Below are positions 1 to 64,000 of a stretch of 64,000 nt of DNA, piece by piece. The position numbers and the translations under genes are program-made. The notes under the pieces are model-generated. The model was not told the origin of the DNA. It did not search any database and was given only the letters and a program-made list of their open reading frames with translations. The number at the start of each line of letters is the position of its first letter. The stretch's first letter is position 1. Source of the DNA: Alcanivorax limicola (GTDB lineage Bacteria; Pseudomonadota; Gammaproteobacteria; Pseudomonadales; Alcanivoracaceae); contig NZ_JAIOUB010000002.1 in NCBI RefSeq assembly GCF_019931215.1, forward strand, positions 372,001-436,000, given 5' to 3'.

Positions 1-691
1 GCGTATTGACGCCGTTGCCGACCGCGGTGCCCCCCTGGGGTATCAATAACAGACCGTCACGGGCTTGCCGCAATGTTTCGCCAGCAAAAGCCAGTTGGGC
101 ACGCCACCCCCCCAGCTCCTGGCCGAAAGTCACCGGCATGGCATCCATCAGGTGAGTACGGCCGGTTTTCACGACCTGGTCCAGTTCTTCGGCGCGACGT
201 GCCAGCGTGTCATCCAGTTCCGATATCGCGGGCAGCAGCTCACCGGTCAACGCCATGGTCGCTGACAGGTGAATGGCGGTGGGGATCGTATCGTTACTGC
301 TCTGACCCAGATTGACGTGATCATTGGGGTGCACCGGCGTGCCCTCTCTTTCGCAGAGGTGGCTGAGCACTTCATTCACGTTCATGTTGGTGCTGGTGCC
401 TGAACCCGTCTGGAAGATATCCACCGGGAACTGGTCGTCATGATCCCCGTTGAGCACCTGGTCCGCCGCCGCCCGGATAGCTGCCGCGCGCGGCTCATCC
501 AGCAGACCCAGCTCTCGATTGGCCTCGGCCGCACACCATTTGATCTGTGTCACAGCATGAATAAACGAGGCGGGCAACGGTCCAAAGACCGGAAAATTCT
601 CCACCGCCCGCTGCGTCTGCGCGCCCCACAGCGCATGCGCCGGCAGGGTCATTTCTCCCATGGAGTCCTTTTCTGTACGTGTTCCAGCCAT
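1..691 (-). CDS. fumC: Class II fumarate hydratase, 5' part (runs off the window)
   Basis: Fumarase C interconverts fumarate and malate in the TCA cycle without an iron-sulfur cluster. About 230 residues are visible from the ATG at 691. They contain the substrate-binding stretch TGSGTSTNMNVNEV, then HPNDHVNLGQSSND and KTGRTHLMDAMPVTFGQE, all typical of the fumarase/aspartase superfamily. HPNDxVN and SSND favour fumarase over aspartase. The GSSxMPxKxN signature would lie in the missing 3' part. An AGGGAG ribosome site sits 7 bases before the ATG. The N-terminus starts directly with the short LPAHALWGAQTQRA segment. The gene is divergent from nothing and follows the ECF operon in the same direction. 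Confidence 0.92.
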   Translation of the reverse strand, partial: MAGTRTEKDSMGEMTLPAHALWGAQTQRAVENFPVFGPLPASFIHAVTQIKWCAAEANRELGLLDEPRAAAIRAAADQVLNGDHDDQFPVDIFQTGSGTSTNMNVNEVLSHLCEREGTPVHPNDHVNLGQSSNDTIPTAIHLSATMALTGELLPAISELDDTLARRAEELDQVVKTGRTHLMDAMPVTFGQELGGWRAQLAFAGETLRQARDGLLLIPQGGTAVGNGVNT

Positions 692-716
692 GACATATCT
701 CCCTGACGACCCACAG

Positions 717-744
717 TTGTAACGGTATCACAGGCCGGGCTCAA
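717..744 (-). promoter_or_regulatory. Possible promoter of fumC
   Basis: On the minus strand TTGAGC (739-744) is followed after 16 bases by TTACAA (717-722), about 25 bases before the fumC ATG. This is a moderate match to a sigma-70 promoter seen by eye only. Confidence 0.3.
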
Positions 745-916
745 GGCCTGCCATGGAAAGACTGAGATGCAACGACCGAGATAGAACGGCTGCAACGGAA
801 CGACAGCAACGTTACGGCTTCGGGGTCGACGCCGGACGCGCATGGGACCTGGACGCAGGGGGAGAATCCGCTGGCAGCGGTGATGGCGAAACCGGGTCAG
901 GCACAAGCAGCGCAAA
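745..916. other. Intergenic DNA between fumC and the ECF operon
   Basis: Open frames cross this stretch on both strands but none has a convincing ribosome site, domain or neighbour relation. I see no gene here. It separates the terminator of the small secreted protein gene from the fumC promoter. Confidence 0.5.
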
Positions 917-950
917 TAAAAAAGCGGCACCGGAAATGGGAGGTGCCGCT
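917..950 (-). terminator. Rho-independent terminator after the ECF operon
   Basis: A perfect 9-bp stem (AGCGGCACC at 923-931 with GGTGCCGCT at 942-950) is flanked on its low-coordinate side by a run of A, which is a T-run in the minus-strand transcript. It lies 75 bases past the stop of the 1026-1391 gene and closes the operon. Confidence 0.85.
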
Positions 951-1025
951 GGGGGGGAACACCGGCCAGACGCCGGTGAAGGGAAAGCTTCTATATCGTC
1001 GATATGTTGTCGGAGGAGCGCTCCA

Positions 1026-1391
1026 TTACGGTGCTGCCGGCGGCGTGCTATCCGGACCGCCCGGCGTGCCGTCAGGCTTGCCTCCACCTGCACCAAATCC
1101 GGCGCCAAGCTGGCGACGCTCACGGGCGCCACGCGCCGTCTCGCGGCCGGTCTCTTCCCGTCTTTCGCGCGCCTGGTTTGCTGTTTCCAGGCCAGCCGCT
1201 GAACGCTGCTTCGCTTCTTCGCTGGCCGTTTCCGGCAGTGACAGTTGCTCTGCAATCATGTCCGGCTCGGCTTCCGCCTCGACAACCACTTCGATAGTGG
1301 CCTCTTCATCTGCAGCACTGGCCACGAGCGGCATCGCGACAATGCCAAAAGGCAGTATGCCAATCATCAGCTTTCTGAGCATATCCATCAT
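1026..1391 (-). CDS. Small secreted Ala/Arg/Gly-rich protein
   Basis: Family not recognised. The 121-residue product has a signal peptide (MMDMLRKLMIGILPFG..., cleavage after ASA), a short acidic stretch TIEVVVEAEAEPD, a QLSLPE motif, an Arg/Glu-rich probable helix with ARERR repeats, and a Gly/Pro-rich tail. The order resembles the product of 2827-3153 (signal peptide, TIDIID, Arg-rich helix, LNLPEPP), so the two may be diverged paralogues. I chose the ATG at 1391 because GGAG lies 6 bases before it and the signal peptide starts there. It has its own ECF-type promoter (1478-1505) and a terminator. Confidence 0.7.
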   Translation of the reverse strand: MMDMLRKLMIGILPFGIVAMPLVASAADEEATIEVVVEAEAEPDMIAEQLSLPETASEEAKQRSAAGLETANQARERREETGRETARGARERRQLGAGFGAGGGKPDGTPGGPDSTPPAAP

Positions 1392-1477
1392 CACGTCTCC
1401 GTATGGTGAAAGATGCCGGATCTCATGCCATGCCGGCATAGCGGCAACCCGCTGTCATTCAGCATGCTGTTATCTGT

Positions 1478-1505
1478 GACACGACTGTGAACCCTGAAAG
1501 GTTCC
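1478..1505 (-). promoter_or_regulatory. ECF sigma-type promoter of the 1026-1391 gene
   Basis: On the minus strand GGAACC (1500-1505), then 16 bases, then CGTGTC (1478-1483). The motif upstream of the sigma factor gene (4484-4511) has the same GGAACC-N16-CGTGT form. GGAAC -35 and CGT -10 boxes are typical of ECF sigma factors, so self-regulation of this cluster is inferred. The predicted start lies about 80 bases before the ATG. Confidence 0.65.
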
Positions 1506-1518
1506 TTTCCGGAGCACC

Positions 1519-2790
1519 TTACGGAACAAGAATTTCCAGGCCGAGCTGAAATTCGTGACGTTGGTAACGATTGTTCGCGATAGTGCTGTCGTTATCCGTG
1601 TAATCTATCTGGCCAAACAGCACCCAGTTGGTACGGATATACCGATCGGCTCGCAGGCTGACCGTCAACATGTCATCCAGGCGCTGCACGCGCTCATCAC
1701 CGATGCGATAGCGTCTCTGATAATGGCTGTGTTCATAGCCGAGCGTTGAGGTGACCGTCCATAGGTTGATGGGGTAGCGCAGAGACAGTCGTAACCGGTG
1801 TCGCAGCGGGGAGAAGCTGGCAAAATCATCTTCGCTGCGAAGATCGCTGCGGTCGTTGGCTTCAATACGGTAGGCACTCTGAAGCCGGCCCGCCTGCACC
1901 GGGGTACTCCAGCGCATATGCCCCCGCACGCGCCATCCATCCAGATATTCAAAGTTGCTGCCAGCCTGGACGCGATCAACATCCAGCCCCGCACCAACAA
2001 AGGTGCTATCGGAAACGGATCTCAGGAAAAAGGCATCGCTGCCGTACGCGGTCTGGTACTTTTCGCCGTCGAGAAACTGCGTCGTTACTTTCGCTCCCAC
2101 GGCACCGTGCCACTCGCCGAAACGTTTCGAGCGACGGATTGCCGCATCATAGAATGAGGTATCGAACTCATTGATGCTCGCATTGCGCCGGCCGTAGGCG
2201 CTGCCTTCAAGGTGCCAGTCAGGGTTCAGATCATAACGGGCATTGACGTAGGCATTGGCAAACTGATCGGCATCATCCGCACTGCTCTGTTCAGGCGAGA
2301 ACGTCACATTGCTGTCGTGGCCCAGTGACAGGCTGAGGAACACCGCATAGCCTGGCGGCTTGTCACCCAATCGATCAAGGGCTTGCTCGGCCAGATAGCT
2401 GACACGGCTGTCTCCCGTGTGCCAGGCGTTTCTGTAGAATTCGCGCGCGCGCTGCGGATCTGCCTGCCGTTCCGCAATCAACGCAATGTTATAGAACGCA
2501 AGCCCACGCCAGGCCTGGTTATCCTGCAGGGAAAGGAAGGCATCCTCCGCCGTGGCATAATCACGCAACCGGTAACTAGCCACACCGAGATTGTAGTAAA
2601 GACCGGGGCTTTCCATGCCCAGATTTCTGGCACGCAGAAAATAGTCCCTGGCACCGAGAAAGTCATCATTGCGGAATGCCTCTACACCTTGCTGAAAGGA
2701 TGTATTTGCATCGTCCCGAGCGATCGCGTCAGAGATGCCTGCCACGAAAAGCACCAGCAACAACAAGGCTGGTGAGATGACTGTACGCAT
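1519..2790 (-). CDS. TPR protein with C-terminal outer-membrane beta-barrel
   Basis: The 423-residue product has a signal peptide (about 1-24), TPR repeats (about 28-145; for example SPGLYYNLGVASYRLRDYATA), and a C-terminal half of alternating amphipathic strands ending in FQLGLEILVP, as expected of an outer-membrane barrel. TPR-plus-barrel proteins include surface lipoprotein assembly modifiers and polysaccharide or fibre exporters, but I cannot assign one. It follows the small secreted protein gene by 36 bases and belongs to the ECF operon, so it may export or anchor the two small products. That role is inferred. Confidence 0.75.
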   Translation of the reverse strand: MRTVISPALLLLVLFVAGISDAIARDDANTSFQQGVEAFRNDDFLGARDYFLRARNLGMESPGLYYNLGVASYRLRDYATAEDAFLSLQDNQAWRGLAFYNIALIAERQADPQRAREFYRNAWHTGDSRVSYLAEQALDRLGDKPPGYAVFLSLSLGHDSNVTFSPEQSSADDADQFANAYVNARYDLNPDWHLEGSAYGRRNASINEFDTSFYDAAIRRSKRFGEWHGAVGAKVTTQFLDGEKYQTAYGSDAFFLRSVSDSTFVGAGLDVDRVQAGSNFEYLDGWRVRGHMRWSTPVQAGRLQSAYRIEANDRSDLRSEDDFASFSPLRHRLRLSLRYPINLWTVTSTLGYEHSHYQRRYRIGDERVQRLDDMLTVSLRADRYIRTNWVLFGQIDYTDNDSTIANNRYQRHEFQLGLEILVP

Positions 2791-2826
2791 AGTGTTCCAC
2801 TAATCAGCAGGAAATGCAGGGAAGAA

Positions 2827-3153
2827 TCAGGGCCTTCCCGGAGGGTCAACGGGCCGACGGGGCGGCTCCGGCAAATTCAATTGCTCACGGACTTCATCTG
2901 CCCTGGATCTGCCATGATTGTCCTGCCGATCCCGAGCTCGCTCGGACGCTTGCCGTGCTGCATCACCACCCTGCCGCCCGGCGGGAGTATTTTCATTGCG
3001 CGGCAATTCGATGCGACTGCTGATCGCAGACGCGGAACCTGTCGGATCATCAATGATATCGATTGTGATCTCGACATCCTGGGCGAATGCAACCGGCGCT
3101 ACCGGCAGAAGCAGTAGCATCGCCAACCCGGCCAGGTATGCTCTAAGCGCCAT
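2827..3153 (-). CDS. Small secreted Arg/Pro-rich protein
   Basis: A 108-residue product with a signal peptide (MALRAYLAGLAMLLLL..., cleavage after AFA), a DVEITIDIIDD stretch, an Arg/Asp-rich middle (ARQASERARDRQDNHGRSRADEV) shown here only to describe composition, and a C-terminal LNLPEPPRRPVDPPGRP. The ATG at 3153 has a strong GAGGAG ribosome site; an in-frame upstream ATG at 3252 would overlap the anti-sigma gene and bury the signal peptide. It resembles the 1026-1391 product in layout. Function unknown; the context suggests an envelope role. Confidence 0.72.
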   Translation of the reverse strand: MALRAYLAGLAMLLLLPVAPVAFAQDVEITIDIIDDPTGSASAISSRIELPRNENTPAGRQGGDAARQASERARDRQDNHGRSRADEVREQLNLPEPPRRPVDPPGRP

Positions 3154-3182
3154 CTTTCTCTCCTCACCCGGCATGCTCTTGC

Positions 3183-3884
3183 TCACGTTGCCGGTGTCTC
3201 CAATGTCATGGGTATGCCATCGGAACGCTGGTGATGTGCGGTATCCACCCACAACACTTTCTGGGTTTGCCGTCCGGATGGGGTGTCAATCATGACCACG
3301 ACTTCCCCCTGCCCGGCACGGGCACCGCGCAGCGGCAGGGACAACAGGTTGGGCCCCTGGCGCAGATCCGTGGTCCAGGTAAGCTCCCGTTGATCCGGAT
3401 ACCCTACCAGTTCCGTATTGTCGGGAATCCGCAGCGTCAGCGTGACGCCCTCCAGGGCATCCCGTGCATTGACGGCGAACTGGACCTCTCGCACGTCATT
3501 CAGATCCAGTAGCACCCACTCGGTCAGCCCAGCGCGCTCCGGCCCGGGGCTGAAAAGCCCCCAGCCCAGCAGCAGCCCCAGCATGACCGCAGCCGCCAGG
3601 CCAGGCTTTAACAGTCGGTTCACCCGCGAGTCCGGTTGTTTTTCGGCAGCTCGCCGGGCCATGTCTTCTTCTGCCACACGCCGGAACAGGCGCTCAGCCA
3701 TGTCCTGCGGCATCGGCGGCGTTTCCAGACTGCGCAAGGTATTCTGCAATGACAGTGCCCGGGCAACCCGGCCGCAGCACGCCGCGCAGCTTTCCATATG
3801 CGCTTCGAATTCAGCACGGGCATTGTCCGAGAGCCGATGATCGATGTAATCATCGAGCTGATCGTTCAGCTCATCGCATTTCAT
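3183..3884 (-). CDS. Zinc-finger anti-sigma factor
   Basis: A 233-residue membrane anti-sigma factor expected to sequester the ECF sigma factor encoded just upstream. The N-terminal zf-HC2-like domain shows H-x3-C-x2-C (HMESCAAC, about residues 28-35). One transmembrane segment (LAAAVMLGLLLGWGLF) is near residue 100, followed by a periplasmic beta-rich sensor domain. The ATG at 3884 overlaps the end of the sigma gene by 14 bases and has GGAGG 10 bases upstream, implying translational coupling. An in-frame ATG at 3911 would add 9 residues but lacks a better ribosome site. Confidence 0.88.
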   Translation of the reverse strand: MKCDELNDQLDDYIDHRLSDNARAEFEAHMESCAACCGRVARALSLQNTLRSLETPPMPQDMAERLFRRVAEEDMARRAAEKQPDSRVNRLLKPGLAAAVMLGLLLGWGLFSPGPERAGLTEWVLLDLNDVREVQFAVNARDALEGVTLTLRIPDNTELVGYPDQRELTWTTDLRQGPNLLSLPLRGARAGQGEVVVMIDTPSGRQTQKVLWVDTAHHQRSDGIPMTLETPAT

Positions 3885-4476
3885 TGTGGAAATACCTCCA
3901 TACCTTGACACGCGGACCGGGCGGGGCGGCGTCCTTTTCCAGCAATTCTCTCAAGCGGGCCCGGGCTCGGTGCAACCGGGACTTCACGGTGCCCATCGGC
4001 AGATCGAGTATTCCGCTGAGCTCCTCCAGAGCATACCCCTCCATGTCGTGCATGATGACCAATACCCGATGATCGGTGGAAAGACTGTCCAGAGCGGTTC
4101 TGACCTTGCGTGCTGTCCGGGATTCATCCAGCAGCTGATCGGGTGCTTCCTGGACTGTTTCCAGGGCTGTCTGGAAGCTGAGGGTGTTCTCGATCTCGTG
4201 CTCCGGCTGCACGACACGCAACCAGCGGTTCTGCCGACGCTGGTCGTCTATGAACTCCCGCAACAGCACCTTGGTCAGCCAGGGCATCAGCTTTTCAATG
4301 CCTGCCAGCTCGTCCAGTCTCGGGTAGAGCTTCAACAGCACCGTCTGCAGCAGGTCTTCCGCATCATGGCTGTTTTCCGTGAAGCGACGGGCGACGCGAT
4401 ACAAGCCAGGCAGGCAGGGGCCCAGCAGCATCTCGAACTGCTTCTGTCTCGCCAGATCATCTGGAGATAGTGCCAT
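3871..4476 (-). CDS. ECF-family RNA polymerase sigma factor
   Basis: A 201-residue sigma factor. Region 2 is visible as GLYRVARRFTENSHDAEDLLQ and region 4 as LPMGTVKSRLHRARARLREL after the ALEELSGILDL helix. It is followed at once by its zf-HC2 anti-sigma gene. The frame is open upstream to 4872 inside mnmE, but the ATG at 4476 gives normal family length. The GGAACC-N16-CGTG motif at 4484-4511 places the predicted transcript start almost on this ATG, so the message may be leaderless. No strong ribosome site is visible. Confidence 0.9.
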   Translation of the reverse strand: MALSPDDLARQKQFEMLLGPCLPGLYRVARRFTENSHDAEDLLQTVLLKLYPRLDELAGIEKLMPWLTKVLLREFIDDQRRQNRWLRVVQPEHEIENTLSFQTALETVQEAPDQLLDESRTARKVRTALDSLSTDHRVLVIMHDMEGYALEELSGILDLPMGTVKSRLHRARARLRELLEKDAAPPGPRVKVWRYFHNEMR

Positions 4477-4483
4477 AGTGAAA

Positions 4484-4511
4484 TACACGCCCCGGGCAGT
4501 GAAAAGGTTCC
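4484..4511 (-). promoter_or_regulatory. Autoregulatory ECF promoter of the sigma/anti-sigma operon
   Basis: Minus strand GGAACC (4506-4511), 16 bases, CGTGTA (4484-4489). It is nearly identical in boxes and spacing to the motif at 1478-1505. ECF factors commonly drive their own operon, so both sites are assigned to this sigma factor by inference. Confidence 0.65.
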
Positions 4512-4534
4512 ATCGCGCACTTTCTGTATTGTGG

Positions 4535-5914
4535 CTACTTTCCGATACAGAAGCTTGAAAAAATGCGGCCCAGCAGGTCATCGGCACTGAAAGCCCCGGT
4601 GATCCCCTCCAGAGCCTGCTGTGCGGCGCGCAAATCCTCTGCCAGCAGCTCTCCGGCCGCCTGACCGTGAAGCTGGGCCGTACCATGATGCATGGCCGCA
4701 AGGGCCTGCTCCAGCGCCACCAGGTGGCGCCGCCGTGCCGAGTAAGGACTGGCCGCGTCGCTGTGGAATCCTGCGGCCTGAGTGAGATGTTGGCGCAGCG
4801 CCTGAAGGCCGTCGCCCGAGGTGGCGGAGATCGCCAGGGTGGCGTGGTCGACTGTCTGTATACCGGGCGCAAGTCCGGAAAGATCGGCCTTGTTGAGAAT
4901 CACCGTGATCGGGATACCCAGTGACGAGAGGCGCTTCTCCTGATCTGGCAACAATTGATCGGTGTTCGCCAGCTGGCCCGGTGTGACAGTCTGGGAATCC
5001 ACGACCAACAGGATGCGATCTGCCTGTTCCAGCGCTGCCCAGGCCCGCCGGATACCTTCCTGCTCCACCTGGTCTGGAGATTCCCGCAGACCAGCCGTGT
5101 CGATGATGTTCAACGGCATGCCGTCAATCTGGATGGTCTCCCGCAACAGATCCCGGGTTGTACCGGCTATGTCGGTAACAATCGCTACCTCATTGCCTGC
5201 CAGTGCATTGAGAAGTGAGGACTTACCCGCGTTGGGGCGCCCGACAATCACCAGCGTCATGCCATCCCGTAGCAGGCTACCCTGGCGCGCATTCGCCAGA
5301 ACCTGTTGCGTCGCTGCAATCAGTGCCGCCAGATCACCGGCCACCTTGCCATCACTGAGAAAGTCGATCTCTTCCTCGGGGAAATCAATCGCTGCTTCAA
5401 CATAGATCCGCAGCTGGATCAATTGCTCCACCAGCGCATTCACCTCCAGGGAGAATACGCCCCGCAAGGACCCTGCGGCTGCCCGGGCAGCACTGACCGT
5501 GCCGGCATCAATCAGATCAGCGATGGCCTCAGCCTGTGCCAGGTCCAGCCGATCATTGAGAAAGGCGCGCAGGGAAAATTCACCCGGCCGGGCCTGTCGC
5601 GCGCCGTGATGAAGGCAGGTTTGCACCACTTGATCCAGCAGCACCGGGCCACCGTGCCCCTGCAATTCCACCACATCCTCTCCGGTAAAAGAATGTGGCC
5701 CCGGAAAGCTGAGCACCAGGCCCTCATCGATGACGACGCCATCCGGCGCGTGGAATTCTGTGAAGTGGGCGAAGCGGGGTTTGAGAGACAGACCGGGGCG
5801 AATCAAGCGCGCGGCGATGCGTTGTGCGTCAGAACCGGAAAGACGTACCACGCCGATACCGCCCCGACCCGGGGCGGTGGCGATAGCGACGATGGTGTCC
5901 TGATCCGGCTGCAT
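4535..5914 (-). CDS. mnmE: tRNA uridine-5-carboxymethylaminomethyl modification GTPase
   Basis: MnmE works with MnmG to modify the wobble uridine of several tRNAs. The 459-residue product is full length. It has the N-terminal tetrahydrofolate-binding domain ([20 protein letters not shown]), a G domain inserted near residue 226 with [21 protein letters not shown] and NKAD, and the diagnostic C-terminal CIGK. It lies 36 bases after yidC. In many gammaproteobacteria mnmG, rsmG and parAB follow; here the ECF operon follows instead. Confidence 0.97.
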
Positions 5915-5931
5915 CAGCAGATATTACATGA

Positions 5932-5950
5932 GGTGGGCCGAGGGCCCACC
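5932..5950 (-). terminator. Hairpin between yidC and mnmE
   Basis: A perfect 8-bp stem with a 3-base loop (GGTGGGCC / GGCCCACC) begins right after the yidC stop codon. No T-run follows, so it may pause or process the polycistronic message rather than end it. Confidence 0.45.
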
Positions 5951-7741
5951 TTACTCGTTCTCGATCCGGCGAGTGATGACCCACTGCTGCGCGATGGAGA
6001 GGAGGTTGTTGGTCAACCAGTACAGCACCAGACCTGCCGGGAACCACAGGAAGAACACCGTGAAGATGACCGGCATCCATTTCATCACCTGAGCCTGGGT
6101 CGGGTCCGGCGGGGTCGGGTTCAGACGCATCTGGAACCACATGGAGGCGCCCATCAACAACGGCAGGATAAACCAGGGGTCCATCAGCGACAGATCCTGA
6201 ATCCAGCCAAAGAAAGGCGCCTGGCGCAGCTCGACAGATTCCAGCAACACATAGTAGAGCGCGATGAACACCGGCATCTGCACCAGGATCGGCAAACACC
6301 CGCCCAGCGGATTGATCTTCTCTTTCTGGTAGAGCTTCATCAGCTCCTGGGACTGCTTCTGCCGATCGCTCTTGTGCTGCTCACGAATGCGCTGCATCTC
6401 CGGCGCCACCTTGCGCATACGCGCCATGGACCGGTAGCTGGCTGCGGACAGTTTGAAGAACGCCAGCTTGATCAGCAGGGTCAGCAGAATGATCGCGATA
6501 CCCCAGTTGCCGACACCAAAGCCCACGTCGAACTGGTTACCGAAAATACTGATCTGGCCGCTTTGCAGGAACACCAGCACTGCGAAGATCGGCTGGGAGA
6601 TGAACCACAGCCAACCATAATCCACCGTCATGTGCAGACCGGGACTGATGGCTCTCAGATTATCCTGTTGCTTGGGGCCGGCATAAAACTCGGTATAAAG
6701 CACGCCTTCGCTGTTCGGGGCGACCGTCGTTGTCGGCGACATGAAGCGCAGGATGTATTCATCCTGGTTCTTACGATAGACGCTACTGAAGGTATGACGC
6801 TCACTCGGATCAGGAATCCAGGCGGACAGGAAATAGTGCTGGATCATGGCCACCCAGCCCGCTTCCTGGGTGGTGCGCAGATTCTCATCGCGCATATTGG
6901 AGAGCGTCAGTTTGTTGTAGGGCTTATCGCTGCTCCAGTATGCACCGCCCAGATACGTCGGCATGGGAATAAAGCCAGCGGAAGACTTACCCGGATCGTC
7001 GGAACCGTCCCGCTTGATCTGACCATAAAGCGCGCCCTGCCAGATCTCATTGGTGTTGTTACGCACAATGTGAGAATGACGGATGAGGTAGCTGCCACGC
7101 TCGAAGGTAAATCGCTTGATAATTTCAGCGCCGCTGTCCTGGCGATAGTACAGGTCGACATTCAGCTCATGCTCGTTCTCGCTGAGTGTGTAGCGTGCCT
7201 GTTCGGCCTGCCAGGTAGGGCGACCTTCTGCACTGTCGGTGCCATTAGCCCCAACAATACCGCTCTGGGCCACATAGGTCCGGGCGCTGGAGCGTTCCAG
7301 CAACACAAAGGGTTCATCAGGCGTATCGACCTGGCGCGGATAATCAAGCAGGGAAATGCGAACGATATCGCCACCCAGCCGATCAATTTCCAGTTCCAGG
7401 ATATCGGTGCGTACAGTAATCAGCCGTTCGGCTGTGGCACTGGGTGCCTGGTTCGCCGTGGCAGGGATGGCTTCGTCCGCGGCAGCGGACGAAGCGCGCG
7501 GCGCTTCCTCTGCAGAAGGGATGTCATCATCACCATTCGCATTGGCCGCAACCGCCGCAGGACGGTCGCCCCCTTCGTCGAAGCTGTCGCCGAGGGTATC
7601 ACCGGGCACAGAGCCCTGATCCCGGGTAACGGTAGCATGGTCGACTTCCGGAGCCCTGCCGTAATCTTCCTGCCAGGCAAGAATCATCAGGTAGGTGACC
7701 ACGGCAATCGCGGTAAGAATCAGAGCGCGCTGGATTTCCAT
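5951..7741 (-). CDS. yidC: Membrane protein insertase YidC
   Basis: YidC inserts and folds inner-membrane proteins alone or with SecYEG. The 596-residue product has an N-terminal membrane anchor (RALILTAIAVVTYLMILAW), a low-complexity Ala/Asp linker, the large periplasmic P1 domain, and the conserved five-helix core from about residue 370 (NWGIAIILLTLLIKLAFF, then PLGGCLPILVQMPVFIALY). Length and layout match gram-negative YidC. It follows rnpA by 42 bases, so the small gene yidD that often sits between them is absent here. Confidence 0.97.
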   Translation of the reverse strand: MEIQRALILTAIAVVTYLMILAWQEDYGRAPEVDHATVTRDQGSVPGDTLGDSFDEGGDRPAAVAANANGDDDIPSAEEAPRASSAAADEAIPATANQAPSATAERLITVRTDILELEIDRLGGDIVRISLLDYPRQVDTPDEPFVLLERSSARTYVAQSGIVGANGTDSAEGRPTWQAEQARYTLSENEHELNVDLYYRQDSGAEIIKRFTFERGSYLIRHSHIVRNNTNEIWQGALYGQIKRDGSDDPGKSSAGFIPMPTYLGGAYWSSDKPYNKLTLSNMRDENLRTTQEAGWVAMIQHYFLSAWIPDPSERHTFSSVYRKNQDEYILRFMSPTTTVAPNSEGVLYTEFYAGPKQQDNLRAISPGLHMTVDYGWLWFISQPIFAVLVFLQSGQISIFGNQFDVGFGVGNWGIAIILLTLLIKLAFFKLSAASYRSMARMRKVAPEMQRIREQHKSDRQKQSQELMKLYQKEKINPLGGCLPILVQMPVFIALYYVLLESVELRQAPFFGWIQDLSLMDPWFILPLLMGASMWFQMRLNPTPPDPTQAQVMKWMPVIFTVFFLWFPAGLVLYWLTNNLLSIAQQWVITRRIENE

Positions 7742-7783
7742 AATTCGGGCTTTTTGGCGGCGAGAAAATCGGCGGGCAGTGTC

Positions 7784-8215
7784 TCAAGCCTGATGGCGCT
7801 TGGCAAGCAGCTTGTCCCAGAGGCTATCGATCTCGGCCCGCAGGATTGCGGCATCAGGATGCTTCAGATTGCCACGCAGGATAACTACGATATCAAGGCC
7901 GGCCAGCTGCTCGGGGCGCTGACGAAACCTTTCCCGCAGCTGGCGTTTGGCCAGCGCACGGTCTACAGCACGTTTGGCGCGCTTACGGCCAATGACCATG
8001 CCGAGCCGATGCAGATCGGTCTGGTTTTCACGGGCTAGAAACAGGAAGTGGCGTCCACCGACCTTGTAATCAGGCTGGTTGAATACACGCTGGAAGGCGG
8101 CAGGCTGGAGGAGACGATTGGCACGAAGAAATCGATAGCCCTGGCGCGGTTTGTCGAGTTCGTGCGTCCCCGCTTCATGATCACCTGCGCCGGGCTCGCC
8201 AGTTATACCGGTCAT
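7784..8215 (-). CDS. rnpA: Ribonuclease P protein component
   Basis: RnpA is the basic protein cofactor of RNase P, which matures tRNA 5' ends. The 143-residue product sits in its usual place behind rpmH. YRFLRANRLLQPAAFQRVF and HRLGMVIGRKRAKRAV are family-like. The normally conserved RNR-type motif reads DRALAKRQLRERFR, so the usual Asn after the first Arg is Ala (see findings). The N-terminus has an extra polar segment of about 20 residues, and no strong ribosome site precedes the ATG at 8215, but no better in-frame start exists. Confidence 0.93.
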   Translation of the reverse strand: MTGITGEPGAGDHEAGTHELDKPRQGYRFLRANRLLQPAAFQRVFNQPDYKVGGRHFLFLARENQTDLHRLGMVIGRKRAKRAVDRALAKRQLRERFRQRPEQLAGLDIVVILRGNLKHPDAAILRAEIDSLWDKLLAKRHQA

Positions 8216-8267
8216 GAGCGCAGCGTCGAGGAGATCAGCAAGCGGGGCAAAAGAACGCAGACAGAGG

Positions 8268-8402
8268 TCAGACAGTCAGCCGCTTGCGGCCTTTGGCACG
8301 ACGACGATTGATGACCGCACGGCCGTTCTTGGTTGCCATGCGGGCACGGAAACCATGGGTGCGCTTGCGCTTCAGATTGCTCGGTTGAAATGTACGTTTC
8401 AT
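8268..8402 (-). CDS. rpmH: 50S ribosomal protein L34
   Basis: A 44-residue basic protein beginning [18 protein letters not shown] and ending [12 protein letters not shown], a full match in length and pattern to L34. It is the first gene of the rpmH-rnpA-yidC-mnmE operon and has a near-consensus promoter 44 bases upstream. Confidence 0.97.
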
Positions 8403-8445
8403 TGCATCATCCCCACGGGATCAGCTGGTCTTGAGAAGGGCGGCA

Positions 8446-8474
8446 ATTCTAGGGGAGCGGTTCCCCGGTGTCAA
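8446..8474 (-). promoter_or_regulatory. Sigma-70 promoter of rpmH operon
   Basis: Minus strand TTGACA (8469-8474), 17 bases, TAGAAT (8446-8451). It is a perfect -35 box with optimal spacing, located just before rpmH, as expected for a strong ribosomal protein promoter. Confidence 0.8.
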
Positions 8475-8499
8475 ACGGCGATTTCCGGGCGGCCTACGG

Positions 8500-8830
8500 A
8501 GTGCGGACTGCTTATTATTATATCTTTTATATATTTAAGTCTTTTAAGGTAATAGTGATAGTAATAGGCAAACGGATTTCAGTGGATAAGTTTGAAAAGT
8601 CAATATAAAACATACAGTTAACCTGTGTGTAAACGGTTGGTATCCCGGTGCGGCAAGGGCCGGGAAGCTGGGGAGAACCGGTGGATGGCGGTGGATGAAA
8701 ACAGTCCACCGTTCCATGCACAGTGTTGTACCGACCTTGTGCGCCCTGTCGCGCCCAAGGTTATCCACAGAAAAAAGAGGGTGCGGGGGGCACAGTCCGG
8801 GTGTGGAATGGCTGTGGATAACGGCTGCCT
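8500..8830. other. Chromosomal replication origin (oriC)
   Basis: The region lies between rpmH and dnaA, the standard place for oriC in pseudomonad-like bacteria. It has perfect DnaA boxes TTATCCACA at 8761-8769 and, inverted, TGTGGATAA at 8813-8821. One-mismatch box AGTGGATAA is at 8581-8589 and a weak TGTGTGTAA at 8624-8632. An AT-rich segment (8511-8570) with TATATATTTAA is a good candidate for the unwinding element. TAGAAT at 8838-8843 may be the dnaA -10, which would place the 8813 box on the -35 region and allow DnaA autoregulation. Confidence 0.88.
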
Positions 8831-8896
8831 GCAGGGTTAGAATGCCTGCTTCATTTACGTATGTACCAGATGTATGTACCAGCGAAAGGCAGGGAC

Positions 8897-10390
8897 GTGT
8901 CCGAAGAACTCTGGAACCGGTGTCTGGCCCGTCTTGAAGACGAGCTTCCCGCGCAGCAATACAGTATGTGGATCCGGCCCCTGCAGGTTGTCGCGTCTGC
9001 GGACGGCGGCGAGCTGATCCTGTTTGCCCCGAACCGTTTTATTGTCGACTGGGTACGGGACAAGTACCTGGACCGTATCGGCGAGCTGATGGGGGAACTG
9101 CAGACCGGGCCTGTGCCCAGCATCAACATGAAGGTCGGCGCTTCGCGGCCGCAGGTCGTATCGTCTGTGCTGTCTGCCGGAGAAGGCGCTGGCGGTGGCA
9201 ATACAGCGGGCAGTTCACAGGGCAGTGCAGCCAGCAACCCGTCCGGTAGCCCCGTGGGGCAGGTTGCGTCGTTGCCAGGGAGCTACTCGCAGTCCAGCGC
9301 CCCCACGGTGACGCCCACCCGGGAAGCGGCGCAGGGGGGCAGCCAGGCAGCCACAGCGCCCAAACATCGCAGCAACCTCAATAGTGCCTTTCTGTTTGAT
9401 AACTTTGTGGAAGGCAAGTCCAACCGGATGGCCGCAGCCGCCGCGCAGCAAGTGGCTGAGAATCCGGGCACCCACGGCTATAACCCCCTGCTGCTTTACG
9501 GGGGCGTGGGCCTGGGCAAGACGCACCTGATGCATGCCGTGGGCAATGGCCTGCTGCGCCGTAACCCCAACGCCAAGGTGGTCTACCTTCACAGCGAACG
9601 CTTTGTCGCCGACATGATCTCCGCACTGCGGAACAAGACGATCAATGAGTTCAAGCGGTTCTACCGGACCGTAGATGCCCTGCTGATCGATGATATCCAG
9701 TTCTTTGCCGGCAAGGAGCAATCCCAGGAGGAGTTTTTCCATACCTTCAATGCCTTGCTTGAGAACGGCCAGCAGATCATCCTGACCTGCGACAAGTTTC
9801 CCAAGGAGATCGACGGGCTGGAGGAACGGCTCAAGAGCCGGTTCGGCTGGGGCTTGTCCCAGCCCATGGAGCCGCCGGAGCTGGAGACTCGCGTCGCGAT
9901 TCTGAAGAAGAAGGCAGAGGAAGCCCGTATCGAGCTGCCCAACGATGCGGCCTTCTTTATTGCGCAACGTATCCGGTCTAATGTGCGTGAACTGGAAGGT
10001 GCGTTGAAGCGGGTGATCGCCCATGTGCGCTTCACAGGGGCACAGCTGGACATCGCCCTGGTGAAGGATGCGCTGCGGGATTTGCTGGCCATACAGGCAC
10101 GCCAGGTGAGCGTGGACAACATCCAGCGTACCGTGGCGGAGTACTACAAGATCAAGATAGCGGACTTGCTGTCACCCCGTCGCAGTCGGTCTGTGGCCAG
10201 GCCGCGACAGATGGCCATGGCGTTGTCGAAAGAGTTGACCAGCCACAGCCTGCCGGAGATTGGCGCGGCGTTTGGTGGCCGTGATCATACTACTGTGTTG
10301 CATGCTTGCCGGAAGATGAAAGAGCTGCGGGAAGGGAGCACCGAGATCGAAGAAGATTATCAGAACCTGCTGCGCAGTCTGACCTCCTGA
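8897..10390 (+). CDS. dnaA: Chromosomal replication initiator DnaA
   Basis: DnaA binds oriC boxes and opens the duplex. From GTG at 8897 the product has 497 residues: domain I ([24 protein letters not shown]), a Gly/Ser/Gln-rich domain II, the AAA+ domain with Walker A GGVGLGKT (about 202-209) and Walker [10 protein letters not shown], and C-terminal domain IV with the box-reading [11 protein letters not shown]. An ATG at 8861 would add 12 residues ([12 protein letters not shown]). I prefer GTG because AGGCAGGG precedes it closely, and homologues begin near SxELW. Confidence 0.95.
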
Positions 10391-10418
10391 TTAACCATAT
10401 GGAATGTAGGGGAATAAT

Positions 10419-11519
10419 ATGAAATTCACCATCAACCGCGAGCTGCTGCTGAAGCCCTTGCAACAGGTGGCCGGGGTGGTCGAGCGGCGCCAGACTTTGC
10501 CGGTGCTCTCTAATGTCCTGCTTGAAGTCACGGACTCGCAGCTGGCCATCACCGGCACAGATCTGGAACTGGAACTGGTTGCCCGGCTGGGGCTGGAAGG
10601 CGAAGTCCTCGGTGGTGAAACGACGGTGCCGGCGCGCAAGCTGCTGGATATCTGCAAGAGCCTGCCCGCAGAAGCAGACCTTCGTTTTGAGGTGGATGGC
10701 GAGCGCATGATCGTCCGCTCTGGCCGCAGTCGGTTCACCCTGTCTACCCTGCCGGCATCAGAGTTCCCGAATCTGGAAGACGATATCGGCGGTGCTGCCC
10801 TGGATGTGGCGCCGGACCAGCTGCGCAGGCTGATCGACAGCACGGCCTTTTCCATGGCCCAGCAGGATGTCCGTTACTACCTCAACGGCATGCTGGTGGA
10901 ATTGCGTAAAGGACGTCTGCGCACCGTGGCCACAGACGGTCACCGTCTGGCGATGGCCGATGCGGAGATCGAGGGCATCACGACAGAGAGTCAGGTTATC
11001 GTGCCGCGCAAAGGCATCATGGAGCTGGCCCGCCTGCTGGGTGATGTGAGCCAGCCGGTCAAACTGACCGTGGGCAATAACCATGTGCGCGTTATCGCCG
11101 GTGATGTGACGTTTACCTCCAAGCTGGTGGACGGCAAGTTCCCCGAGTACGACCGTGTGGTGCCGCGGGAAGGACAGCGCCGGATACTGGCAGATCGGGA
11201 AACCCTGCGACATGCCCTGAGCCGGGTGGCCATTCTGTCCAACGAAAAGTATCGGGGCGTGCGTATCCAGTTGTCCGAGGCCAGCCTCAAGCTGCAGGCC
11301 AATAACCCCGAGCAGGAAGAAGCAGAAGAAGAAGTGTCCGTGGACTACCAGGGCACCGAGCTCGAGATCGGTTTCAACGTGAGCTATCTGCTGGATGTGC
11401 TGAACACCCTGCACGGTACCGAGGTACAGATACAGCTGGGCGACAGCAACAGCAGCGCTGTTGTCACAGATCCTAATGTGGCAGCGACACTCTACGTCGT
11501 CATGCCGATGCGCCTCTGA
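10419..11519 (+). CDS. dnaN: DNA polymerase III beta sliding clamp
   Basis: The 366-residue product matches the family length and begins MKFTINRELLLKPLQQVAGVVERRQTLPVLSN as in other clamps; only part of that is needed to recognise it. It ends AATLYVVMPMRL, the clamp C-terminus. It tethers the polymerase to DNA. A GTAGGGGAATAAT leader provides the ribosome site 28 bases after dnaA, so it is cotranscribed with dnaA. Confidence 0.97.
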   Translation: MKFTINRELLLKPLQQVAGVVERRQTLPVLSNVLLEVTDSQLAITGTDLELELVARLGLEGEVLGGETTVPARKLLDICKSLPAEADLRFEVDGERMIVRSGRSRFTLSTLPASEFPNLEDDIGGAALDVAPDQLRRLIDSTAFSMAQQDVRYYLNGMLVELRKGRLRTVATDGHRLAMADAEIEGITTESQVIVPRKGIMELARLLGDVSQPVKLTVGNNHVRVIAGDVTFTSKLVDGKFPEYDRVVPREGQRRILADRETLRHALSRVAILSNEKYRGVRIQLSEASLKLQANNPEQEEAEEEVSVDYQGTELEIGFNVSYLLDVLNTLHGTEVQIQLGDSNSSAVVTDPNVAATLYVVMPMRL

Positions 11520-11610
11520 TCGTGAAAGCGTGTTGTTCCGCAGCTCGGCTGGCTAGCCGGTCGGGCTGTGGTGCCCTCCCCCTCCTCCCTGACTTTCGAT
11601 ACTCCCCCCT

Positions 11611-12693
11611 ATGCTGCAGCGCCTCGTACTGACAGCGTTCCGCAACTATTCCCGTGTTGAATTCGAACCCGGCCCTGGTGTGAACCTGGTGTTTGGCGAT
11701 AACGGTTCGGGCAAGAGCAGCTTGCTCGAGGCGGTATACCTGCTCGGTTCAGGCCGGAGTTTCCGCAGTGGTCGATTACAGCGGTTGGTGAATGAAGCGG
11801 CGCAGGAAACGGTGCTCTATGCGGAAGTGCTGTCTGATGAGCGGCAGCATCGTCTGGGTATGGCACGCACGAGACAGCAGTTTTCTGGCTTGAAGCTGGA
11901 TGGCGCCAGTGTGCGCGGGCTGAGTGATCTGGCCCGATTACTGCCAGTTCAGGTGTTTCACCCCGGTACGGTGGATATCGTGGAGGGTCCATCATCCGGT
12001 CGAAGGCGCTTTCTCGACTGGGGATTGTTCCACGTGGAACAATCTTTCCTCGGTGATTGGCGTGCCCTCAATGTGGCGCTCCAGCAGCGAAACCGACTGC
12101 TGCGCAACGGGCGCCCTGATGCCCGAGAAATAGCGCCATGGGACCAGCAAGTTGCGTTGTCATCTGCTAGAATCAGTCAGTTGCGTAGTGGGTACCTGGA
12201 GGCTCTCAGGCCCTACCTGGATGAGGTACTGGTTGATATCGGCGAGCTGCCGGAAGTGACCATGTCGCTCTATCAGGGCTGGGCAGAAGGTGAGGATCTT
12301 GCGGACCTTCTCCGTGCCGACCTTGCTCGGGATTGCGAGCGAGGTCATACCGGCAAGGGTGCACATCGGGCCGAACTGCGGCTTGGTAGTGTAGCCGGGC
12401 CGGTTCGGGATGTGTTTTCCCGCGGCCAGCTGAAGACCCTGAGTTATGCCCTGCTGCTGGCCCAGCTGAATCTTCTGATTCGTGGACGTCAGGGAAAATG
12501 CCTGATTCTGGTGGATGATTTGGCCTCAGAACTGGATAACGCCCACAGCGGCGCGGTGCTCAAGGCCCTAAGGGCCTTGAAGCAGCAACTGATTATTACG
12601 GCATTGTCTGCCGACGCCCTGCCCGATCTGGCAGCGGAAGATGATGTCAAAGTGTTCCACGTGGAACATGGCAGGCTTGATCAAGTGCCCTGA
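11611..12693 (+). CDS. recF: DNA replication and repair protein RecF
   Basis: RecF is an SMC-like ATPase that helps load RecA at gapped DNA with RecO and RecR. The 360-residue product has Walker A GDNGSGKSS (about 30-38), GRSFR, and the C-terminal LSYALLLAQLNL and ILVDDLASELD Walker B. It is the third gene of the dnaA-dnaN-recF-gyrB cluster, about 90 bases after dnaN. Its coding sequence carries two perfect parS palindromes, listed separately. Confidence 0.96.
   Translation: MLQRLVLTAFRNYSRVEFEPGPGVNLVFGDNGSGKSSLLEAVYLLGSGRSFRSGRLQRLVNEAAQETVLYAEVLSDERQHRLGMARTRQQFSGLKLDGASVRGLSDLARLLPVQVFHPGTVDIVEGPSSGRRRFLDWGLFHVEQSFLGDWRALNVALQQRNRLLRNGRPDAREIAPWDQQVALSSARISQLRSGYLEALRPYLDEVLVDIGELPEVTMSLYQGWAEGEDLADLLRADLARDCERGHTGKGAHRAELRLGSVAGPVRDVFSRGQLKTLSYALLLAQLNLLIRGRQGKCLILVDDLASELDNAHSGAVLKALRALKQQLIITALSADALPDLAAEDDVKVFHVEHGRLDQVP
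12026..12041. promoter_or_regulatory. parS centromere site 1 (inside recF)
   Basis: TGTTCCACGTGGAACA, a perfect 16-bp palindrome identical to the Pseudomonas-type ParB-binding consensus. It extends to a 20-bp palindrome with AT/AT flanks. It lies about 3.3 kb from oriC, as expected for a segregation centromere. It is read through as codons of recF. Confidence 0.92.
12653..12668. promoter_or_regulatory. parS centromere site 2 (3' end of recF)
   Basis: A second perfect TGTTCCACGTGGAACA, 627 bp after the first and within the last codons of recF. Two sites this close to oriC make a ParB loading zone very likely. Confidence 0.92.
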
Positions 12694-12729
12694 TTGCCAG
12701 GAACCATGGCCTCTGGGTGGATGCGTTGA

Positions 12730-15177
<2,448 letters not shown>

Positions 15178-15278
15178 GCAGCATTATGGATTTAGTGACA
15201 CAGTTGGCAGTATGAGGCGCCAAAATTTGTTGGCTTTTGCCAAACTGGGTGCCTGAACAACGAGCTTCAGGCTGCGAT

Positions 15279-15312
15279 GACCGTCGCCCTGCGCAAAGCG
15301 CAGGGCACGGTC
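15279..15312 (+). terminator. Strong hairpin after gyrB
   Basis: GACCGT-C-GCCCTGCGC pairs with GCGCAGGGC-ACGGTC around an AAA loop, giving about 15 base pairs. It lies about 100 bases past the gyrB stop. No T-run follows, so it may act with Rho or protect the 3' end. Confidence 0.6.
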
Positions 15313-15543
15313 GGCGCTGCCCCGGCATGATAAACCGCCGAATCAGAATTAAAAATAATCATATATATCAATGCGTTATAATAAGACGCACGGCGATGTA
15401 CCATCTTTTGCGCAGAGTGAAAGCCCTGCATTGGCAATCGGGTGGCGTGGAACTTGCAGAATGACCCCCCACGATCACCTTCCGGCTGGACACTGTTGCC
15501 TGGCAGCAGCCTTCCGATGACCAATCTGTGTTGAGGGAATTGA
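15313..15543 (+). other. Leader region of the response regulator gene
   Basis: No gene is seen here. An AT-rich stretch (about 15345-15385) contains TATAAT at 15377-15382, a candidate -10 without a clear -35. This would give a leader of about 150 bases before the regulator ATG at 15544. Confidence 0.4.
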
Positions 15544-16254
15544 ATGGATCGCCTACTGATGGTGGAAGACGATGACATGCTGCGTGCCGCAATCCGTGAG
15601 GTATTCAATCTCAAGGGATATGAGGTCACGGAGGCGGCTTGCGGCGCCACTTTTCTCGAGCAGGTGCCTAATCCGGCCCATGATCTTGTTCTGCTGGATC
15701 TCAATTTACCGGACGAGGATGGCCTGGTACTGCTACGCCGCCTGCGTGCGACCTCTGATGTGCCGGTGTTTGTTGTGTCGGGCAGAGCAGATCACGAAAG
15801 CAGGCTGACGGCGCTGGAGCTGGGTGCGGATGATTACGTTATCAAACCCTTCAATGTCCGCGAGCTCGAGCTGCGCGTGCGTAACTTCCTGGCCCGGCAA
15901 CGTAATCGTAACCGGACGTCAGAAGAAGTGCAGCGCATCAGCTTCGGCTCCTGGACACTGCTCCCGGACCAGTGGAGCCTGCATGATGAACACGGGCATC
16001 GGCTGACGCTGACCCGCGGGGAGCTGGATATTCTGCTGGCCCTGGTCAAAGCCAAGGGCGCTGCGCTGACCCGCGAGCAGTTGGCCGATGTGCTGTCCCG
16101 CAATATCAATGGCAGCAATCCCGAGACGGTCACCGTGCTGATTTACCGGATGCGTAAAAAGCTGACCAGCGACCTGGACGGTGAGCAAGTCATCGTCACA
16201 GTACCCGGCATCGGTTATCGCCTGGGTCCAGAGGTCGTTCAGTCACCTGCCTGA
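15544..16254 (+). CDS. OmpR/PhoB-family response regulator
   Basis: A 236-residue two-domain regulator. The receiver has the acidic pocket EDDD at the N-terminus, phospho-acceptor Asp52 in LLDLNLPDEDG, and the switch Lys in DDYVIKPFN. The C-terminal winged helix has LTLTRGELDILLALVKAKGAALTREQLADVLSR in outline and ends TVPGIGYRLG. No kinase is adjacent; the nearest is the hybrid kinase at 27243-29537. Three 11-bp direct repeats, the usual binding layout for this family, lie just downstream (16344-16371), so it probably controls the DUF11 operon. Confidence 0.92.
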   Translation: MDRLLMVEDDDMLRAAIREVFNLKGYEVTEAACGATFLEQVPNPAHDLVLLDLNLPDEDGLVLLRRLRATSDVPVFVVSGRADHESRLTALELGADDYVIKPFNVRELELRVRNFLARQRNRNRTSEEVQRISFGSWTLLPDQWSLHDEHGHRLTLTRGELDILLALVKAKGAALTREQLADVLSRNINGSNPETVTVLIYRMRKKLTSDLDGEQVIVTVPGIGYRLGPEVVQSPA

Positions 16255-16343
16255 ACGACCCGTTAATATCATTACGCCCATACGGCTGTACGCGACGTAT
16301 TTTCCCCTGCTTTCCTCGCTTCACCCTCCATTATCACGATCCT

Positions 16344-16371
16344 GTTCATAGGCTGTTCATCCGCGGTTCAG
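16344..16371 (+). promoter_or_regulatory. Tandem 11-bp direct repeats, candidate response-regulator array
   Basis: GTTCAT occurs at 16344-16349 and 16355-16360 and GTTCAG at 16366-16371, exactly 11 bp apart, each preceded by CT or CG. OmpR/PhoB proteins bind head-to-tail repeats with an 11-bp period. The array lies between the regulator gene and the first DUF11 gene. Confidence 0.6.
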
Positions 16372-16389
16372 TACATATCCATGCCTGCT

Positions 16390-16450
16390 CGTAAACAATC
16401 ATAGGTTGGGGGAACTCCCGCATGCGGGGGGTCCAGCGATGATGTTTACG
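16390..16450 (+). promoter_or_regulatory. Structured leader next to the first DUF11 gene
   Basis: Outer arms CGTAAACAATCAT (16390-16402) and ATGATGTTTACG (16439-16450) pair with one bulge. Inside is a perfect CCCGCATGCGGG palindrome. The right arm touches the GGGAG ribosome site of the gene at 16461, so the structure could control translation. It does not match a riboswitch class I know. Confidence 0.5.
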
Positions 16451-16460
16451 GGAGAAACCA

Positions 16461-16880
16461 ATGATCAATCGCAATCTGATCTTCGCGATGGCATTGCTGA
16501 GCAGTCTGTTGTCCGCAGGGCTTCATGCTGCACCGAACATGTCAGTACAAATGGTGGCAGAGAAAGAAATCATTGTGACAGACGAGCAAGGTGCCGAAAC
16601 CGTTCAGCGCGTTGTCGCTGAAGATGCACTGCCAGGCGATGAAATCTTCTACACACTGACCTACCGCAACGACGGCACATCCGATGCCCGCGATATCCGC
16701 CTCGATAATCCTGTGCCCGCCGGCACGCGCTACGTCCCGGACAGTGCATGGGGCGATGGCACAGAAATATCTCTCGACACCAACACTGAGACAGGTCAGC
16801 TGACGGCTGTTCGGTGGCAGGTGTCGGAAATCCCTGCGGGCCGCTCCGGTTCTGTGGGCTTTTCAGTGATGGTTGAGTAA
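16461..16880 (+). CDS. Secreted DUF11-like protein
   Basis: A 139-residue product with a signal peptide (about 1-23, ending HAA) and one DUF11-like module: GDEIFYTLTYRNDGTSDARDI in part, then NPVPAGTRYVPDSA. DUF11 domains are beta-sandwich repeats found in bacterial surface proteins. It is the first gene of the five-gene surface operon. GGGAGAAACCA precedes the ATG. Confidence 0.8.
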   Translation: MINRNLIFAMALLSSLLSAGLHAAPNMSVQMVAEKEIIVTDEQGAETVQRVVAEDALPGDEIFYTLTYRNDGTSDARDIRLDNPVPAGTRYVPDSAWGDGTEISLDTNTETGQLTAVRWQVSEIPAGRSGSVGFSVMVE

Positions 16881-16979
16881 TTCCGGCCCCGGCATCTGCT
16901 GGCTTACGGAACTGCCCGTTGATCACGCCAGGCGGGCTTTAGTTATAAAAAAAGGCGTACCAAGTACAGGGGAAGCAAG

Positions 16980-18218
16980 ATGAAAACATTGATCCATCGT
17001 CAGATTGCGACGGTGTTGCTGGCGGGGGTGGCGTTCATGGCGACACCAGCACTGGCCAGTACCGCAGCAAACACAGTGATTCAGAACAGTGTCACGGTCA
17101 GCTTCAGCGATGCGGCAAACAATGCGCAACCGGACGTCACCGCCAGTGTCAGTATCACCGTCAACCTGGTCGCCTCTGCGCCCCTGGTTAGCGTGGATCC
17201 GACCAGCATCAATCCGGCAACCGGTAACACCTCCTATGATATCGATTACACGGTAACGGCAACCGCCAATGGCCCGGACCTGTATCTGATCTCATCTGCG
17301 TCAGTCAATACCGATATGAACGGCGCGCCCGCCTTTAGCGGTGCGGCATCTGTTGCGCTGGGTGCTACCACGGTTGCCAATCCGGCTTCTGCAGGTGACA
17401 CCACCATCGAAGTACCCTTTGACGCGATTGCCGACGGTTCCGTCAATGGCCTGGCTGCCGGTGACACCATCATCCTTAACCCTGGCATGCCGAACGAAGA
17501 ATCCGTTGTTATTGCAGCGGGCGGCATTGATGAAAGCACCGGCGCAAGCACCAACGTCGTTACGCTGACACTGGAGACGGCCCTTAATGAGTCACACGCA
17601 ATCGGGTCGATCATCGGGCAGCAACGTACGGTAACCGTAACGGTACTGACAGCCTCCACGACGTTGCCGGCAACCAGCGGTACACACGTTGTCACCACAA
17701 CCTTTACCTCCCAGGAAGATGGTGCTGTAACGGTGGACGGTGACGAGACCACGATAACGGTAGTGCGTCCTGTGCTGACGGTTCTCAAGTATGTCCGCAA
17801 CGTCGACAACGCCGTGACGGGAACGGGCGCACGGACGGTCAACAGCGCGACCTATTACACCGCCGGTGTGGGTGGCAACCCGGGTGACCTGATGGAGTAT
17901 CTGATTGTGGTCGACAACACCGCCGCCGGTGCGGTCGAAGCCACGGACATTATCATCACGGATCCGATCCCGCAGTTCATCACCTATGAGTCGGGCTCCT
18001 TGCGTATCGACCCCGCGACGGCGGATGCCAATGGTTCGGGGACCTGGCAGGTCGTTGCAGACGGCAGCAGTGACAATGATGCGGGGACCTACGACAGCGC
18101 TAACGAAACCGTCATTTTCTATGCCGGTGCCGGTGGTGATGACGCAACCGCCGAAGGTGGTTCCCTGGATGCGGACGAATTCAGCTTTGTGAAATTCCAG
18201 GTCCGGATCGATAACTGA
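16980..18218 (+). CDS. Secreted DUF11-like surface protein
   Basis: A 412-residue product with a signal peptide (about 1-26, cleavage after ALA). The Thr/Val/Ala-rich body reads as successive beta-sandwich modules, and the C-terminal part has LTVLKYVRNVDN and PGDLMEYLIVVDNTAAGAVEATDI (given in part), typical of DUF11. It shares the N-terminal plan (signal, NTVIQNSVTVSF) with the next gene. AGGGGAAGC precedes the ATG. It is probably an exported structural protein; the precise role is unknown. Confidence 0.8.
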   Translation: MKTLIHRQIATVLLAGVAFMATPALASTAANTVIQNSVTVSFSDAANNAQPDVTASVSITVNLVASAPLVSVDPTSINPATGNTSYDIDYTVTATANGPDLYLISSASVNTDMNGAPAFSGAASVALGATTVANPASAGDTTIEVPFDAIADGSVNGLAAGDTIILNPGMPNEESVVIAAGGIDESTGASTNVVTLTLETALNESHAIGSIIGQQRTVTVTVLTASTTLPATSGTHVVTTTFTSQEDGAVTVDGDETTITVVRPVLTVLKYVRNVDNAVTGTGARTVNSATYYTAGVGGNPGDLMEYLIVVDNTAAGAVEATDIIITDPIPQFITYESGSLRIDPATADANGSGTWQVVADGSSDNDAGTYDSANETVIFYAGAGGDDATAEGGSLDADEFSFVKFQVRIDN

Positions 18219-18230
18219 CAATAAGAAAAA

Positions 18231-18262
18231 AGATCGGGGCATGGCACGCCATGCTCCGATCT
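18231..18262 (+). terminator. Intercistronic hairpin in the DUF11 operon
   Basis: AGATCGGGGCATGG pairs with CCATGCTCCGATCT around a 4-base loop (14 pairs including one G-T). An A-run precedes it and no T-run follows on the plus strand, so it may stabilise or process the message rather than end it, changing the dose of upstream against downstream genes. Confidence 0.55.
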
Positions 18263-18277
18263 GTCAGGGGGATACAA

Positions 18278-19405
18278 ATGTCTTACTTCAAACGCTGTCT
18301 GGCGGGGTTGGCCCTGTCAGTTGTTGCCGGGCCGGTGCTTGCATCGGTTGGCGGCGGCGCCACGATTCATAATGTCGCGACCATGAACTTTGACGGCGGC
18401 CAGATCTCGGCGCATGTCAATGTGCAGGTGCTGACCGTCGGGTCCACACCGACGATCGTTTCCACTTCTGAACAAGCCTTCTCCGGCGATACCGTTGTTG
18501 TGACCTACAGCGTCACCAACACCAGTAACGGCGCAGATACGTTTGATCTTCAGGTTTCCACCAATGACACAGGCGTTGCCGCGCCAGCCAATCTGGCTGT
18601 TGCACCGGCATCCCTGGTACTGGGTGCTTCTATCACCTCCCTGCCCTCCTCGGCCGGCACGGTATTCATTCCAGCCGGGTCGGAAACACATCTGGCACCG
18701 GGAGATCGCGTACGCCTGAACATCGGCGGTACGGATTACTTCTACACTTTGAGCAGTGTCACACCCGGCACGCCGGCGACGACGTCCGGCAACACGACGA
18801 CACCGGAAGTAGCGACGGCGCTACAACTGGCGCCGGTCGGCAGTGCGCCCGCCATCATCGCCGGGAACATTCCGGTAGGCACGCAGATCGGCGAAGTGGG
18901 CAGCTTCACGGTAACGCTGGATGCAGGGGCAATCACCGTGCCGGGTACCGGCGGCAGCCACGAGATTGAAGTTCAGGGCAGCACTACCGCACCAGGCCCG
19001 GGCGGCCCGGGTGACGTGGTGGTATTCACCGACACCTCGGGTAGTGTCGCCGTACTATCTGGCGAAGCCACGCTGACCAAGGAAGTCCGCAACGTCACAT
19101 TGGGCGGTGCCTTCGCCACCAGTGGAGTAACAGCTCGCCCGGGTGACGTGCTGGAGTACCGCATTACCGCGTCGACCATTCCCGGCGAAGATGTCACGGG
19201 TGCGGTGCTGACGGATCAGATCCCGCAATACAGTCGCTATGTCGAAGACAGCACTAACCTGAATGGCACTGCGTTTGGCGCACCGGACAGCGGCACCTTC
19301 CCGTTTGCGGGAACCGGTGCGGCGATCAACAGCCCCGGTGGCGCGACGGGTCAGATTCTGGATGGTGAAAGTGCGGTAGTACTCTTCCGTGTGACGGTCG
19401 AGTAA
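18278..19405 (+). CDS. Secreted DUF11-like surface protein
   Basis: A 375-residue product with a signal peptide (about 1-23, ending VLAS). Repeated beta-rich segments follow: TVVVTYSVTNTSNGADTFDL (part), GDRVRLNIGGTDYFY, then a C-terminal DUF11-like PGDVLEYRITAS and LTDQIPQYSRYVEDS. It is a likely diverged paralogue of the preceding gene, sharing LTKEVRN/LKYVRN and DxIPQ motifs. An ATG at 18251 is in frame but lies in the hairpin; AGGGGG before 18278 favours the chosen start. Confidence 0.8.
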   Translation: MSYFKRCLAGLALSVVAGPVLASVGGGATIHNVATMNFDGGQISAHVNVQVLTVGSTPTIVSTSEQAFSGDTVVVTYSVTNTSNGADTFDLQVSTNDTGVAAPANLAVAPASLVLGASITSLPSSAGTVFIPAGSETHLAPGDRVRLNIGGTDYFYTLSSVTPGTPATTSGNTTTPEVATALQLAPVGSAPAIIAGNIPVGTQIGEVGSFTVTLDAGAITVPGTGGSHEIEVQGSTTAPGPGGPGDVVVFTDTSGSVAVLSGEATLTKEVRNVTLGGAFATSGVTARPGDVLEYRITASTIPGEDVTGAVLTDQIPQYSRYVEDSTNLNGTAFGAPDSGTFPFAGTGAAINSPGGATGQILDGESAVVLFRVTVE

Positions 19406-19412
19406 CACCGAC

Positions 19413-22400
19413 ATGACAGCGCCAATGTACAGCCATGCGGCAGCAACAATTGCCCGCCAGCCGGTGAACCGGCCGGTGGGCAATGTTGCCGCGTGGTTGT
19501 GTGTCTGTGCGCTGCTTCTGTCAGTGATATTTCTGGTGCTGGCACTGCTGCCCGGCGTGGCGCGCAGTGCCTATCTCGTGACAGGTGATGCAGCACAGCT
19601 GCAATGGCAAGGCGCTGCAACAAGTGCGCGTGCCAATACGGTTGTCACGCGGTTTGAACAAATCGGCTTCTATCGCTATGCGCCGGAAGCCACGACGACC
19701 TACCGGATATGGCCCGGAAATGCGGCATCCCCGGACAGCCTCAGTGGTCTGCCACCGCAAGCGCTTGCTGCATTGCCCCCGGCACGCCGCCCGGGCGGCG
19801 AGGTGATTCCTGCGGGTGCGCTGGTGCCGCTGCTACCAGCGGAAAATGTTTCAGCGGGCGAAACCCTGTTCGTCGTGCTGGAGGTGCCCCCGCTGACGGC
19901 GCCATCGCGCGTGCCGGCACGCGGCACGCGGCAAGATGGCCGGCGTTTCATGGCTGTCACCGTCGATACCGAAGATGCTGCGGGCAATACCAATACGTTC
20001 ATTATCACCTTGATCCAGGAATCCCCGACCAGCGAGCGATATATCGGCTATCTGACACCGTCAGCGGATACCCCGCTGCCTGATCTGACGCGCCTGACGC
20101 TACGCTATGACGACTACGGCGATATGCCGGACTCACTGACTGCCCAGGCGCCAGCGCGCGTCAGCATGGCGGAGCTGGCGCAGCGCGAGGCGCGCAAGAC
20201 AGCCGTTATCGGCCAGGCTGCGGTGGTGCCGGAAAGTGGCTTGTTCCTGACCAAGGAGATCCTGCGCCCCAATGTGATGGTCGGCGACTTTGTTGCCTAC
20301 CGAGTGCGCGCAGAAAATGCCTCCGGTGCCCTGATGCCGGCAGTCACCATCGAGGATGATCTGCCGCCAGGCTTCCGCTATCAACGCGGATCACTCTACG
20401 TTGATGGCGTAAACGCCCCGGACCCGGCCATCGGCCCGGGCGGTCGCAACCTGCGTATCGAACTCGGCCCGCTACCGGATGGCGCTTCGCGTAGCGTGCG
20501 TTATGTCACCGAAGTGACGGTCGCGGCTCGCCCCGGCCTTGCGGTCAACAGCGCCGTTGCGCGCGCGGGTGCCCTGTCATCGAATCGGGCTGAAGCGACC
20601 GCCTCGGTGGCGCGCGCATTCTTTGACGACAGTGCTTTTCTCATGGGTCGCGTGATCGCCGGTGAGTGCAATGAGCGCGCTGGTCAGGGCGTGGCCGGTG
20701 TGCGCTTGTATCTGCAAGATGGCACCAACGTGGTGACAGACAGCCAGGGCCGCTGGCACCTGGAAGGCGTGCGCCCGGGCACCCATGTATTGCAGCTGGA
20801 CACCGAGACATTGAGCGAGCGCTATACCCTGCGTGCCTGCCCGGGAACGAGTCGCACTGCGGGCAATGACATATCGCGCTTTGTGAACGTGCAAGGCGGC
20901 ACCCTGTGGCGCGAAGATTTTTATCTGGATGCCAAACCGGAAGTCAAAGACCGCCTGCAGCAACGCCTTCGCACGGACGACGTTGCGGGTGAGAACAGCT
21001 ACATCATGACACTGGATCTCGCCACAGGAGATACCCGCTTTGACAGTGTCACCACGGAAGTCTATCTGTCTGCGGACCTGGCGCCGCTGCCAGGCCGTGC
21101 GCGCCTGGATGGCGAGCTGATTGCCGATCCCATGCAGCACGCCAACCATTTTGTGTTCCGGATTCCGGTACGTGGCAGCTACTGGCGACACCAGCTGACG
21201 CTGCCGATTACAGCCGTGCGAGAAGCGGTCACCGAGGCTGAGAAGACATTGACGGTGATCACTCGAGGCACCTTGCCCGGTGGCGAGCAGGTCGTGCTGC
21301 AGACTCGCAATCGGGTATCCGTTGCGCCGCCGCGTGCAGAAAGTCGCCAGTTTGTATTGCGGCCACAGTTTGGTGTGATGGACTGGCGCCTGCCGGTAAG
21401 CGATCAGGCGGAACTGGATGACACCATTGCCGCGCTGATGGAATACGAACAGTTAAAAATTACCGTCACCGGGCACAGTGATAACGTGCCCATTCGCCCG
21501 CGGGCAGGTCGCACGCTGACGGATAATCGCGCGCTGGGTTACGCGCGCGCGCAATCCGTGGCGGAGTATATTGCGGCACAGATGGGCATACCGCTGTCCG
21601 ACATTCATATACGCAGTGTCGGTGAAGATGAGCCGGTGGCCGATAATGCGACCGCCGAAGGCCGCGCGCTGAACCGCCGGGTAGAGATCCATGCCGACGT
21701 CAGTCGCCGGGTGTCCGGTCCGGAATACACGGTTGTCGAAGGCGACAGTGGTATGACCCGCAGCGACGCCGGAGATACCGCAAGCCATGAAGGCAAACAG
21801 CGCGGCATGATCAACCTCCGCGATGGCATGACACTGGCGCAGCCCGTGCTCAGCGTCAATGCGGTGATGGATGCGCGTCTCAAGCCACGCCTGCTGCTCA
21901 ATGGTGAGCCGGTGCCGGACAGCCGCATCGGCATGAAGATGGCAGACAAGGAAACCGGCACCCATCGCTACGTCTGGGTCGGCGTTCAGTTGTTCAACGA
22001 GGGCGACTACCGCTTCGAGCTGCAAGGCCTGGATACCTTTGGCAATGTTCGCTTCAGCGATACGGCGACGGTGACGTTGACCGGTCTGGTTCGGCATATT
22101 CGCTTCGCCGCACATTCGCCCAATAGCGCCGACGGCATCACGCCGGTCGGCGTAAAACTGGCATTGAGTGACGAGCGCAACCGGCCCATAGAAACGGGGA
22201 CCGAACTGCGCCTGGCACAATCCTCGGGGCTGGTACCGCTGCGCAAGCGACAGCAGGACAATCCGTTGACCCAGCGGCAGGATATTGTCGAGGTGGACGC
22301 CAATGGCTATGCGTGGTTCGAGCCGGTGGGCAATGCCGGCACCTACCGCATTCGTCTGGCGTCCGGTGAGTTCATATCGGATGAAATAGAAGTGCGGGTA

Positions 22401-24851
22401 GATCCGCATCTGCGCGACTGGATTCTGGTGGGTTTTGCAGAAGGCAGTGTGGGATACAACACGCTTTCCGGCAATCAGTCCGAATTGAACGCAGGAGAAG
22501 AGCACCTCTACACCGACGGTGATATGGCCTTCTTTGCGCGAGGGCGCGTCAGTGGGGAATGGTTGTTGACGGCGTCCTACGACAGCCGCCGCCGTCGTGG
22601 CGATACGCCTCTGGGGCAGTCCATTGATCCGGAAGCCTGGTATGTCCTGTACGGGGATGAGGCGTTTCGTCGCCATGATGCGCCAACCAGCGATCGGCTT
22701 TATGTGCGCATGGAGCGCCGGGATTTTTACGCCCTTTACGGCGATTTTGATACGGGGATGACGGTGACAGAGTTGTCTCGCTACAGCCGTACAGTCACCG
22801 GCGCCAAGACCGAGTACCAGGGCCGACATGTGAGCGCGCTGGGCTTCGCCAGCGAAAATCGGCAAGGCTTTATCCGCGATGAGATGGCGGGCGATGGCAC
22901 CTCGGGCCTGTACCGTTTGTCACGCAGCAATATCATTCCCGGTTCCGAGCGCATTACCATTGAAGTCCGTGACCGCTTTACCGCAGAGCTGCTCAACGAA
23001 CAGGGCCAGACGCGTTTTATCGATTACAGCATCGACTACCAGAGCGGCACGGTATTCTTCCGGCAGCCGGTGCCGGTGCAGGATGGCGCTTTCAATCCGG
23101 TGCGGATCGTTGTCGAGTATGAAACCGACCAGTCCGAACAGAGCCTGATCACCGGTGGGCGTGTGGCGGTGCATGACAGCGAGCGTCGCATCGAGCTGGG
23201 CATCAGCGGTGTGCATGACGACACCACCGGCGCACGTGGCAGCCTTGCCGGCGCCGACCTGACCTGGAAGCCCAATGACCATCACACATTGCGGGCAGAG
23301 CGGGCCATGACACGTCAGGACCAGCCGGGTGGTCGCGATGACGGCGATGCCTGGCTGATGGAGCATCTGTACACGTCTGAACGGGTGGATACCCGCCTGC
23401 ACAGTCGCGAACAAACCGAGGGTTTCGGGCTTGGCCAGCAATCCGCAACACAGGATGCCCGACGTATCAGTGGCGGTGACGTGCGTTACCGGATTACCGA
23501 ACAGCTTTCCCTGGCGACGGAACTGAGCCGGCAGGAAGTGCTGGGTACCGACAATCGCCGGGATTTGCTGGAAACGCGTGCTGAATATGACAGCCAGCTC
23601 TGGGGCATGTTCGGCGGTGTCCGGCGCGCGGAAGACCACCGCGACAATGACACCCTGCGTTCGGATCAACTGCTGGCTGGCGCCTATCGTGATCTGATGG
23701 AACAACGTCTGCGCCTGAGCATTCGTGGCGAAACCAATATCAATGACGCCGGCGACAATACGGATTATCCGTCCCGTCTGGGTCTGGGTGCCGACTACCG
23801 GCTGACCAGCCGCGTCAGTCTGTTCAGTGCCCAGGAGTTCAGTTGGAATGAGGAGCGCCGCACCAGCGATACTCGTGCCGGACTGCGTGCTTCTCCCTGG
23901 CAAGGCGGTACTATTTCGTCGGAACTGCGGCAGACCCATGACGAATTTGGCCCCCGCCTGTTTGCCCACTCCGGGCTCTATCAGGTACTGGACCTGGGGG
24001 CGGGCTGGAGCACGGATTTCGGCTTTGATCGCGCGCAGACGGTGCGCGACAGTGGCGCCACAGAAACACGTTTCGATGACGAGCGCCCCACGGCGAGCGG
24101 CACCGCCCGCGCCGGCGACTACACCGCCGTCTTCACTGGCCTGGGCTATCGCACGGAAGCCTGGCAAGTGACCAGCCGCCTGGAGCATCGTGATTCAGAT
24201 ATCGATGAAAGATGGAATTTTATCAGTGGTTTCCACCATCGTCTGGATGATGCGGACACGCTGGCCGGTCGGCTGCTGCACTTCTACACGCGCACCGCGA
24301 CCGGCGAGCGTCGCACCGAATCTGCTATCGAAGGCAGCTACGTGCGGCGCCCCATGGATGCCGACTGGTTTGTACTGAACCGGACCCGATTGACGCTGGA
24401 CGAGCAGCTGGACGCCTTTGGTGAACAACGCGGCACACGCATCACCAATAATACGGTGGCCAACTTCCGTCCGCTGAGGCGGCACCAGCTTTCGCTGCAG
24501 TATGGCGCCCGTTACGTGGTCGATACCATTGATGAGGCACGTTACCGTGGCTACACCGACCTGGTGGGCTACGAATACCGCTACGACATCACCGAGCGCT
24601 GGGACCTGGGTACACGGGGCAGCCACAGCCACAGCTGGAACAGCGGCATTCGTCGTGAGAGTGTGGGGGTGATGGCAGGCTACAGCCCGGTGCGGGATGT
24701 CTGGTTGAGCCTGGGCTACAACTTCCGGGGCTTCTACGATGACGATTTTGATGGCGCTGCGGGTCGCATGCAGGGGGTGGTACTGGATTTCCGTATCAAG
24801 TTCGATCAGACCCGTGCGCAGGGCATGCGTCGTGAGGTCCCTGATGTTTGA
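19413..24851 (+). CDS. Giant envelope protein: DUF11, OmpA-like and beta-barrel
   Basis: An 1812-residue product. A hydrophobic export segment lies at about 28-55 after a long N-tail. A beta-rich domain (55-270) is followed by a DUF11 module (about 272-405; VGDFVAYRVRAENASG), a Cna/SdrD-like module (about 410-475; GQGVAGVRLYLQDG...DSQGRWHLEGV), an OmpA-like peptidoglycan-binding domain (about 645-770; TGHSDNVPI and EGRALNRRVEI), a Big-like domain (about 897-1007), and about 800 residues of alternating strands that look like an outer-membrane barrel. The start is 7 bases after the previous stop. It may anchor or export the small DUF11 proteins; this role is inferred. Confidence 0.82.
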   Translation: MTAPMYSHAAATIARQPVNRPVGNVAAWLCVCALLLSVIFLVLALLPGVARSAYLVTGDAAQLQWQGAATSARANTVVTRFEQIGFYRYAPEATTTYRIWPGNAASPDSLSGLPPQALAALPPARRPGGEVIPAGALVPLLPAENVSAGETLFVVLEVPPLTAPSRVPARGTRQDGRRFMAVTVDTEDAAGNTNTFIITLIQESPTSERYIGYLTPSADTPLPDLTRLTLRYDDYGDMPDSLTAQAPARVSMAELAQREARKTAVIGQAAVVPESGLFLTKEILRPNVMVGDFVAYRVRAENASGALMPAVTIEDDLPPGFRYQRGSLYVDGVNAPDPAIGPGGRNLRIELGPLPDGASRSVRYVTEVTVAARPGLAVNSAVARAGALSSNRAEATASVARAFFDDSAFLMGRVIAGECNERAGQGVAGVRLYLQDGTNVVTDSQGRWHLEGVRPGTHVLQLDTETLSERYTLRACPGTSRTAGNDISRFVNVQGGTLWREDFYLDAKPEVKDRLQQRLRTDDVAGENSYIMTLDLATGDTRFDSVTTEVYLSADLAPLPGRARLDGELIADPMQHANHFVFRIPVRGSYWRHQLTLPITAVREAVTEAEKTLTVITRGTLPGGEQVVLQTRNRVSVAPPRAESRQFVLRPQFGVMDWRLPVSDQAELDDTIAALMEYEQLKITVTGHSDNVPIRPRAGRTLTDNRALGYARAQSVAEYIAAQMGIPLSDIHIRSVGEDEPVADNATAEGRALNRRVEIHADVSRRVSGPEYTVVEGDSGMTRSDAGDTASHEGKQRGMINLRDGMTLAQPVLSVNAVMDARLKPRLLLNGEPVPDSRIGMKMADKETGTHRYVWVGVQLFNEGDYRFELQGLDTFGNVRFSDTATVTLTGLVRHIRFAAHSPNSADGITPVGVKLALSDERNRPIETGTELRLAQSSGLVPLRKRQQDNPLTQRQDIVEVDANGYAWFEPVGNAGTYRIRLASGEFISDEIEVRVDPHLRDWILVGFAEGSVGYNTLSGNQSELNAGEEHLYTDGDMAFFARGRVSGEWLLTASYDSRRRRGDTPLGQSIDPEAWYVLYGDEAFRRHDAPTSDRLYVRMERRDFYALYGDFDTGMTVTELSRYSRTVTGAKTEYQGRHVSALGFASENRQGFIRDEMAGDGTSGLYRLSRSNIIPGSERITIEVRDRFTAELLNEQGQTRFIDYSIDYQSGTVFFRQPVPVQDGAFNPVRIVVEYETDQSEQSLITGGRVAVHDSERRIELGISGVHDDTTGARGSLAGADLTWKPNDHHTLRAERAMTRQDQPGGRDDGDAWLMEHLYTSERVDTRLHSREQTEGFGLGQQSATQDARRISGGDVRYRITEQLSLATELSRQEVLGTDNRRDLLETRAEYDSQLWGMFGGVRRAEDHRDNDTLRSDQLLAGAYRDLMEQRLRLSIRGETNINDAGDNTDYPSRLGLGADYRLTSRVSLFSAQEFSWNEERRTSDTRAGLRASPWQGGTISSELRQTHDEFGPRLFAHSGLYQVLDLGAGWSTDFGFDRAQTVRDSGATETRFDDERPTASGTARAGDYTAVFTGLGYRTEAWQVTSRLEHRDSDIDERWNFISGFHHRLDDADTLAGRLLHFYTRTATGERRTESAIEGSYVRRPMDADWFVLNRTRLTLDEQLDAFGEQRGTRITNNTVANFRPLRRHQLSLQYGARYVVDTIDEARYRGYTDLVGYEYRYDITERWDLGTRGSHSHSWNSGIRRESVGVMAGYSPVRDVWLSLGYNFRGFYDDDFDGAAGRMQGVVLDFRIKFDQTRAQGMRREVPDV

Positions 24852-26340
24852 GCACATGCTATCCCGTATCGCATTGCTGGTGTGTGCGCTGCTGATCCCC
24901 ATACAGGTGTCAGCCAGTCCCCTGATTTCGCGCACTATCAATATTGATGGCAACATGTCGGATTGGTACGCGCCGACCAACATCACCACGCACCCGGGAC
25001 AGTTCAGCGAAGATTGTCAGGGAGACAGCGCTCCATCCTGTGACCTTGATTATCCGGTCGGAAGCACCGGGCGCGATTTGCGCAAGTTTTCGTATACCTG
25101 GGACGAGCAGTATCTCTACTTCTATGTGGAGCGCTGGGCCAGTGCGACGAATACCGTCAACTGGCTTTTTTACCTGGACGAAAACAGTAATGGCCGCATG
25201 GAGGCGGGCGAACGTATCTTGCGAGTCGACTGGAGCGGCTCCAACCGCCGCACGAACGCCTACCTGTGCCCCTACTACCCCGACGACCCGGCGGGCGACC
25301 CTCTGGTGAGCCCTGTATCCGGGGCGGGCGATGGTTACACCCTGCCCGGCACCTCCTCCAATGGCGATTGCACACAGCTTTACAGCAATGTCGTGGGTGG
25401 CGCTCAAACGGGTACAGAAATGGAGGCGCGTCTGGCATGGGCCCAGCTAGGCATGTCCGGGCCGCGCAATCTTCGTTTTCACATTTCCTCCTCCCGAGGC
25501 ATGAACTTGCCCTCTCAGATCGAAGACAACATGGACGGCCCGGGTGGGGAGAGTGGTGGAGGCCTGTTTCCACCGGACATGGCGCTTTCCATCGAGCAGA
25601 TGCCGCCGACTGTCACCGCGGGCAACACCTTTACGGTAGACGTGCAATTGCGGCATATCCACTTTGATGATTTCAGTGATATCGCGGTACAGATAGCACC
25701 GAGTCCGCTGCTTGAATATGTGGCGCATACCGCCCCCCCGGGTACTACGTTGACAGATAGCAACGGTGATGGCGTTCCGGATCGCTGGTTGATCCCCTTA
25801 TTGCAGGAGGGAGATGAAAGAGTCCTGCAACTGGTGCTACGGGCAAACAGCGTCACCGCAGAGCAACTGGCAACACTGTTCGTTGAGTTCGCCGACTTTA
25901 CCGGACGCGACAGCAATGCTGATAACAACCAGGACTTGGGCCAGGTGCTGGTTATTCCCGGGCCACAGATTGCGGTGTCCAAACAGGCTTCAGTGCCCAA
26001 TGCCGACCCGGGGGAACTGGTACGCTACACGGTTCACGTCGAGAATATTGGCACCGTAGAGGTAACAGATCTTTATCTGAATACCGCGATATCCAGATAC
26101 GCTCTGTTGAAAGAGGATGGCTACGGCGCTGGCGCACCGATTCACTTTGTCGATGGAGAGCCTGTCTCGGGCCTGGCGCCTGGCGCAATAAGCTATTCAG
26201 ACAACAATGGCCTGACCTATGACTATGTGCTGCAGCAGGAGGAAGATCCGGCGGTGACCCATTTCCTGCTCGAGATGCCAGGTGTGTTGTTGCCGGGGCG
26301 GGGCTTCACGTTTTCCTACTACGTGAGAATCAGGCACTGA
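24844..26340 (+). CDS. Secreted protein with C-terminal DUF11-like domain
   Basis: A 498-residue product whose ATG overlaps the giant gene stop by 8 bases, so translation is coupled. It has a signal peptide (about 1-24, cleavage after SAS), an N-terminal domain beginning TINIDGNMSDWY with DEQYLYFYVERW (a DOMON/CBM9-like pattern), Cys residues in the middle, and a C-terminal DUF11-like part (DPGELVRYTVHVENIG). It contains acidic DSNGDGVPDRW and DENSNGRMEAGE loops that look like calcium sites. It ends the surface operon. Confidence 0.8.
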   Translation: MFEHMLSRIALLVCALLIPIQVSASPLISRTINIDGNMSDWYAPTNITTHPGQFSEDCQGDSAPSCDLDYPVGSTGRDLRKFSYTWDEQYLYFYVERWASATNTVNWLFYLDENSNGRMEAGERILRVDWSGSNRRTNAYLCPYYPDDPAGDPLVSPVSGAGDGYTLPGTSSNGDCTQLYSNVVGGAQTGTEMEARLAWAQLGMSGPRNLRFHISSSRGMNLPSQIEDNMDGPGGESGGGLFPPDMALSIEQMPPTVTAGNTFTVDVQLRHIHFDDFSDIAVQIAPSPLLEYVAHTAPPGTTLTDSNGDGVPDRWLIPLLQEGDERVLQLVLRANSVTAEQLATLFVEFADFTGRDSNADNNQDLGQVLVIPGPQIAVSKQASVPNADPGELVRYTVHVENIGTVEVTDLYLNTAISRYALLKEDGYGAGAPIHFVDGEPVSGLAPGAISYSDNNGLTYDYVLQQEEDPAVTHFLLEMPGVLLPGRGFTFSYYVRIRH

Positions 26341-26354
26341 GTATGATATGCCAT

Positions 26355-26381
26355 CCCGGCGGCGCCACCGCATGCGCCGGG
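26355..26381 (+). terminator. Hairpin after the DUF11 operon
   Basis: CCCGGCG (26355-26361) pairs with CGCCGGG (26375-26381), 15 bases after the stop. No T-run follows, so termination here is only possible. Confidence 0.4.
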
Positions 26382-26577
26382 CAGAGTCTGAATGCTGGCA
26401 CAGGCTGCCACTGTGCGTAAGTGCTTACATCCAGCGGAAGCTTCGAATGTGGGGGTCAGTCACGTCCGGTTTACCGTTTCTGTACATCTAATCCGGTCGG
26501 AGACCGGGCGTGGGCCGTTACATCATGCCCTGCCCGGTTATACTGAAGTGGGATCGGAGAGGAGACCCGCGACAGCA

Positions 26578-27231
26578 ATGAAGATACTGCTTATCGATGA
26601 TCACGCCTTGTTCCGCGATGGTGTGGCGCTACTGCTTGCTGAATTACCGGTACAGCCCACGGTTCTGGAAGCGGGAGAGTGTGCGTCAGGCTGTGAACTG
26701 CTCAACGCCCATCCCGACATCGGCCTGATACTGCTTGATCTGGAGCTGCCCGGCATTGATGGTGTGGCGGGCTTGCAGCGGATACGGCATGAGCACCCCG
26801 ATATACCGGTCATTGTGGTTTCCGCTCACGAATCGGTCAGCAACGTTACCGCCGTGATGGATGCCGGGGCCATGGGATTCATCCCGAAGTCGTCCACGAC
26901 ACAGGTCATGCTGGCAGCCCTGAACCTGGTGCTCGCCGGGGGCGTTTACCTGCCGCCCCTGGTGCTTGCTACGGTTGCGGATACGGCGCCGGTGGCAGCG
27001 ACAGCGCAGAGCATTGGCCTGTCAGCGCGACAGGCGATGGTGCTGGAGCACCTGTTGCGCGGCAACAGCAACAAGGAAATCTGCCGAGAGCTTGATCTGT
27101 CGCCGTCGACGGTCAAGAACCATGTGTCTGCGGTGTTCCGGGCGCTTAACGTGTCGTCCCGCACGCAGGCCCTGGTGGCGGCAGCTCGGCTGGGCATCCG
27201 CTTCCCCGGGGACGACCCGGCAATGGAGTGA
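26578..27231 (+). CDS. NarL/LuxR-family response regulator
   Basis: A 217-residue regulator with receiver motifs IDDHALFRDG, phospho-acceptor Asp54 in LLDLELPGIDG and Lys in GFIPKSS, and a C-terminal LuxR helix-turn-helix (LSARQAMVLEHLLRGNSNKEI and STVKNHVSAVFRALNV). ATG at 26578 is chosen because the receiver begins there; an upstream ATG at 26392 lies in apparent leader. TATACT at 26539-26544 may be its -10. It is convergent with the hybrid kinase (12 bases apart), which is its likely partner. Confidence 0.92.
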   Translation: MKILLIDDHALFRDGVALLLAELPVQPTVLEAGECASGCELLNAHPDIGLILLDLELPGIDGVAGLQRIRHEHPDIPVIVVSAHESVSNVTAVMDAGAMGFIPKSSTTQVMLAALNLVLAGGVYLPPLVLATVADTAPVAATAQSIGLSARQAMVLEHLLRGNSNKEICRELDLSPSTVKNHVSAVFRALNVSSRTQALVAAARLGIRFPGDDPAME

Positions 27232-27242
27232 GCGGGCACGGC

Positions 27243-29537
27243 TCAGCGCAAAAGCGCCTCCAGTGCGGCGCGCAATTCTGTGGCGCCGAAAGGCTTGAAC
27301 AACACCGGCACGTTTGCTCGCCGGATATCTTCCACATCTTCCGGCGCGGTATCGCCGGTGACCAGAAGGCAAGGTAAGGCATTGTCGTAGCGGGCCTTGG
27401 CCGCACGGATGACGGCAAGGCCATTGTCCTTCTCGAGACGAAAGTCGCTGATCAACAGGTCGGGCACGACACGCGCTTCCTCGAGCGCCGCCTGCAACGC
27501 CTGAAGTCCGGGCGCCGCCACCACCTCGGCACCAAAATGGTGTAGCACCTGCGCCATGCTCTCGCGCACGGCAGCCTCATCTTCCACGAGAGCTACCCGC
27601 ATGCCGGAAAGGCTGAAGACTTTGTCAGGCAACCAGGAATCCGTCTCGCGCGTGTTCTGGTGGGACAACCCCGGCAATATGATGCTGAAGCAGGAGCCTT
27701 TGCCAGGACGAGATGACAGCGTCACGCGGTGACCCAGCAGATCGACGGAGCGCTGCACAATCGACAAGCCCAGTCCCAGCCCTTTGCTGCGGTCACGCTG
27801 GACATTATCAATCTGGTAGAACTCCTGAAAAATTTCTTCCTGCTTGTCTGCAGGAATACCAATGCCGGTATCACAGACGGCGACGCGCAAAAACCCCTGG
27901 CCGGCCCGGCGCACGCCTACGACAACGCCACCCTTGCGGGTGTACTTGAGGGCATTGGCGACCAGGTTTCTCAGCACACGTTCAAAGATGACCGGGTCAG
28001 TACTGACAATGGCCGGAGAATGTCGAATGCGGAGCTCAAGCCCACGGCTTTCTGCCTCCGGCTCGAGGTGGACGCGCAACGACTGAAAGACACTCTCGAT
28101 ACGCACCGCGTGAAACTCCGGCTCCACGGCGCCGGCATCGAGGCGGGAAATATCCAGCAGTCCTTTGAGGAGGTCCTCCATTGCGGCCACCGCGCGGCGA
28201 ATCCGGCCCACGAGATCGAGCAATGCCGGTTCGGATGCCTTGTCGCGTAATAACCCGACCAGAAGGCTTACGGTGTGAATCGGCTGACGCAGGTCATGGC
28301 TTGCTGAGGCGAGAAAGCGTGTCTTGGCCATATTGGCGGCTTCAAGTTTGCGGGTGCGGTCCTGAACCCGCTTCTCAAGCGACAGGTTCAATTCTTCAAC
28401 CTGGTTGGTGGCACGCACCAGATGACCAATCAGATGGGCGCCATAGGACAGGAATACCATCGGTAGCGCATACGCTAACCAGTAGACATCCTTGATGGGC
28501 ATCATGCCTCGGGACAGCAGATAGTCATGTACTGCCGCAATGACGGTAAACGCCAATGACAAACCCAATGCCCATAACGTATAGCTGCTACGCCGCCTGG
28601 CTTCATCGAGCATCAGCCATATAGCGGGAACACTGGCGGCGATGATGATCGGGTATCCAGCAAGCCGGACATAATCCATATAGCCCGTTAACAGCGATAC
28701 GGCGGCGACGGTCGGCAGAAACAGCGCCACACCGACGGTAACGGCAAGATAGGTGGCGCGATGGCGTCCGGAGAACAACATGGAAAACAAGGCCAGCAGC
28801 AGGGGCGTAACGGCATTGACCGAGAAAAAGAACCAGTCGAAGAAAGGCCGTGCTATCAACGCGTACTCACTGAAATAAAGTTCCGTGCGCATCGAGCTGA
28901 GCACGCAAAGCAGGCCGAAGACGCCTATCGCTTTTTCGGAGCGACGGGCCAGCCATATCTGCAGCATCAGCAGCCCGAACACCATTGCCGCTACGTTCAG
29001 CGCCGCGCGAATGCCGGATGTAAGAAACACGTACCGGCCATAACCCGGCCTGACGTCTGCAGCAGGTCCGAAGACCAGGCCCGCCATGCCGGGCTTTGTG
29101 CCAGGTTCGAACACCTGCTCGATCAGCAACGCATTGCGACCGGCCAGCACAAGTGCCGGGGGCACCTCCACAAAGCGGGAAACAAAGTGCCGCACATGAA
29201 AATATCGGGCATGGCTACCCTGGTCATAGATCAGCGCATCATTGAGATAGATGGCCGAGATTCGGCCAATGCGATCCATCCGCAATGCATAGACCAATGC
29301 GCCGGGGTCCTGAATATCGAATTCGAAGCGGTACCAGGCATATTGCGCGCCGTCGGGCGGGAAGGTTCTGCCTATGTCACGCAGGGTAACGCTCTGCCAG
29401 ACGTTCGTGGCGTGTGGCGCATACGGCTGGTCGGCCCAGGTCATCTCGCCGTTGGCCAGTGCTACTGTGTTTGCCATGCTGAGGGGTGAGACACACAGCC
29501 ACAGCAGCGCAGCAATACCGAGACCCCAACGACCCAT
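27243..29537 (-). CDS. Hybrid sensor histidine kinase with 7TM sensor
   Basis: A 764-residue kinase. It has a signal peptide, a periplasmic 7TMR-DISM-like beta domain (WQSVTLRDIGRTF...YAWYRFEFDI), seven or so membrane helices (about 175-370), a coiled coil (QVEELNLSLEKRVQDRTRKLEA), HisKA with SASHDLRQPIHT (His near 412), HATPase with NLVANALKYT, DTGIGIP and GLGLGLSIV, and a C-terminal receiver with ISDFRLEKDNG. ATG at 29537 follows AAGGGA. The terminal receiver suggests a phosphorelay, possibly to the neighbouring NarL-type regulator or the PhoB-type one at 15544. Confidence 0.92.
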   Translation of the reverse strand: MGRWGLGIAALLWLCVSPLSMANTVALANGEMTWADQPYAPHATNVWQSVTLRDIGRTFPPDGAQYAWYRFEFDIQDPGALVYALRMDRIGRISAIYLNDALIYDQGSHARYFHVRHFVSRFVEVPPALVLAGRNALLIEQVFEPGTKPGMAGLVFGPAADVRPGYGRYVFLTSGIRAALNVAAMVFGLLMLQIWLARRSEKAIGVFGLLCVLSSMRTELYFSEYALIARPFFDWFFFSVNAVTPLLLALFSMLFSGRHRATYLAVTVGVALFLPTVAAVSLLTGYMDYVRLAGYPIIIAASVPAIWLMLDEARRRSSYTLWALGLSLAFTVIAAVHDYLLSRGMMPIKDVYWLAYALPMVFLSYGAHLIGHLVRATNQVEELNLSLEKRVQDRTRKLEAANMAKTRFLASASHDLRQPIHTVSLLVGLLRDKASEPALLDLVGRIRRAVAAMEDLLKGLLDISRLDAGAVEPEFHAVRIESVFQSLRVHLEPEAESRGLELRIRHSPAIVSTDPVIFERVLRNLVANALKYTRKGGVVVGVRRAGQGFLRVAVCDTGIGIPADKQEEIFQEFYQIDNVQRDRSKGLGLGLSIVQRSVDLLGHRVTLSSRPGKGSCFSIILPGLSHQNTRETDSWLPDKVFSLSGMRVALVEDEAAVRESMAQVLHHFGAEVVAAPGLQALQAALEEARVVPDLLISDFRLEKDNGLAVIRAAKARYDNALPCLLVTGDTAPEDVEDIRRANVPVLFKPFGATELRAALEALLR

Positions 29538-29745
29538 AGCATTTCCCTTCCCTGACACGCACTGACCCAGACTGTACGCAAACATGATGCCCGGGTCGCC
29601 TCGCGCAATGCGCCCGGCTATTTGGCCCGGCCATAGGTCCCATGGTTTACCGATACGGGCACAGTTAGGCTACAGAGGGTTATAACACATTAGCCGGCAG
29701 CGTCCGGCGTTTGCTTGCTTTGCAATGATTAAAGGAATCCCGGGG

Positions 29746-30366
29746 ATGAAGAAGAACACCACTGTCGGGCTGCTCGCCGCATGCAGCCTGTTTGCTGTGA
29801 ATCTGTTTGCCATCAATGAAAGCCACGCGACAGAGGAAGCAAGTTACCACCCTGGCTGGCTGGATGAGCTGATGATTATCGGTGTCTACACCAATGACGA
29901 TAACCGTTTTGATGGCCTGTTCATGCGTTTCTGGGGCTCGAACAGGCACAGCAGCAACAGCAATCCCGGGGAAGGTAGTTATATCTATGGTGAACTCGAG
30001 CTCGGCGGCTTCGATACCAGTGGCCTGTTGACCAGCGGTGCGCTTATGGGGCTTGGCTATCAGATGGGCATTCCCGACCAGGACCTGGCATTCGGCTTTA
30101 TCGGCGCCGACATCAACTACCGTGCCTTCAATGTTGATGGCGGCGACAGCGATTCGGATATCGCTCTGGGCCTGGAAGTGGGGCTGCGGGCCGCGCTTAA
30201 TCCGGACCTGCTCGGGGAGGCCATCTTCCGCATCGACACGAATGATTTCATTGATCAGCCCAGCTTGCGTATCGGTGGCGCCTACAAGCGCTTCTATCTT
30301 TCGATGACACGTTTTCTGGACGATGGCGCCAACCGTATCCAGCTTGGCTATACCTTTGAAATGTGA
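29746..30366 (+). CDS. Putative outer-membrane or periplasmic beta protein
   Basis: A 206-residue product with a signal peptide (about 1-30, ending SHA). The rest alternates polar and aromatic strands and ends in LGYTFEM, with a terminal aromatic pattern as in barrel proteins. It vaguely resembles YfaZ-type outer-membrane proteins, but I cannot confirm this. TATAAC at about 29681 may be a -10. It is divergent from the hybrid kinase gene, so the two may share control. Confidence 0.65.
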   Translation: MKKNTTVGLLAACSLFAVNLFAINESHATEEASYHPGWLDELMIIGVYTNDDNRFDGLFMRFWGSNRHSSNSNPGEGSYIYGELELGGFDTSGLLTSGALMGLGYQMGIPDQDLAFGFIGADINYRAFNVDGGDSDSDIALGLEVGLRAALNPDLLGEAIFRIDTNDFIDQPSLRIGGAYKRFYLSMTRFLDDGANRIQLGYTFEM

Positions 30367-30486
30367 TCCGGCGGGCCGGTGGCCATCTGGCTCGTCCATG
30401 TGGTCGATAGCCACTGCCGCAGCGAGGCAATAGCTTTGGTAGTACCACTTGAACGTCGCTATCACACTTGGTCATGGAGGCCTCGC

Positions 30487-31455
30487 ATGTCAGCTTTATC
30501 TTCTCCCCTGCCCCGACAGGTATGGCGCCTTGGTCTGCTGCTGTCGTTGCTGATGAGTGCCATTACGCTGACGGCTTGTGGTGGCGGAGGTGGCGGCAAT
30601 GGCGGCGACCCGGCGGCAACCGCCACGTTCGATACGCCGATTGAAGACCTGGCGATCACCGAGGTCGTTCGTGGCAGTGGTGGCTTCCCGGTTAGCACCG
30701 CCGTCGGAGAGGAACCGGTGATTCGCGGGGTAGAAACCTTTGAGTCTCCGGATGGCATGCTGGTGATGGAGTTTATCATCGAAAGTCTTTACCCGATCAC
30801 GCGGTTGCATATCGATATCGAGGGCGAGCACTTTGTGTCGCCAACCCGCGCGCAAGCCGGTCCCGAATTCAGCATTGATGCGTGTGATGTGCTGGCCAGC
30901 GTTCAAGGCACAGGGTGCTCGGAGCGTTGCTGGCGCGCCGCGTCGTGCATCCGCAGTTGCAGTGGCACCCTGTCAACCTTTGAGGCGCAGGAAAGCGCTG
31001 CACTGCAATGCTCGATTGCGGTCAATGTCGGCGTTATAGGGCCGGGTGAGAGTGATGTTGCTCGCTCCGAGGAGGAGTATGTGCGCCTCTTCTATACCCA
31101 TGGGCCGGATAATGACCCTTCTATGACCGTGCTCTCCGCATCGGGCACGGTTTGTGATGTGAGCAGCTGTCCGAGCGTGGCAGAAACCTGCTGGGCATCT
31201 GGTTACGGGCCTACCTCAGAGACGATCTGCATTCCGGCTGGCGGTGAGATCCCGACAGAACGGCATCAGATTGCCTTTGCGCCGTCCGGCAATTTCGATT
31301 TCCTGCCGGAAACGTCTGGCGTCATTGTCGTACCGCAAAGCAATCCTCCCGGCGAGACACTCACCGGTGGCAATTTTGCACCGGGCACCTTGTCCCAGTG
31401 CAGCCTGTCATCCGGCGCCGGCGCACAGTCACCTTGCAATCCGCGTACTCGCTGA
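30487..31455 (+). CDS. Lipoprotein with Cys-rich domain
   Basis: A 322-residue product with a lipoprotein signal (LTLTAC) followed directly by six Gly, a flexible tether. The body is rich in Cys (about 13 after the lipid Cys), including CSERCWRAASCIRSCSG, suggesting disulfides in the periplasm or at the surface. I do not recognise the family. The ATG at 30487 follows GGAGG. It is 25 bases before the next lipoprotein gene and probably cotranscribed with it. Confidence 0.72.
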   Translation: MSALSSPLPRQVWRLGLLLSLLMSAITLTACGGGGGGNGGDPAATATFDTPIEDLAITEVVRGSGGFPVSTAVGEEPVIRGVETFESPDGMLVMEFIIESLYPITRLHIDIEGEHFVSPTRAQAGPEFSIDACDVLASVQGTGCSERCWRAASCIRSCSGTLSTFEAQESAALQCSIAVNVGVIGPGESDVARSEEEYVRLFYTHGPDNDPSMTVLSASGTVCDVSSCPSVAETCWASGYGPTSETICIPAGGEIPTERHQIAFAPSGNFDFLPETSGVIVVPQSNPPGETLTGGNFAPGTLSQCSLSSGAGAQSPCNPRTR

Positions 31456-31480
31456 AGCGGTACGCCAAAGGAGCACCGCC

Positions 31481-32620
31481 ATGTTTCGTATCAGAGCACT
31501 CACCCCGTTGTTGATTTCCAGCGCCTTGCTCGTTGCCTGCGGCGGCGGGGGAGGAAGTGGTGGTGGCGGTGAACGCACAGGCGTATTCAAGGACAGTAAT
31601 GTCATCGGGATCGATTACCGCACGTCTTCCGGCATGACCGGCACCACCAACGAGCGCGGCGAGTTTCGTTATCGCAAGAATGACGTGGTGACCTTCCGCG
31701 TCGGCAATGTCGAGATTGGCAGTGCACCGGGCGCAGCCGTCGTGCTCCCGGTCGATATGGTAGAAGCCGGCATCAGTATTGAACCCGGCGTAACAGGACG
31801 TGTGCGTTTCATGCTGATGCTGGATGAAGATGGTGATCCGGATAATGGCATCAGCATCTCGGAGGAGGTGCGCACCCTGGCCATGGACTGGACGCAGCCG
31901 GAGTTTGCCAGCGGCAACCTCGCCGGGGATATTGCGGACATCATCAGCGACGTCGCATCCGTGCATCCCGGGGCTTCACTGCCCAGTGCTGCTGTGGCGA
32001 TTGATCATCTTCAGGGCACCATTCGCTGCGTCCGTGCGGGTGCGTATCAAGGCACCTACCAGGGCAGCGATCGCGGCACCTTTGGTTTCCTGGTGGATGC
32101 GCTGTCCGGCGGTGTTTCCGGTGTGGCATTCAGCGATATCGATGGCGGTGAGTATATTCTCAGTGCCTTCAATAATATTGAGTACAGTCAGGAGTCTGCT
32201 TTTGTCAGCAGGACCTCGTCTGATGTGTTTTTCAACGGGCGCTTTCCTGACGCCAACAGTGTATCCGGTGGGTGGGCTGCCGACGGCAGTACCGGGGGGT
32301 CTTTCAGTGGCCGTCGCATAGGCGGTTTGAGCAACGCTGATTTCCGCTTTACCGGCGCCTTCACCGGGGATGACGAGGGCCTGTTCAGTTTCGACGTCAG
32401 CGAGAGCGGAATGGTGCAGGGCGTGGGTTACAGCATCCTTGAAGACGAACTGGTCACCCTCTCCGGCAGCGTAACCGGCACCACCCTCAGTGCCACCTAT
32501 TCCGAGGGCAATATCAGCGGCACGCTGAACCGGGACACGGGCGCACTCAATGGTACCTGGCAAAACACCGTGTTCGGTATCAGCGGCACCTTCTCGGGGA
32601 GCGGCTGTCGGTTGAACTGA
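31481..32620 (+). CDS. Lipoprotein with Gly-rich tether
   Basis: A 379-residue product with lipobox LVAC followed by a GGGGGSGGGG tether. Next comes FKDSNVIGIDYRTSSGMTGTTNERGEFRY (given only as a landmark; 29 positions in all, of which DSNVIGIDY and TNERGEFRY matter), a pattern I know from secreted pseudomonad lipoproteins. The C-terminal half is beta-rich with repeats like GTFGFLVD, GSFSGRR, GLFSFDVS and GTFSGSG, like a beta-barrel or lipocalin-type fold. GGAG precedes the ATG. Function unknown. Confidence 0.72.
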   Translation: MFRIRALTPLLISSALLVACGGGGGSGGGGERTGVFKDSNVIGIDYRTSSGMTGTTNERGEFRYRKNDVVTFRVGNVEIGSAPGAAVVLPVDMVEAGISIEPGVTGRVRFMLMLDEDGDPDNGISISEEVRTLAMDWTQPEFASGNLAGDIADIISDVASVHPGASLPSAAVAIDHLQGTIRCVRAGAYQGTYQGSDRGTFGFLVDALSGGVSGVAFSDIDGGEYILSAFNNIEYSQESAFVSRTSSDVFFNGRFPDANSVSGGWAADGSTGGSFSGRRIGGLSNADFRFTGAFTGDDEGLFSFDVSESGMVQGVGYSILEDELVTLSGSVTGTTLSATYSEGNISGTLNRDTGALNGTWQNTVFGISGTFSGSGCRLN

Positions 32621-32641
32621 TGCCGACGGGGCGTCGGCATC
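32619..32641. terminator. Bidirectional hairpin terminator
   Basis: GATGCCGAC and GTCGGCATC form a perfect 9-bp stem with a 5-base loop. It overlaps the stop of the lipoprotein gene and ends just before the stop of the convergent H-NS-like gene, so it can serve both strands. T-runs are lacking. Confidence 0.6.
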
Positions 32642-32644
32642 ATG

Positions 32645-32977
32645 TCAGATCGCGAAATCTTCCAACTGCTTGCCTTTGGCCAGCTCGGCCTGCAGCCAGT
32701 TCGGGCGCTTGCCGCGGCCGGTCCAGGTCAGTGATGCATCATCCGGGTGGCGGAACTTGATGGCGGCGGGTTTGCGCACCTTGCCGCCTGCGCCGCTGCC
32801 ACTGGTGGTCAGGCCAAGCAGTTCTTCGATGGACACACCGGCATCAGCGGCAATCTTTTCCACTTCGGCCTTGGCATTCTTGATGGATTCCGCCTTTTTC
32901 TTTTCGATCAGAGTGGTGGCATCGGTGATCAGCTGCTCGAGCTCTCGGATCGACAGGGGGGCGAGATTGATATTCAT
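32645..32977 (-). CDS. H-NS-family nucleoid protein
   Basis: A 110-residue product. The N-terminal half is an oligomerising coiled coil (SIRELEQLITDATTLIEKKKAE) and the C-terminus has the DNA-binding motif HPDDASLTWTGRGKRPNWL, typical of H-NS-like proteins that bind AT-rich DNA and silence genes. It lies next to the surface gene block, which it might silence; that is inference. A CGAGCTC/GAGCTCG hairpin (33008-33025) lies in its leader. Confidence 0.9.
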   Translation of the reverse strand: MNINLAPLSIRELEQLITDATTLIEKKKAESIKNAKAEVEKIAADAGVSIEELLGLTTSGSGAGGKVRKPAAIKFRHPDDASLTWTGRGKRPNWLQAELAKGKQLEDFAI

Positions 32978-33116
32978 GCAATGTCCTTCAGGGTGTCAGT
33001 GTCGCGCCGAGCTCAGAGGAGCTCGCGGAGATAATGGAAAACGGGGCTAACTCTACCACTTCGCGGTGAAAGCGCCAGTGCATAACGGTTCAGGCTGCGT
33101 TTCAAAAGGTCGGGCA

Positions 33117-33851
33117 TCAGCCTGCGGGTAACCGGGCGGCCTGCTCACGAATCCAGGTTTCCGCTTCAACAGCTACGATCTTGGGGGCTTTGCCCACGGT
33201 TTCAATGGGCGGGCCGATGACCAGCGTGATAACGCCGCTGTGGCGCAGCATGGAACGGGCCGGCCAGCATTGCCCCGCGTTGTGGGCAATGGGCACCAGC
33301 CGCACGCCGGCATGGCAGGCGAGCATCGCGCCACCGGGGTTGAAGCGCCCCACCACACCTGGCGCTTGCCGCGTGCCTTCCGGATAGATGACGACGCTGA
33401 TGCCGTCTTTCAGCCGGGCCTTGCCGATCCTCAGGATAGCTTTCAAGGCGCCGCCGGGCTTGCTGCGGTTGATGGCAATCGGCTTCAGCAGCGCCACGCC
33501 CCAGCCAAAAAACGGCACCCACAGCAATTCGCGTTTGAGCACCGTGGCCTGAGGGGCAATCAGTAGTTGCAGATAAAAGGTTTCCCACTGGCTCTGATGA
33601 TTGGCCACCACCACGACAGCTTCGCCTTCGGGCAGGTTTTCCCGCCCTTCCACCACGACCCGGATGCCATTCAGGTGGCGTAGCAACCACATGGTGGCGT
33701 GGGTCCACAGGTTGACGAAACGGAAACGCTGTTCAAAGGACAGGAAAGGCGCGGCGGCCAGGCACAGCATGCTGTGGACGATGCCTATCAGATGATAGGC
33801 CACAAAAAACAGCAGGCTGCGCAGGTACACGGACACAGAGGCCGGTTTCAT
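33117..33851 (-). CDS. plsC: 1-acyl-sn-glycerol-3-phosphate acyltransferase
   Basis: PlsC adds the second acyl chain in phosphatidic acid synthesis at the inner membrane. The 244-residue product has an N-terminal membrane helix (LRSLLFFVAYHLIG), the catalytic motif as NHQSQWE near residue 84 (HX4D in most PlsC, Glu here in place of Asp), the FFGW region, and the YPEGTR block. ATG 33851 has AGGGG 7 bases upstream; a GTG at 33869 overlapping glyS is possible. The HX4E variation occurs in some PlsC relatives but could alter activity. Confidence 0.87.
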   Translation of the reverse strand: MKPASVSVYLRSLLFFVAYHLIGIVHSMLCLAAAPFLSFEQRFRFVNLWTHATMWLLRHLNGIRVVVEGRENLPEGEAVVVVANHQSQWETFYLQLLIAPQATVLKRELLWVPFFGWGVALLKPIAINRSKPGGALKAILRIGKARLKDGISVVIYPEGTRQAPGVVGRFNPGGAMLACHAGVRLVPIAHNAGQCWPARSMLRHSGVITLVIGPPIETVGKAPKIVAVEAETWIREQAARLPAG

Positions 33852-33861
33852 GACGCGCCCC

Positions 33862-35942
<2,081 letters not shown>

Positions 35943-35946
<4 letters not shown>

Positions 35947-36935
35947 GATGACCGGGTTCCTTTCGATTTCGTGCTTTGCGATTTCTTTGCCTTGCGGTCC
36001 AGCTGTGCCAGCACTTCATCGCGGAGGGCGGCATCGGCCATCGGGAAGCCCAGCGCCTGGCGGGCAGCAAAATAAGCCTCCGCCACCGCACGGGCCAGGG
36101 CGCGCACCCGCAGGATAAAGCGCTGGCGCTCTGTCACCGAAATGGCCTTGCGGGCATCCAGCAGATTGAAGGTGTGGGACGCCTTGAGAACATATTCGTA
36201 AGCCGGCAGCGGCAGCCCGGCTTCGATCAGCTTCTGGCTTTCGGCCTCGAACAGGTCGAACTGCTCGAACAGGGCCGGCACGTTGGCATGTTCGAAGTTG
36301 AAGGTGGACATCTCCACTTCATTCTGCAGAAACACATCACCGTAGGTGACCTTGCCGAAGGGGCCGTCAGACCAGACCAGATCGTAGACCGAGTCGACGC
36401 CCTGCAGGTACATGGCCAGGCGCTCCAGGCCGTAGGTGATCTCGCCGGTGACCGGGTAACAGTCGATGCCACCGACTTGCTGGAAGTAGGTGAACTGGGT
36501 CACTTCCATGCCGTTGAGCCAGACCTCCCAGCCCAGGCCCCAGGCCCCCAGCGTCGGGGATTCCCAGTTGTCTTCCACAAAGCGGATGTCATGCACCAGA
36601 GTGTCGAAGCCCAGCATCTTCAGGGAGCCGAGGTACAGGTCCTGGATGTTGTCCGGGGACGGCTTGAGTACTACCTGGAATTGATAGTAATGCTGCAGGC
36701 GGTTGGGGTTCTCACCATAGCGGCCGTCGGTGGGGCGGCGTGACGGTTGCACGTAGGCGCTGTTCCAGTTTTCCGGGCCAATGGCGCGCAAAAACGTGGC
36801 CGGGTGAAAGGTGCCCGCGCCCACTTCCATGTCCAGCGGCTGAACAATGACACAGCCCTGTTCTGCCCAGTATTGCTGGAGAGCGAGAATCAGGCCCTGA
36901 AACGTGCTGACGTCTACGTGAGATTTTGCAGCCAT
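35943..36935 (-). CDS. glyQ: Glycyl-tRNA synthetase alpha subunit
   Basis: The alpha (catalytic) subunit of glycyl-tRNA synthetase. The 330-residue product begins [18 protein letters not shown] and has the class II motifs [19 protein letters not shown] and [19 protein letters not shown], as in the family. A Lys/Ser-rich tail of about 12 residues follows the usual end. A minus-strand TATACT at 36963-36968 may be the -10 of the glyQ-glyS-plsC operon. Confidence 0.97.
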
Positions 36936-37017
36936 GAGAAATCCTGAAAAAAACAGCGGCCAAGTATAACGTCCCGGCGGGACGGGTGATACCGCTGGCC
37001 CGGCGAGGCCGGGGTTG

Positions 37018-37047
37018 TTGACACACTGTCCTTATGGACAGTTAAAT
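37018..37047 (+). promoter_or_regulatory. Promoter of tag with LexA-type SOS box
   Basis: TTGACA (37018-37023), 18 bases, TTAAAT (37042-37047). Between them lies CTGTCCTTATGGACAG (37026-37041), which fits the gammaproteobacterial LexA consensus CTGT-N8-ACAG perfectly and sits where a repressor would block RNA polymerase. Confidence 0.7.
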
Positions 37048-37075
37048 AAGCGGGTTCATCACGCAAGGAGGCACT

Positions 37076-37702
37076 ATGAGTACAACCCTGAGCACATCCG
37101 CCACCGGCACATCCGTCATCGACTCAGCAATGGAGCCCCGCTGCCCCTGGTGCAGCGACGACCCGCTCTACCAGCGCTACCACGACGAGGAATGGGGCGT
37201 GCCGGTGCACGATGACAACACCCTGTTCGAATTCCTGATTCTGGAAGGGGCCCAGGCCGGGCTCAGCTGGATCACGGTGCTGCGCAAGCGCGAGCGCTAC
37301 CGGGAGGTCTTTGACGGCTTCGACCCGGCAAAGGTGGCGCGCTACACCGGCAAACGGGTGGAAAAGCTGCTGGCGGACCCGGGCATCATTCGCAATCGGC
37401 TGAAGATCGTCTCAGCCATTCGCAATGCCAACGCCTTTCTGGCGGTGCAGCAGGAGTTCGGCAGCTTTGACCGCTATCTGTGGGCCTTTGTCGATGGCAA
37501 ACCCATCGTCAACCACTTCCACACGCTGAAGGAGTGCCCGACGGTGACCCCCCAGGCGGAGGCGCTGAGCAAGGATCTGAAAAAGCGGGGGTTCAACTTT
37601 GTCGGCCCCACCATCATGTACGCCTTCATGCAGGCGGTGGGCATGGTCAACGATCACCTGGTCAGCTGCCCCCGGCACAAGGCCTGCACCGGGCTCTCCT
37701 GA
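37076..37702 (+). CDS. tag: DNA-3-methyladenine glycosylase I
   Basis: Tag removes 3-methyladenine from alkylated DNA. The 208-residue product has the conserved YHDEEWGVP, LEGAQAGLSWITVL and KKRGFNFVGPTI blocks, with Zn ligands expected in CPWC and in the C-terminal NDHLVSCPRHKAC. The N-terminus has about 20 extra Ser/Thr-rich residues. AAGGAGG precedes the ATG. A SOS-type box overlies its promoter, an unusual control for Tag. Confidence 0.95.
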   Translation: MSTTLSTSATGTSVIDSAMEPRCPWCSDDPLYQRYHDEEWGVPVHDDNTLFEFLILEGAQAGLSWITVLRKRERYREVFDGFDPAKVARYTGKRVEKLLADPGIIRNRLKIVSAIRNANAFLAVQQEFGSFDRYLWAFVDGKPIVNHFHTLKECPTVTPQAEALSKDLKKRGFNFVGPTIMYAFMQAVGMVNDHLVSCPRHKACTGLS

Positions 37703-37726
37703 CTTGTCCTGCCTGAGATGACAAGT
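37702..37726. terminator. Hairpin between convergent tag and DUF4197 genes
   Basis: ACTTGTC and GACAAGT pair over an 11-base loop at the end of tag. It lies between convergent genes and may act as a weak bidirectional terminator. Confidence 0.4.
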
Positions 37727-37733
37727 GCGATGA

Positions 37734-38447
37734 TCAGCGGTTGAAGACGCTGCCGATCAGTTGGCTGCCGCGGCCGATCGGGTCCTGGCGGATCAGGGCT
37801 TCCTCGCTGGCAACGCGGGTAAACAGGCCGTCCAGGCTCTGGTTGAGCACATAGTCTTCCAGATCCAGATTCGGGCGATTGCGGACTGGCAGCGTGTTGT
37901 ACACATCCAGCATCAGACGGTACTGATCATAGAAGCCCACCTGCTCCAGGTTGCTGCGAATGATCGGTTGATAGCGCTGACGCAGCCCGCTTTCTGTCTG
38001 TGTGCGGAAATAGCGGGTGGCCGCGGTGTCGTCGCCACGCACGATATCCAGCGCGTCGGTTACGGTCATATTGCGCACGGCGGTGATGAACATGTCCTTC
38101 GCCTCGCTGGCCGCCTGCTCTGCGCCCTGGTTCATCAGCGACTCCACCCGGTCGACATAACGCCCCATGCCGAACTGACGTAACGTGCTGGTAATGGCCT
38201 GAGCCTGTTCCGGCATGGTGATGCGCAGCAGCGGATCGTTGGCATAGCCGCCAGGCGTGGAAAGGGTGTCCGCTGCCCGTGTGCTGCTCAGTTCCAGCGT
38301 CTGCTTGATGCCAGCCACCAGTTGAGGCTGTTCACTCCCCAGCCCGCTGTTATCGAGAAATTCAGTGAGACCGGCGCAGCCCACGGCGGTCAGCAGGGAC
38401 AAAGCCGCAAACAGGCTAATAACGGGTTTGAGAGCGCGATGATGCAT
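37734..38447 (-). CDS. DUF4197 exported protein
   Basis: A 237-residue product with a signal sequence ending in a lipobox-like TAVGC, followed by helical DUF4197 sequence: IKQTLELSSTRAADTLS, GGYANDPLLRITMPE, VGFYDQYRLMLDVYN and the C-terminal LDGLFTRVASEEALIRQDP. Such proteins are common in proteobacteria but of unknown function. GGAGG before the ATG at 38447 decides the start over an upstream ATG at 38564. Confidence 0.85.
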   Translation of the reverse strand: MHHRALKPVISLFAALSLLTAVGCAGLTEFLDNSGLGSEQPQLVAGIKQTLELSSTRAADTLSTPGGYANDPLLRITMPEQAQAITSTLRQFGMGRYVDRVESLMNQGAEQAASEAKDMFITAVRNMTVTDALDIVRGDDTAATRYFRTQTESGLRQRYQPIIRSNLEQVGFYDQYRLMLDVYNTLPVRNRPNLDLEDYVLNQSLDGLFTRVASEEALIRQDPIGRGSQLIGSVFNR

Positions 38448-38583
38448 GGGGGTGATCCTCCTTGTGTGTCTGCATCCTAATGTAGCGCCAGGCTGTTGCC
38501 TACGCTGTAGACGATGTGTGTGCGTTATCTTGGGACGCCACATGCCGTGGCATAGCCGCGACATATTCGGTTACATCCTCTCT

Positions 38584-38630
38584 GTTGAACGATGTTCAGC
38601 TGTAGTGGAACATGCTGAACACTGTTTAAC
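38584..38630. promoter_or_regulatory. Operator-like inverted repeat before tetR
   Basis: GTTGAAC-GAT-GTTCAGC (38584-38600) and GCTGAAC-ACT-GTTTAAC (38614-38630) are near-perfect inverted copies, each itself made of two short half-sites. It lies just before the TetR gene at 38645 and between divergent genes, so self-repression is likely. Confidence 0.6.
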
Positions 38631-38644
38631 AGAGGCCGCAGGAT

Positions 38645-39274
38645 ATGGCACGTCGCAATGAGCACAGCAAGGCACAGCTCCGTACACTCGCCATAGCGGC
38701 GGTGCGCGCGATCGTCGCTGAGCACGGGCCGGAAAAGCTCAGTGTGCGTAAAGTGGCTGAGCGTATCGGCTATACCCCGGGCATGCTCTACCATGTGTTT
38801 GCCTGCCTGGATGAGCTGATTCTGCATGCCAATGCCGAGACGCTGGATGGGTTGCTGCAGCGGATGCAGGCAGCGTCTGCACTGCCGCCGGCGGAGGCCC
38901 TGCAGGCCATGGCCGGGCAATACCTGGCCATGGCCCGCGAGGAGCCGCATCTCTGGCAACTGGTGTTCATGCACCGCATGCCGCAGGCGGTAGCGGTGCC
39001 GGCCTGGTATCAGCAGCGCACGGGGCAGCTGTTCAGGCTGGTGGAGGAGCAGATGGCGCGCTTGTCAGCGCAGCGGGATGCGGCGGCAGTGCACCTGGCG
39101 GCGCGCACGCTCTGGAGCAGTGTGCATGGCATCAGTGTGCTGGCGGTGGAAAACAAACTGACGATTGCAGGCGATGTAGATGAAACGGCGATGCTGCAAT
39201 CGCTGATACATCATTATCTGACCAGTTGGGCCCGGGATCGGGACCAGGAACGTGTCCACGGAGAAGATGCATGA
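38645..39274 (+). CDS. TetR-family transcriptional regulator
   Basis: A 209-residue repressor. The N-terminal HTH shows VRAIVAEHGPEKLSVRKVAERIGYTPGMLYHVF as continuous TetR pattern (Leu-Ser-Val-Arg-Lys helix and GYTPGMLY recognition helix), and a helical ligand domain with a TetR_C-like WSSVHGI motif follows. Its stop overlaps the next ATG by four bases (ATGA), so it is translationally coupled with the acyltransferase fusion and probably controls membrane lipid remodelling. A large inverted repeat lies immediately upstream. Confidence 0.9.
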   Translation: MARRNEHSKAQLRTLAIAAVRAIVAEHGPEKLSVRKVAERIGYTPGMLYHVFACLDELILHANAETLDGLLQRMQAASALPPAEALQAMAGQYLAMAREEPHLWQLVFMHRMPQAVAVPAWYQQRTGQLFRLVEEQMARLSAQRDAAAVHLAARTLWSSVHGISVLAVENKLTIAGDVDETAMLQSLIHHYLTSWARDRDQERVHGEDA

Positions 39275-41163
39275 AAGAAGGTCTATTGTCACTGCTGGGC
39301 AGCCGTCGGTTCGCGCCCTATTTCATGACGCAGTTTCTCGGCGCGTTCAACGATAACGTGTACCGGCAGGCGCTGATTCTGCTGATCACTTCCGGTGTGG
39401 TGGCCACAGCCGTGGCGCCCAACACCCTGAACAATATCGGCCTGATGTTGTTCATTCTGCCCTTCTTTCTGTTCTCTGCCCTGGCGGGTCAATTCGCCGA
39501 CAAATTCGACAAGGCCCTGTTGATCCGCCGTATCAAACTGGCCGAGATCGTCATCATGCTGGTGGCAGCGGTCGGCTTTTACTTCAATGCCCTGTGGTTC
39601 TTGCTGGCTTTGTTGTTCTGCATGGGGTTTCAGTCCACCTGCTTCGGCCCGCTGAAATATTCGATCATGCCCCAGCACCTGAAAAACACTGAATTGGTGG
39701 GCGGCAATGCGCTGGTGCAGCAAGGCACCTATATCGCGATTCTGCTGGGCTCGATTTCCGGCATCGTGCTGAATATGGAAGGCTCCGGTGCCTGGTGGGC
39801 ACCGGCGGGCGTGATCACGATTGCGGTGCTGGGCTGGCTTGCCGCACGGCAGATTCCGGCAGCGCCGCCGGCGGACCCGTCACTGAAGATCAACTGGAAT
39901 ATCTTTTCTGAAACGGTCCGCATCATCGGTTACGCCCGCGAGGTGAAATCGGTCTGGTACTCGGTGCTGGCCATTTCCTGGTTCTGGTTTCTTGGCGCGG
40001 CTTACACCACCCAGTTGAAAGTGTATGTCGACGATTATATCCAGGGCACCGAGATGGTGTATGCCCTGCTGCTGGCCACCTTCTCCATTGCCATCGGTGT
40101 GGGCTCGGTGCTGTGCGAAAAACTTTCCGGCAAGAAAGTGGAGCTGGGGCTGGTGCCGATCGGGTCGCTCGGTCTGTCGCTGTTCAGCATTGATCTGTTC
40201 TTTTCCTATCAGGGTTTGCCGGATCAGATGGCGAACGTCAACGGCCTCATGGGGGTTGGTGCTTTCCTGTCAGAACCGGCCGGGCTACGCATTCTGCTGG
40301 ATCTGTTTGGTATCGGCGTGTTTGGTGGTTTCTATATCGTGCCGCTGTTTTCCTTCATCCAGCAGCGCACTCGCAGTTCTCACCTGGCCCGGGTTATTGC
40401 CGCCTGCAATATTCTCAATGCGTTGTTGATGGTGCTCTCCGCCGTGGCCGGCATCGTGGTGGTGGGGATGCTGGATATCAGCATTCCCGGTTTCTTCCTG
40501 ATTCTGGCGATGGCGAATCTGGTGGTGGCCGCGATCGTGTACAGCATCGTGCCGGAGTTCATGATGCGGTTCATGATCTGGGTGATGACCAAGGTGATGT
40601 ATCGGGTCAAACGTGAAGGGCTGGTGCATATTCCGGAACAAGGGGCCTGTGTGCTGGTCTGTAACCATGTGAGCTATGTGGACGCGCTGTTGATCGCCGG
40701 GTCCGTGCAGCGCCCGGTGCGTTTCGTGATGCAGAAGCAGATCTATGATATGCCGGTGCTGAACTACATTTTCCGTACCGGCAGAACCATCCCGATTGAT
40801 AGCCGCGAACGTAACCCGCAAATTTACGATGCGGCGTTCGAGCGCGTGCAGGAAGAACTGAATGCGGGCCATGTGGTATGCATCTTCCCGGAAGGTCGTC
40901 TCACCCGGGACGGTGAAATCGCTGAATTTCGTGCGGGCATCGAGAAAATCATTGCCCGTAACCCGGTGCCGGTGATACCTATGGCATTGCAAGGTCTGTG
41001 GGGCAGCTTCTTCAGCCACAAGGACGGCAAGGCGCTCGCCAAGATACCCCGGCGCATGCGTGCCCGGGTGGCACTGGTGGCAGGCAAGCCCCGGGCGCCG
41101 GAAACGGTTACGGCGGTGGGTTTGCGTGATGCCGTACAAGCGTTGCGCGGCGAGCACGCCTGA
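39271..41163 (+). CDS. LplT-like MFS transporter fused to PlsC acyltransferase
   Basis: A 630-residue fusion. Residues 1 to about 420 form a 12-helix MFS transporter like the lysophospholipid flippase LplT (start: FMTQFLGAFNDNVYRQALILL). The rest is a PlsC-type acyltransferase with NHVSYVD (HX4D, near 464) and FPEGRLTRDG (near 539). Such a protein could flip a lysophospholipid inward and reacylate it. The AMP-forming acyl-ACP synthetase of E. coli Aas is absent from this frame. Confidence 0.88.
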   Translation: MKEGLLSLLGSRRFAPYFMTQFLGAFNDNVYRQALILLITSGVVATAVAPNTLNNIGLMLFILPFFLFSALAGQFADKFDKALLIRRIKLAEIVIMLVAAVGFYFNALWFLLALLFCMGFQSTCFGPLKYSIMPQHLKNTELVGGNALVQQGTYIAILLGSISGIVLNMEGSGAWWAPAGVITIAVLGWLAARQIPAAPPADPSLKINWNIFSETVRIIGYAREVKSVWYSVLAISWFWFLGAAYTTQLKVYVDDYIQGTEMVYALLLATFSIAIGVGSVLCEKLSGKKVELGLVPIGSLGLSLFSIDLFFSYQGLPDQMANVNGLMGVGAFLSEPAGLRILLDLFGIGVFGGFYIVPLFSFIQQRTRSSHLARVIAACNILNALLMVLSAVAGIVVVGMLDISIPGFFLILAMANLVVAAIVYSIVPEFMMRFMIWVMTKVMYRVKREGLVHIPEQGACVLVCNHVSYVDALLIAGSVQRPVRFVMQKQIYDMPVLNYIFRTGRTIPIDSRERNPQIYDAAFERVQEELNAGHVVCIFPEGRLTRDGEIAEFRAGIEKIIARNPVPVIPMALQGLWGSFFSHKDGKALAKIPRRMRARVALVAGKPRAPETVTAVGLRDAVQALRGEHA

Positions 41164-41236
41164 CACCGCACCGTGGATACTGGCATCGCGCAGTCGTTGT
41201 CGCCTGCCGGGCGGCAGCAGAAACAGAGGAACACGG

Positions 41237-41668
41237 ATGAAAGATGACCCGCAGCAGCGCTCTGCCGATGGCTCCAATAGCGGCTCCCATGGCTTGCTCC
41301 ATAGCCTGATGAAAGGCATGCCCGTCTGGCGGACGCTGGCGATTCTTTGCGCGTTGGCGTTATGGGTGATGAGTCTGTGGCCTGCGGATGACCTGCTGCG
41401 TCTTGGCGCGCGCTACGTCAACGACAAGGTCGGGCACTTCATCGGTTATATGGCACTGGCCTGGTTGCTCAGCTGGGGCTGGCCGCGACTGCCGGGCTGG
41501 CTGGTATGGACCGTGGCCTTCAGCTGCGGTGTGGCAATAGAAATTGCCCAGTCCTTTGCACCAACACGCACATTCTCTTGGCTGGATATGCTGGCCAACG
41601 GCTCGGGCGCCCTGCTGGGCGTGCTGATTGCGATTCCGTTATGGCGCTACATCACGCGTATGGATTGA
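41237..41668 (+). CDS. VanZ-like membrane protein
   Basis: A 143-residue product with three or four membrane helices (TLAILCALALWVMSLW, WLVWTVAFSCGVAIEI, GALLGVLIAIPLW) and the VanZ-type motifs DKVGHFIGYM and AQSFAPTRTFSWLDMLANG. VanZ proteins are linked to glycopeptide tolerance and cell-envelope traits, but many members have no known role. AGAGGAAC is upstream of the chosen ATG. It is 73 bases after the acyltransferase fusion. Confidence 0.85.
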   Translation: MKDDPQQRSADGSNSGSHGLLHSLMKGMPVWRTLAILCALALWVMSLWPADDLLRLGARYVNDKVGHFIGYMALAWLLSWGWPRLPGWLVWTVAFSCGVAIEIAQSFAPTRTFSWLDMLANGSGALLGVLIAIPLWRYITRMD

Positions 41669-41762
41669 GAGCACGGGCTGACAGACATCGACGGCAATGG
41701 CTGACAGACAGATGGCCTGAAACCTGATGTCATGCCGCGTTCAGGCCGTAAGGAGCACAAGG

Positions 41763-42197
41763 ATGCGCACCACGTTATTACTGACGGGCTTGCTGTTGTT
41801 GGCGAATCCGCTGGCGGCCCAGCCCGTCTACGTTTGCCCGAGCGACACCGACGAAGCCACCCTGTTCAGCGATCTGCCCTGCGATGAAGCCCGGCAGGAG
41901 GGCGCCATTGGCATCATTAGTGGCATGGACGACCGTGGCAAGAACGCGCCGCCGCGCACTGCGTCCCCGCCAGCGCCACGCGCTACACCCACCGCGCCAT
42001 CCGCCGCCCGACCACCGCGCCCGCAGCGACTGTCTTTTGGCGAGCGCGCCAGGTTGCGTGGGCTGGAAATAGAGCGTGACGGGCTGGAGCGAGATCTGCG
42101 CAAGCGGCACAGCTCAACAGCGTCTCGCAGCCGGGCGCGACAACGGCTGACTCAGGTGAATCGAGAGATTGGTGAACTGGAGCGGCGGCAGCAATAA
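41763..42197 (+). CDS. Small secreted basic protein
   Basis: A 144-residue product with a signal peptide (about 1-19, cleavage after LAA), then a Cys pair (CPSDTDEATLFSDLPC), a proline/alanine linker, and a C-terminal Arg/Glu-rich coiled coil (ERARLRGLEIERDGLERDL and RQRLTQVNREIGELERR). AAGGAG precedes the ATG. The N-terminus recalls DUF4124-type periplasmic proteins. Function unknown. Confidence 0.7.
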   Translation: MRTTLLLTGLLLLANPLAAQPVYVCPSDTDEATLFSDLPCDEARQEGAIGIISGMDDRGKNAPPRTASPPAPRATPTAPSAARPPRPQRLSFGERARLRGLEIERDGLERDLRKRHSSTASRSRARQRLTQVNREIGELERRQQ

Positions 42198-42213
42198 GCA
42201 AGCCGGGCTTGCG

Positions 42214-43134
42214 TCAGGCTGCTTTGCTGCCGGAAGACTTTGTTGCCTCGATGGTGCCCTCGCGGGTATCGCTTTTCGCCTCTGCCTGCTTTGCCGCAGC
42301 ACAGCCGACTGGTGGGAGGATCGGCATATGATTGATCATGCGCCGCTCGCTGCGTAAGTAGGCTTCAGGCGTCATCCCGGACAGGGCCCGGAACTCCCGG
42401 ATCAGATGGGCCTGGTCGTAGTAGCCGTTATCCAGTGCCAGCAATGACCAGTCCGCTTCCTGCAGGTTGGTGGTCCGATACAGCAGGTTCGAGAAGCGTT
42501 GAATCCGTGCGAATACCTTGGGTGGCACGCCCACGGTTTCGGTGAATATCTGCTGGAAGCGTCGCTGGCCAAGCCCCAGCTCGTTGGCCAGCGGTGAAAT
42601 GCGTTGCGCCGGATTCAGACTGAGCCGCGCCACGGCTTCGGTCACGGCCGGGTGCGGGCTGGCGATCAATTGTTGCAGCAGCGCGGATTCCAGCAGGCTG
42701 AAGCGCTGTGCATCGTCCGAGGCGCTCAGCAGCTGCTCGTGCAACTGGTGGCTGCGCGCCCCCCAGAAGGCATCGAGATCAAGCGTCTCGTTATGCAGCA
42801 CACGGGCAGACCCGCCCAGAAATGGCAGGCTGCCGCCGGGCAGGAAACTGGCGCCCATGACATGCTTCTGGGTCGCCGTATCAATGGTGATGTCCCGGGT
42901 CTGGATGCCGCACACGAAAGGCCCATTGAAGTGCTGCTTCTGCGCCCCGTAAGGCCCCTCGTACAGGGTTGCCGGGTTGGCCGTCAGGGGGATCACCAGC
43001 GTGATGCGCCCGTCGGGCAGCAGGCGCTCACGGCAGAACGGCAGGCCGGGTGAAGAAGCGATCCACAGTTCGCTGATGTAACGGGACAAAGGGGGCCCCG
43101 GCACCCTGAAGGTATGGAACATGGCATTGGCCAA
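42214..43134 (-). CDS. AraC-family transcriptional regulator
   Basis: A 306-residue regulator. The N-terminal domain is of the DUF6597 kind (RLLPDGRITLVIPL, GASFLPGGSLPFL). The C-terminal AraC HTH pair has ISPLANELGLGQRRFQQIFTETVG (outline) and LALDNGYYDQAHLIREFRALSGMTPEAYL. An unusual Lys/Glu/Ser-rich tail of about 40 residues follows. It sits 68 bases after the HMG-CoA lyase gene on the same strand, so it may be cotranscribed with it. The ATG at 43122 is an alternative start. Confidence 0.88.
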   Translation of the reverse strand: MANAMFHTFRVPGPPLSRYISELWIASSPGLPFCRERLLPDGRITLVIPLTANPATLYEGPYGAQKQHFNGPFVCGIQTRDITIDTATQKHVMGASFLPGGSLPFLGGSARVLHNETLDLDAFWGARSHQLHEQLLSASDDAQRFSLLESALLQQLIASPHPAVTEAVARLSLNPAQRISPLANELGLGQRRFQQIFTETVGVPPKVFARIQRFSNLLYRTTNLQEADWSLLALDNGYYDQAHLIREFRALSGMTPEAYLRSERRMINHMPILPPVGCAAAKQAEAKSDTREGTIEATKSSGSKAA

Positions 43135-43202
43135 AAAACGTGATGTCAGCAGGTTACTCCCTGACAGCCGGGTACGCCAGAGTTTGACTGATTAGCGCAC
43201 GT

Positions 43203-44138
43203 TCAGGGGGCGCAGACGGCCCCGCCCCGGGCGCGCTCTCGCTCTTCCTGGGAGGCCATCCAGCGCAGAATGCGACCGCCAAGGGTCTGTCCGGTTGCCG
43301 TTTCGGCGATGGCGACGACTGCGCGCAATGCCTGAATATCAATGCCGGTATCAAAGCCCGCCGAGGAAAACAGATAGGCCAGATCTTCCGTCGCCACGTT
43401 GCCGGTGGCGCCCGGCGCAAACGGGCAGCCGCCCAGCCCGCCTACGGAGGCATCAAAGCGGCGAATGCCCAGCTCGCACGCGGCCCAGGCCATGGCACCG
43501 GCCAGCCCCCGGGTATCGTGCAGGTGCACGTAAAAGCGCTCGGCGCCGTAGGTTTGTACCAACGGCGCCATGATGTCCTTCATTTGCTGCGGATTGCCGC
43601 CGCCAATGGTGTCGGCAATGGCGATTTCATCGCTGCCCGCCTCGATCATGCGCCGGGTCAGCGCCAGCGTCACATCCACAGGGGTGGTGCCGTCATAGGG
43701 GCACGCAAAGGCGCCGGAAATATAGGTGCGGGTCGCAACGCCATCAGCACGGGCCGCCGCAATAATGCGCTCGCAGCTTTCACTGGCCTGCTCCAGCGAC
43801 ATGTTCAGATTGCGCTGGTTAAAGGTATCCGTTGTCGACAGCACCAGCCCGACCGTGGGGTAACCCTTGTCGCGGGCCATCTCATAGCCCCGCAGATTTG
43901 GCACCAGCGCGGTGTAATGCAGATCGTCGCGCTGTGGCAGCCTGTCTGTCAGGGCGGCGGCATCGGCCATCTGCGGCACGGCTTTCGGGTGCACGAAGCT
44001 CACCGGCTCCAGATAGCGCACCCCGGCCGCCACCAGGGCTTCGGCCATGCGTGCCTTGTCCTCGGTGCTGACGTGCTTCGGCTGGTTCTGCAGGCCGTCG
44101 CGCAGGCCGACTTCGTTGATGATGATCTGGTCGCTCAT
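43203..44138 (-). CDS. Hydroxymethylglutaryl-CoA lyase
   Basis: A TIM-barrel lyase that splits HMG-CoA to acetyl-CoA and acetoacetate in leucine breakdown. The 311-residue product has VGLRDGLQNQ near the N-terminus (metal-binding Asp and Arg), HLHDTRGLAGA, and the signature GGLGGCPFAPGATGNVATED with the active-site Cys. Homologues acting on related substrates exist, so the exact substrate is not certain. No other leucine genes are adjacent. Confidence 0.88.
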   Translation of the reverse strand: MSDQIIINEVGLRDGLQNQPKHVSTEDKARMAEALVAAGVRYLEPVSFVHPKAVPQMADAAALTDRLPQRDDLHYTALVPNLRGYEMARDKGYPTVGLVLSTTDTFNQRNLNMSLEQASESCERIIAAARADGVATRTYISGAFACPYDGTTPVDVTLALTRRMIEAGSDEIAIADTIGGGNPQQMKDIMAPLVQTYGAERFYVHLHDTRGLAGAMAWAACELGIRRFDASVGGLGGCPFAPGATGNVATEDLAYLFSSAGFDTGIDIQALRAVVAIAETATGQTLGGRILRWMASQEERERARGGAVCAP

Positions 44139-44254
44139 GGTGTGCTCGTTACCGGTTGGGTATTGTCGCTGCGGGCCGCCCCTGGCGAGAGTGGCGTCTG
44201 GCGATCAAGTCTGCCACCGCCGGGCAGGCTTTGCATCCGGTGTGCTGCCCTGAC
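44139..44254. other. Intergenic DNA upstream of the guanidine operon
   Basis: No gene or clear element seen between the HMG-CoA lyase start and the nitrogen-control elements. It probably includes the promoter of the divergent lyase gene, which I cannot locate. Confidence 0.4.
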
Positions 44255-44256
44255 GC

Positions 44257-44283
44257 GGTGCGTTATCCGCACCACCATGGCGC
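44257..44283 (+). promoter_or_regulatory. Candidate NtrC enhancer site
   Basis: GCACC-ACCAT-GGCGC (44269-44283) fits the NtrC consensus GCACC-N5-GGTGC with one mismatch. A perfect 17-bp palindrome with GGTGCG and CGCACC arms (44257-44273) overlaps it. It lies about 70 bases before the sigma-54 promoter, a usual enhancer distance. Confidence 0.45.
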
Positions 44284-44346
44284 AGCCGGGCGCCCTCCAG
44301 CTTCGCCGGGGCGCTGGCAATCGCCTTGAATCAGTGACTTGGCAGG

Positions 44347-44363
44347 CTGGCACCGTCCTTGCA
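44347..44363 (+). promoter_or_regulatory. Sigma-54 promoter of the guanidine operon
   Basis: CTGGCAC-CGTCC-TTGCA matches the RpoN consensus (TGGCAC-N5-TTGCA) exactly, with GG and GC 10 bases apart. The start site would be about 44374, leaving a leader of about 200 bases that contains the riboswitch. Confidence 0.75.
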
Positions 44364-44421
44364 GGTGATCTTCATCGAGGAGTCAGAGGACGTAGCGCCT
44401 CACCCCGACAATTTGGCAAAT

Positions 44422-44515
44422 GGACAGCTAGGGTTCCGGTCAGCGTCAGCTGATGTCTGGTCCGAGAGCGGTCGACCTTATCCAAGGTTACACGGCGGGA
44501 TAAAAGCCCGGGAGG
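44422..44515 (+). promoter_or_regulatory. Guanidine-I (ykkC-yxkD) riboswitch
   Basis: The conserved blocks appear in order and spacing: GCTAGGGTTCCG (44428-44439), GGTCCGAGAGCG (44459-44470), ACACGGCGGGATAAAAGCCC (44490-44509) and GGGAG. GGACAG pairs with CTGGTCC to close P1, an ACCTT/AAGGT stem gives P2, and CGGG/CCCG gives P3. This class turns on guanidine export or degradation genes when guanidine binds. The genes downstream are guanidine transport and carboxylation, which agrees. Confidence 0.93.
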
Positions 44516-44577
44516 TCAATCACTGACATGCGTCAGCTGATTCCTCAACCGATGATCCTGGTATCTGGAGGTAGACC

Positions 44578-45636
44578 ATGAAGCGCTCTCTCACAGCATG
44601 TTGCCTGTTCCTGCTCAGTCTCACCCTGTTATTCCCCGGTTCCGCCATGGCGCGCACACAGTTCAGCGTCTGCTGGTCGATCTATGTCGGCTGGATGCCC
44701 TGGGGCTATGGCGACGAGGCCGGCATTGTCAGCAAATGGGCCGACAAGTACGGCATCGAGATCGACGTCGTTCAGATCAACGACTACATCGAATCCATCA
44801 ACCAGTACACCGCAGGCCGCTACGACGGCTGCACCATGACCAACATGGACGCGCTGACCATTCCGGCGGCCAGTGGCAAGGACTCCACCGCGCTGATCGT
44901 CGGTGATTTTTCCGACGGCAACGACGGCGTGGTGCTCAAGGGCACCGACAAGCTGGCGGACATCAAGGGCAAGCGCGTCAATCTGGTCGAACTGTCGGTG
45001 TCCCATTACATGCTGGCACGCGGCCTGGAAACGGTCGGCCTGAGCGAGCGGGATATCACCGTGGTGAATACCTCCGATGCGGATCTGGTGTCCGTGTTCG
45101 CCACCCCCCGTGTGCAGGCGGTGGCCACCTGGAACCCCTTGCTCAGCACCATGCTGGAGATGCCCGGCGCGCAACTGGTGTTCGACTCCTCGAAAATTCC
45201 CGGCGAGATCATCGACCTGATGGTTGTGGATACCCAGGTGCTGAAGGACTACCCGGATTTCGGCAAGGCGTTGACCGGCGCCTGGTATGAAATCATGGCG
45301 CGCATGCAGGGCGATGATGCTGCGGCGAAAAATGCCCGCGACATGATGGCCGAAGCCTCGGGCACGGACCGCGCCGGTTACGAAGCACAGCTCGACAGCA
45401 CACGCCTGTTCTATGCGGCCGCCGATGCCGTGGCCTTTACCCGCAGTGAAGACCTGCTCAGCACCATGCAGCGTGTCGCCGAGTTCTCGTTCACCCACGG
45501 TCTGCTGGGTGACGGTGCACCCCATGCCGGCTTTGTCGGCATCGAAACGCCGGCCGGTGTGTTCGGCAATGCGGCCAACGTACGTCTGCGCTTTGATCCG
45601 GCTTTCATGAACATGGCCGCGCAGGGCGAGCTGTAA
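44578..45636 (+). CDS. Guanidine-operon ABC transporter substrate-binding protein
   Basis: A 352-residue NMT1/THI5-like periplasmic binding protein with a signal peptide (about 1-26, ending AMA). The TGRYDGCTMTNMDAL-like region and CWSIYVGWMPWGYGDEAG are typical of the binding proteins encoded beside urea/guanidine carboxylase genes. The ligand is inferred to be guanidine or a close relative because of the riboswitch. GGAGG precedes the ATG. Starts the six-gene operon. Confidence 0.88.
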   Translation: MKRSLTACCLFLLSLTLLFPGSAMARTQFSVCWSIYVGWMPWGYGDEAGIVSKWADKYGIEIDVVQINDYIESINQYTAGRYDGCTMTNMDALTIPAASGKDSTALIVGDFSDGNDGVVLKGTDKLADIKGKRVNLVELSVSHYMLARGLETVGLSERDITVVNTSDADLVSVFATPRVQAVATWNPLLSTMLEMPGAQLVFDSSKIPGEIIDLMVVDTQVLKDYPDFGKALTGAWYEIMARMQGDDAAAKNARDMMAEASGTDRAGYEAQLDSTRLFYAAADAVAFTRSEDLLSTMQRVAEFSFTHGLLGDGAPHAGFVGIETPAGVFGNAANVRLRFDPAFMNMAAQGEL

Positions 45637-45641
45637 TTCCG

Positions 45642-46460
45642 ATGAAAAAGTTCATCAACCGCCAACCGTCGAGACTGACAGCCGTGCTGCTGGGGTTGCT
45701 GCCCTTCGCACTGTTTCTGCTGCTGTACCTGTCGGCCTCGGGGGCGCGGCTGGCGGAAAATCCGGACGATCGTCTGCTGCCTGCCTTCAGCACCATGGCG
45801 GAGGCGTTCGAGCGGATGGCGTTCGAGCCGAATCGACGCACGGGCGAATATTTGCTGTGGACCGATACGCGAGCGAGCCTGCAACGGCTCGGTATCGGCG
45901 TGGGGCTGGCGGCGCTGATCGGTCTGGTGTTCGGGGTGGCCACGGGCACCGTGCCCTATATCCGCGCCACCCTGTCGCCGCTGGTCACCGGCCTGTCCCT
46001 GGTGCCGCCCATGGCGTTGTTACCGATCCTGTTTATTGCGTTCGGCCTGGAGGAGCTGGCCAAGGTCATGCTGATCCTGATCGGTATCACGCCGTTCATT
46101 ATTCGCGATTTGCAGGCGCGCGCGCTGGAAATCCCGGATGAGCAGATCATCAAATTGCAGACGCTGGGGGCCAACACCTGGCAAATCATTGTGCGTCTGA
46201 GCTTGCCCCAGTTGATGCCCCGGTTGATCAGTGCCGTGCGCCTGTCGCTGGGCCCTGCGTGGCTGTTCCTGATTGCCGCCGAAGCGATTGCGGCCACCGA
46301 GGGGCTGGGTTATCGCATCTTCCTGGTGCGGCGTTACCTGTCCATGGATGTGATTCTGCCCTACGTCGTCTGGATTACCCTGCTCGCCTTCCTGATGGAC
46401 CTGGCGCTGCGACGATTCTCCACCTGGCGTTACCCCTGGTTCCACGCCCAACAGCGATAG
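45642..46460 (+). CDS. ABC transporter permease
   Basis: A 272-residue inner-membrane permease of the BPD_transp_1 type, with an EAA loop (EIPDEQIIKLQTLGANTWQI) and about six helices. It starts 6 bases after the binding-protein stop. It forms the channel for the guanidine-operon importer with the ATPase next door. Confidence 0.9.
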   Translation: MKKFINRQPSRLTAVLLGLLPFALFLLLYLSASGARLAENPDDRLLPAFSTMAEAFERMAFEPNRRTGEYLLWTDTRASLQRLGIGVGLAALIGLVFGVATGTVPYIRATLSPLVTGLSLVPPMALLPILFIAFGLEELAKVMLILIGITPFIIRDLQARALEIPDEQIIKLQTLGANTWQIIVRLSLPQLMPRLISAVRLSLGPAWLFLIAAEAIAATEGLGYRIFLVRRYLSMDVILPYVVWITLLAFLMDLALRRFSTWRYPWFHAQQR

Positions 46461-46467
46461 GCAGAAG

Positions 46468-47256
46468 ATGACCATGCCGATTATCGAACTCAAGAATGTC
46501 TGGAAGGAATACGGCAAGGAAGTCGTACTGGAGCGCCTCAATGTGCGCGTTGAGGAGGGCGAATTCGTCACCATCGTCGGCGCTTCAGGGTGTGGCAAGA
46601 CCACCTTTCTGAAAATGCTGCTGGGCACCGAACAGGCGTCCCGGGGTGATCTTCTGCTGGACGGTGCCGCCATGCCGGCAGAGCCGGACGGGGCGCGTGG
46701 CATTGTCTTTCAGCGTTACTCCGTGATGCCGCACCTGACGGCAGAACGGAACGTGATGCTGGCGGGCGAACTGTCGGCCAACCGCTTTCTGGGAAGGGCC
46801 TTCGGTGCCCGCCGGCGCGCACTGCGTGAGGAAGCACAGACGATGCTGGCGCGTGTCGGGCTGGGTGAGGCGGGCGACAAGTATCCCCATGAGCTGTCGG
46901 GGGGCATGCAGCAGCGGCTCGCACTGGCTCAGGCGCTGATCAAGAAGCCGCGCATCCTGTTGCTGGATGAGCCTTTCGGTGCGCTGGACCCGGGCATTCG
47001 CCGGGATATGCACGACCTGGTGCTGTCGCTGTGGCGCAGCCAGAAGCTCACCGTCTTCATGATTACTCACGATCTGGAAGAAGGTTTCTATCTGGGCACC
47101 CGGCTCTGGGTGTTCGACAAGGCGCGTCTGGATGTGCAGGCGCCCGGCGCCTATGGCGCCCGTATTACCTACGATCTCGCCGTGGGCGAATGTCCGCCGA
47201 TGCTGCCGTCGCTCAGCGCGCAACTGGCGGATACCGCGCGCGTGCTGAGCGGCTGA
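46468..47256 (+). CDS. ABC transporter ATP-binding protein
   Basis: A 262-residue ATPase with Walker A GASGCGKTTF, Q-loop VFQRYSVMPHLTAERN, signature LSGGMQQRLALAQAL, Walker B ILLLDEPFGALD and switch His in MITHDLEEG. It completes the importer. Length and motifs are normal for the nitrate/sulfonate/taurine class. Confidence 0.92.
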   Translation: MTMPIIELKNVWKEYGKEVVLERLNVRVEEGEFVTIVGASGCGKTTFLKMLLGTEQASRGDLLLDGAAMPAEPDGARGIVFQRYSVMPHLTAERNVMLAGELSANRFLGRAFGARRRALREEAQTMLARVGLGEAGDKYPHELSGGMQQRLALAQALIKKPRILLLDEPFGALDPGIRRDMHDLVLSLWRSQKLTVFMITHDLEEGFYLGTRLWVFDKARLDVQAPGAYGARITYDLAVGECPPMLPSLSAQLADTARVLSG

Positions 47257-47280
47257 AGCATCACGATCAGGGAGAACACA

Positions 47281-48042
47281 ATGCAGACACTGATTTATGA
47301 ATACACCATGCCGGGGGGGCATCACTGGTCGCTGCGCATGCGTCGCGGCAATGTGCTGCGGCTCACCGATGTCGCCGGTGGCGCCAATGTGGGCATGCTT
47401 TTCTATAACCCCGAAAACTTGCTCGAGCGCTATAACGCACCCGATACGCTGAAAGCCCAGCATACTTTTCGCCTGGGGCGCGGCAATTGCCTTTACTCGG
47501 ACATGGGCCGCAGCTTTGCGTCGATCATCGAAGACAGTCACGGCTGGCACGACACCGTGTGCGGCAACCTGAGCAAGCGTCAGTGCCGGGCACAGTATGG
47601 GCACAACAGCTATCAGGCGCACCGCAACGGCTGGACGCTGTCCGGCGAAGAAAGTTTTCTGGTGGAGCTGGGCAAGTACGGGCTGGGTGAGCGCGATATG
47701 GCCGCCAACGTGAATTTTTTCAGCAAGGTGGTCACGGATGACAGTGGCCGTCTGCATTACGACGACAGTGCCTGCAAGGCCGGTGCTCAGGTGACATTGC
47801 GTTTTGACATGGAAGCGCTGGTGTTGCTGCACACCTGCCCGCACCCGCTGAATCCTGCACAGGAATATCCGCGTCGCCGGGTGCGTGTGGAGCTGCTGAC
47901 GGGTGACCCGCTCAGCGATGACGACGTGTGCCTGAATTATCGTCCAGAAAATCGTCGCGCGCTGGAGAACAACCGGCTTTATTACCAGGACCTGCGTCCG
48001 TCCTTTATTGCCCAGGGAGCCCAACATGATCAGGCAGAGTGA
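47281..48042 (+). CDS. Carboxyguanidine deiminase subunit (DUF1989)
   Basis: A 253-residue DUF1989 protein of the kind called urea carboxylase-associated protein. DUF1989 pairs beside guanidine carboxylase have been shown elsewhere to form the CgdAB carboxyguanidine deiminase, which gives allophanate. Visible features are [28 protein letters not shown] with the HDT core, and [14 protein letters not shown]. Its stop lies inside the next gene, so translation is coupled. Which subunit is A or B I leave open. Confidence 0.85.
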
Positions 48043-48667
48043 ACGTCAACCCGATGAAGCGCATCTGCGCCAGGTCCTGGATGCCGGGGATTATTACATC
48101 GGTATCCTGCGTGCCGGTGAAACCATGCGCATCACCGATCTGGAAGGCAACCAGGCCGCTGACACCCTGTTCTACCGTGCGGATGATCCGGCCGAGCGTT
48201 ACAGCGCCACGGATACGATCCGCGAACAGGGCAACATCTACCTGGGCGCCGGCAGCAAGCTGATGTCCAATCGCGGCAACGCCATGCTGGAAATCGTCGC
48301 TGATACCTGCGGCCGTCATGACACCGTGGGGGGCGCTTGTGCATCGGAAAGCAATACAGTGCGTTATGACCTGGCACGGCGCTGCATGCACTCCTGCCGA
48401 GACAGCTGGATGCTGGCCATCGCTGAGCACGAGGAATATGGCCTGGACAAACGCGACATCACCCACAACATCAATTTCTTCATGAACGTGCCGATTACGG
48501 CGGAAGGCGGGCTGCAATTTGCCGACGGCATTTCTGCACCGGGCAAGTATGTGGAGCTGACCGCCTGCATGGATGTCATCGTGCTGATGTCCAATTGTCC
48601 GCAGCTCAACAATCCCTGCAATGGCTACAACCCCACACCGGTTCAACTGACGGTGTGGGCACACTGA
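48026..48667 (+). CDS. Carboxyguanidine deiminase partner subunit (DUF1989)
   Basis: A 213-residue DUF1989 protein paralogous to its neighbour, with [40 protein letters not shown] and [17 protein letters not shown] (compare the neighbour's NFFSKV). CMHSCRDSW carries Cys residues that may be metal ligands. The ATG at 48026 overlaps the upstream stop by 17 bases and has AGGGAG before it. Expected to act with its partner on carboxyguanidine. Confidence 0.85.
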
Positions 48668-48743
48668 TCTTCCGATCCACAGCACCGCAGGGACGACCCT
48701 GCCGGGAAGCCGACACCGTGGGACGGCCCACTCGGGTAGCGCG

Positions 48744-51700
48744 ATGTTCCAGAAAATCCTGATTGCCAATCGCGGCGCCATTGCCTGCCGCATCATGCGT
48801 ACGCTCAAGACCCTGGGCGTGACCTCCGTGGCCGTGTATGCCGAGGCGGATGCCGACTCGCTGCATGTGCGCCACGCCGATGAACGCTGGCCCCTGGGTG
48901 AAGGGGGCGCTGCGGACACGTATCTGAACCAGGACGCCCTGTTTGCCATCATGCACGAGGCCGGGGTTGAAGCGGTGCACCCCGGCTACGGGTTTCTCAG
49001 CGAAAACCCGGACTTTGTTCAACGCTGCGAGCGCGAAGGGATTGCTTTTATTGGCCCGACGCCGGCGCAAATGCGGGAATTTGGTCTCAAGCATACGGCG
49101 CGAGACATCGCCACCCGGACCGGCGTTCCGCTGCTGCCGGGCACCGGCCTGCTGGCCACGCGGGACGAGGCGTGCCGCGCCGCCGCCGGGATCGGCTATC
49201 CGGTGATGCTGAAAAGCACCGCAGGGGGCGGCGGCATTGGCATGCAGGTGTGTGCTGACCAGGCGGCGCTGACGCGGGCCTGGGACAGTGTGCGCCGCCT
49301 GAGCGCCAACAATTTTTCCAACGACGGCGTCTTCCTGGAAAAATACATCGCCCGGGCCCGGCACATCGAAGTCCAGGTGTTCGGCGATGGCCAGGGCAAC
49401 GCCGTGACGCTGGGCGAACGCGATTGCTCGGCGCAACGCCGGCATCAGAAAGTCGTGGAAGAAGCGCCCGCCCCCAACCTGCCGGAGACAGTGCGGCACA
49501 CCTTGCACGACACGGCACGACGCCTGATGGAAGCCGTCAACTATCGCAATGCGGGCACCGTGGAATTTATTGTCGATCAGGACACCCATGCCTTCTATTT
49601 TCTGGAAGTGAATACGCGCCTCCAGGTGGAGCACGGTGTGACGGAGCAGGTGTATGGCGTCGATCTGGTCGCCTGGATGGTGCAGTTGGCAGCGGGAACC
49701 CTGCCGCCGTTAAAGGAACTGGCCGCCGCCCTCGTGCCTCGCGGTCATGCCATACAGGCCAGGTTGTACGCCGAGGACCCGAACAAGGATTTCCGTCCCT
49801 GCGCCGGGCTGCTGACCACGGTCTCTTTCCCTTCGGCGTCTTCTGAGCAGGGCACCGCGCTGCGCATCGACCATTGGGTGGAGGCCGGGCTCGAGGTGCC
49901 AGCTCTGTTTGACCCCATGCTGGCCAAGGTGATTGTCCACGCCGACACGCGCGAGGCGGCGCGCGAGGCCCTGGATCGTGCGCTGACCGATACGGTACTG
50001 GAAGGCATCGAGACCAATCGTGCCTGGCTTCGCGCACTGCTGGCCGCCCCGACGTTTCGCGAGGGCGCCATGACCACGCGCAGCCTCGATGCGCTGCCGT
50101 GGCAACCCTGCACACTGGATGTCTTGTCCGGCGGCACCTTGACCACGGTGCAGGATTTCCCCGGGCGTGGCGGCTACTGGCCGGTGGGCATTCCACCGTC
50201 AGGCCCGTTCGATGATGTGAGCTTCCGCCTCGCCAACCGACTGCTGGGTAATGCGCCGGACTGTGCGGCGCTGGAGTGCACCCTCAATGGTCCGACATTG
50301 CGTTTCAATATCGATACCACGGTGGCCATTGCCGGCGCCGATATGGCGGCTACCCTCGACGGTGAAAGTGTGCCCGCGTACCAGGCGTTGCCGGTAGCGG
50401 CAGGCCAGACACTGAAGCTGGGCAAGGTGTCCGGCGCCGGGGCACGCACCTATGTGGCGGTGGCAGGCGGCATCCAGTGCACGCCTTATCTGGGCTCGCG
50501 CAGCACCTTCACGTTAGGACAGTTCGGCGGCCACGGCGGCCGTGCCCTGCGTGCCGGGGACGTGCTGCACCTGGCACGCGCTACATCGGCACTGACCGTA
50601 CCGGAATGCCCGATAATCCCTCCGCCGTTGCCAGCATGCCAGACCTTGCGCGTGACCTATGGGCCTCACGGTGCGCCGGATTTTTTCACGCGTCAGGATA
50701 TCGAGACCTTTTTCGCCAGTGCGTGGCAGGTGCATTACAACTCCAGCCGCACCGGCATCCGCCTGATCGGACCCAAACCGGACTGGGCCCGCCGCGATGG
50801 CGGCGAAGCGGGCATGCACCCGTCGAATATTCATGACAATGCCTATGCGGTCGGCAGTGTGGATTTCACCGGCGACATGCCGGTCATTCTCGGCCCGGAC
50901 GGTCCCTCCCTGGGCGGCTTTGTCTGCCCGGTCACCGTGATCCGTGCTGACCGCTGGAAGCTCGGTCAGCTCAAGGCCGGTGACACGCTGCGCTTTGAAT
51001 GCGTGACGCTGGGGGATGCCGATCAGCTGGCGCTGGCGCAGGAAACCGCCTTTGAAGCCGATGCCGACGGGATGGCGGCGAGCGAATCGCTCTCTCTGCA
51101 AGTGCCGACGATCAAACCGGGTGACGCCGTGCTGAAACGGCTCAGCGCCGCGCAGGCCGGCGTCGAGGTGGTGTACCGCAGCGCGGGCGACCGTTATCTG
51201 CTGGTGGAATACGGCCCCCAGGTGCTGGATCTGCGGCTGCGCTTTCGCGCCCATGCCTTGATGCTGTGGTTGCAGGAACAGGACCTGGATGGCGTGCTGG
51301 AACTGACCCCCGGGGTGCGGTCCTTGCAGGTACATTTTGATCCCCGGCGCCTGCCCCGTTGCACCCTCTTGAGTCTGCTGGAAGAAGTGGAACATCACCT
51401 GCAGCAACAGGCTGATGCGGAAGTGCCCGCCCGTGTGGTCTGGCTGCCGCTGTCCTGGGATGATGCGGCCTGCCGTGAAGCGATTGAAAAATACATGCAA
51501 TCGGTGCGTCGAGATGCGCCCTGGTGCCCGAGCAATATCGAATTTATTCGCCGCATCAACGGGCTTGACAGTGTGGAAGACGTGAAGCGGATTGTCTTCG
51601 ACGCCAGCTATGTGGTGATGGGCCTGGGGGATGTTTATCTGGGCGCGCCGGTGGCCACCCCTATGGACCCACGGCACCGGCTGGTCACCACCAAGTACAA

Positions 51701-52370
51701 TCCGGCGCGCACCTGGACGGCGGAAAATTCCGTCGGCATCGGCGGCGCCTATCTTTGTGTGTACGGTATGGAAGGCCCCGGCGGCTATCAGTTCGTCGGC
51801 CGCACCTTGCAGATGTGGAATCGCTACCATCGTACTGCTGAGTTCAGCGAACCGTATCTGCTGCGATTCTTTGATCAGATCCGCTTCTATGAAGTCAGCG
51901 CTGAGGAGCTGCAACACATACGGCGCGTATTCCCCCGTGGTGGCTACCCGCTGCGTATCGAGGAGACCCGCTTTTCCCTCAGTGACTACGAAGGATTTCT
52001 GCGGGAGAACGCTGACAGCATTTCGGCTTTCACCGACGCACGCAATACAGCGTTCGAGGAAGAGCTGGCGCGCTGGCAGGCTAGTGGTCAGATCAACTTT
52101 GCCGTCGAGCAAACGTCGACGGAGCGGGATGACAGCACCCTGCCCGACGGTGTGCCGGTGGAGTCCCCTGCTGGTGGCAGCATCTGGAAACTGCTGGTCT
52201 CGGAAGGGGATCAGGTGGCGGCGGGTCAGCCGGTGGCCATCCTGGAGTGCATGAAAATGGAAATTGAAGTCATGGCGCCGGAAGCAGGCCGGGTCATCCA
52301 TCTGGCACGGGCCGCCAGCGATCCGGTCAGTGCGGGGCAGGTCATGATGGTGCTGGAAAGTAGCCAATAA
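48744..52370 (+). CDS. Guanidine (urea-type) carboxylase
   Basis: A 1208-residue biotin enzyme. Biotin carboxylase with ATP-grasp GGGGIGMQ and EVNTRLQVEHGVTE (residues 1 to about 450). Carboxyltransferase of the KipA/AHS2 type (about 455-775; TVQDFPGRGGYWPVGIPPSGP) and KipI/AHS1 type (about 805-1015; YLLVEYGPQVLDLRLRF). A biotinyl domain has ECMKMEIEV, with biotin Lys1171. Such enzymes were long annotated urea carboxylase; the guanidine-I riboswitch and DUF1989 genes argue for guanidine. No allophanate hydrolase gene follows. Confidence 0.93.
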   Translation: MFQKILIANRGAIACRIMRTLKTLGVTSVAVYAEADADSLHVRHADERWPLGEGGAADTYLNQDALFAIMHEAGVEAVHPGYGFLSENPDFVQRCEREGIAFIGPTPAQMREFGLKHTARDIATRTGVPLLPGTGLLATRDEACRAAAGIGYPVMLKSTAGGGGIGMQVCADQAALTRAWDSVRRLSANNFSNDGVFLEKYIARARHIEVQVFGDGQGNAVTLGERDCSAQRRHQKVVEEAPAPNLPETVRHTLHDTARRLMEAVNYRNAGTVEFIVDQDTHAFYFLEVNTRLQVEHGVTEQVYGVDLVAWMVQLAAGTLPPLKELAAALVPRGHAIQARLYAEDPNKDFRPCAGLLTTVSFPSASSEQGTALRIDHWVEAGLEVPALFDPMLAKVIVHADTREAAREALDRALTDTVLEGIETNRAWLRALLAAPTFREGAMTTRSLDALPWQPCTLDVLSGGTLTTVQDFPGRGGYWPVGIPPSGPFDDVSFRLANRLLGNAPDCAALECTLNGPTLRFNIDTTVAIAGADMAATLDGESVPAYQALPVAAGQTLKLGKVSGAGARTYVAVAGGIQCTPYLGSRSTFTLGQFGGHGGRALRAGDVLHLARATSALTVPECPIIPPPLPACQTLRVTYGPHGAPDFFTRQDIETFFASAWQVHYNSSRTGIRLIGPKPDWARRDGGEAGMHPSNIHDNAYAVGSVDFTGDMPVILGPDGPSLGGFVCPVTVIRADRWKLGQLKAGDTLRFECVTLGDADQLALAQETAFEADADGMAASESLSLQVPTIKPGDAVLKRLSAAQAGVEVVYRSAGDRYLLVEYGPQVLDLRLRFRAHALMLWLQEQDLDGVLELTPGVRSLQVHFDPRRLPRCTLLSLLEEVEHHLQQQADAEVPARVVWLPLSWDDAACREAIEKYMQSVRRDAPWCPSNIEFIRRINGLDSVEDVKRIVFDASYVVMGLGDVYLGAPVATPMDPRHRLVTTKYNPARTWTAENSVGIGGAYLCVYGMEGPGGYQFVGRTLQMWNRYHRTAEFSEPYLLRFFDQIRFYEVSAEELQHIRRVFPRGGYPLRIEETRFSLSDYEGFLRENADSISAFTDARNTAFEEELARWQASGQINFAVEQTSTERDDSTLPDGVPVESPAGGSIWKLLVSEGDQVAAGQPVAILECMKMEIEVMAPEAGRVIHLARAASDPVSAGQVMMVLESSQ

Positions 52371-52484
52371 CAAAGAAACTGTTTCCTGATCGGCGGTGCG
52401 TCGGCCGCTGAACAGTTATGTCCTTGTGAGCGGCCGCCGGGCTTCCTAGACTCGGGAAGATCAGGCTTATACCGGAGCACGGAT
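52371..52484 (+). other. Inverted repeats after the guanidine operon
   Basis: AACTGTT and AACAGTT flank a GC-rich core, and CGGCCGCT pairs with AGCGGCCG. They could form a terminator-like structure between the carboxylase and the VOC gene, but no T-run is present. Confidence 0.35.
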
Positions 52485-53099
52485 ATGAATGGATCAGCGA
52501 CAGGCGGGCTGCGTCCGCTCAAACACATTCACCACATGGCATTTCGTTGCCGCGATGCCGAGCAGACGCGCTGGTTCTACGAGGACATTCTCGGCCTGCC
52601 GCTGACATTGGCGATGGTCTTCGACAAGGAACCCGGCAGCGGTCGGCCCGTGGATTACATGCATCTGTTCTTCCAGATGGAAGACGGCAACTTCATCGCC
52701 TTCTTTGACGCCCCCGACGACGTGGATGAAAGCCTGTTCCGCCCGAAGCATGGTTTCGATCTGCATCTGGCGTTTGAAGTGGACACGGTCGAAGAACTGA
52801 AAGCCTGGCGCAAGCGCATCAACCAGGCCGGTCGCCCCTGCTTCGGGCCCATTGATCACGAGTTGCTGCACTCCATCTATATGTACGACCCCAACGGCAT
52901 CCAGGTGGAAATCACCATTCGTGATAAAAGCTATGACGAATTCGTCGCGCACGACCGCGCGCAGGCCCACGAGGTGCTGCGCGCCTGGACCGAAAAAACC
53001 CGCGCCCGCAAAGAGGCGGCCTGCGGTGCTGACGCGCTGGATATGCGCGGCATCGACACCAGCAAGGCCGATTTCAGCAAGATGAAGGCGGGCTCATGA
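52485..53099 (+). CDS. VOC-family dioxygenase-like protein
   Basis: A 204-residue vicinal-oxygen-chelate protein with two beta-alpha-beta-beta-beta modules. KHIHHMAFRCRDAEQTRWFYEDILGLP is a metal-His plus hairpin region (29 positions; the metal His is in HHMAF), GFDLHLAFEV holds another His, and GIQVEIT a Glu, giving the His-His-Glu site. Its substrate is unknown. Its stop overlaps the ATG of the next hydrolase, suggesting a shared catabolic function. Confidence 0.82.
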   Translation: MNGSATGGLRPLKHIHHMAFRCRDAEQTRWFYEDILGLPLTLAMVFDKEPGSGRPVDYMHLFFQMEDGNFIAFFDAPDDVDESLFRPKHGFDLHLAFEVDTVEELKAWRKRINQAGRPCFGPIDHELLHSIYMYDPNGIQVEITIRDKSYDEFVAHDRAQAHEVLRAWTEKTRARKEAACGADALDMRGIDTSKADFSKMKAGS

Positions 53100-54253
53100 G
53101 CAGCGGCTATACACGGATTCCTTACCTGATCAGCTTTGCCGAAAAGAACGACTTCAAGGACACCTATGCCGGGCCGATGAATCATGTGGCGCTGGAGGCA
53201 CACCTGCTCAAGCCCGAGCGTGCCAGTGACACCGTGATCGTGTTCATGCATCCCATTGGCGGCGGCGCTTACCTGCCCATGGTCTCGGCCATGGCCCGCG
53301 CCGGGCATCACGTGATTTATTGCAACAGCCGCTATCGCGGTGTCGACAGTGCGCTGATCATGGAAAAGGTGGTGGCGGATCTGGGCGAATGTATCCGCGA
53401 TGCCCGCGAACGCCTGGGCTATAAAAAAGTGGTGCTGGCGGGCTGGTCCGGCGGTGGCTCGCTGAGCCTGTTCTATCAGGCCGAAGCCGAAGACCCGCGC
53501 ATCACCCACACGCCAGCAGGCGATCCCTGTGATCTGGTGGCGCGCGGCCTGATTCCTGCAGACGGTGTCATGCTGCTCGCGGCGCATATTTCCCGCGCAG
53601 GTACCTTGACCGAATGGCTGGACCCGTCGGTGCTGGATGAGCGTGATCCGTCACAGCGCGATCCGGCACTGGATATCTACAGCCCGGACTGCCCCGCCCA
53701 GCCGCCTTACGACGATGCCTTTGTGCAGCGCTTCCGCGCTGCGCAGATTGCGCGCAACCGCCGCATCACCCACTGGGTGCAGGATCGGCTGGCCGCATTG
53801 CGCGCCGACGGTTTGCATCAGGAAGAATTTGCTTTCATCACGCACCGCACCATGTGCGATGTGCGCTGGCTCGACCCCACACAGGACGCCAACGAACGAC
53901 GCCCGAACTGGTGCTATCTGGGCGAACCCCGCCAGGTCAACAACGGCCCGGTGGCATTGGCGCGCTTCAACACATTGCGCGGCTGGTTGAGCCAGTGGAG
54001 CTATGACCTGAGCAACGCCAACGGGCTGACCTGCGCGGCACGGTTGAGTGTGCCGGTGCTGGTGATCGGCAACGGCGCTGATGATGCCTGCACGCCGTCG
54101 CACACCCAACGGCTGTTCGCGGCCATCGGCCATGACAACAAACAGTTGCATGAAGTCGCCGGGGCCAACCACTATTACTTCGGCCAGCCCGACAAGCTGG
54201 CGCAGGCGGCGGACCGGTGTGATGCCTGGCTCCGCGCCCACGACTTCGGCTGA
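53096..54253 (+). CDS. Alpha/beta hydrolase
   Basis: A 385-residue hydrolase with the nucleophile elbow GWSGGG (Ser118), an oxyanion strand VIVFMHPIGGGA, and a likely catalytic His in EVAGANHYYFGQ near the C-terminus. The ATG overlaps the VOC stop (ATGA), so the two are coupled and may act in sequence on an aromatic or lactone-type intermediate; this is inference. Length is larger than minimal hydrolases because of a cap region. Confidence 0.85.
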   Translation: MSSGYTRIPYLISFAEKNDFKDTYAGPMNHVALEAHLLKPERASDTVIVFMHPIGGGAYLPMVSAMARAGHHVIYCNSRYRGVDSALIMEKVVADLGECIRDARERLGYKKVVLAGWSGGGSLSLFYQAEAEDPRITHTPAGDPCDLVARGLIPADGVMLLAAHISRAGTLTEWLDPSVLDERDPSQRDPALDIYSPDCPAQPPYDDAFVQRFRAAQIARNRRITHWVQDRLAALRADGLHQEEFAFITHRTMCDVRWLDPTQDANERRPNWCYLGEPRQVNNGPVALARFNTLRGWLSQWSYDLSNANGLTCAARLSVPVLVIGNGADDACTPSHTQRLFAAIGHDNKQLHEVAGANHYYFGQPDKLAQAADRCDAWLRAHDFG

Positions 54254-54271
54254 TCGCGGGGAATACTACGG

Positions 54272-55174
54272 ATGATGGAACTGATTGTGCTGCTGTTGAC
54301 CTTGCTGTTCACGGTCACCGGCCTGCAGACACTGGCGTTCTACGCCATCTGGTATTACGAGCGCCGCATCTCTCCCGAGTTGGCGGTGGTGCCTGGCGAG
54401 ACGCCAGTGCGCAAGCTGCCCGGGTTTATCGGCATGCTGGCGGAATGGGCCGCCATGACGATTCTGGTGCTCAGCTACCCGCTGCGCTTGCTACACGATG
54501 CCTCGCCGGTAAAAGATCGGGCGCCGGGCACCACGCCGGTGATTCTGGTACACGGTTATGGTGGCGACAGCGCCAACTTTCTGTGGCTGCAATGGCGGCT
54601 CAAGCGGCGCGGCTGGCGCAACGTTTACGCGGTCAGCTACACGCCGCCCACCATTGATGCGCGCAAGCTGGCAGCGCAGGTGCGCGACCATGTGGAGAAA
54701 GTGTTGCAGGTGACCGGCGCGCGCAAGGCGCATCTGGTGTGTCACAGCATGGGTGGTCCTCTGACCCGCTATGCCGTGCACCACCTGGGGCTGGCGGACA
54801 AGCTGGACAAGGTGGTGACGCTGGGCTCACCCCATGCCGGCTCCCGTATTGCCAATCTGTTCCCCGCGTTCGGCGCCGCCGGGCAGATGCGCTATCGCAG
54901 CCAGTTCATCGAGGAGCTCAATGCGCTGGACCCGACACCGGGCGGCGCGACCTATTATTCGATCTATTCCAACTTCGATGATTTTGTATTGCCGAGCAGC
55001 ACGGCGGTGCTGGGGGGCAACGCCACCAATATTCATGTGCCCTACCACGGCCACTGCGCCCTGCTCTACAGCGGCGCCGTGCTGCGGGAAATAGAGCATT
55101 GCCTCAGACATCAGCCCCAGCGTCCGGATGAGGCTACGGCGGAACAGGCCCTGACAGACGCAGAAACAGACTGA
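54272..55174 (+). CDS. Membrane-anchored lipase/esterase
   Basis: A 300-residue hydrolase with an N-terminal membrane anchor (LIVLLLTLLFTVTGLQTLAFYAIWYY), the oxyanion HGYGGDS, nucleophile CHSMGG (Ser159), and a late HGHCALL with the likely catalytic His. The pattern matches bacterial triacylglycerol lipases. It is 18 bases after the previous hydrolase and probably in the same operon. It may act on lipids or wax/storage esters. Confidence 0.87.
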   Translation: MMELIVLLLTLLFTVTGLQTLAFYAIWYYERRISPELAVVPGETPVRKLPGFIGMLAEWAAMTILVLSYPLRLLHDASPVKDRAPGTTPVILVHGYGGDSANFLWLQWRLKRRGWRNVYAVSYTPPTIDARKLAAQVRDHVEKVLQVTGARKAHLVCHSMGGPLTRYAVHHLGLADKLDKVVTLGSPHAGSRIANLFPAFGAAGQMRYRSQFIEELNALDPTPGGATYYSIYSNFDDFVLPSSTAVLGGNATNIHVPYHGHCALLYSGAVLREIEHCLRHQPQRPDEATAEQALTDAETD

Positions 55175-55266
55175 TGCAGATCAAACCATAGTCGTAGTGT
55201 GCTTGAGCATCTGCGCCCATAAGGCGATGATAAAAGCTCACGCTCATGGCAGGCAGGAGAGCCACT

Positions 55267-55761
55267 ATGTCAGAACCGAAGACCGCACAACCCCAGGCCG
55301 CCCAGCACGGTGCTACCGTGACCTGGCATCTGGCACCGCGCGCAGAATTCTCGGCCCAGCATTACAACCAGGATCATGAATGGACCTTCCCCGGTGGCGA
55401 AGTGGTGCCTGCATCCTCTTCACCGCATTACCACGGCACTGCCAGCCGGGTGAACCCGGAAGAGGCCGTGATTGCCTCCCTGGCCAGCTGCCACATGCTG
55501 ACCTTCCTCGCGCTGGCGGCAAAGAAGCAGTTCCGCGTGGTCAGCTACCTGGACCGTGCCACCGCCGTGCTTGGCAAGAACGAGAAAGGCCGCATGGCGA
55601 TCACCGATATCACCCTGCGGCCGCGCGTCGTATTTGACGATGATGCCTGCCCGGACGAGCCCACCCTCAAGGCGCTCCACGAGGAGGCGCATGATCGTTG
55701 CTTTATCGCCAATACTCTCAATGCCCGCATGACCCTGGAGCCGGAAATCCCGCAGCTCTGA
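55267..55761 (+). CDS. OsmC/Ohr-family protein
   Basis: A 164-residue OsmC-like peroxidase. Two reactive Cys are visible: Cys75 in ASLASCHM and Cys145 in HDRCFIANT. Such proteins reduce organic hydroperoxides, which suits a lipid- and alkane-oxidising cell. GGAGAGCC precedes the ATG at 55267. A possible promoter TTGAGC/TGATAA lies in the gap before it. Confidence 0.92.
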   Translation: MSEPKTAQPQAAQHGATVTWHLAPRAEFSAQHYNQDHEWTFPGGEVVPASSSPHYHGTASRVNPEEAVIASLASCHMLTFLALAAKKQFRVVSYLDRATAVLGKNEKGRMAITDITLRPRVVFDDDACPDEPTLKALHEEAHDRCFIANTLNARMTLEPEIPQL

Positions 55762-55948
55762 CACGCTGCTTTGTCCGCTGGCGTCAGCTGGCGGACGGAA
55801 CGGCCCCCCGCCCCGCGCGGTATGCCGGCTGCGCCCTTGTCATCACGCGCCATAAGCGCGCCCGCCCCTGGTGCGTCCGAAAATTCGCCCAGCGGCGCGC
55901 TTTTCCCTACAATCGGCACCCGTCATTCTTCTTTCAGGGCTGCCAACC

Positions 55949-57091
55949 ATGCTTGATCAGAGCGAAATCGACCTTTTTCGGGACACTTTCCGCAAATATC
56001 TGGAAAAAGAGATCCTGCCGCACTACGCCAAATGGGAAAAGGAAGAGATCCTGCCCCGTGAAGTCTGGACCGGGCTGGGCGAGAACGGCTTCCTGTGCGT
56101 TGATGTGCCGGAGGCCTACGGCGGCTACGGCGCCTCGTTCCGCCTGTCTGCCATCATTGTCGAGGAAGCCTCGCGCATGGGCTTTGGCGGCCTGGCCTCG
56201 AACATCTCCGTGCACTCCGACATCGTGGCGCCCTACATCCTCAATCTGGGCACCGAAGAGCAGAAACAGACCTGGTTGCCGAAGATGGTGAGCGGTGAGG
56301 CCATCGGCGCCATCGGCATGACCGAACCCGGCGCCGGTTCTGACCTGCAGGGCATGAAGACCCGCGCTGAGCGCGACGGCGATCAGTTCGTCATCAACGG
56401 CCAGAAGACCTTTATCACCAATGGCCAGCACAGCAACGTCATCGTGCTGGCGACCAAGACCGACCCGAACGCCGGCGCCAAAGGCATGACCCTGTTCACC
56501 GTGGACACGTCCCTGCCGGGCTTCGCCCGTGGCCGTAACCTGGAAAAGATGGGCCACCATTGCGCGGATACCTCCGAGCTGTTCTTTGAAAACGTCAAGG
56601 TGGGCGCCGACCAGATCCTGGGTGGCGAAGGCAAGGGCTTTGCCAATCTGATGAACGAGCTGCCCCGGGAACGCCTGATCCTGGCTGTGGGTGCCATCGG
56701 CGCCTGCGAAGGCATGATCGCGCGTACCGTGGAATATGTGCAGGAGCGCAAGGCGTTCGGCAAATCCATCGCCCAGTTCCAGAACACCCGCTTCACGCTG
56801 GCGGACCTGCAAGCCCAGGTGGCCGTGAACAAGGCCTTTGTGGCTCAGTGCGCGGATCAACTGGACCGCGGCGAACTGACCGCCGTCAATGCTTCCATTG
56901 CCAAGCTCACCACCACTGAGCTGCAAGGCGTGGTGGCCGATCAGTGTCTGCAGTTGTTCGGGGGGTACGGCTATATGCAGGAATACCCGATTTCCCGCGA
57001 TTACGTGGATGCCCGCATCCAGCGGATCTATGGCGGTACCAGTGAAGTGATGAAGGAAATTATTGCCCGCGATTTGTTGGGGCGTGGGTAA
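55949..57091 (+). CDS. Acyl-CoA dehydrogenase, long-chain type
   Basis: A 380-residue FAD enzyme of fatty acid beta-oxidation. It has AIGMTEPGAGSDLQGMKT, VINGQKTFITNG and IQRIYGGTSEVMKEIIARDLLGR. The motif is YGGT rather than YEGT, so the catalytic Glu is not in the usual short-chain place; ELPRERL in helix G offers a base as in LCAD and isovaleryl-CoA dehydrogenase. The ATG at 55949 is used (AGGG upstream); the frame opens at 55871 without a site. Confidence 0.92.
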   Translation: MLDQSEIDLFRDTFRKYLEKEILPHYAKWEKEEILPREVWTGLGENGFLCVDVPEAYGGYGASFRLSAIIVEEASRMGFGGLASNISVHSDIVAPYILNLGTEEQKQTWLPKMVSGEAIGAIGMTEPGAGSDLQGMKTRAERDGDQFVINGQKTFITNGQHSNVIVLATKTDPNAGAKGMTLFTVDTSLPGFARGRNLEKMGHHCADTSELFFENVKVGADQILGGEGKGFANLMNELPRERLILAVGAIGACEGMIARTVEYVQERKAFGKSIAQFQNTRFTLADLQAQVAVNKAFVAQCADQLDRGELTAVNASIAKLTTTELQGVVADQCLQLFGGYGYMQEYPISRDYVDARIQRIYGGTSEVMKEIIARDLLGRG

Positions 57092-57119
57092 TTTGGCTGT
57101 GGTGTGATATTGGGGAGAT

Positions 57120-57197
57120 GGTGCGCTTCGCCATGCTCAGCACACCCTACGGGAGCTTCGTAGAACGTAGGGTGTGCTGAGCGCAGCGAAGCGCACC
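57120..57197. repeat. Large nested inverted repeat, likely bidirectional terminator
   Basis: GGTGCGCTTCGC and GCGAAGCGCACC (12 bp, perfect) enclose GCTCAGCACACCCTACG and CGTAGGGTGTGCTGAGC (17 bp, perfect). The remaining loop carries CTTCG. It lies between convergent acd and gntR genes. The consensus resembles a short dispersed intergenic repeat found in many gammaproteobacterial genomes. Confidence 0.85.
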
Positions 57198-57226
57198 AAC
57201 CCAACCCCGCCGACACCCCCCAAATT

Positions 57227-57892
57227 TCACGCCGCCGCAGACCGCTTCGCAATCGCCCGCAACACAATCCGGCACTGATTATCCCCATACTCCTGAATCG
57301 CCGCCGCCGCGTCGTCCGCCTTGCGCATCAGCACATTGCCCAACAGTCGCTGGAAGATGGTGATCGATACATCAAACTCGGTGGTCTCTTCCGTCAGCGC
57401 GATAAAGGAATAACGCTGCAACAACGGAATCATGTCGCTGATGGTGCGTGCCATGTAGGTATTGCGCGCAAAGCGCAGCATATCCGGCAACCACTGGAAC
57501 ACCAGCTGGTGGGCGCCCGCCAGATCGCCATTCTCATGACGCTCCTCCAGCTGCGGCACCAGTTTGGCCAGATCCTCCACCTCGCCGGCTTGCCACGTCT
57601 CGGCGGCGCGGGCTGCGAGCTGCGACAACAGCAGAAACAGGAAGTCATACAACTCCCGCACCTGTTCTTCATTGACGTCACAGACGCGCGCGCCACGCCG
57701 TGGCTGAATTTCGATCAGGTGGCGCCCTTCCAGCACCCTGAAAGCCTCTCGGAGTGAGTTAGTGCTTACATTCAGCTGTTTGGCCAGCTCACTCTCCGGC
57801 AGCTTCGCGCCAGGCGCCAGCTCACCACGGATAATGCGGTCACCCAGATGTTCTGCGATCTGTTCACTCAGGCTGGTGGCTTTCAACGGCAT
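57227..57892 (-). CDS. GntR-family regulator of alkB
   Basis: A 221-residue regulator with an N-terminal winged helix (TSLSEQIAEHLGDRIIRGELAPGAKLPESELAKQL, GntR pattern) and an FCD-like helical effector domain. It is divergent from alkB across 143 bases. In Alcanivorax a gntR next to alkB2 is known, so it is the likely alkane-responsive repressor of alkB. A candidate operator lies on the alkB -35 box. Confidence 0.9.
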   Translation of the reverse strand: MPLKATSLSEQIAEHLGDRIIRGELAPGAKLPESELAKQLNVSTNSLREAFRVLEGRHLIEIQPRRGARVCDVNEEQVRELYDFLFLLLSQLAARAAETWQAGEVEDLAKLVPQLEERHENGDLAGAHQLVFQWLPDMLRFARNTYMARTISDMIPLLQRYSFIALTEETTEFDVSITIFQRLLGNVLMRKADDAAAAIQEYGDNQCRIVLRAIAKRSAAA

Positions 57893-57948
57893 GGGTCCTC
57901 CTCAAGGTGTGCGCAGTATAGCCGTATCCCGTTACTTTCGCATTACAT

Positions 57949-57984
57949 GAATTGTTTGACAACTCAATTCTTCATGGTTAGTCT
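57949..57984 (+). promoter_or_regulatory. alkB promoter with overlapping operator palindrome
   Basis: TTGACA (57956-57961), 17 bases, TAGTCT (57979-57984) is a plausible promoter. GAATTG (57949-57954) and CAATTC (57965-57970) form an inverted repeat centred on the -35 box, a natural repressor site for the divergent GntR protein. Confidence 0.55.
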
Positions 57985-58035
57985 CGAGTTCGACAGTGAG
58001 TGATGGCAGGGATGGGCCCTGCCGGGAGACTGATT

Positions 58036-59187
58036 ATGTTTGAGCGTATGAGTTCGGATCTGATGATCCTCTTCAAGCGTTTTGGTTATCTGCTGGTAGT
58101 GGTTGTGCCGGCTGTGGGCGTGGCCTGTTCCTGGCTGCTGGTGAACTCACCGAACGCCAATTTCTGGGCCTTCTTCCCGATTCTCTTTACCTTCGGCCTG
58201 GTGCCGATCCTGGACTACATCGTCGGCAAGGACCCCGCCAACCCGGACGAGGAAGTCCAGGTGCCGGCCATGAGCAGCGAAATCTACTACCGCGTGCTGA
58301 CCCTGATGTGCCTGCCGCTGCACCTGGGCGTCATGGCCTACGCCGGTTGGGCCTTCGTCAATGCCGAGCTGTCCCTGTTTGCGCAGTTGGGCTGGCTCAT
58401 GTCCGTGGGCGTGATGGGGGGCATCATCGCCATCAACATCGGCCACGAACTGATTCATAAAGACCCGAAAATCGAGAACTGGGCGGGCGGCCTGTTCCTG
58501 GCCTCCGTAACCTATGCCGGCTTCAAGGTGGAGCATGTGCGTGGCCACCATGTGCATGTGTCCACCCCGAACGACGCCAGCTCGTCACGCTACAACCAAA
58601 GCGTTTACGACTTCCTGCCCAAGGCATTCCTGCACAACTTCACCAACGCCTGGCGCCTGGAAGCCGAGCGCCTGAAGCGCAAGGGCAAATCCCCCCTGAG
58701 CGTCTATAACGAGCTGATCTGGTGGTACAGCATCTCCGGCCTGTTCGCCCTGACCTTCTTTGCCGTGTTCGGCTGGATGGGCCTGCTGTTCTTCGTCGGC
58801 CAGAGCTTCTTCGCCTCCGCCACACTGGAAGTGATCAACTACATCGAACATTACGGCCTGCACCGCCGCGAACTGGAAAACGGCCGCTTTGAGCGCGTCA
58901 CTCCAGCCCACAGCTGGAACAGCAACTACCTGCTGACCAACATGTTCCTGTTCCACCTGCAGCGTCACAGCGATCACCACGCCTACGCCAAGCGTCGGTA
59001 TCAGGTACTGCGTCACTATGAAGAAAGTCCGCAATTGCCGGGTGGCTACGCGGCCATGTTTGTTCTGGCACTGGTGCCGCCGCTGTGGAAAAAAGTCATG
59101 AACCCGCGCGTCGAAGCCTACTACCAGGGCGAGCTGGATCAGCTCTTCCGCGAAGGGCGTCGCGTCAACAATATTTCTGCTTCCTGA
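58036..59187 (+). CDS. alkB: Alkane 1-monooxygenase
   Basis: AlkB is a membrane diiron oxygenase that hydroxylates alkane ends, the first step in alkane use. The 383-residue product has several membrane helices, HELIHK (near 136), EHVRGHHVHVSTP (near 165), the diagnostic NYIEHYGL (near 268) and LQRHSDHHAYAKRRYQ (near 308), which supply the His ligands. The ATG at 58036 has GGGAGA before it. It needs rubredoxin and a reductase, which are not in this window. Confidence 0.97.
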   Translation: MFERMSSDLMILFKRFGYLLVVVVPAVGVACSWLLVNSPNANFWAFFPILFTFGLVPILDYIVGKDPANPDEEVQVPAMSSEIYYRVLTLMCLPLHLGVMAYAGWAFVNAELSLFAQLGWLMSVGVMGGIIAINIGHELIHKDPKIENWAGGLFLASVTYAGFKVEHVRGHHVHVSTPNDASSSRYNQSVYDFLPKAFLHNFTNAWRLEAERLKRKGKSPLSVYNELIWWYSISGLFALTFFAVFGWMGLLFFVGQSFFASATLEVINYIEHYGLHRRELENGRFERVTPAHSWNSNYLLTNMFLFHLQRHSDHHAYAKRRYQVLRHYEESPQLPGGYAAMFVLALVPPLWKKVMNPRVEAYYQGELDQLFREGRRVNNISAS

Positions 59188-59243
59188 TTTTCTGTTTAAG
59201 GAACACAGCACTACAACTGGCAGGCTCTCCGCCTGTAGTACTC

Positions 59244-59280
59244 GGCACCGCAGGACATTGAGGGATGTCCTTTTGGTGCC
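59244..59280 (+). terminator. Nested hairpin after alkB
   Basis: GGACAT/ATGTCC (59253-59270) is enclosed by GGCACC/GGTGCC (59244-59280) with TTTT between, forming an extended stem 57 bases past the alkB stop and just before the classic terminator. Confidence 0.55.
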
Positions 59281-59287
59281 CTCCGTC

Positions 59288-59314
59288 AAAGCCGGCTTAT
59301 GCCGGCTTTTTTTT
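59288..59314 (+). terminator. Rho-independent terminator of alkB
   Basis: AAAGCCGGC-TTAT-GCCGGCTTT followed by a T-run gives a textbook intrinsic terminator on the plus strand, about 100 bases past alkB. Confidence 0.92.
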
Positions 59315-59372
59315 GCCCTGCCCGGAAAGGCTGCTACGCTTGCTTTTCCACCTCTACGGCAAGGATTCCGTT

Positions 59373-59705
59373 ATGGCGGCATATACTCCAAAGGCTCGCG
59401 CGTGGGTTCTGTTACCCGGTCTTATCTGTGCAGGGTTGCTACACGCAGGCGATACAGTCGAGCAAACAGTGTCCATCGAACGCCCCAGTGGCGGCGAAGC
59501 CATCATCACCCAAACGCTCAGAGAGAATGATGATGGTTCCTACACCATTGTCCGTCTTGAGCCTGAAGATCTGGCGGCGGATGTCTACGGGGAAATATGC
59601 GCGGCGTCAGGGGCGAGATATGTGCCGCCTGATGAGACGGAAGTACGAATAAGTGGATCAGCGATGGCGGCTTTCGTTTGCGAGAGCGATGATGTTCGTC
59701 CATAG
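59373..59705 (+). CDS. Small secreted protein
   Basis: A 110-residue product with a signal peptide (MAAYTPKARAWVLLPGLICAG, then LLHAG). The mature part is acidic with Cys in EICAASG and VCESDD, possibly a disulfide. The start ATG has AAGGATTCC before it. I do not recognise the family. It sits between alkB and the giant surface gene. Confidence 0.55.
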   Translation: MAAYTPKARAWVLLPGLICAGLLHAGDTVEQTVSIERPSGGEAIITQTLRENDDGSYTIVRLEPEDLAADVYGEICAASGARYVPPDETEVRISGSAMAAFVCESDDVRP

Positions 59706-59773
59706 ATCCGGCTCCCGTTAGAAAACGCATAGCGGGATGCCAGACAAACATGAACACTGGCATTTTGCCATTA

Positions 59774-59801
59774 TTGACAATTTCACGGACGCACATAATC
59801 T
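59774..59801 (+). promoter_or_regulatory. Candidate promoter of the giant VWA/CARDB gene
   Basis: TTGACA (59774-59779), 16 bases, TAATCT (59796-59801). It gives a leader of about 45 bases, in which AGTCC-AATCGG-GGACT forms a small hairpin, before the ATG at 59853. Confidence 0.55.
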
Positions 59802-59852
59802 TTCCCCCAAAGGGAGTCCAATCGGGGACTTTTATCTCTGGGGGATATCGGC

Positions 59853-62800
59853 ATGGATCAGCCGTTTGCCAGACATTCTGTCTGGCCTGTTTTGTTTTTA
59901 TTCCTGTGTCTTTTTTCTTTCTTTCCTTCTGGTGGCTGGGCCAGCGAACCTGGCGCTGGCTGGCTTGCCGCGCAGCAGGCGAGTGACGGGCGGATTACCA
60001 CCGATGGCACCCGGGCGACACCACTACAGGCCACGTCAGAGGCCGTGCTGGCGCTGGTTGGCCAGGTGCCGCAGTCAGTGTTGGTCGAGGCGCTGGACTA
60101 TCTGAACCAGGCCGACGCGGATGCCAGCACGGAAAATCTGGCCCGACGGCTGCTGGCCAGCCGAGCGCTGGGCGGCGCCCAGAACGCGACGCTTCAGGCA
60201 TTGTTGCAGCGCCATCGCCGATTTGCCGGTTTCGCGCCCTTCCCGGGTTACGACAGTGATGTGCTCTCCAGTGCCTTCGCCCTGCAGGCGCTGGCTGCGC
60301 ACGGCATTGTCGATGAGCGCGCCGGCAGTACGTTGCAATTTCTGCTGTCACGGCAACAGGCCGATGGGGGCTGGGGGCCGGGCGAGAATCTGTCACAGGT
60401 GCAGACCACGGCCCTTGCCATGCACGCACTCTGGCAATACCGGCGTCATTTCGCGGTAGACGCGGCGCTGGCCTCGGCACGGGATTATCTGCTCGCCAGC
60501 CGCGATACGGATGATCTCTGGGGCGATGATGAACGCAGCAGCCTGGCGTTGATCGCACTGTTGGATGACATGCTGGATCGCACACCGCTGTTGGCCTCGG
60601 TCGCGGCGCTGCGTGCGCGCCAGTCGCCAGCGGGTGATATGGGCCAGGATGCCTACCTTACCGCGCTGGCGTTGCGAGTGTTTGCACTCAGCGCGCTGCC
60701 AAACGCTGATGAAACCCGGTTGTTCGGGCGGATACTGGACGAGTCGTCCGGTCAGGGGTTGCCCGATGTGGAGATCACCCTGTCTGGTGCCGCCAGTGTC
60801 AACGTGGGCACCGATGCCGACGGCCGTTTCCAGTTCAATGACTTGGCGCCGGGTCTGTATCAGATCCGTATTGCACGCGAGGGGTATGGCGCGTTGTTGC
60901 TGAGCACCTTGCTGCAACAGGGTGACAAGCGCGATCTGGGCAATGTGTTGCTCGCCGCGCTGGGCACGGACCCGGATACTGGCGAGCCTGTCACCACGGG
61001 CACGGTGCGTGGGCATATCACCAACCAGCGTACCGGTGAGCCGGTTGCCGGGGCTACCATCAGTATCGCCGGTATCGGCCCCGGCGCCCTCTCTGCCAGC
61101 GATGGCTCCTATCTGCTGACCGGTGTGGAACCGGGGGCACTCAGTCTGGTGGTTTCGGCGCCTGGCTATCGCAGCGTCACAGGCACGGCCACGCTGCTTG
61201 CCGGACAGACGCTGCTGTTCTCCCCGTCGCTCCCTGAAGCCATTGAGGAGAAGGTGGTCCTCTCCGGCACGGTGAGCGCGCAGGCCACGGGTGCGGCGGT
61301 GGTTGGTGCCGCAGTCACCGTTACACAGGATGCGCATCAGTGGAGCACGCAGACTGACGCGGCCGGCCACTATGCACTGACGGATCTTTCGCCGGGCGCA
61401 CTGAGCATTGTGATAGAGGCCGATGGGTTTCAGTCGGCCACGGCCACCGCCGACGCACCGGCGGGTGTGCGGATCGCCTTCTCCCCGGCCCTGCTCGGGT
61501 TGGACGAAGAGCCGGGCGGGCCAGTGCTGGGCGGCCTGCGTGGCGTTGTGGTGGACGCGGTCTCCGGGCGCGGCCTGCAGGGCGCTCTGGTCAGCCTGGA
61601 CTACGGCAATGGCAGCACGGCTTATCAGACACAGACGGATGAAGATGGAGGGTTCCTGTTCGAGGCGTTGGTGCCCGGGCCGGCGAGCCTGCTGATCAGC
61701 GCGGATGAATACGAACCTCTCACGGGCGCACTGACCATCCAGGCCGGTTTTCTGGGCGACATTGGTCAGGTGGATCTCATGCCTGTGGCCCAGGCCAGCG
61801 ACGCCAGCGCCAGCGGCCGAGTGATCAATGTGCGCACTGGCGAAGTGATTGTCGGCGCGCTGGTGCGGGCGCGGCATCAACCGTCCCAGGTCCTGCGTGA
61901 AGCGCTGACGGATATCGATGGCTTCTTTGCGCTGACCGGGCTGGCCGCTGGCGAGCATGCAGTCAGCGTCAGCGCACCGGGTTACCAGAGCAGTGAGTTC
62001 GCGCTGGTGGCCTATTCCGGTGATCGTCTGGCGCTGGGTGATGTGCGCCTGCGTCTGCCGGGGCTTGATGCATTGCTGCCGGACATCGCGGTGCAGCAAC
62101 TGGATGTTGCCGCAATGCATTCCGATGCGCGCACGTTCGAGCTGGAAGGGGCTATCGGTGTCACCGTGGTGAATCGTGGCAATGCAGCGGTCAGCACACC
62201 CTTTACCGTGATTGCCTTTGAAGACCTTGACCGTGACGGCATGTTTGATCCGGCGGTGGATACCTTGCTCGGTGAGCATCGGGTGCGCGTCATTATTGAG
62301 GTTGATGGCCGTCACAGCTTCAGTGTGCCGGTGGCGGGCCGGCAATCCTTCCGGGATGCGCCAGTCAGTGTGCTGCTGGATGCGGAGCAGGCGTTGGTGG
62401 AGCTGTCCCGCGCCAATAATCTGCAGAGCACGGCGGGTTTGTGTGGAGGCACCCAGAAACCGTATCTTGATCTCGGGTTGTGTCTGGATGGCTCGGGCAG
62501 CGTCAGCGTGGCGCAGTTCGGGCTGCAACTGGAGGGCACGGCCCGTGCGATCGAAAACCCCGATATCGTGCCGCGTGACGGCAGTGTGCGCATGTCGCTG
62601 TTGCAGTTTAACAGCAACTCCTTTGTAGAGATCGAGCCGGTCATCATCGAAGAGGATAATGTCGCGGACATTGGTGATGCCATTCGCAGTATCCGACGGC
62701 GTGGTGGTGGCACTTCCATTCACGCTTGCATCAATCAGGCCACAGGACTGCTGAGCAACGCGGAGCCTGCCGCCGCACTGCAGGTGATCGATGTATCCAC

Positions 62801-64000
62801 GGACGGGCAGTCTTCGCTGTCGGCTGCGGTGAACGCCTCACAAGCGGCACAGAACGCGGGCATCGATGTGCTGAATGCCATCGGCATTGGTTCTGGCATC
62901 AACCTGAACCTGCTGAATCAGATCGTGTTCCCGCAACCGCCCGGTGGCGAACGTGGCTTTGTCATCACCGTCAGCAATTTCGAGGAATATATCGAGGGCA
63001 TAGCCGGCAAAATTGCATTGGAAACTCGCGTACCGGATCTGACCCTGGGCGCGATGGTGCTCACGGACCAGGGTAGTGGATCACCCGCCACCGTCTCCCT
63101 AACACTGGGTAATGCAGGTTCGGCGAATATCTCGGAAAGCATTGAAATCCAGTTCCATGACGGCGACCCGGCGGAGGGTGGCACGCTGATTGGCACGCTG
63201 CTGTATGAAGACGGGCTGGTGTCTGGTGAACATGTAGTGCTGACGCTGGCGGACGTGGACACCGCGACACTGAGCCATGGCAGTTTGCATGCCGTAGCGG
63301 TGATCGATGGCGGAGTCTCTGAATGCAACTACAACAATAACAGCGCGAAAGTGGATGTGGATGCACGCCGTGGTCATATCACGCTGCATCTGGATGACAC
63401 GCTGTACCCGCCGTTCCACGACATGCCACTACTGGCACGGGTGACTAACACGGGTGCGTTGGCCGGCGAATACCGGGCGACACTGCGCATCGAAGACAAC
63501 GCAGGCAATATCGTTGCTCTGGTGCACGAGCGCGACGATATCGAGCTTGCTGGCGGCACGTCGCTGGATATCAGTGCGTCCTGGCATACCGGTGCGGTGC
63601 TGGCGGGTCATTACCACGCTGTCGCCGAGCTGTACGACCGCGACGATCAGTTGCTGGACACTGCGACAGCCGTTTTCCGTATCGGCGAAGGCGATGGCAG
63701 CGGTGGCCTGATCACCCATGTGCGTGTGGGTACTGATCGCGCTGTGTATCACACCACGGATGTGGTGAGGCTGGAAAATCTGGTGCGCAATCTGTCGGTG
63801 ACCACGTTGGTGCAGGATGCGGTCTACCAGGTGACAATACACAGCGCCCAGAGCGTGCCGGTCTATACTATGGAGATACCGCTGTACATGTTGTACGCGG
63901 GTCAGACCATCACATTGCCACAAGATGTCGCGCTGGATGCCGTTCAGCCGGGCCTGTATGACATCACCGGTCAACTGTTGTCCGATACCGGCGCTGTGCT
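59853..64000 (+). CDS. Giant secreted multi-domain protein, 5' part (runs off the window)
   Basis: At least 1382 codons read in one open frame to the window edge. It has a signal peptide (about 1-32, ending WASE). Residues about 53-282 are helical repeats like a terpene-cyclase or alpha-2-macroglobulin thioester toroid (LLSRQQADGGWGPGENL). Five carboxypeptidase-regulatory-like modules follow (about 290-735; TDADGRFQFNDLAPGLYQI and similar). A CARDB-like stretch (740-862), a VWA domain with MIDAS DGSGS at 879-883, and more CARDB-like modules continue to the edge. It is probably a surface adhesin or scaffold. The C-terminus is not in this window. Confidence 0.82.
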   Translation, partial: MDQPFARHSVWPVLFLFLCLFSFFPSGGWASEPGAGWLAAQQASDGRITTDGTRATPLQATSEAVLALVGQVPQSVLVEALDYLNQADADASTENLARRLLASRALGGAQNATLQALLQRHRRFAGFAPFPGYDSDVLSSAFALQALAAHGIVDERAGSTLQFLLSRQQADGGWGPGENLSQVQTTALAMHALWQYRRHFAVDAALASARDYLLASRDTDDLWGDDERSSLALIALLDDMLDRTPLLASVAALRARQSPAGDMGQDAYLTALALRVFALSALPNADETRLFGRILDESSGQGLPDVEITLSGAASVNVGTDADGRFQFNDLAPGLYQIRIAREGYGALLLSTLLQQGDKRDLGNVLLAALGTDPDTGEPVTTGTVRGHITNQRTGEPVAGATISIAGIGPGALSASDGSYLLTGVEPGALSLVVSAPGYRSVTGTATLLAGQTLLFSPSLPEAIEEKVVLSGTVSAQATGAAVVGAAVTVTQDAHQWSTQTDAAGHYALTDLSPGALSIVIEADGFQSATATADAPAGVRIAFSPALLGLDEEPGGPVLGGLRGVVVDAVSGRGLQGALVSLDYGNGSTAYQTQTDEDGGFLFEALVPGPASLLISADEYEPLTGALTIQAGFLGDIGQVDLMPVAQASDASASGRVINVRTGEVIVGALVRARHQPSQVLREALTDIDGFFALTGLAAGEHAVSVSAPGYQSSEFALVAYSGDRLALGDVRLRLPGLDALLPDIAVQQLDVAAMHSDARTFELEGAIGVTVVNRGNAAVSTPFTVIAFEDLDRDGMFDPAVDTLLGEHRVRVIIEVDGRHSFSVPVAGRQSFRDAPVSVLLDAEQALVELSRANNLQSTAGLCGGTQKPYLDLGLCLDGSGSVSVAQFGLQLEGTARAIENPDIVPRDGSVRMSLLQFNSNSFVEIEPVIIEEDNVADIGDAIRSIRRRGGGTSIHACINQATGLLSNAEPAAALQVIDVSTDGQSSLSAAVNASQAAQNAGIDVLNAIGIGSGINLNLLNQIVFPQPPGGERGFVITVSNFEEYIEGIAGKIALETRVPDLTLGAMVLTDQGSGSPATVSLTLGNAGSANISESIEIQFHDGDPAEGGTLIGTLLYEDGLVSGEHVVLTLADVDTATLSHGSLHAVAVIDGGVSECNYNNNSAKVDVDARRGHITLHLDDTLYPPFHDMPLLARVTNTGALAGEYRATLRIEDNAGNIVALVHERDDIELAGGTSLDISASWHTGAVLAGHYHAVAELYDRDDQLLDTATAVFRIGEGDGSGGLITHVRVGTDRAVYHTTDVVRLENLVRNLSVTTLVQDAVYQVTIHSAQSVPVYTMEIPLYMLYAGQTITLPQDVALDAVQPGLYDITGQLLSDTGAV

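Follow-up and report, generated by a model that had tools for sequence, protein, structure and literature searches.

By sequence, the gene ends of a DUF11/OmpA operon in the window, the 64,000-nucleotide stretch of the Alcanivorax limicola genome analysed here, cut each DUF11 (CLIPPER) domain between strands F and G. It is reasonably probable that the operon makes a short, ordered stalk or pilus-like heteropolymer on the cell surface, its subunits being joined by donor-strand complementation of the split domains. The truncated C-termini, the donor-like N-termini, the gene block and the split Lys, Asp and Asn are read from the sequence and the barrel-type strands from a structure model, and from these we infer pairing in trans, the subunit order, the covalent bond, export through the giant protein BIG, and adhesion.

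In the proposed chain, the C-terminal DUF11 domain of one subunit, lacking strand G, would be filled by the N-terminus of another subunit (D2 or D3, and BIG in many lineages), which would restore the head-to-tail geometry of tandem DUF11 domains. BIG would form the base as donor only, followed by D2 and D3, and the distal end would be taken by an acceptor-only protein, either D1 or one of the variable cargo proteins (D5, for example). With its OmpA peptidoglycan-binding domain and predicted giant barrel, BIG would anchor the fibre and would probably also export it.

Gene organisation

The gene order and coordinates given by the first-pass annotation for RR1, D1, D2, D3, BIG, and D5 agree with matching open reading frames (Table 1). 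D1, D2, D3, and D5 are called secreted from their N-termini, judged by eye. The three proteins annotated as DUF11-like are of that type: D1 matches PF01345 with 35.4 bits (cut-off 24.6), and D2 and D3, which have no Pfam match, are DUF11-type by TIGR01451 alone (32.6 and 28.3 bits; cut-off 24).

Table 1. Features of the locus in window coordinates.
Feature	Position	Strand	Basis
RR1, OmpR/PhoB-type response regulator, 236 aa	15544..16254	+	PF00072 and PF00486 (receiver and Trans_reg_C)
Three 11-bp direct repeats CTGTTCATAGG CTGTTCATCCG CGGTTCAGTAC, putative RR1 operator	16342..16374	.	Repeat searches
Leader hairpin, just 5' of D1	16385..16454 (about)	+	MFE -32.1
D1, acceptor-only DUF11 protein, 139 aa, ends after strand F	16461..16880	+	PF01345
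D2, donor and acceptor subunit, 412 aa	16980..18218	+	TIGR01451; family alignment
D2 N-terminal donor strand, residues 27-45, Asn36	17058..17114	+	Alignment, donor profile
C-terminal DUF11-type domain of D2, lacking strand G (Lys270, Asp328)	17763..18215	+	TIGR01451; alignment
D3, donor and acceptor subunit, 384 aa	18251..19405	+	Alignment; AF2 pLDDT 90.3
D3 N-terminal donor hairpin, residues 32-59, strands 38-47 and 50-59, Asn41	18344..18427	+	Alignment; AF2 strands
C-terminal DUF11-type domain of D3, lacking strand G (residues 272-384; Lys277, Asp322)	19064..19402	+	Alignments; AF2
BIG, 1812 aa: degenerate donor-like N-terminus, DUF11, CarboxypepD-like, OmpA, Ig-like domains, giant barrel	19413..24851	+	Pfam, NCBIfam, alignment, AF2
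Complete DUF11 domain in BIG, about residues 279-400	20247..20612	+	PF01345 279-386, profile 4-99 of 114
BIG OmpA domain, predicted to bind peptidoglycan, residues 659-755	21387..21677	+	PF00691 47.8 bits, cut-off 27.2
Predicted giant beta-barrel in BIG, residues about 1105-1795	22725..24797	+	AF2; VIA-align
D5, acceptor-only cargo with a complete DUF11 domain ahead of a truncated one at the C-terminus	24844..26340	+	PF01345
Possibly linked LuxR-type response regulator	26392-27231	+	Pfam/NCBIfam profiles
Possibly linked NahK/ErcS-like hybrid kinase (two-component region 26392..29585)	27243-29585	-	Pfam/NCBIfam profiles

Donor and acceptor ends

The C-terminal DUF11 domains of D1, D2, D3, D5, and other cargo proteins end after strand F; BIG and D5 each contain a complete DUF11 domain as well. 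The PF01345 match of D1 covers profile positions 10-82 of 114 and stops 3 residues short of the protein end, the last strand of D3 (374-383) runs up to the stop codon in the AF2 model, and the complete domain of D5 (38.2 bits, cut-off 24.6) reaches profile position 110. D2, D3, and many BIGs start with a strand G of the form GTxIxNxATVxY, equivalent to the segment that comes after strand F where tandem DUF11 domains are complete. These ends assign D1 and the cargo as acceptors only, BIG as donor only, and D2 and D3 as both. The cut between strands F and G is the key feature of the locus and had been missed in the first-pass annotation.

A donor profile was built from 102 subunit N-termini and searched against open reading frames of at least 560 aa, giving 36 matches, 31 of them BIG N-termini. 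Beyond BIG, the matches with E < 0.01 are two cargo proteins, matched at the strand next after strand F within an internal DUF11 domain (L090, 455-469; L105, 472-486), and L135, a 616-aa frame with a BIG-like N-terminus. Many of the loci are related. Donors are found in 103 of 109 large subunits, on which the profile was itself trained, and in 40 of 61 full-length BIGs under lenient settings (domain E up to 1, first 200 residues), and 46 of 47 small D1-like proteins give no donor-profile match. Three of the six donor-less large proteins (L034, L038, L146) are D1-like with long upstream starts, and the profile overlooks some sites that are obvious on inspection (L093, 2470-3492; L090, 3442-4740). 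Trained on 16 Alcanivoracaceae subunits only and applied to other taxa with a threshold of 5 bits, the profile still recovers 73/91 large subunits and 15/52 BIGs, compared with 1/44 small D1-like proteins, 3/404 background frames, and 1/91 reversed sequences. The segments after 99 internal DUF11 domains also outscore 3563 windows drawn at random from these proteins (p 3e-9). The strict donor motif, at 51/99 against 273/3563, follows no more than about half of the internal domains. On the acceptor side, 113 of 242 matches reach the model end, 14 of these 113 leaving 0-1 residue of protein, and the 129 that fall short of the model end were left out of the tally.

In a permutation test with Pfam the gains are small: D1 scores 36.1 bits alone and 43.8 and 40.4 bits with the D2 and D3 strands (shuffled strands, 39.4 and 37.9). 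The D3 domain scores 17.0 bits alone and 23.2 and 20.6 bits with the strands (shuffles, 17.4 and 19.8), and the D2 domain 20.8 bits alone and 22.1 bits with the D3 strand (shuffles, 19.8 and 20.6); with its own strand, DUF11 is not reported by Pfam for D2. This evidence is weak, since the gain over shuffled strands is just a few bits and the D2 strand goes unreported on its own domain, and the donor-profile tests took its place.

The same ends could also pair in cis, making D2 and D3 circularly permuted, self-complemented monomers that act as independent surface or periplasmic proteins and form no chain. D3 alone is indeed predicted by AF2 with high confidence, N-terminal hairpin included, the partner of the hairpin not being seen. 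However, the small D1-like proteins and the examined cargo are truncated without having a donor, and many BIGs that have a donor end in a barrel. In tandem proteins, moreover, strand G runs straight into the next domain, so insertion in trans would recreate the natural geometry. We consider cis complementation rather improbable and prefer the chain.

A split isopeptide triad

A published DUF11 structure carries an isopeptide triad of Lys715, Asp748, and Asn806 (PMC12617251, in excerpt). In the operon the putative triad is split over two chains, with Lys and Asp on the D2 and D3 acceptors and Asn on the donor, an arrangement in which subunits with D2/D3-type acceptors could become linked by an autocatalytic Lys-Asn isopeptide bond. 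The residues were mapped by motif position and not by alignment to 9IFR, since direct sequence matching of the DUF11 parts to solved structures gave nothing useful. Acceptor domains have the Lys in 73/85 and the Asp in 106/109 cases. The donor Asn is invariant in the aligned D2 (Asn36, 8/8) and family D3 (Asn41, 10/10) sequences and present in at least 90% of 35 aligned D2/D3-type proteins of the wider set. A strict Asn motif is found in 83/109 large proteins, 1/47 small proteins, and 58/404 background frames; the count of Asn in 98 of 102 donors is not independent, because the training N-termini were chosen by a pattern allowing only Asn or Ser at this position.

Some junctions differ. Ser replaces the donor Asn in the D3 counterparts of L088 and L090, and Asn replaces the acceptor Asp in D1, D5, and 36 of 50 D1-like proteins. 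The BIG of the window has a degenerate donor strand with no Asn and no clear donor motif, suggesting that BIG would be joined to the chain non-covalently or in another way in this case. Given these changes, the junctions of BIG, D1, and D5 are unlikely to be covalent. Glu302 of D3 had been considered as the isopeptide catalyst, being invariant in the ten family D3s, and was dropped because Thr is frequent at this position in the wider set and an Asp is the catalyst in the published structure.

The giant protein BIG

The 1812-residue protein had been annotated with DUF11, OmpA-like, and barrel parts. Pfam finds the first two (PF01345 with 26.2 bits, cut-off 24.6), and the C-terminal part, on which the annotation had staked its reading, is predicted by AF2 to be made of barrel-type strands. 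The model of residues 780-1812 (pLDDT 74, pTM 0.53) has 34 strands of at least 8 residues from model residue 326 on. The VIA-align ranking places FimD ushers first (Z 15.5, 14.8, 13.7), with a high rmsd of 8-10 (9.9 for Z 15.5) over about half of the moderate-confidence model and with VDAC nearly level at Z 13.6. Neither the FimD/PapC usher family nor an autotransporter (type Va) barrel profile is among the 5 Pfam matches of BIG (E up to 0.1) or the 25 of 30 NCBIfam matches listed. Residues 421-462 score 31.0 bits with CarboxypepD_reg, below the cut-off of 32.3. Of four distant BIGs examined, three have the OmpA domain, which is not found in that of L128.

SprA, the giant outer-membrane barrel of the type 9 translocon, exports proteins. 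Its match to BIG, which differs in carrying OmpA and DUF11 domains, is weak, with Z 9.1, a weak Foldseek match, and absence from the PDB sequence matches listed.

A truncated C-terminal DUF11 domain might instead serve as a sorting signal for the barrel, in a type 9-like or two-partner logic in which proteins are exported one by one and no polymer forms. The sharing of this domain by cargo proteins whose N-terminal parts are unrelated to one another (lectin-like, P-domain, GEVED) would suit such a signal, as would the appearance of SprA among the structural matches, but the strand G at the start of D2, D3, and many BIGs and the conserved Asn would be left unexplained. We regard this as unlikely and retain the donor-strand chain.

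Conservation and distribution

In each of the 10 family loci of sufficient length, D1, D2, D3, and BIG stand together as a single block. Of the five genes proposed to co-occur, these four are not scattered in the family, and D5 lies outside the core. D5 (frame 24739-26340; likelier start 24844 or 24856, overlapping the BIG end) is present as annotated and carries DUF11, and its orthologue is found in just 4 of 10 family loci, downstream in the window, G036, and G033 and upstream in G038. At its site, G037, G042, G043, and G011 hold other large proteins, and G039 and G040 have none adjacent. The annotated cell-wall-anchored outer-membrane platform for beta-sandwich subunits fits this anatomy, but neither D5 nor the regulator belongs to its core.

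Among the matches listed, similar blocks occur in Woeseiaceae, Gallionella, Zetaproteobacteria, and Thalassotalea and in metagenome-assembled genomes labelled as several phyla (e.g., L097, L142, L156). A D1-like profile match is found in 28 of 32 phylum-level genomes with a full-length BIG and in 8 of 267 without, 3 of these 8 lying inside multi-DUF11 frames. A second BIG family of about 25% identity shows the same layout in four loci, with several donor sites by eye (4 of 7 loci looked at). The 77 loci with BIG include 19 without an adjacent upstream frame. Locus counts leave out L089 and L096 (duplicates of L038 and L035), L081-L087 (contigs of family loci already counted, or a G044 fragment), L051-L080, and loci without a BIG above 200 bits, including L040 and L140.

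The proteins could also be ordinary, independent DUF11 fibrillar adhesins, with the truncation as functionless family variation. DUF11 stalk adhesins with OmpA anchors are already known (PMC12617251, in excerpt), and in loci L048-L050 single-chain tandem DUF11 proteins adjoin a BIG-like gene. This explanation is very unlikely, as similar blocks extend to metagenome-assembled genomes labelled as several phyla, and donor ends accompany acceptor ends in both BIG families.

Comparison with known systems

The proposed heteropolymer has a close parallel in the layout of chaperone-usher pili (type 1, P, archaic Csu), with Ig-like subunits lacking the C-terminal strand, an N-terminal donor strand, a tip protein that only accepts and whose N-terminal domain varies, and an outer-membrane barrel (in part general knowledge, in part from an excerpt of PMC9715654). 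The layout here is analogous by sequence, and no homology is implied. BIG differs in carrying OmpA and starting with a donor strand in many lineages, and the subunits in being DUF11/CLIPPER domains with a possible isopeptide bond. No PapD-like chaperone is found by Pfam among the nine proteins of 15544-30363, nor are usher, pilin, or chaperone families among their matches with E up to 0.1.

CLIPPER adhesins such as Acinetobacter silvestris B9T28_05395 (PDB ID 9IFR) share the domain family, an OmpA-like anchor, and possibly the Lys-Asp-Asn triad, but their domain is complete and the bond intramolecular within one chain, whereas here the domain is split between operon proteins (excerpt of PMC12617251). 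The archaeal thread Saci_0406, as described in part of PMC9715654, likewise combines donor-strand complementation with a proposed intersubunit isopeptide bond; this bond joins Asn57 to the N-terminal Asp24 two subunits along, and the system has no outer-membrane barrel. TasA is a Gram-positive matrix protein that is not known to have a barrel or DUF11. Its fibres, like the proposed stalk, are chains joined by donor-strand exchange (excerpt of PMC9674648).

No described system of this composition had been recognised in the first-pass annotation, and none is described among the open-access PMC matches listed or in the excerpt of PMC11952670. More tentatively, and with considerable doubt, the operon could represent a new appendage class found in several phyla, a chaperone-free split-CLIPPER pilus in which Lys-Asn isopeptide bonds, formed autocatalytically in a natural counterpart of SpyTag/SpyCatcher, would seal the donor-strand junctions. 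Such a pilus would start from the N-terminus of BIG, which would combine usher-like barrel, peptidoglycan anchor, and first donor, and the acceptor-only tip adhesins would be interchangeable. If true, donor-strand polymers would have been invented independently once more, outside the chaperone-usher family, in possibly the first Gram-negative case with spontaneous covalent intersubunit bonds. The reading gives the DUF11/OmpA operon of Alcanivoracaceae, iron-oxidising, and sediment lineages a testable function, and makes the strand/acceptor pairs candidate protein ligation tools.

Regulation and neighbouring genes

The regulator annotated as PhoB-type is OmpR/PhoB-type by its Pfam domains. None of the 25 of 106 NCBIfam matches listed exceeds its own cut-off, the best being TorR (178 bits; cut-off 275), with PhoB at 119 of the 296 bits needed. 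Regarded as the system's own, it is adjacent in 6 of 10 family loci and is not core, none being found in the other four (tblastn, E 1e-4).

RR1 probably controls the operon via the three 11-bp repeats, which account for the binding-site-like array annotated after the regulator. They pass a strict exact-repeat test in the window, which is also passed by 1 of 2000 sequences obtained by mononucleotide shuffling of the 216-bp region; G042 and G043 pass as well, G037, G036, and G033 fail, and G040 passes, but through unrelated sequence. A GTTCA-type tandem (6 of 7 bases alike) lies upstream of D1 in 6/6 genomes with an adjacent regulator of RR1 type and in 0/4 family genomes without one, as counted by reading the listed upstream sequences.

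The annotated structured leader corresponds to a hairpin (z -2.28; 5/200 shuffles equally good) and is a weak part, because its arms, judged by eye, are kept in G037 but missing in G036 and G033; the leader has no Rfam match at gathering thresholds. A sigma-70 promoter and terminator scan of 15200-17050 gave nothing above shuffles. In G037, a kinase 79% identical to the NahK/ErcS-like hybrid kinase of the window adjoins RR1.

Gene content and conservation of the locus

The gene set described in the first-pass annotation, an OmpR/PhoB-type response regulator (RR1), the DUF11-type proteins D1, D2, D3, and D5, and the large DUF11/OmpA/barrel protein (BIG), is present in full. Orthologues of BIG (about 45 to 100% identity) are found in 11 of 46 family (Alcanivoracaceae) genomes, being split across two contigs in G044; a second BIG type (24 to 26% identity over about 650 to 1000 residues) is found in 12 others, and the remaining genomes have third-type or OmpA-domain matches only. 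D1, D2, D3, and BIG lie together on one strand in all 10 loci of sufficient length (the window's own and nine more), so that of the five genes whose co-occurrence was to be checked these four are not scattered. A D5 orthologue was seen in the window, G036, G033, and, located upstream, G038. Other large proteins follow downstream in G037, G042, G043, and G011, and a second one in G036 and G033; their N-terminal parts differ, and their C-terminal domain is of the same kind. We refer to these variable proteins, including D5, as cargo.

Features of the Alcanivorax limicola locus and side observations
Feature	Position	Remark
RR1, D1 (139 aa), D2 (412 aa), D3 (384 aa), BIG (1812 aa), D5	15544-26340	
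Three 11-bp GTTCA-type repeats	16342-16374	5' of D1
Insert in first domain of D3 (residues 122-217)	18614-18901	
LuxR-type response regulator and convergent NahK/ErcS-like hybrid kinase (opposite strand)	26392-29585	downstream of D5
Different sensor-kinase-like gene (G042)	L032:15378-17567	directly 5' of the regulator upstream of D1
Different sensor-kinase-like gene (G043)	L033:15395-17572	directly 5' of the regulator upstream of D1
Further DUF11-type match in the same genome	G000:C3:244452-244751	within a 2819-aa open frame, about 127 kb before window start

An RR1-type regulator adjoins D1 in six loci (the window, G037, G036, G033, G042, and G043); those of G037, G036, and G033 are 74 to 90% identical to RR1, those of G042 and G043 about 50%. 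None was found in 4 of the 10 family loci (G039, G011, G040, and G038). The binding-site-like array noted earlier upstream of D1 was recovered as three repeats, an arrangement known for OmpR/PhoB-type regulators. A looser form of these repeats occurs in 6/6 loci with the regulator and 0/4 without. The four loci without it (L034, L036, L037, and L038) have TGTGA-N6-TCACA palindromes upstream of D1, read by eye (half-site CGTGA instead of TGTGA in L038, the G038 locus), which are possibly CRP/Vfr-like. The NahK/ErcS-like kinase may be the partner of RR1, since a 79% identical kinase adjoins RR1 in G037.

Truncated DUF11 domains and donor-like strands

DUF11 (CLIPPER, PF01345) is described as Ig-like, with seven to nine strands (PMC12617251). 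D1, D2, D3, and D5 stop directly after the penultimate strand, F, of their C-terminal DUF11 domain (the acceptor), D1 covering PF01345 positions 10 to 82 of 114. The starts of D2 (STAANTVIQNSVTVSF) and D3 (SVGGGATIHNVATMNF) after the signal-like segment resemble the final strand G (the donor). In 58 of 98 subunits, the key donor Asn follows the last AxA-like site by 9 to 10 residues.

When a donor profile from 102 subunit N-termini was run on long ORFs, 31 of its 36 hits fell at BIG N-termini (E up to 0.8). Only three other sites reach E <0.01. Those in L090 and L105 are mid-cargo and directly follow strand F in a complete DUF11 domain; the third is the N-terminus of a 616-aa ORF (L135), which resembles the BIG start. 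Run on 330 long ORFs, the truncated-domain profile gave 242 hits, of which 113 extend to the profile end, 99 internally and 14 at the protein end (0 to 1 residue left). Segments following the 99 internal copies outscore 3563 random windows of the same proteins (p 3e-9), and the strict motif occurs in 51/99 versus 273/3563. With only 16 Alcanivoracaceae N-termini as training set, the donor profile scores above 5 bits in 73/91 large subunits of other taxa and 15/52 BIGs, against 1/44 small proteins, 3/404 background ORFs, and 1/91 reversed sequences. As the loci are not independent, all these figures are higher than the number of truly separate cases.

Large subunits have a donor in 103/109 cases (mostly by construction) and a strand-F ending in 101/109, small D1-like proteins in 1/47 and 43/47, and background ORFs in 4/404 (three resembling true subunits) and 49/404, while a BIG donor is found in 40/61 at a lenient threshold. 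Judged from these sequence counts, many BIGs are predicted to donate only, D2 and D3 to do both, and D1 and cargo to accept only.

The same layout recurs with the second BIG family (L041, L042, L045, and L046; BIG2 of 2086 to 2099 aa). It includes an acceptor protein of 157 to 178 aa (none listed for L042), a protein of roughly 1000 aa carrying both donor and acceptor (in L042, only the acceptor end was seen), and a protein of roughly 960 aa that combines an acceptor with an N-terminus resembling a donor, which the profile detects in L041 and L045 but not in the other two loci. BIG2 starts like ATSPGTVLRNQAQVRY, with a profile hit in L042 only (E 0.3) and the other loci assigned by eye; L041 has an additional 1366-aa acceptor-only protein. 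In L048 to L050, one single-chain tandem DUF11 protein of 2700 to 3270 aa or more (the locus end cuts the frame) precedes a BIG-like protein of 1702 to 1740 aa, in which no donor profile hit was found. The arrangement suggests the same system in fused form.

Predicted assembly and isopeptide triad

The N-terminal strand of one subunit would complete the truncated domain of another, giving a chain like tandem DUF11 domains. The strand could instead fold back into its own C-terminal domain; insertion between subunits is favored because it recreates such a chain. The OmpA domain of BIG should sit in the periplasm, so the chain base is probably held there, with the chain probably leaving through the predicted barrel; alternatively, the N-terminal part of BIG may itself be exposed.

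The DUF11 structure 9IFR has a Lys715, Asp748, and Asn806 triad (PMC12617251). Subunit acceptors retain the Lys in 73/85 cases and the DxxP-motif Asp in 106/109. At least 90% of 35 aligned D2/D3-type proteins have the donor Asn, as do 98/102 of a set preselected for Asn or Ser at that position. The candidate residues in D3 are Lys277 and Asp322 in the acceptor and Asn41 on the donor. D2/D3-type subunits are thus predicted to join one another covalently, as well as to BIG in other lineages. Such junctions are not expected everywhere, because the Asp position is Asn in 36/50 D1-like proteins and in D5, and the donor-like N-terminus of the window's BIG has no Asn.

Chaperone-usher pili, CLIPPER adhesins, and archaeal threads are precedents for single parts. 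In searches of open-access papers we found no description of a D1-D2-D3-BIG operon. The combination appears to be new, as does the division of a CLIPPER triad among proteins with a barrel-anchored base.

Structure models

The D3 model (pLDDT 90.3) consists of a hairpin (38-59) and two domains (65-271 and 272-384, with the final strand at 374-383), and it matches Ig-type folds of a common kind. For the second domain, a pilus protein of Streptococcus sanguinis (9uvm) is a middling match (Z 7.3). Within the first domain, the insert is similar to beta-domains of phage tail tubes and capsids (Z 8.2 to 9.6), possibly reflecting a common arrangement only.

The model of BIG residues 780-1812 has an Ig-like part and 34 strands of at least 8 residues. 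FimD ushers match it best (Z 15.5, 14.8, and 13.7; rmsd 8 to 10), followed by VDAC (Z 13.6) and TonB-dependent receptors, with SprA at Z 9.1. In agreement with the barrel proposed earlier for this part, we read the model as a large barrel; the FimD matches do not prove it an usher.

Wider distribution

A profile of BIG residues 780-1812 matches 52/369 genomes of the class, and a wider profile 44/299 of the phylum (both at E <= 1e-10), counts that include partial and second-type matches. Scanning named genomes gave 144 relatives, of which the best 80 (79 loci) include Thalassotalea, Woeseiaceae, Gallionella, Sideroxydans, Mariprofundus, Ghiorsea, Desulfuromonas, and others, as well as MAGs labelled Nitrospirota and Eisenbacteria (one each). 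Among the loci listed, the region 5' of BIG typically encodes one protein of about 160 aa plus two of about 330 to 430 aa, in varying order; no 160-aa protein was seen upstream of BIG in the Desulfuromonas locus (L091). An adjacent same-strand upstream ORF is present in 58 of 77 loci with BIG, and at least three ORFs of 120 to 560 aa in 46. The D1-like profile, which also weakly matches some D2/D3-type frames, has a match in 28/32 phylum-level genomes with BIG >500 bits versus 8/267 others, three of these eight lying inside multi-DUF11 ORFs.
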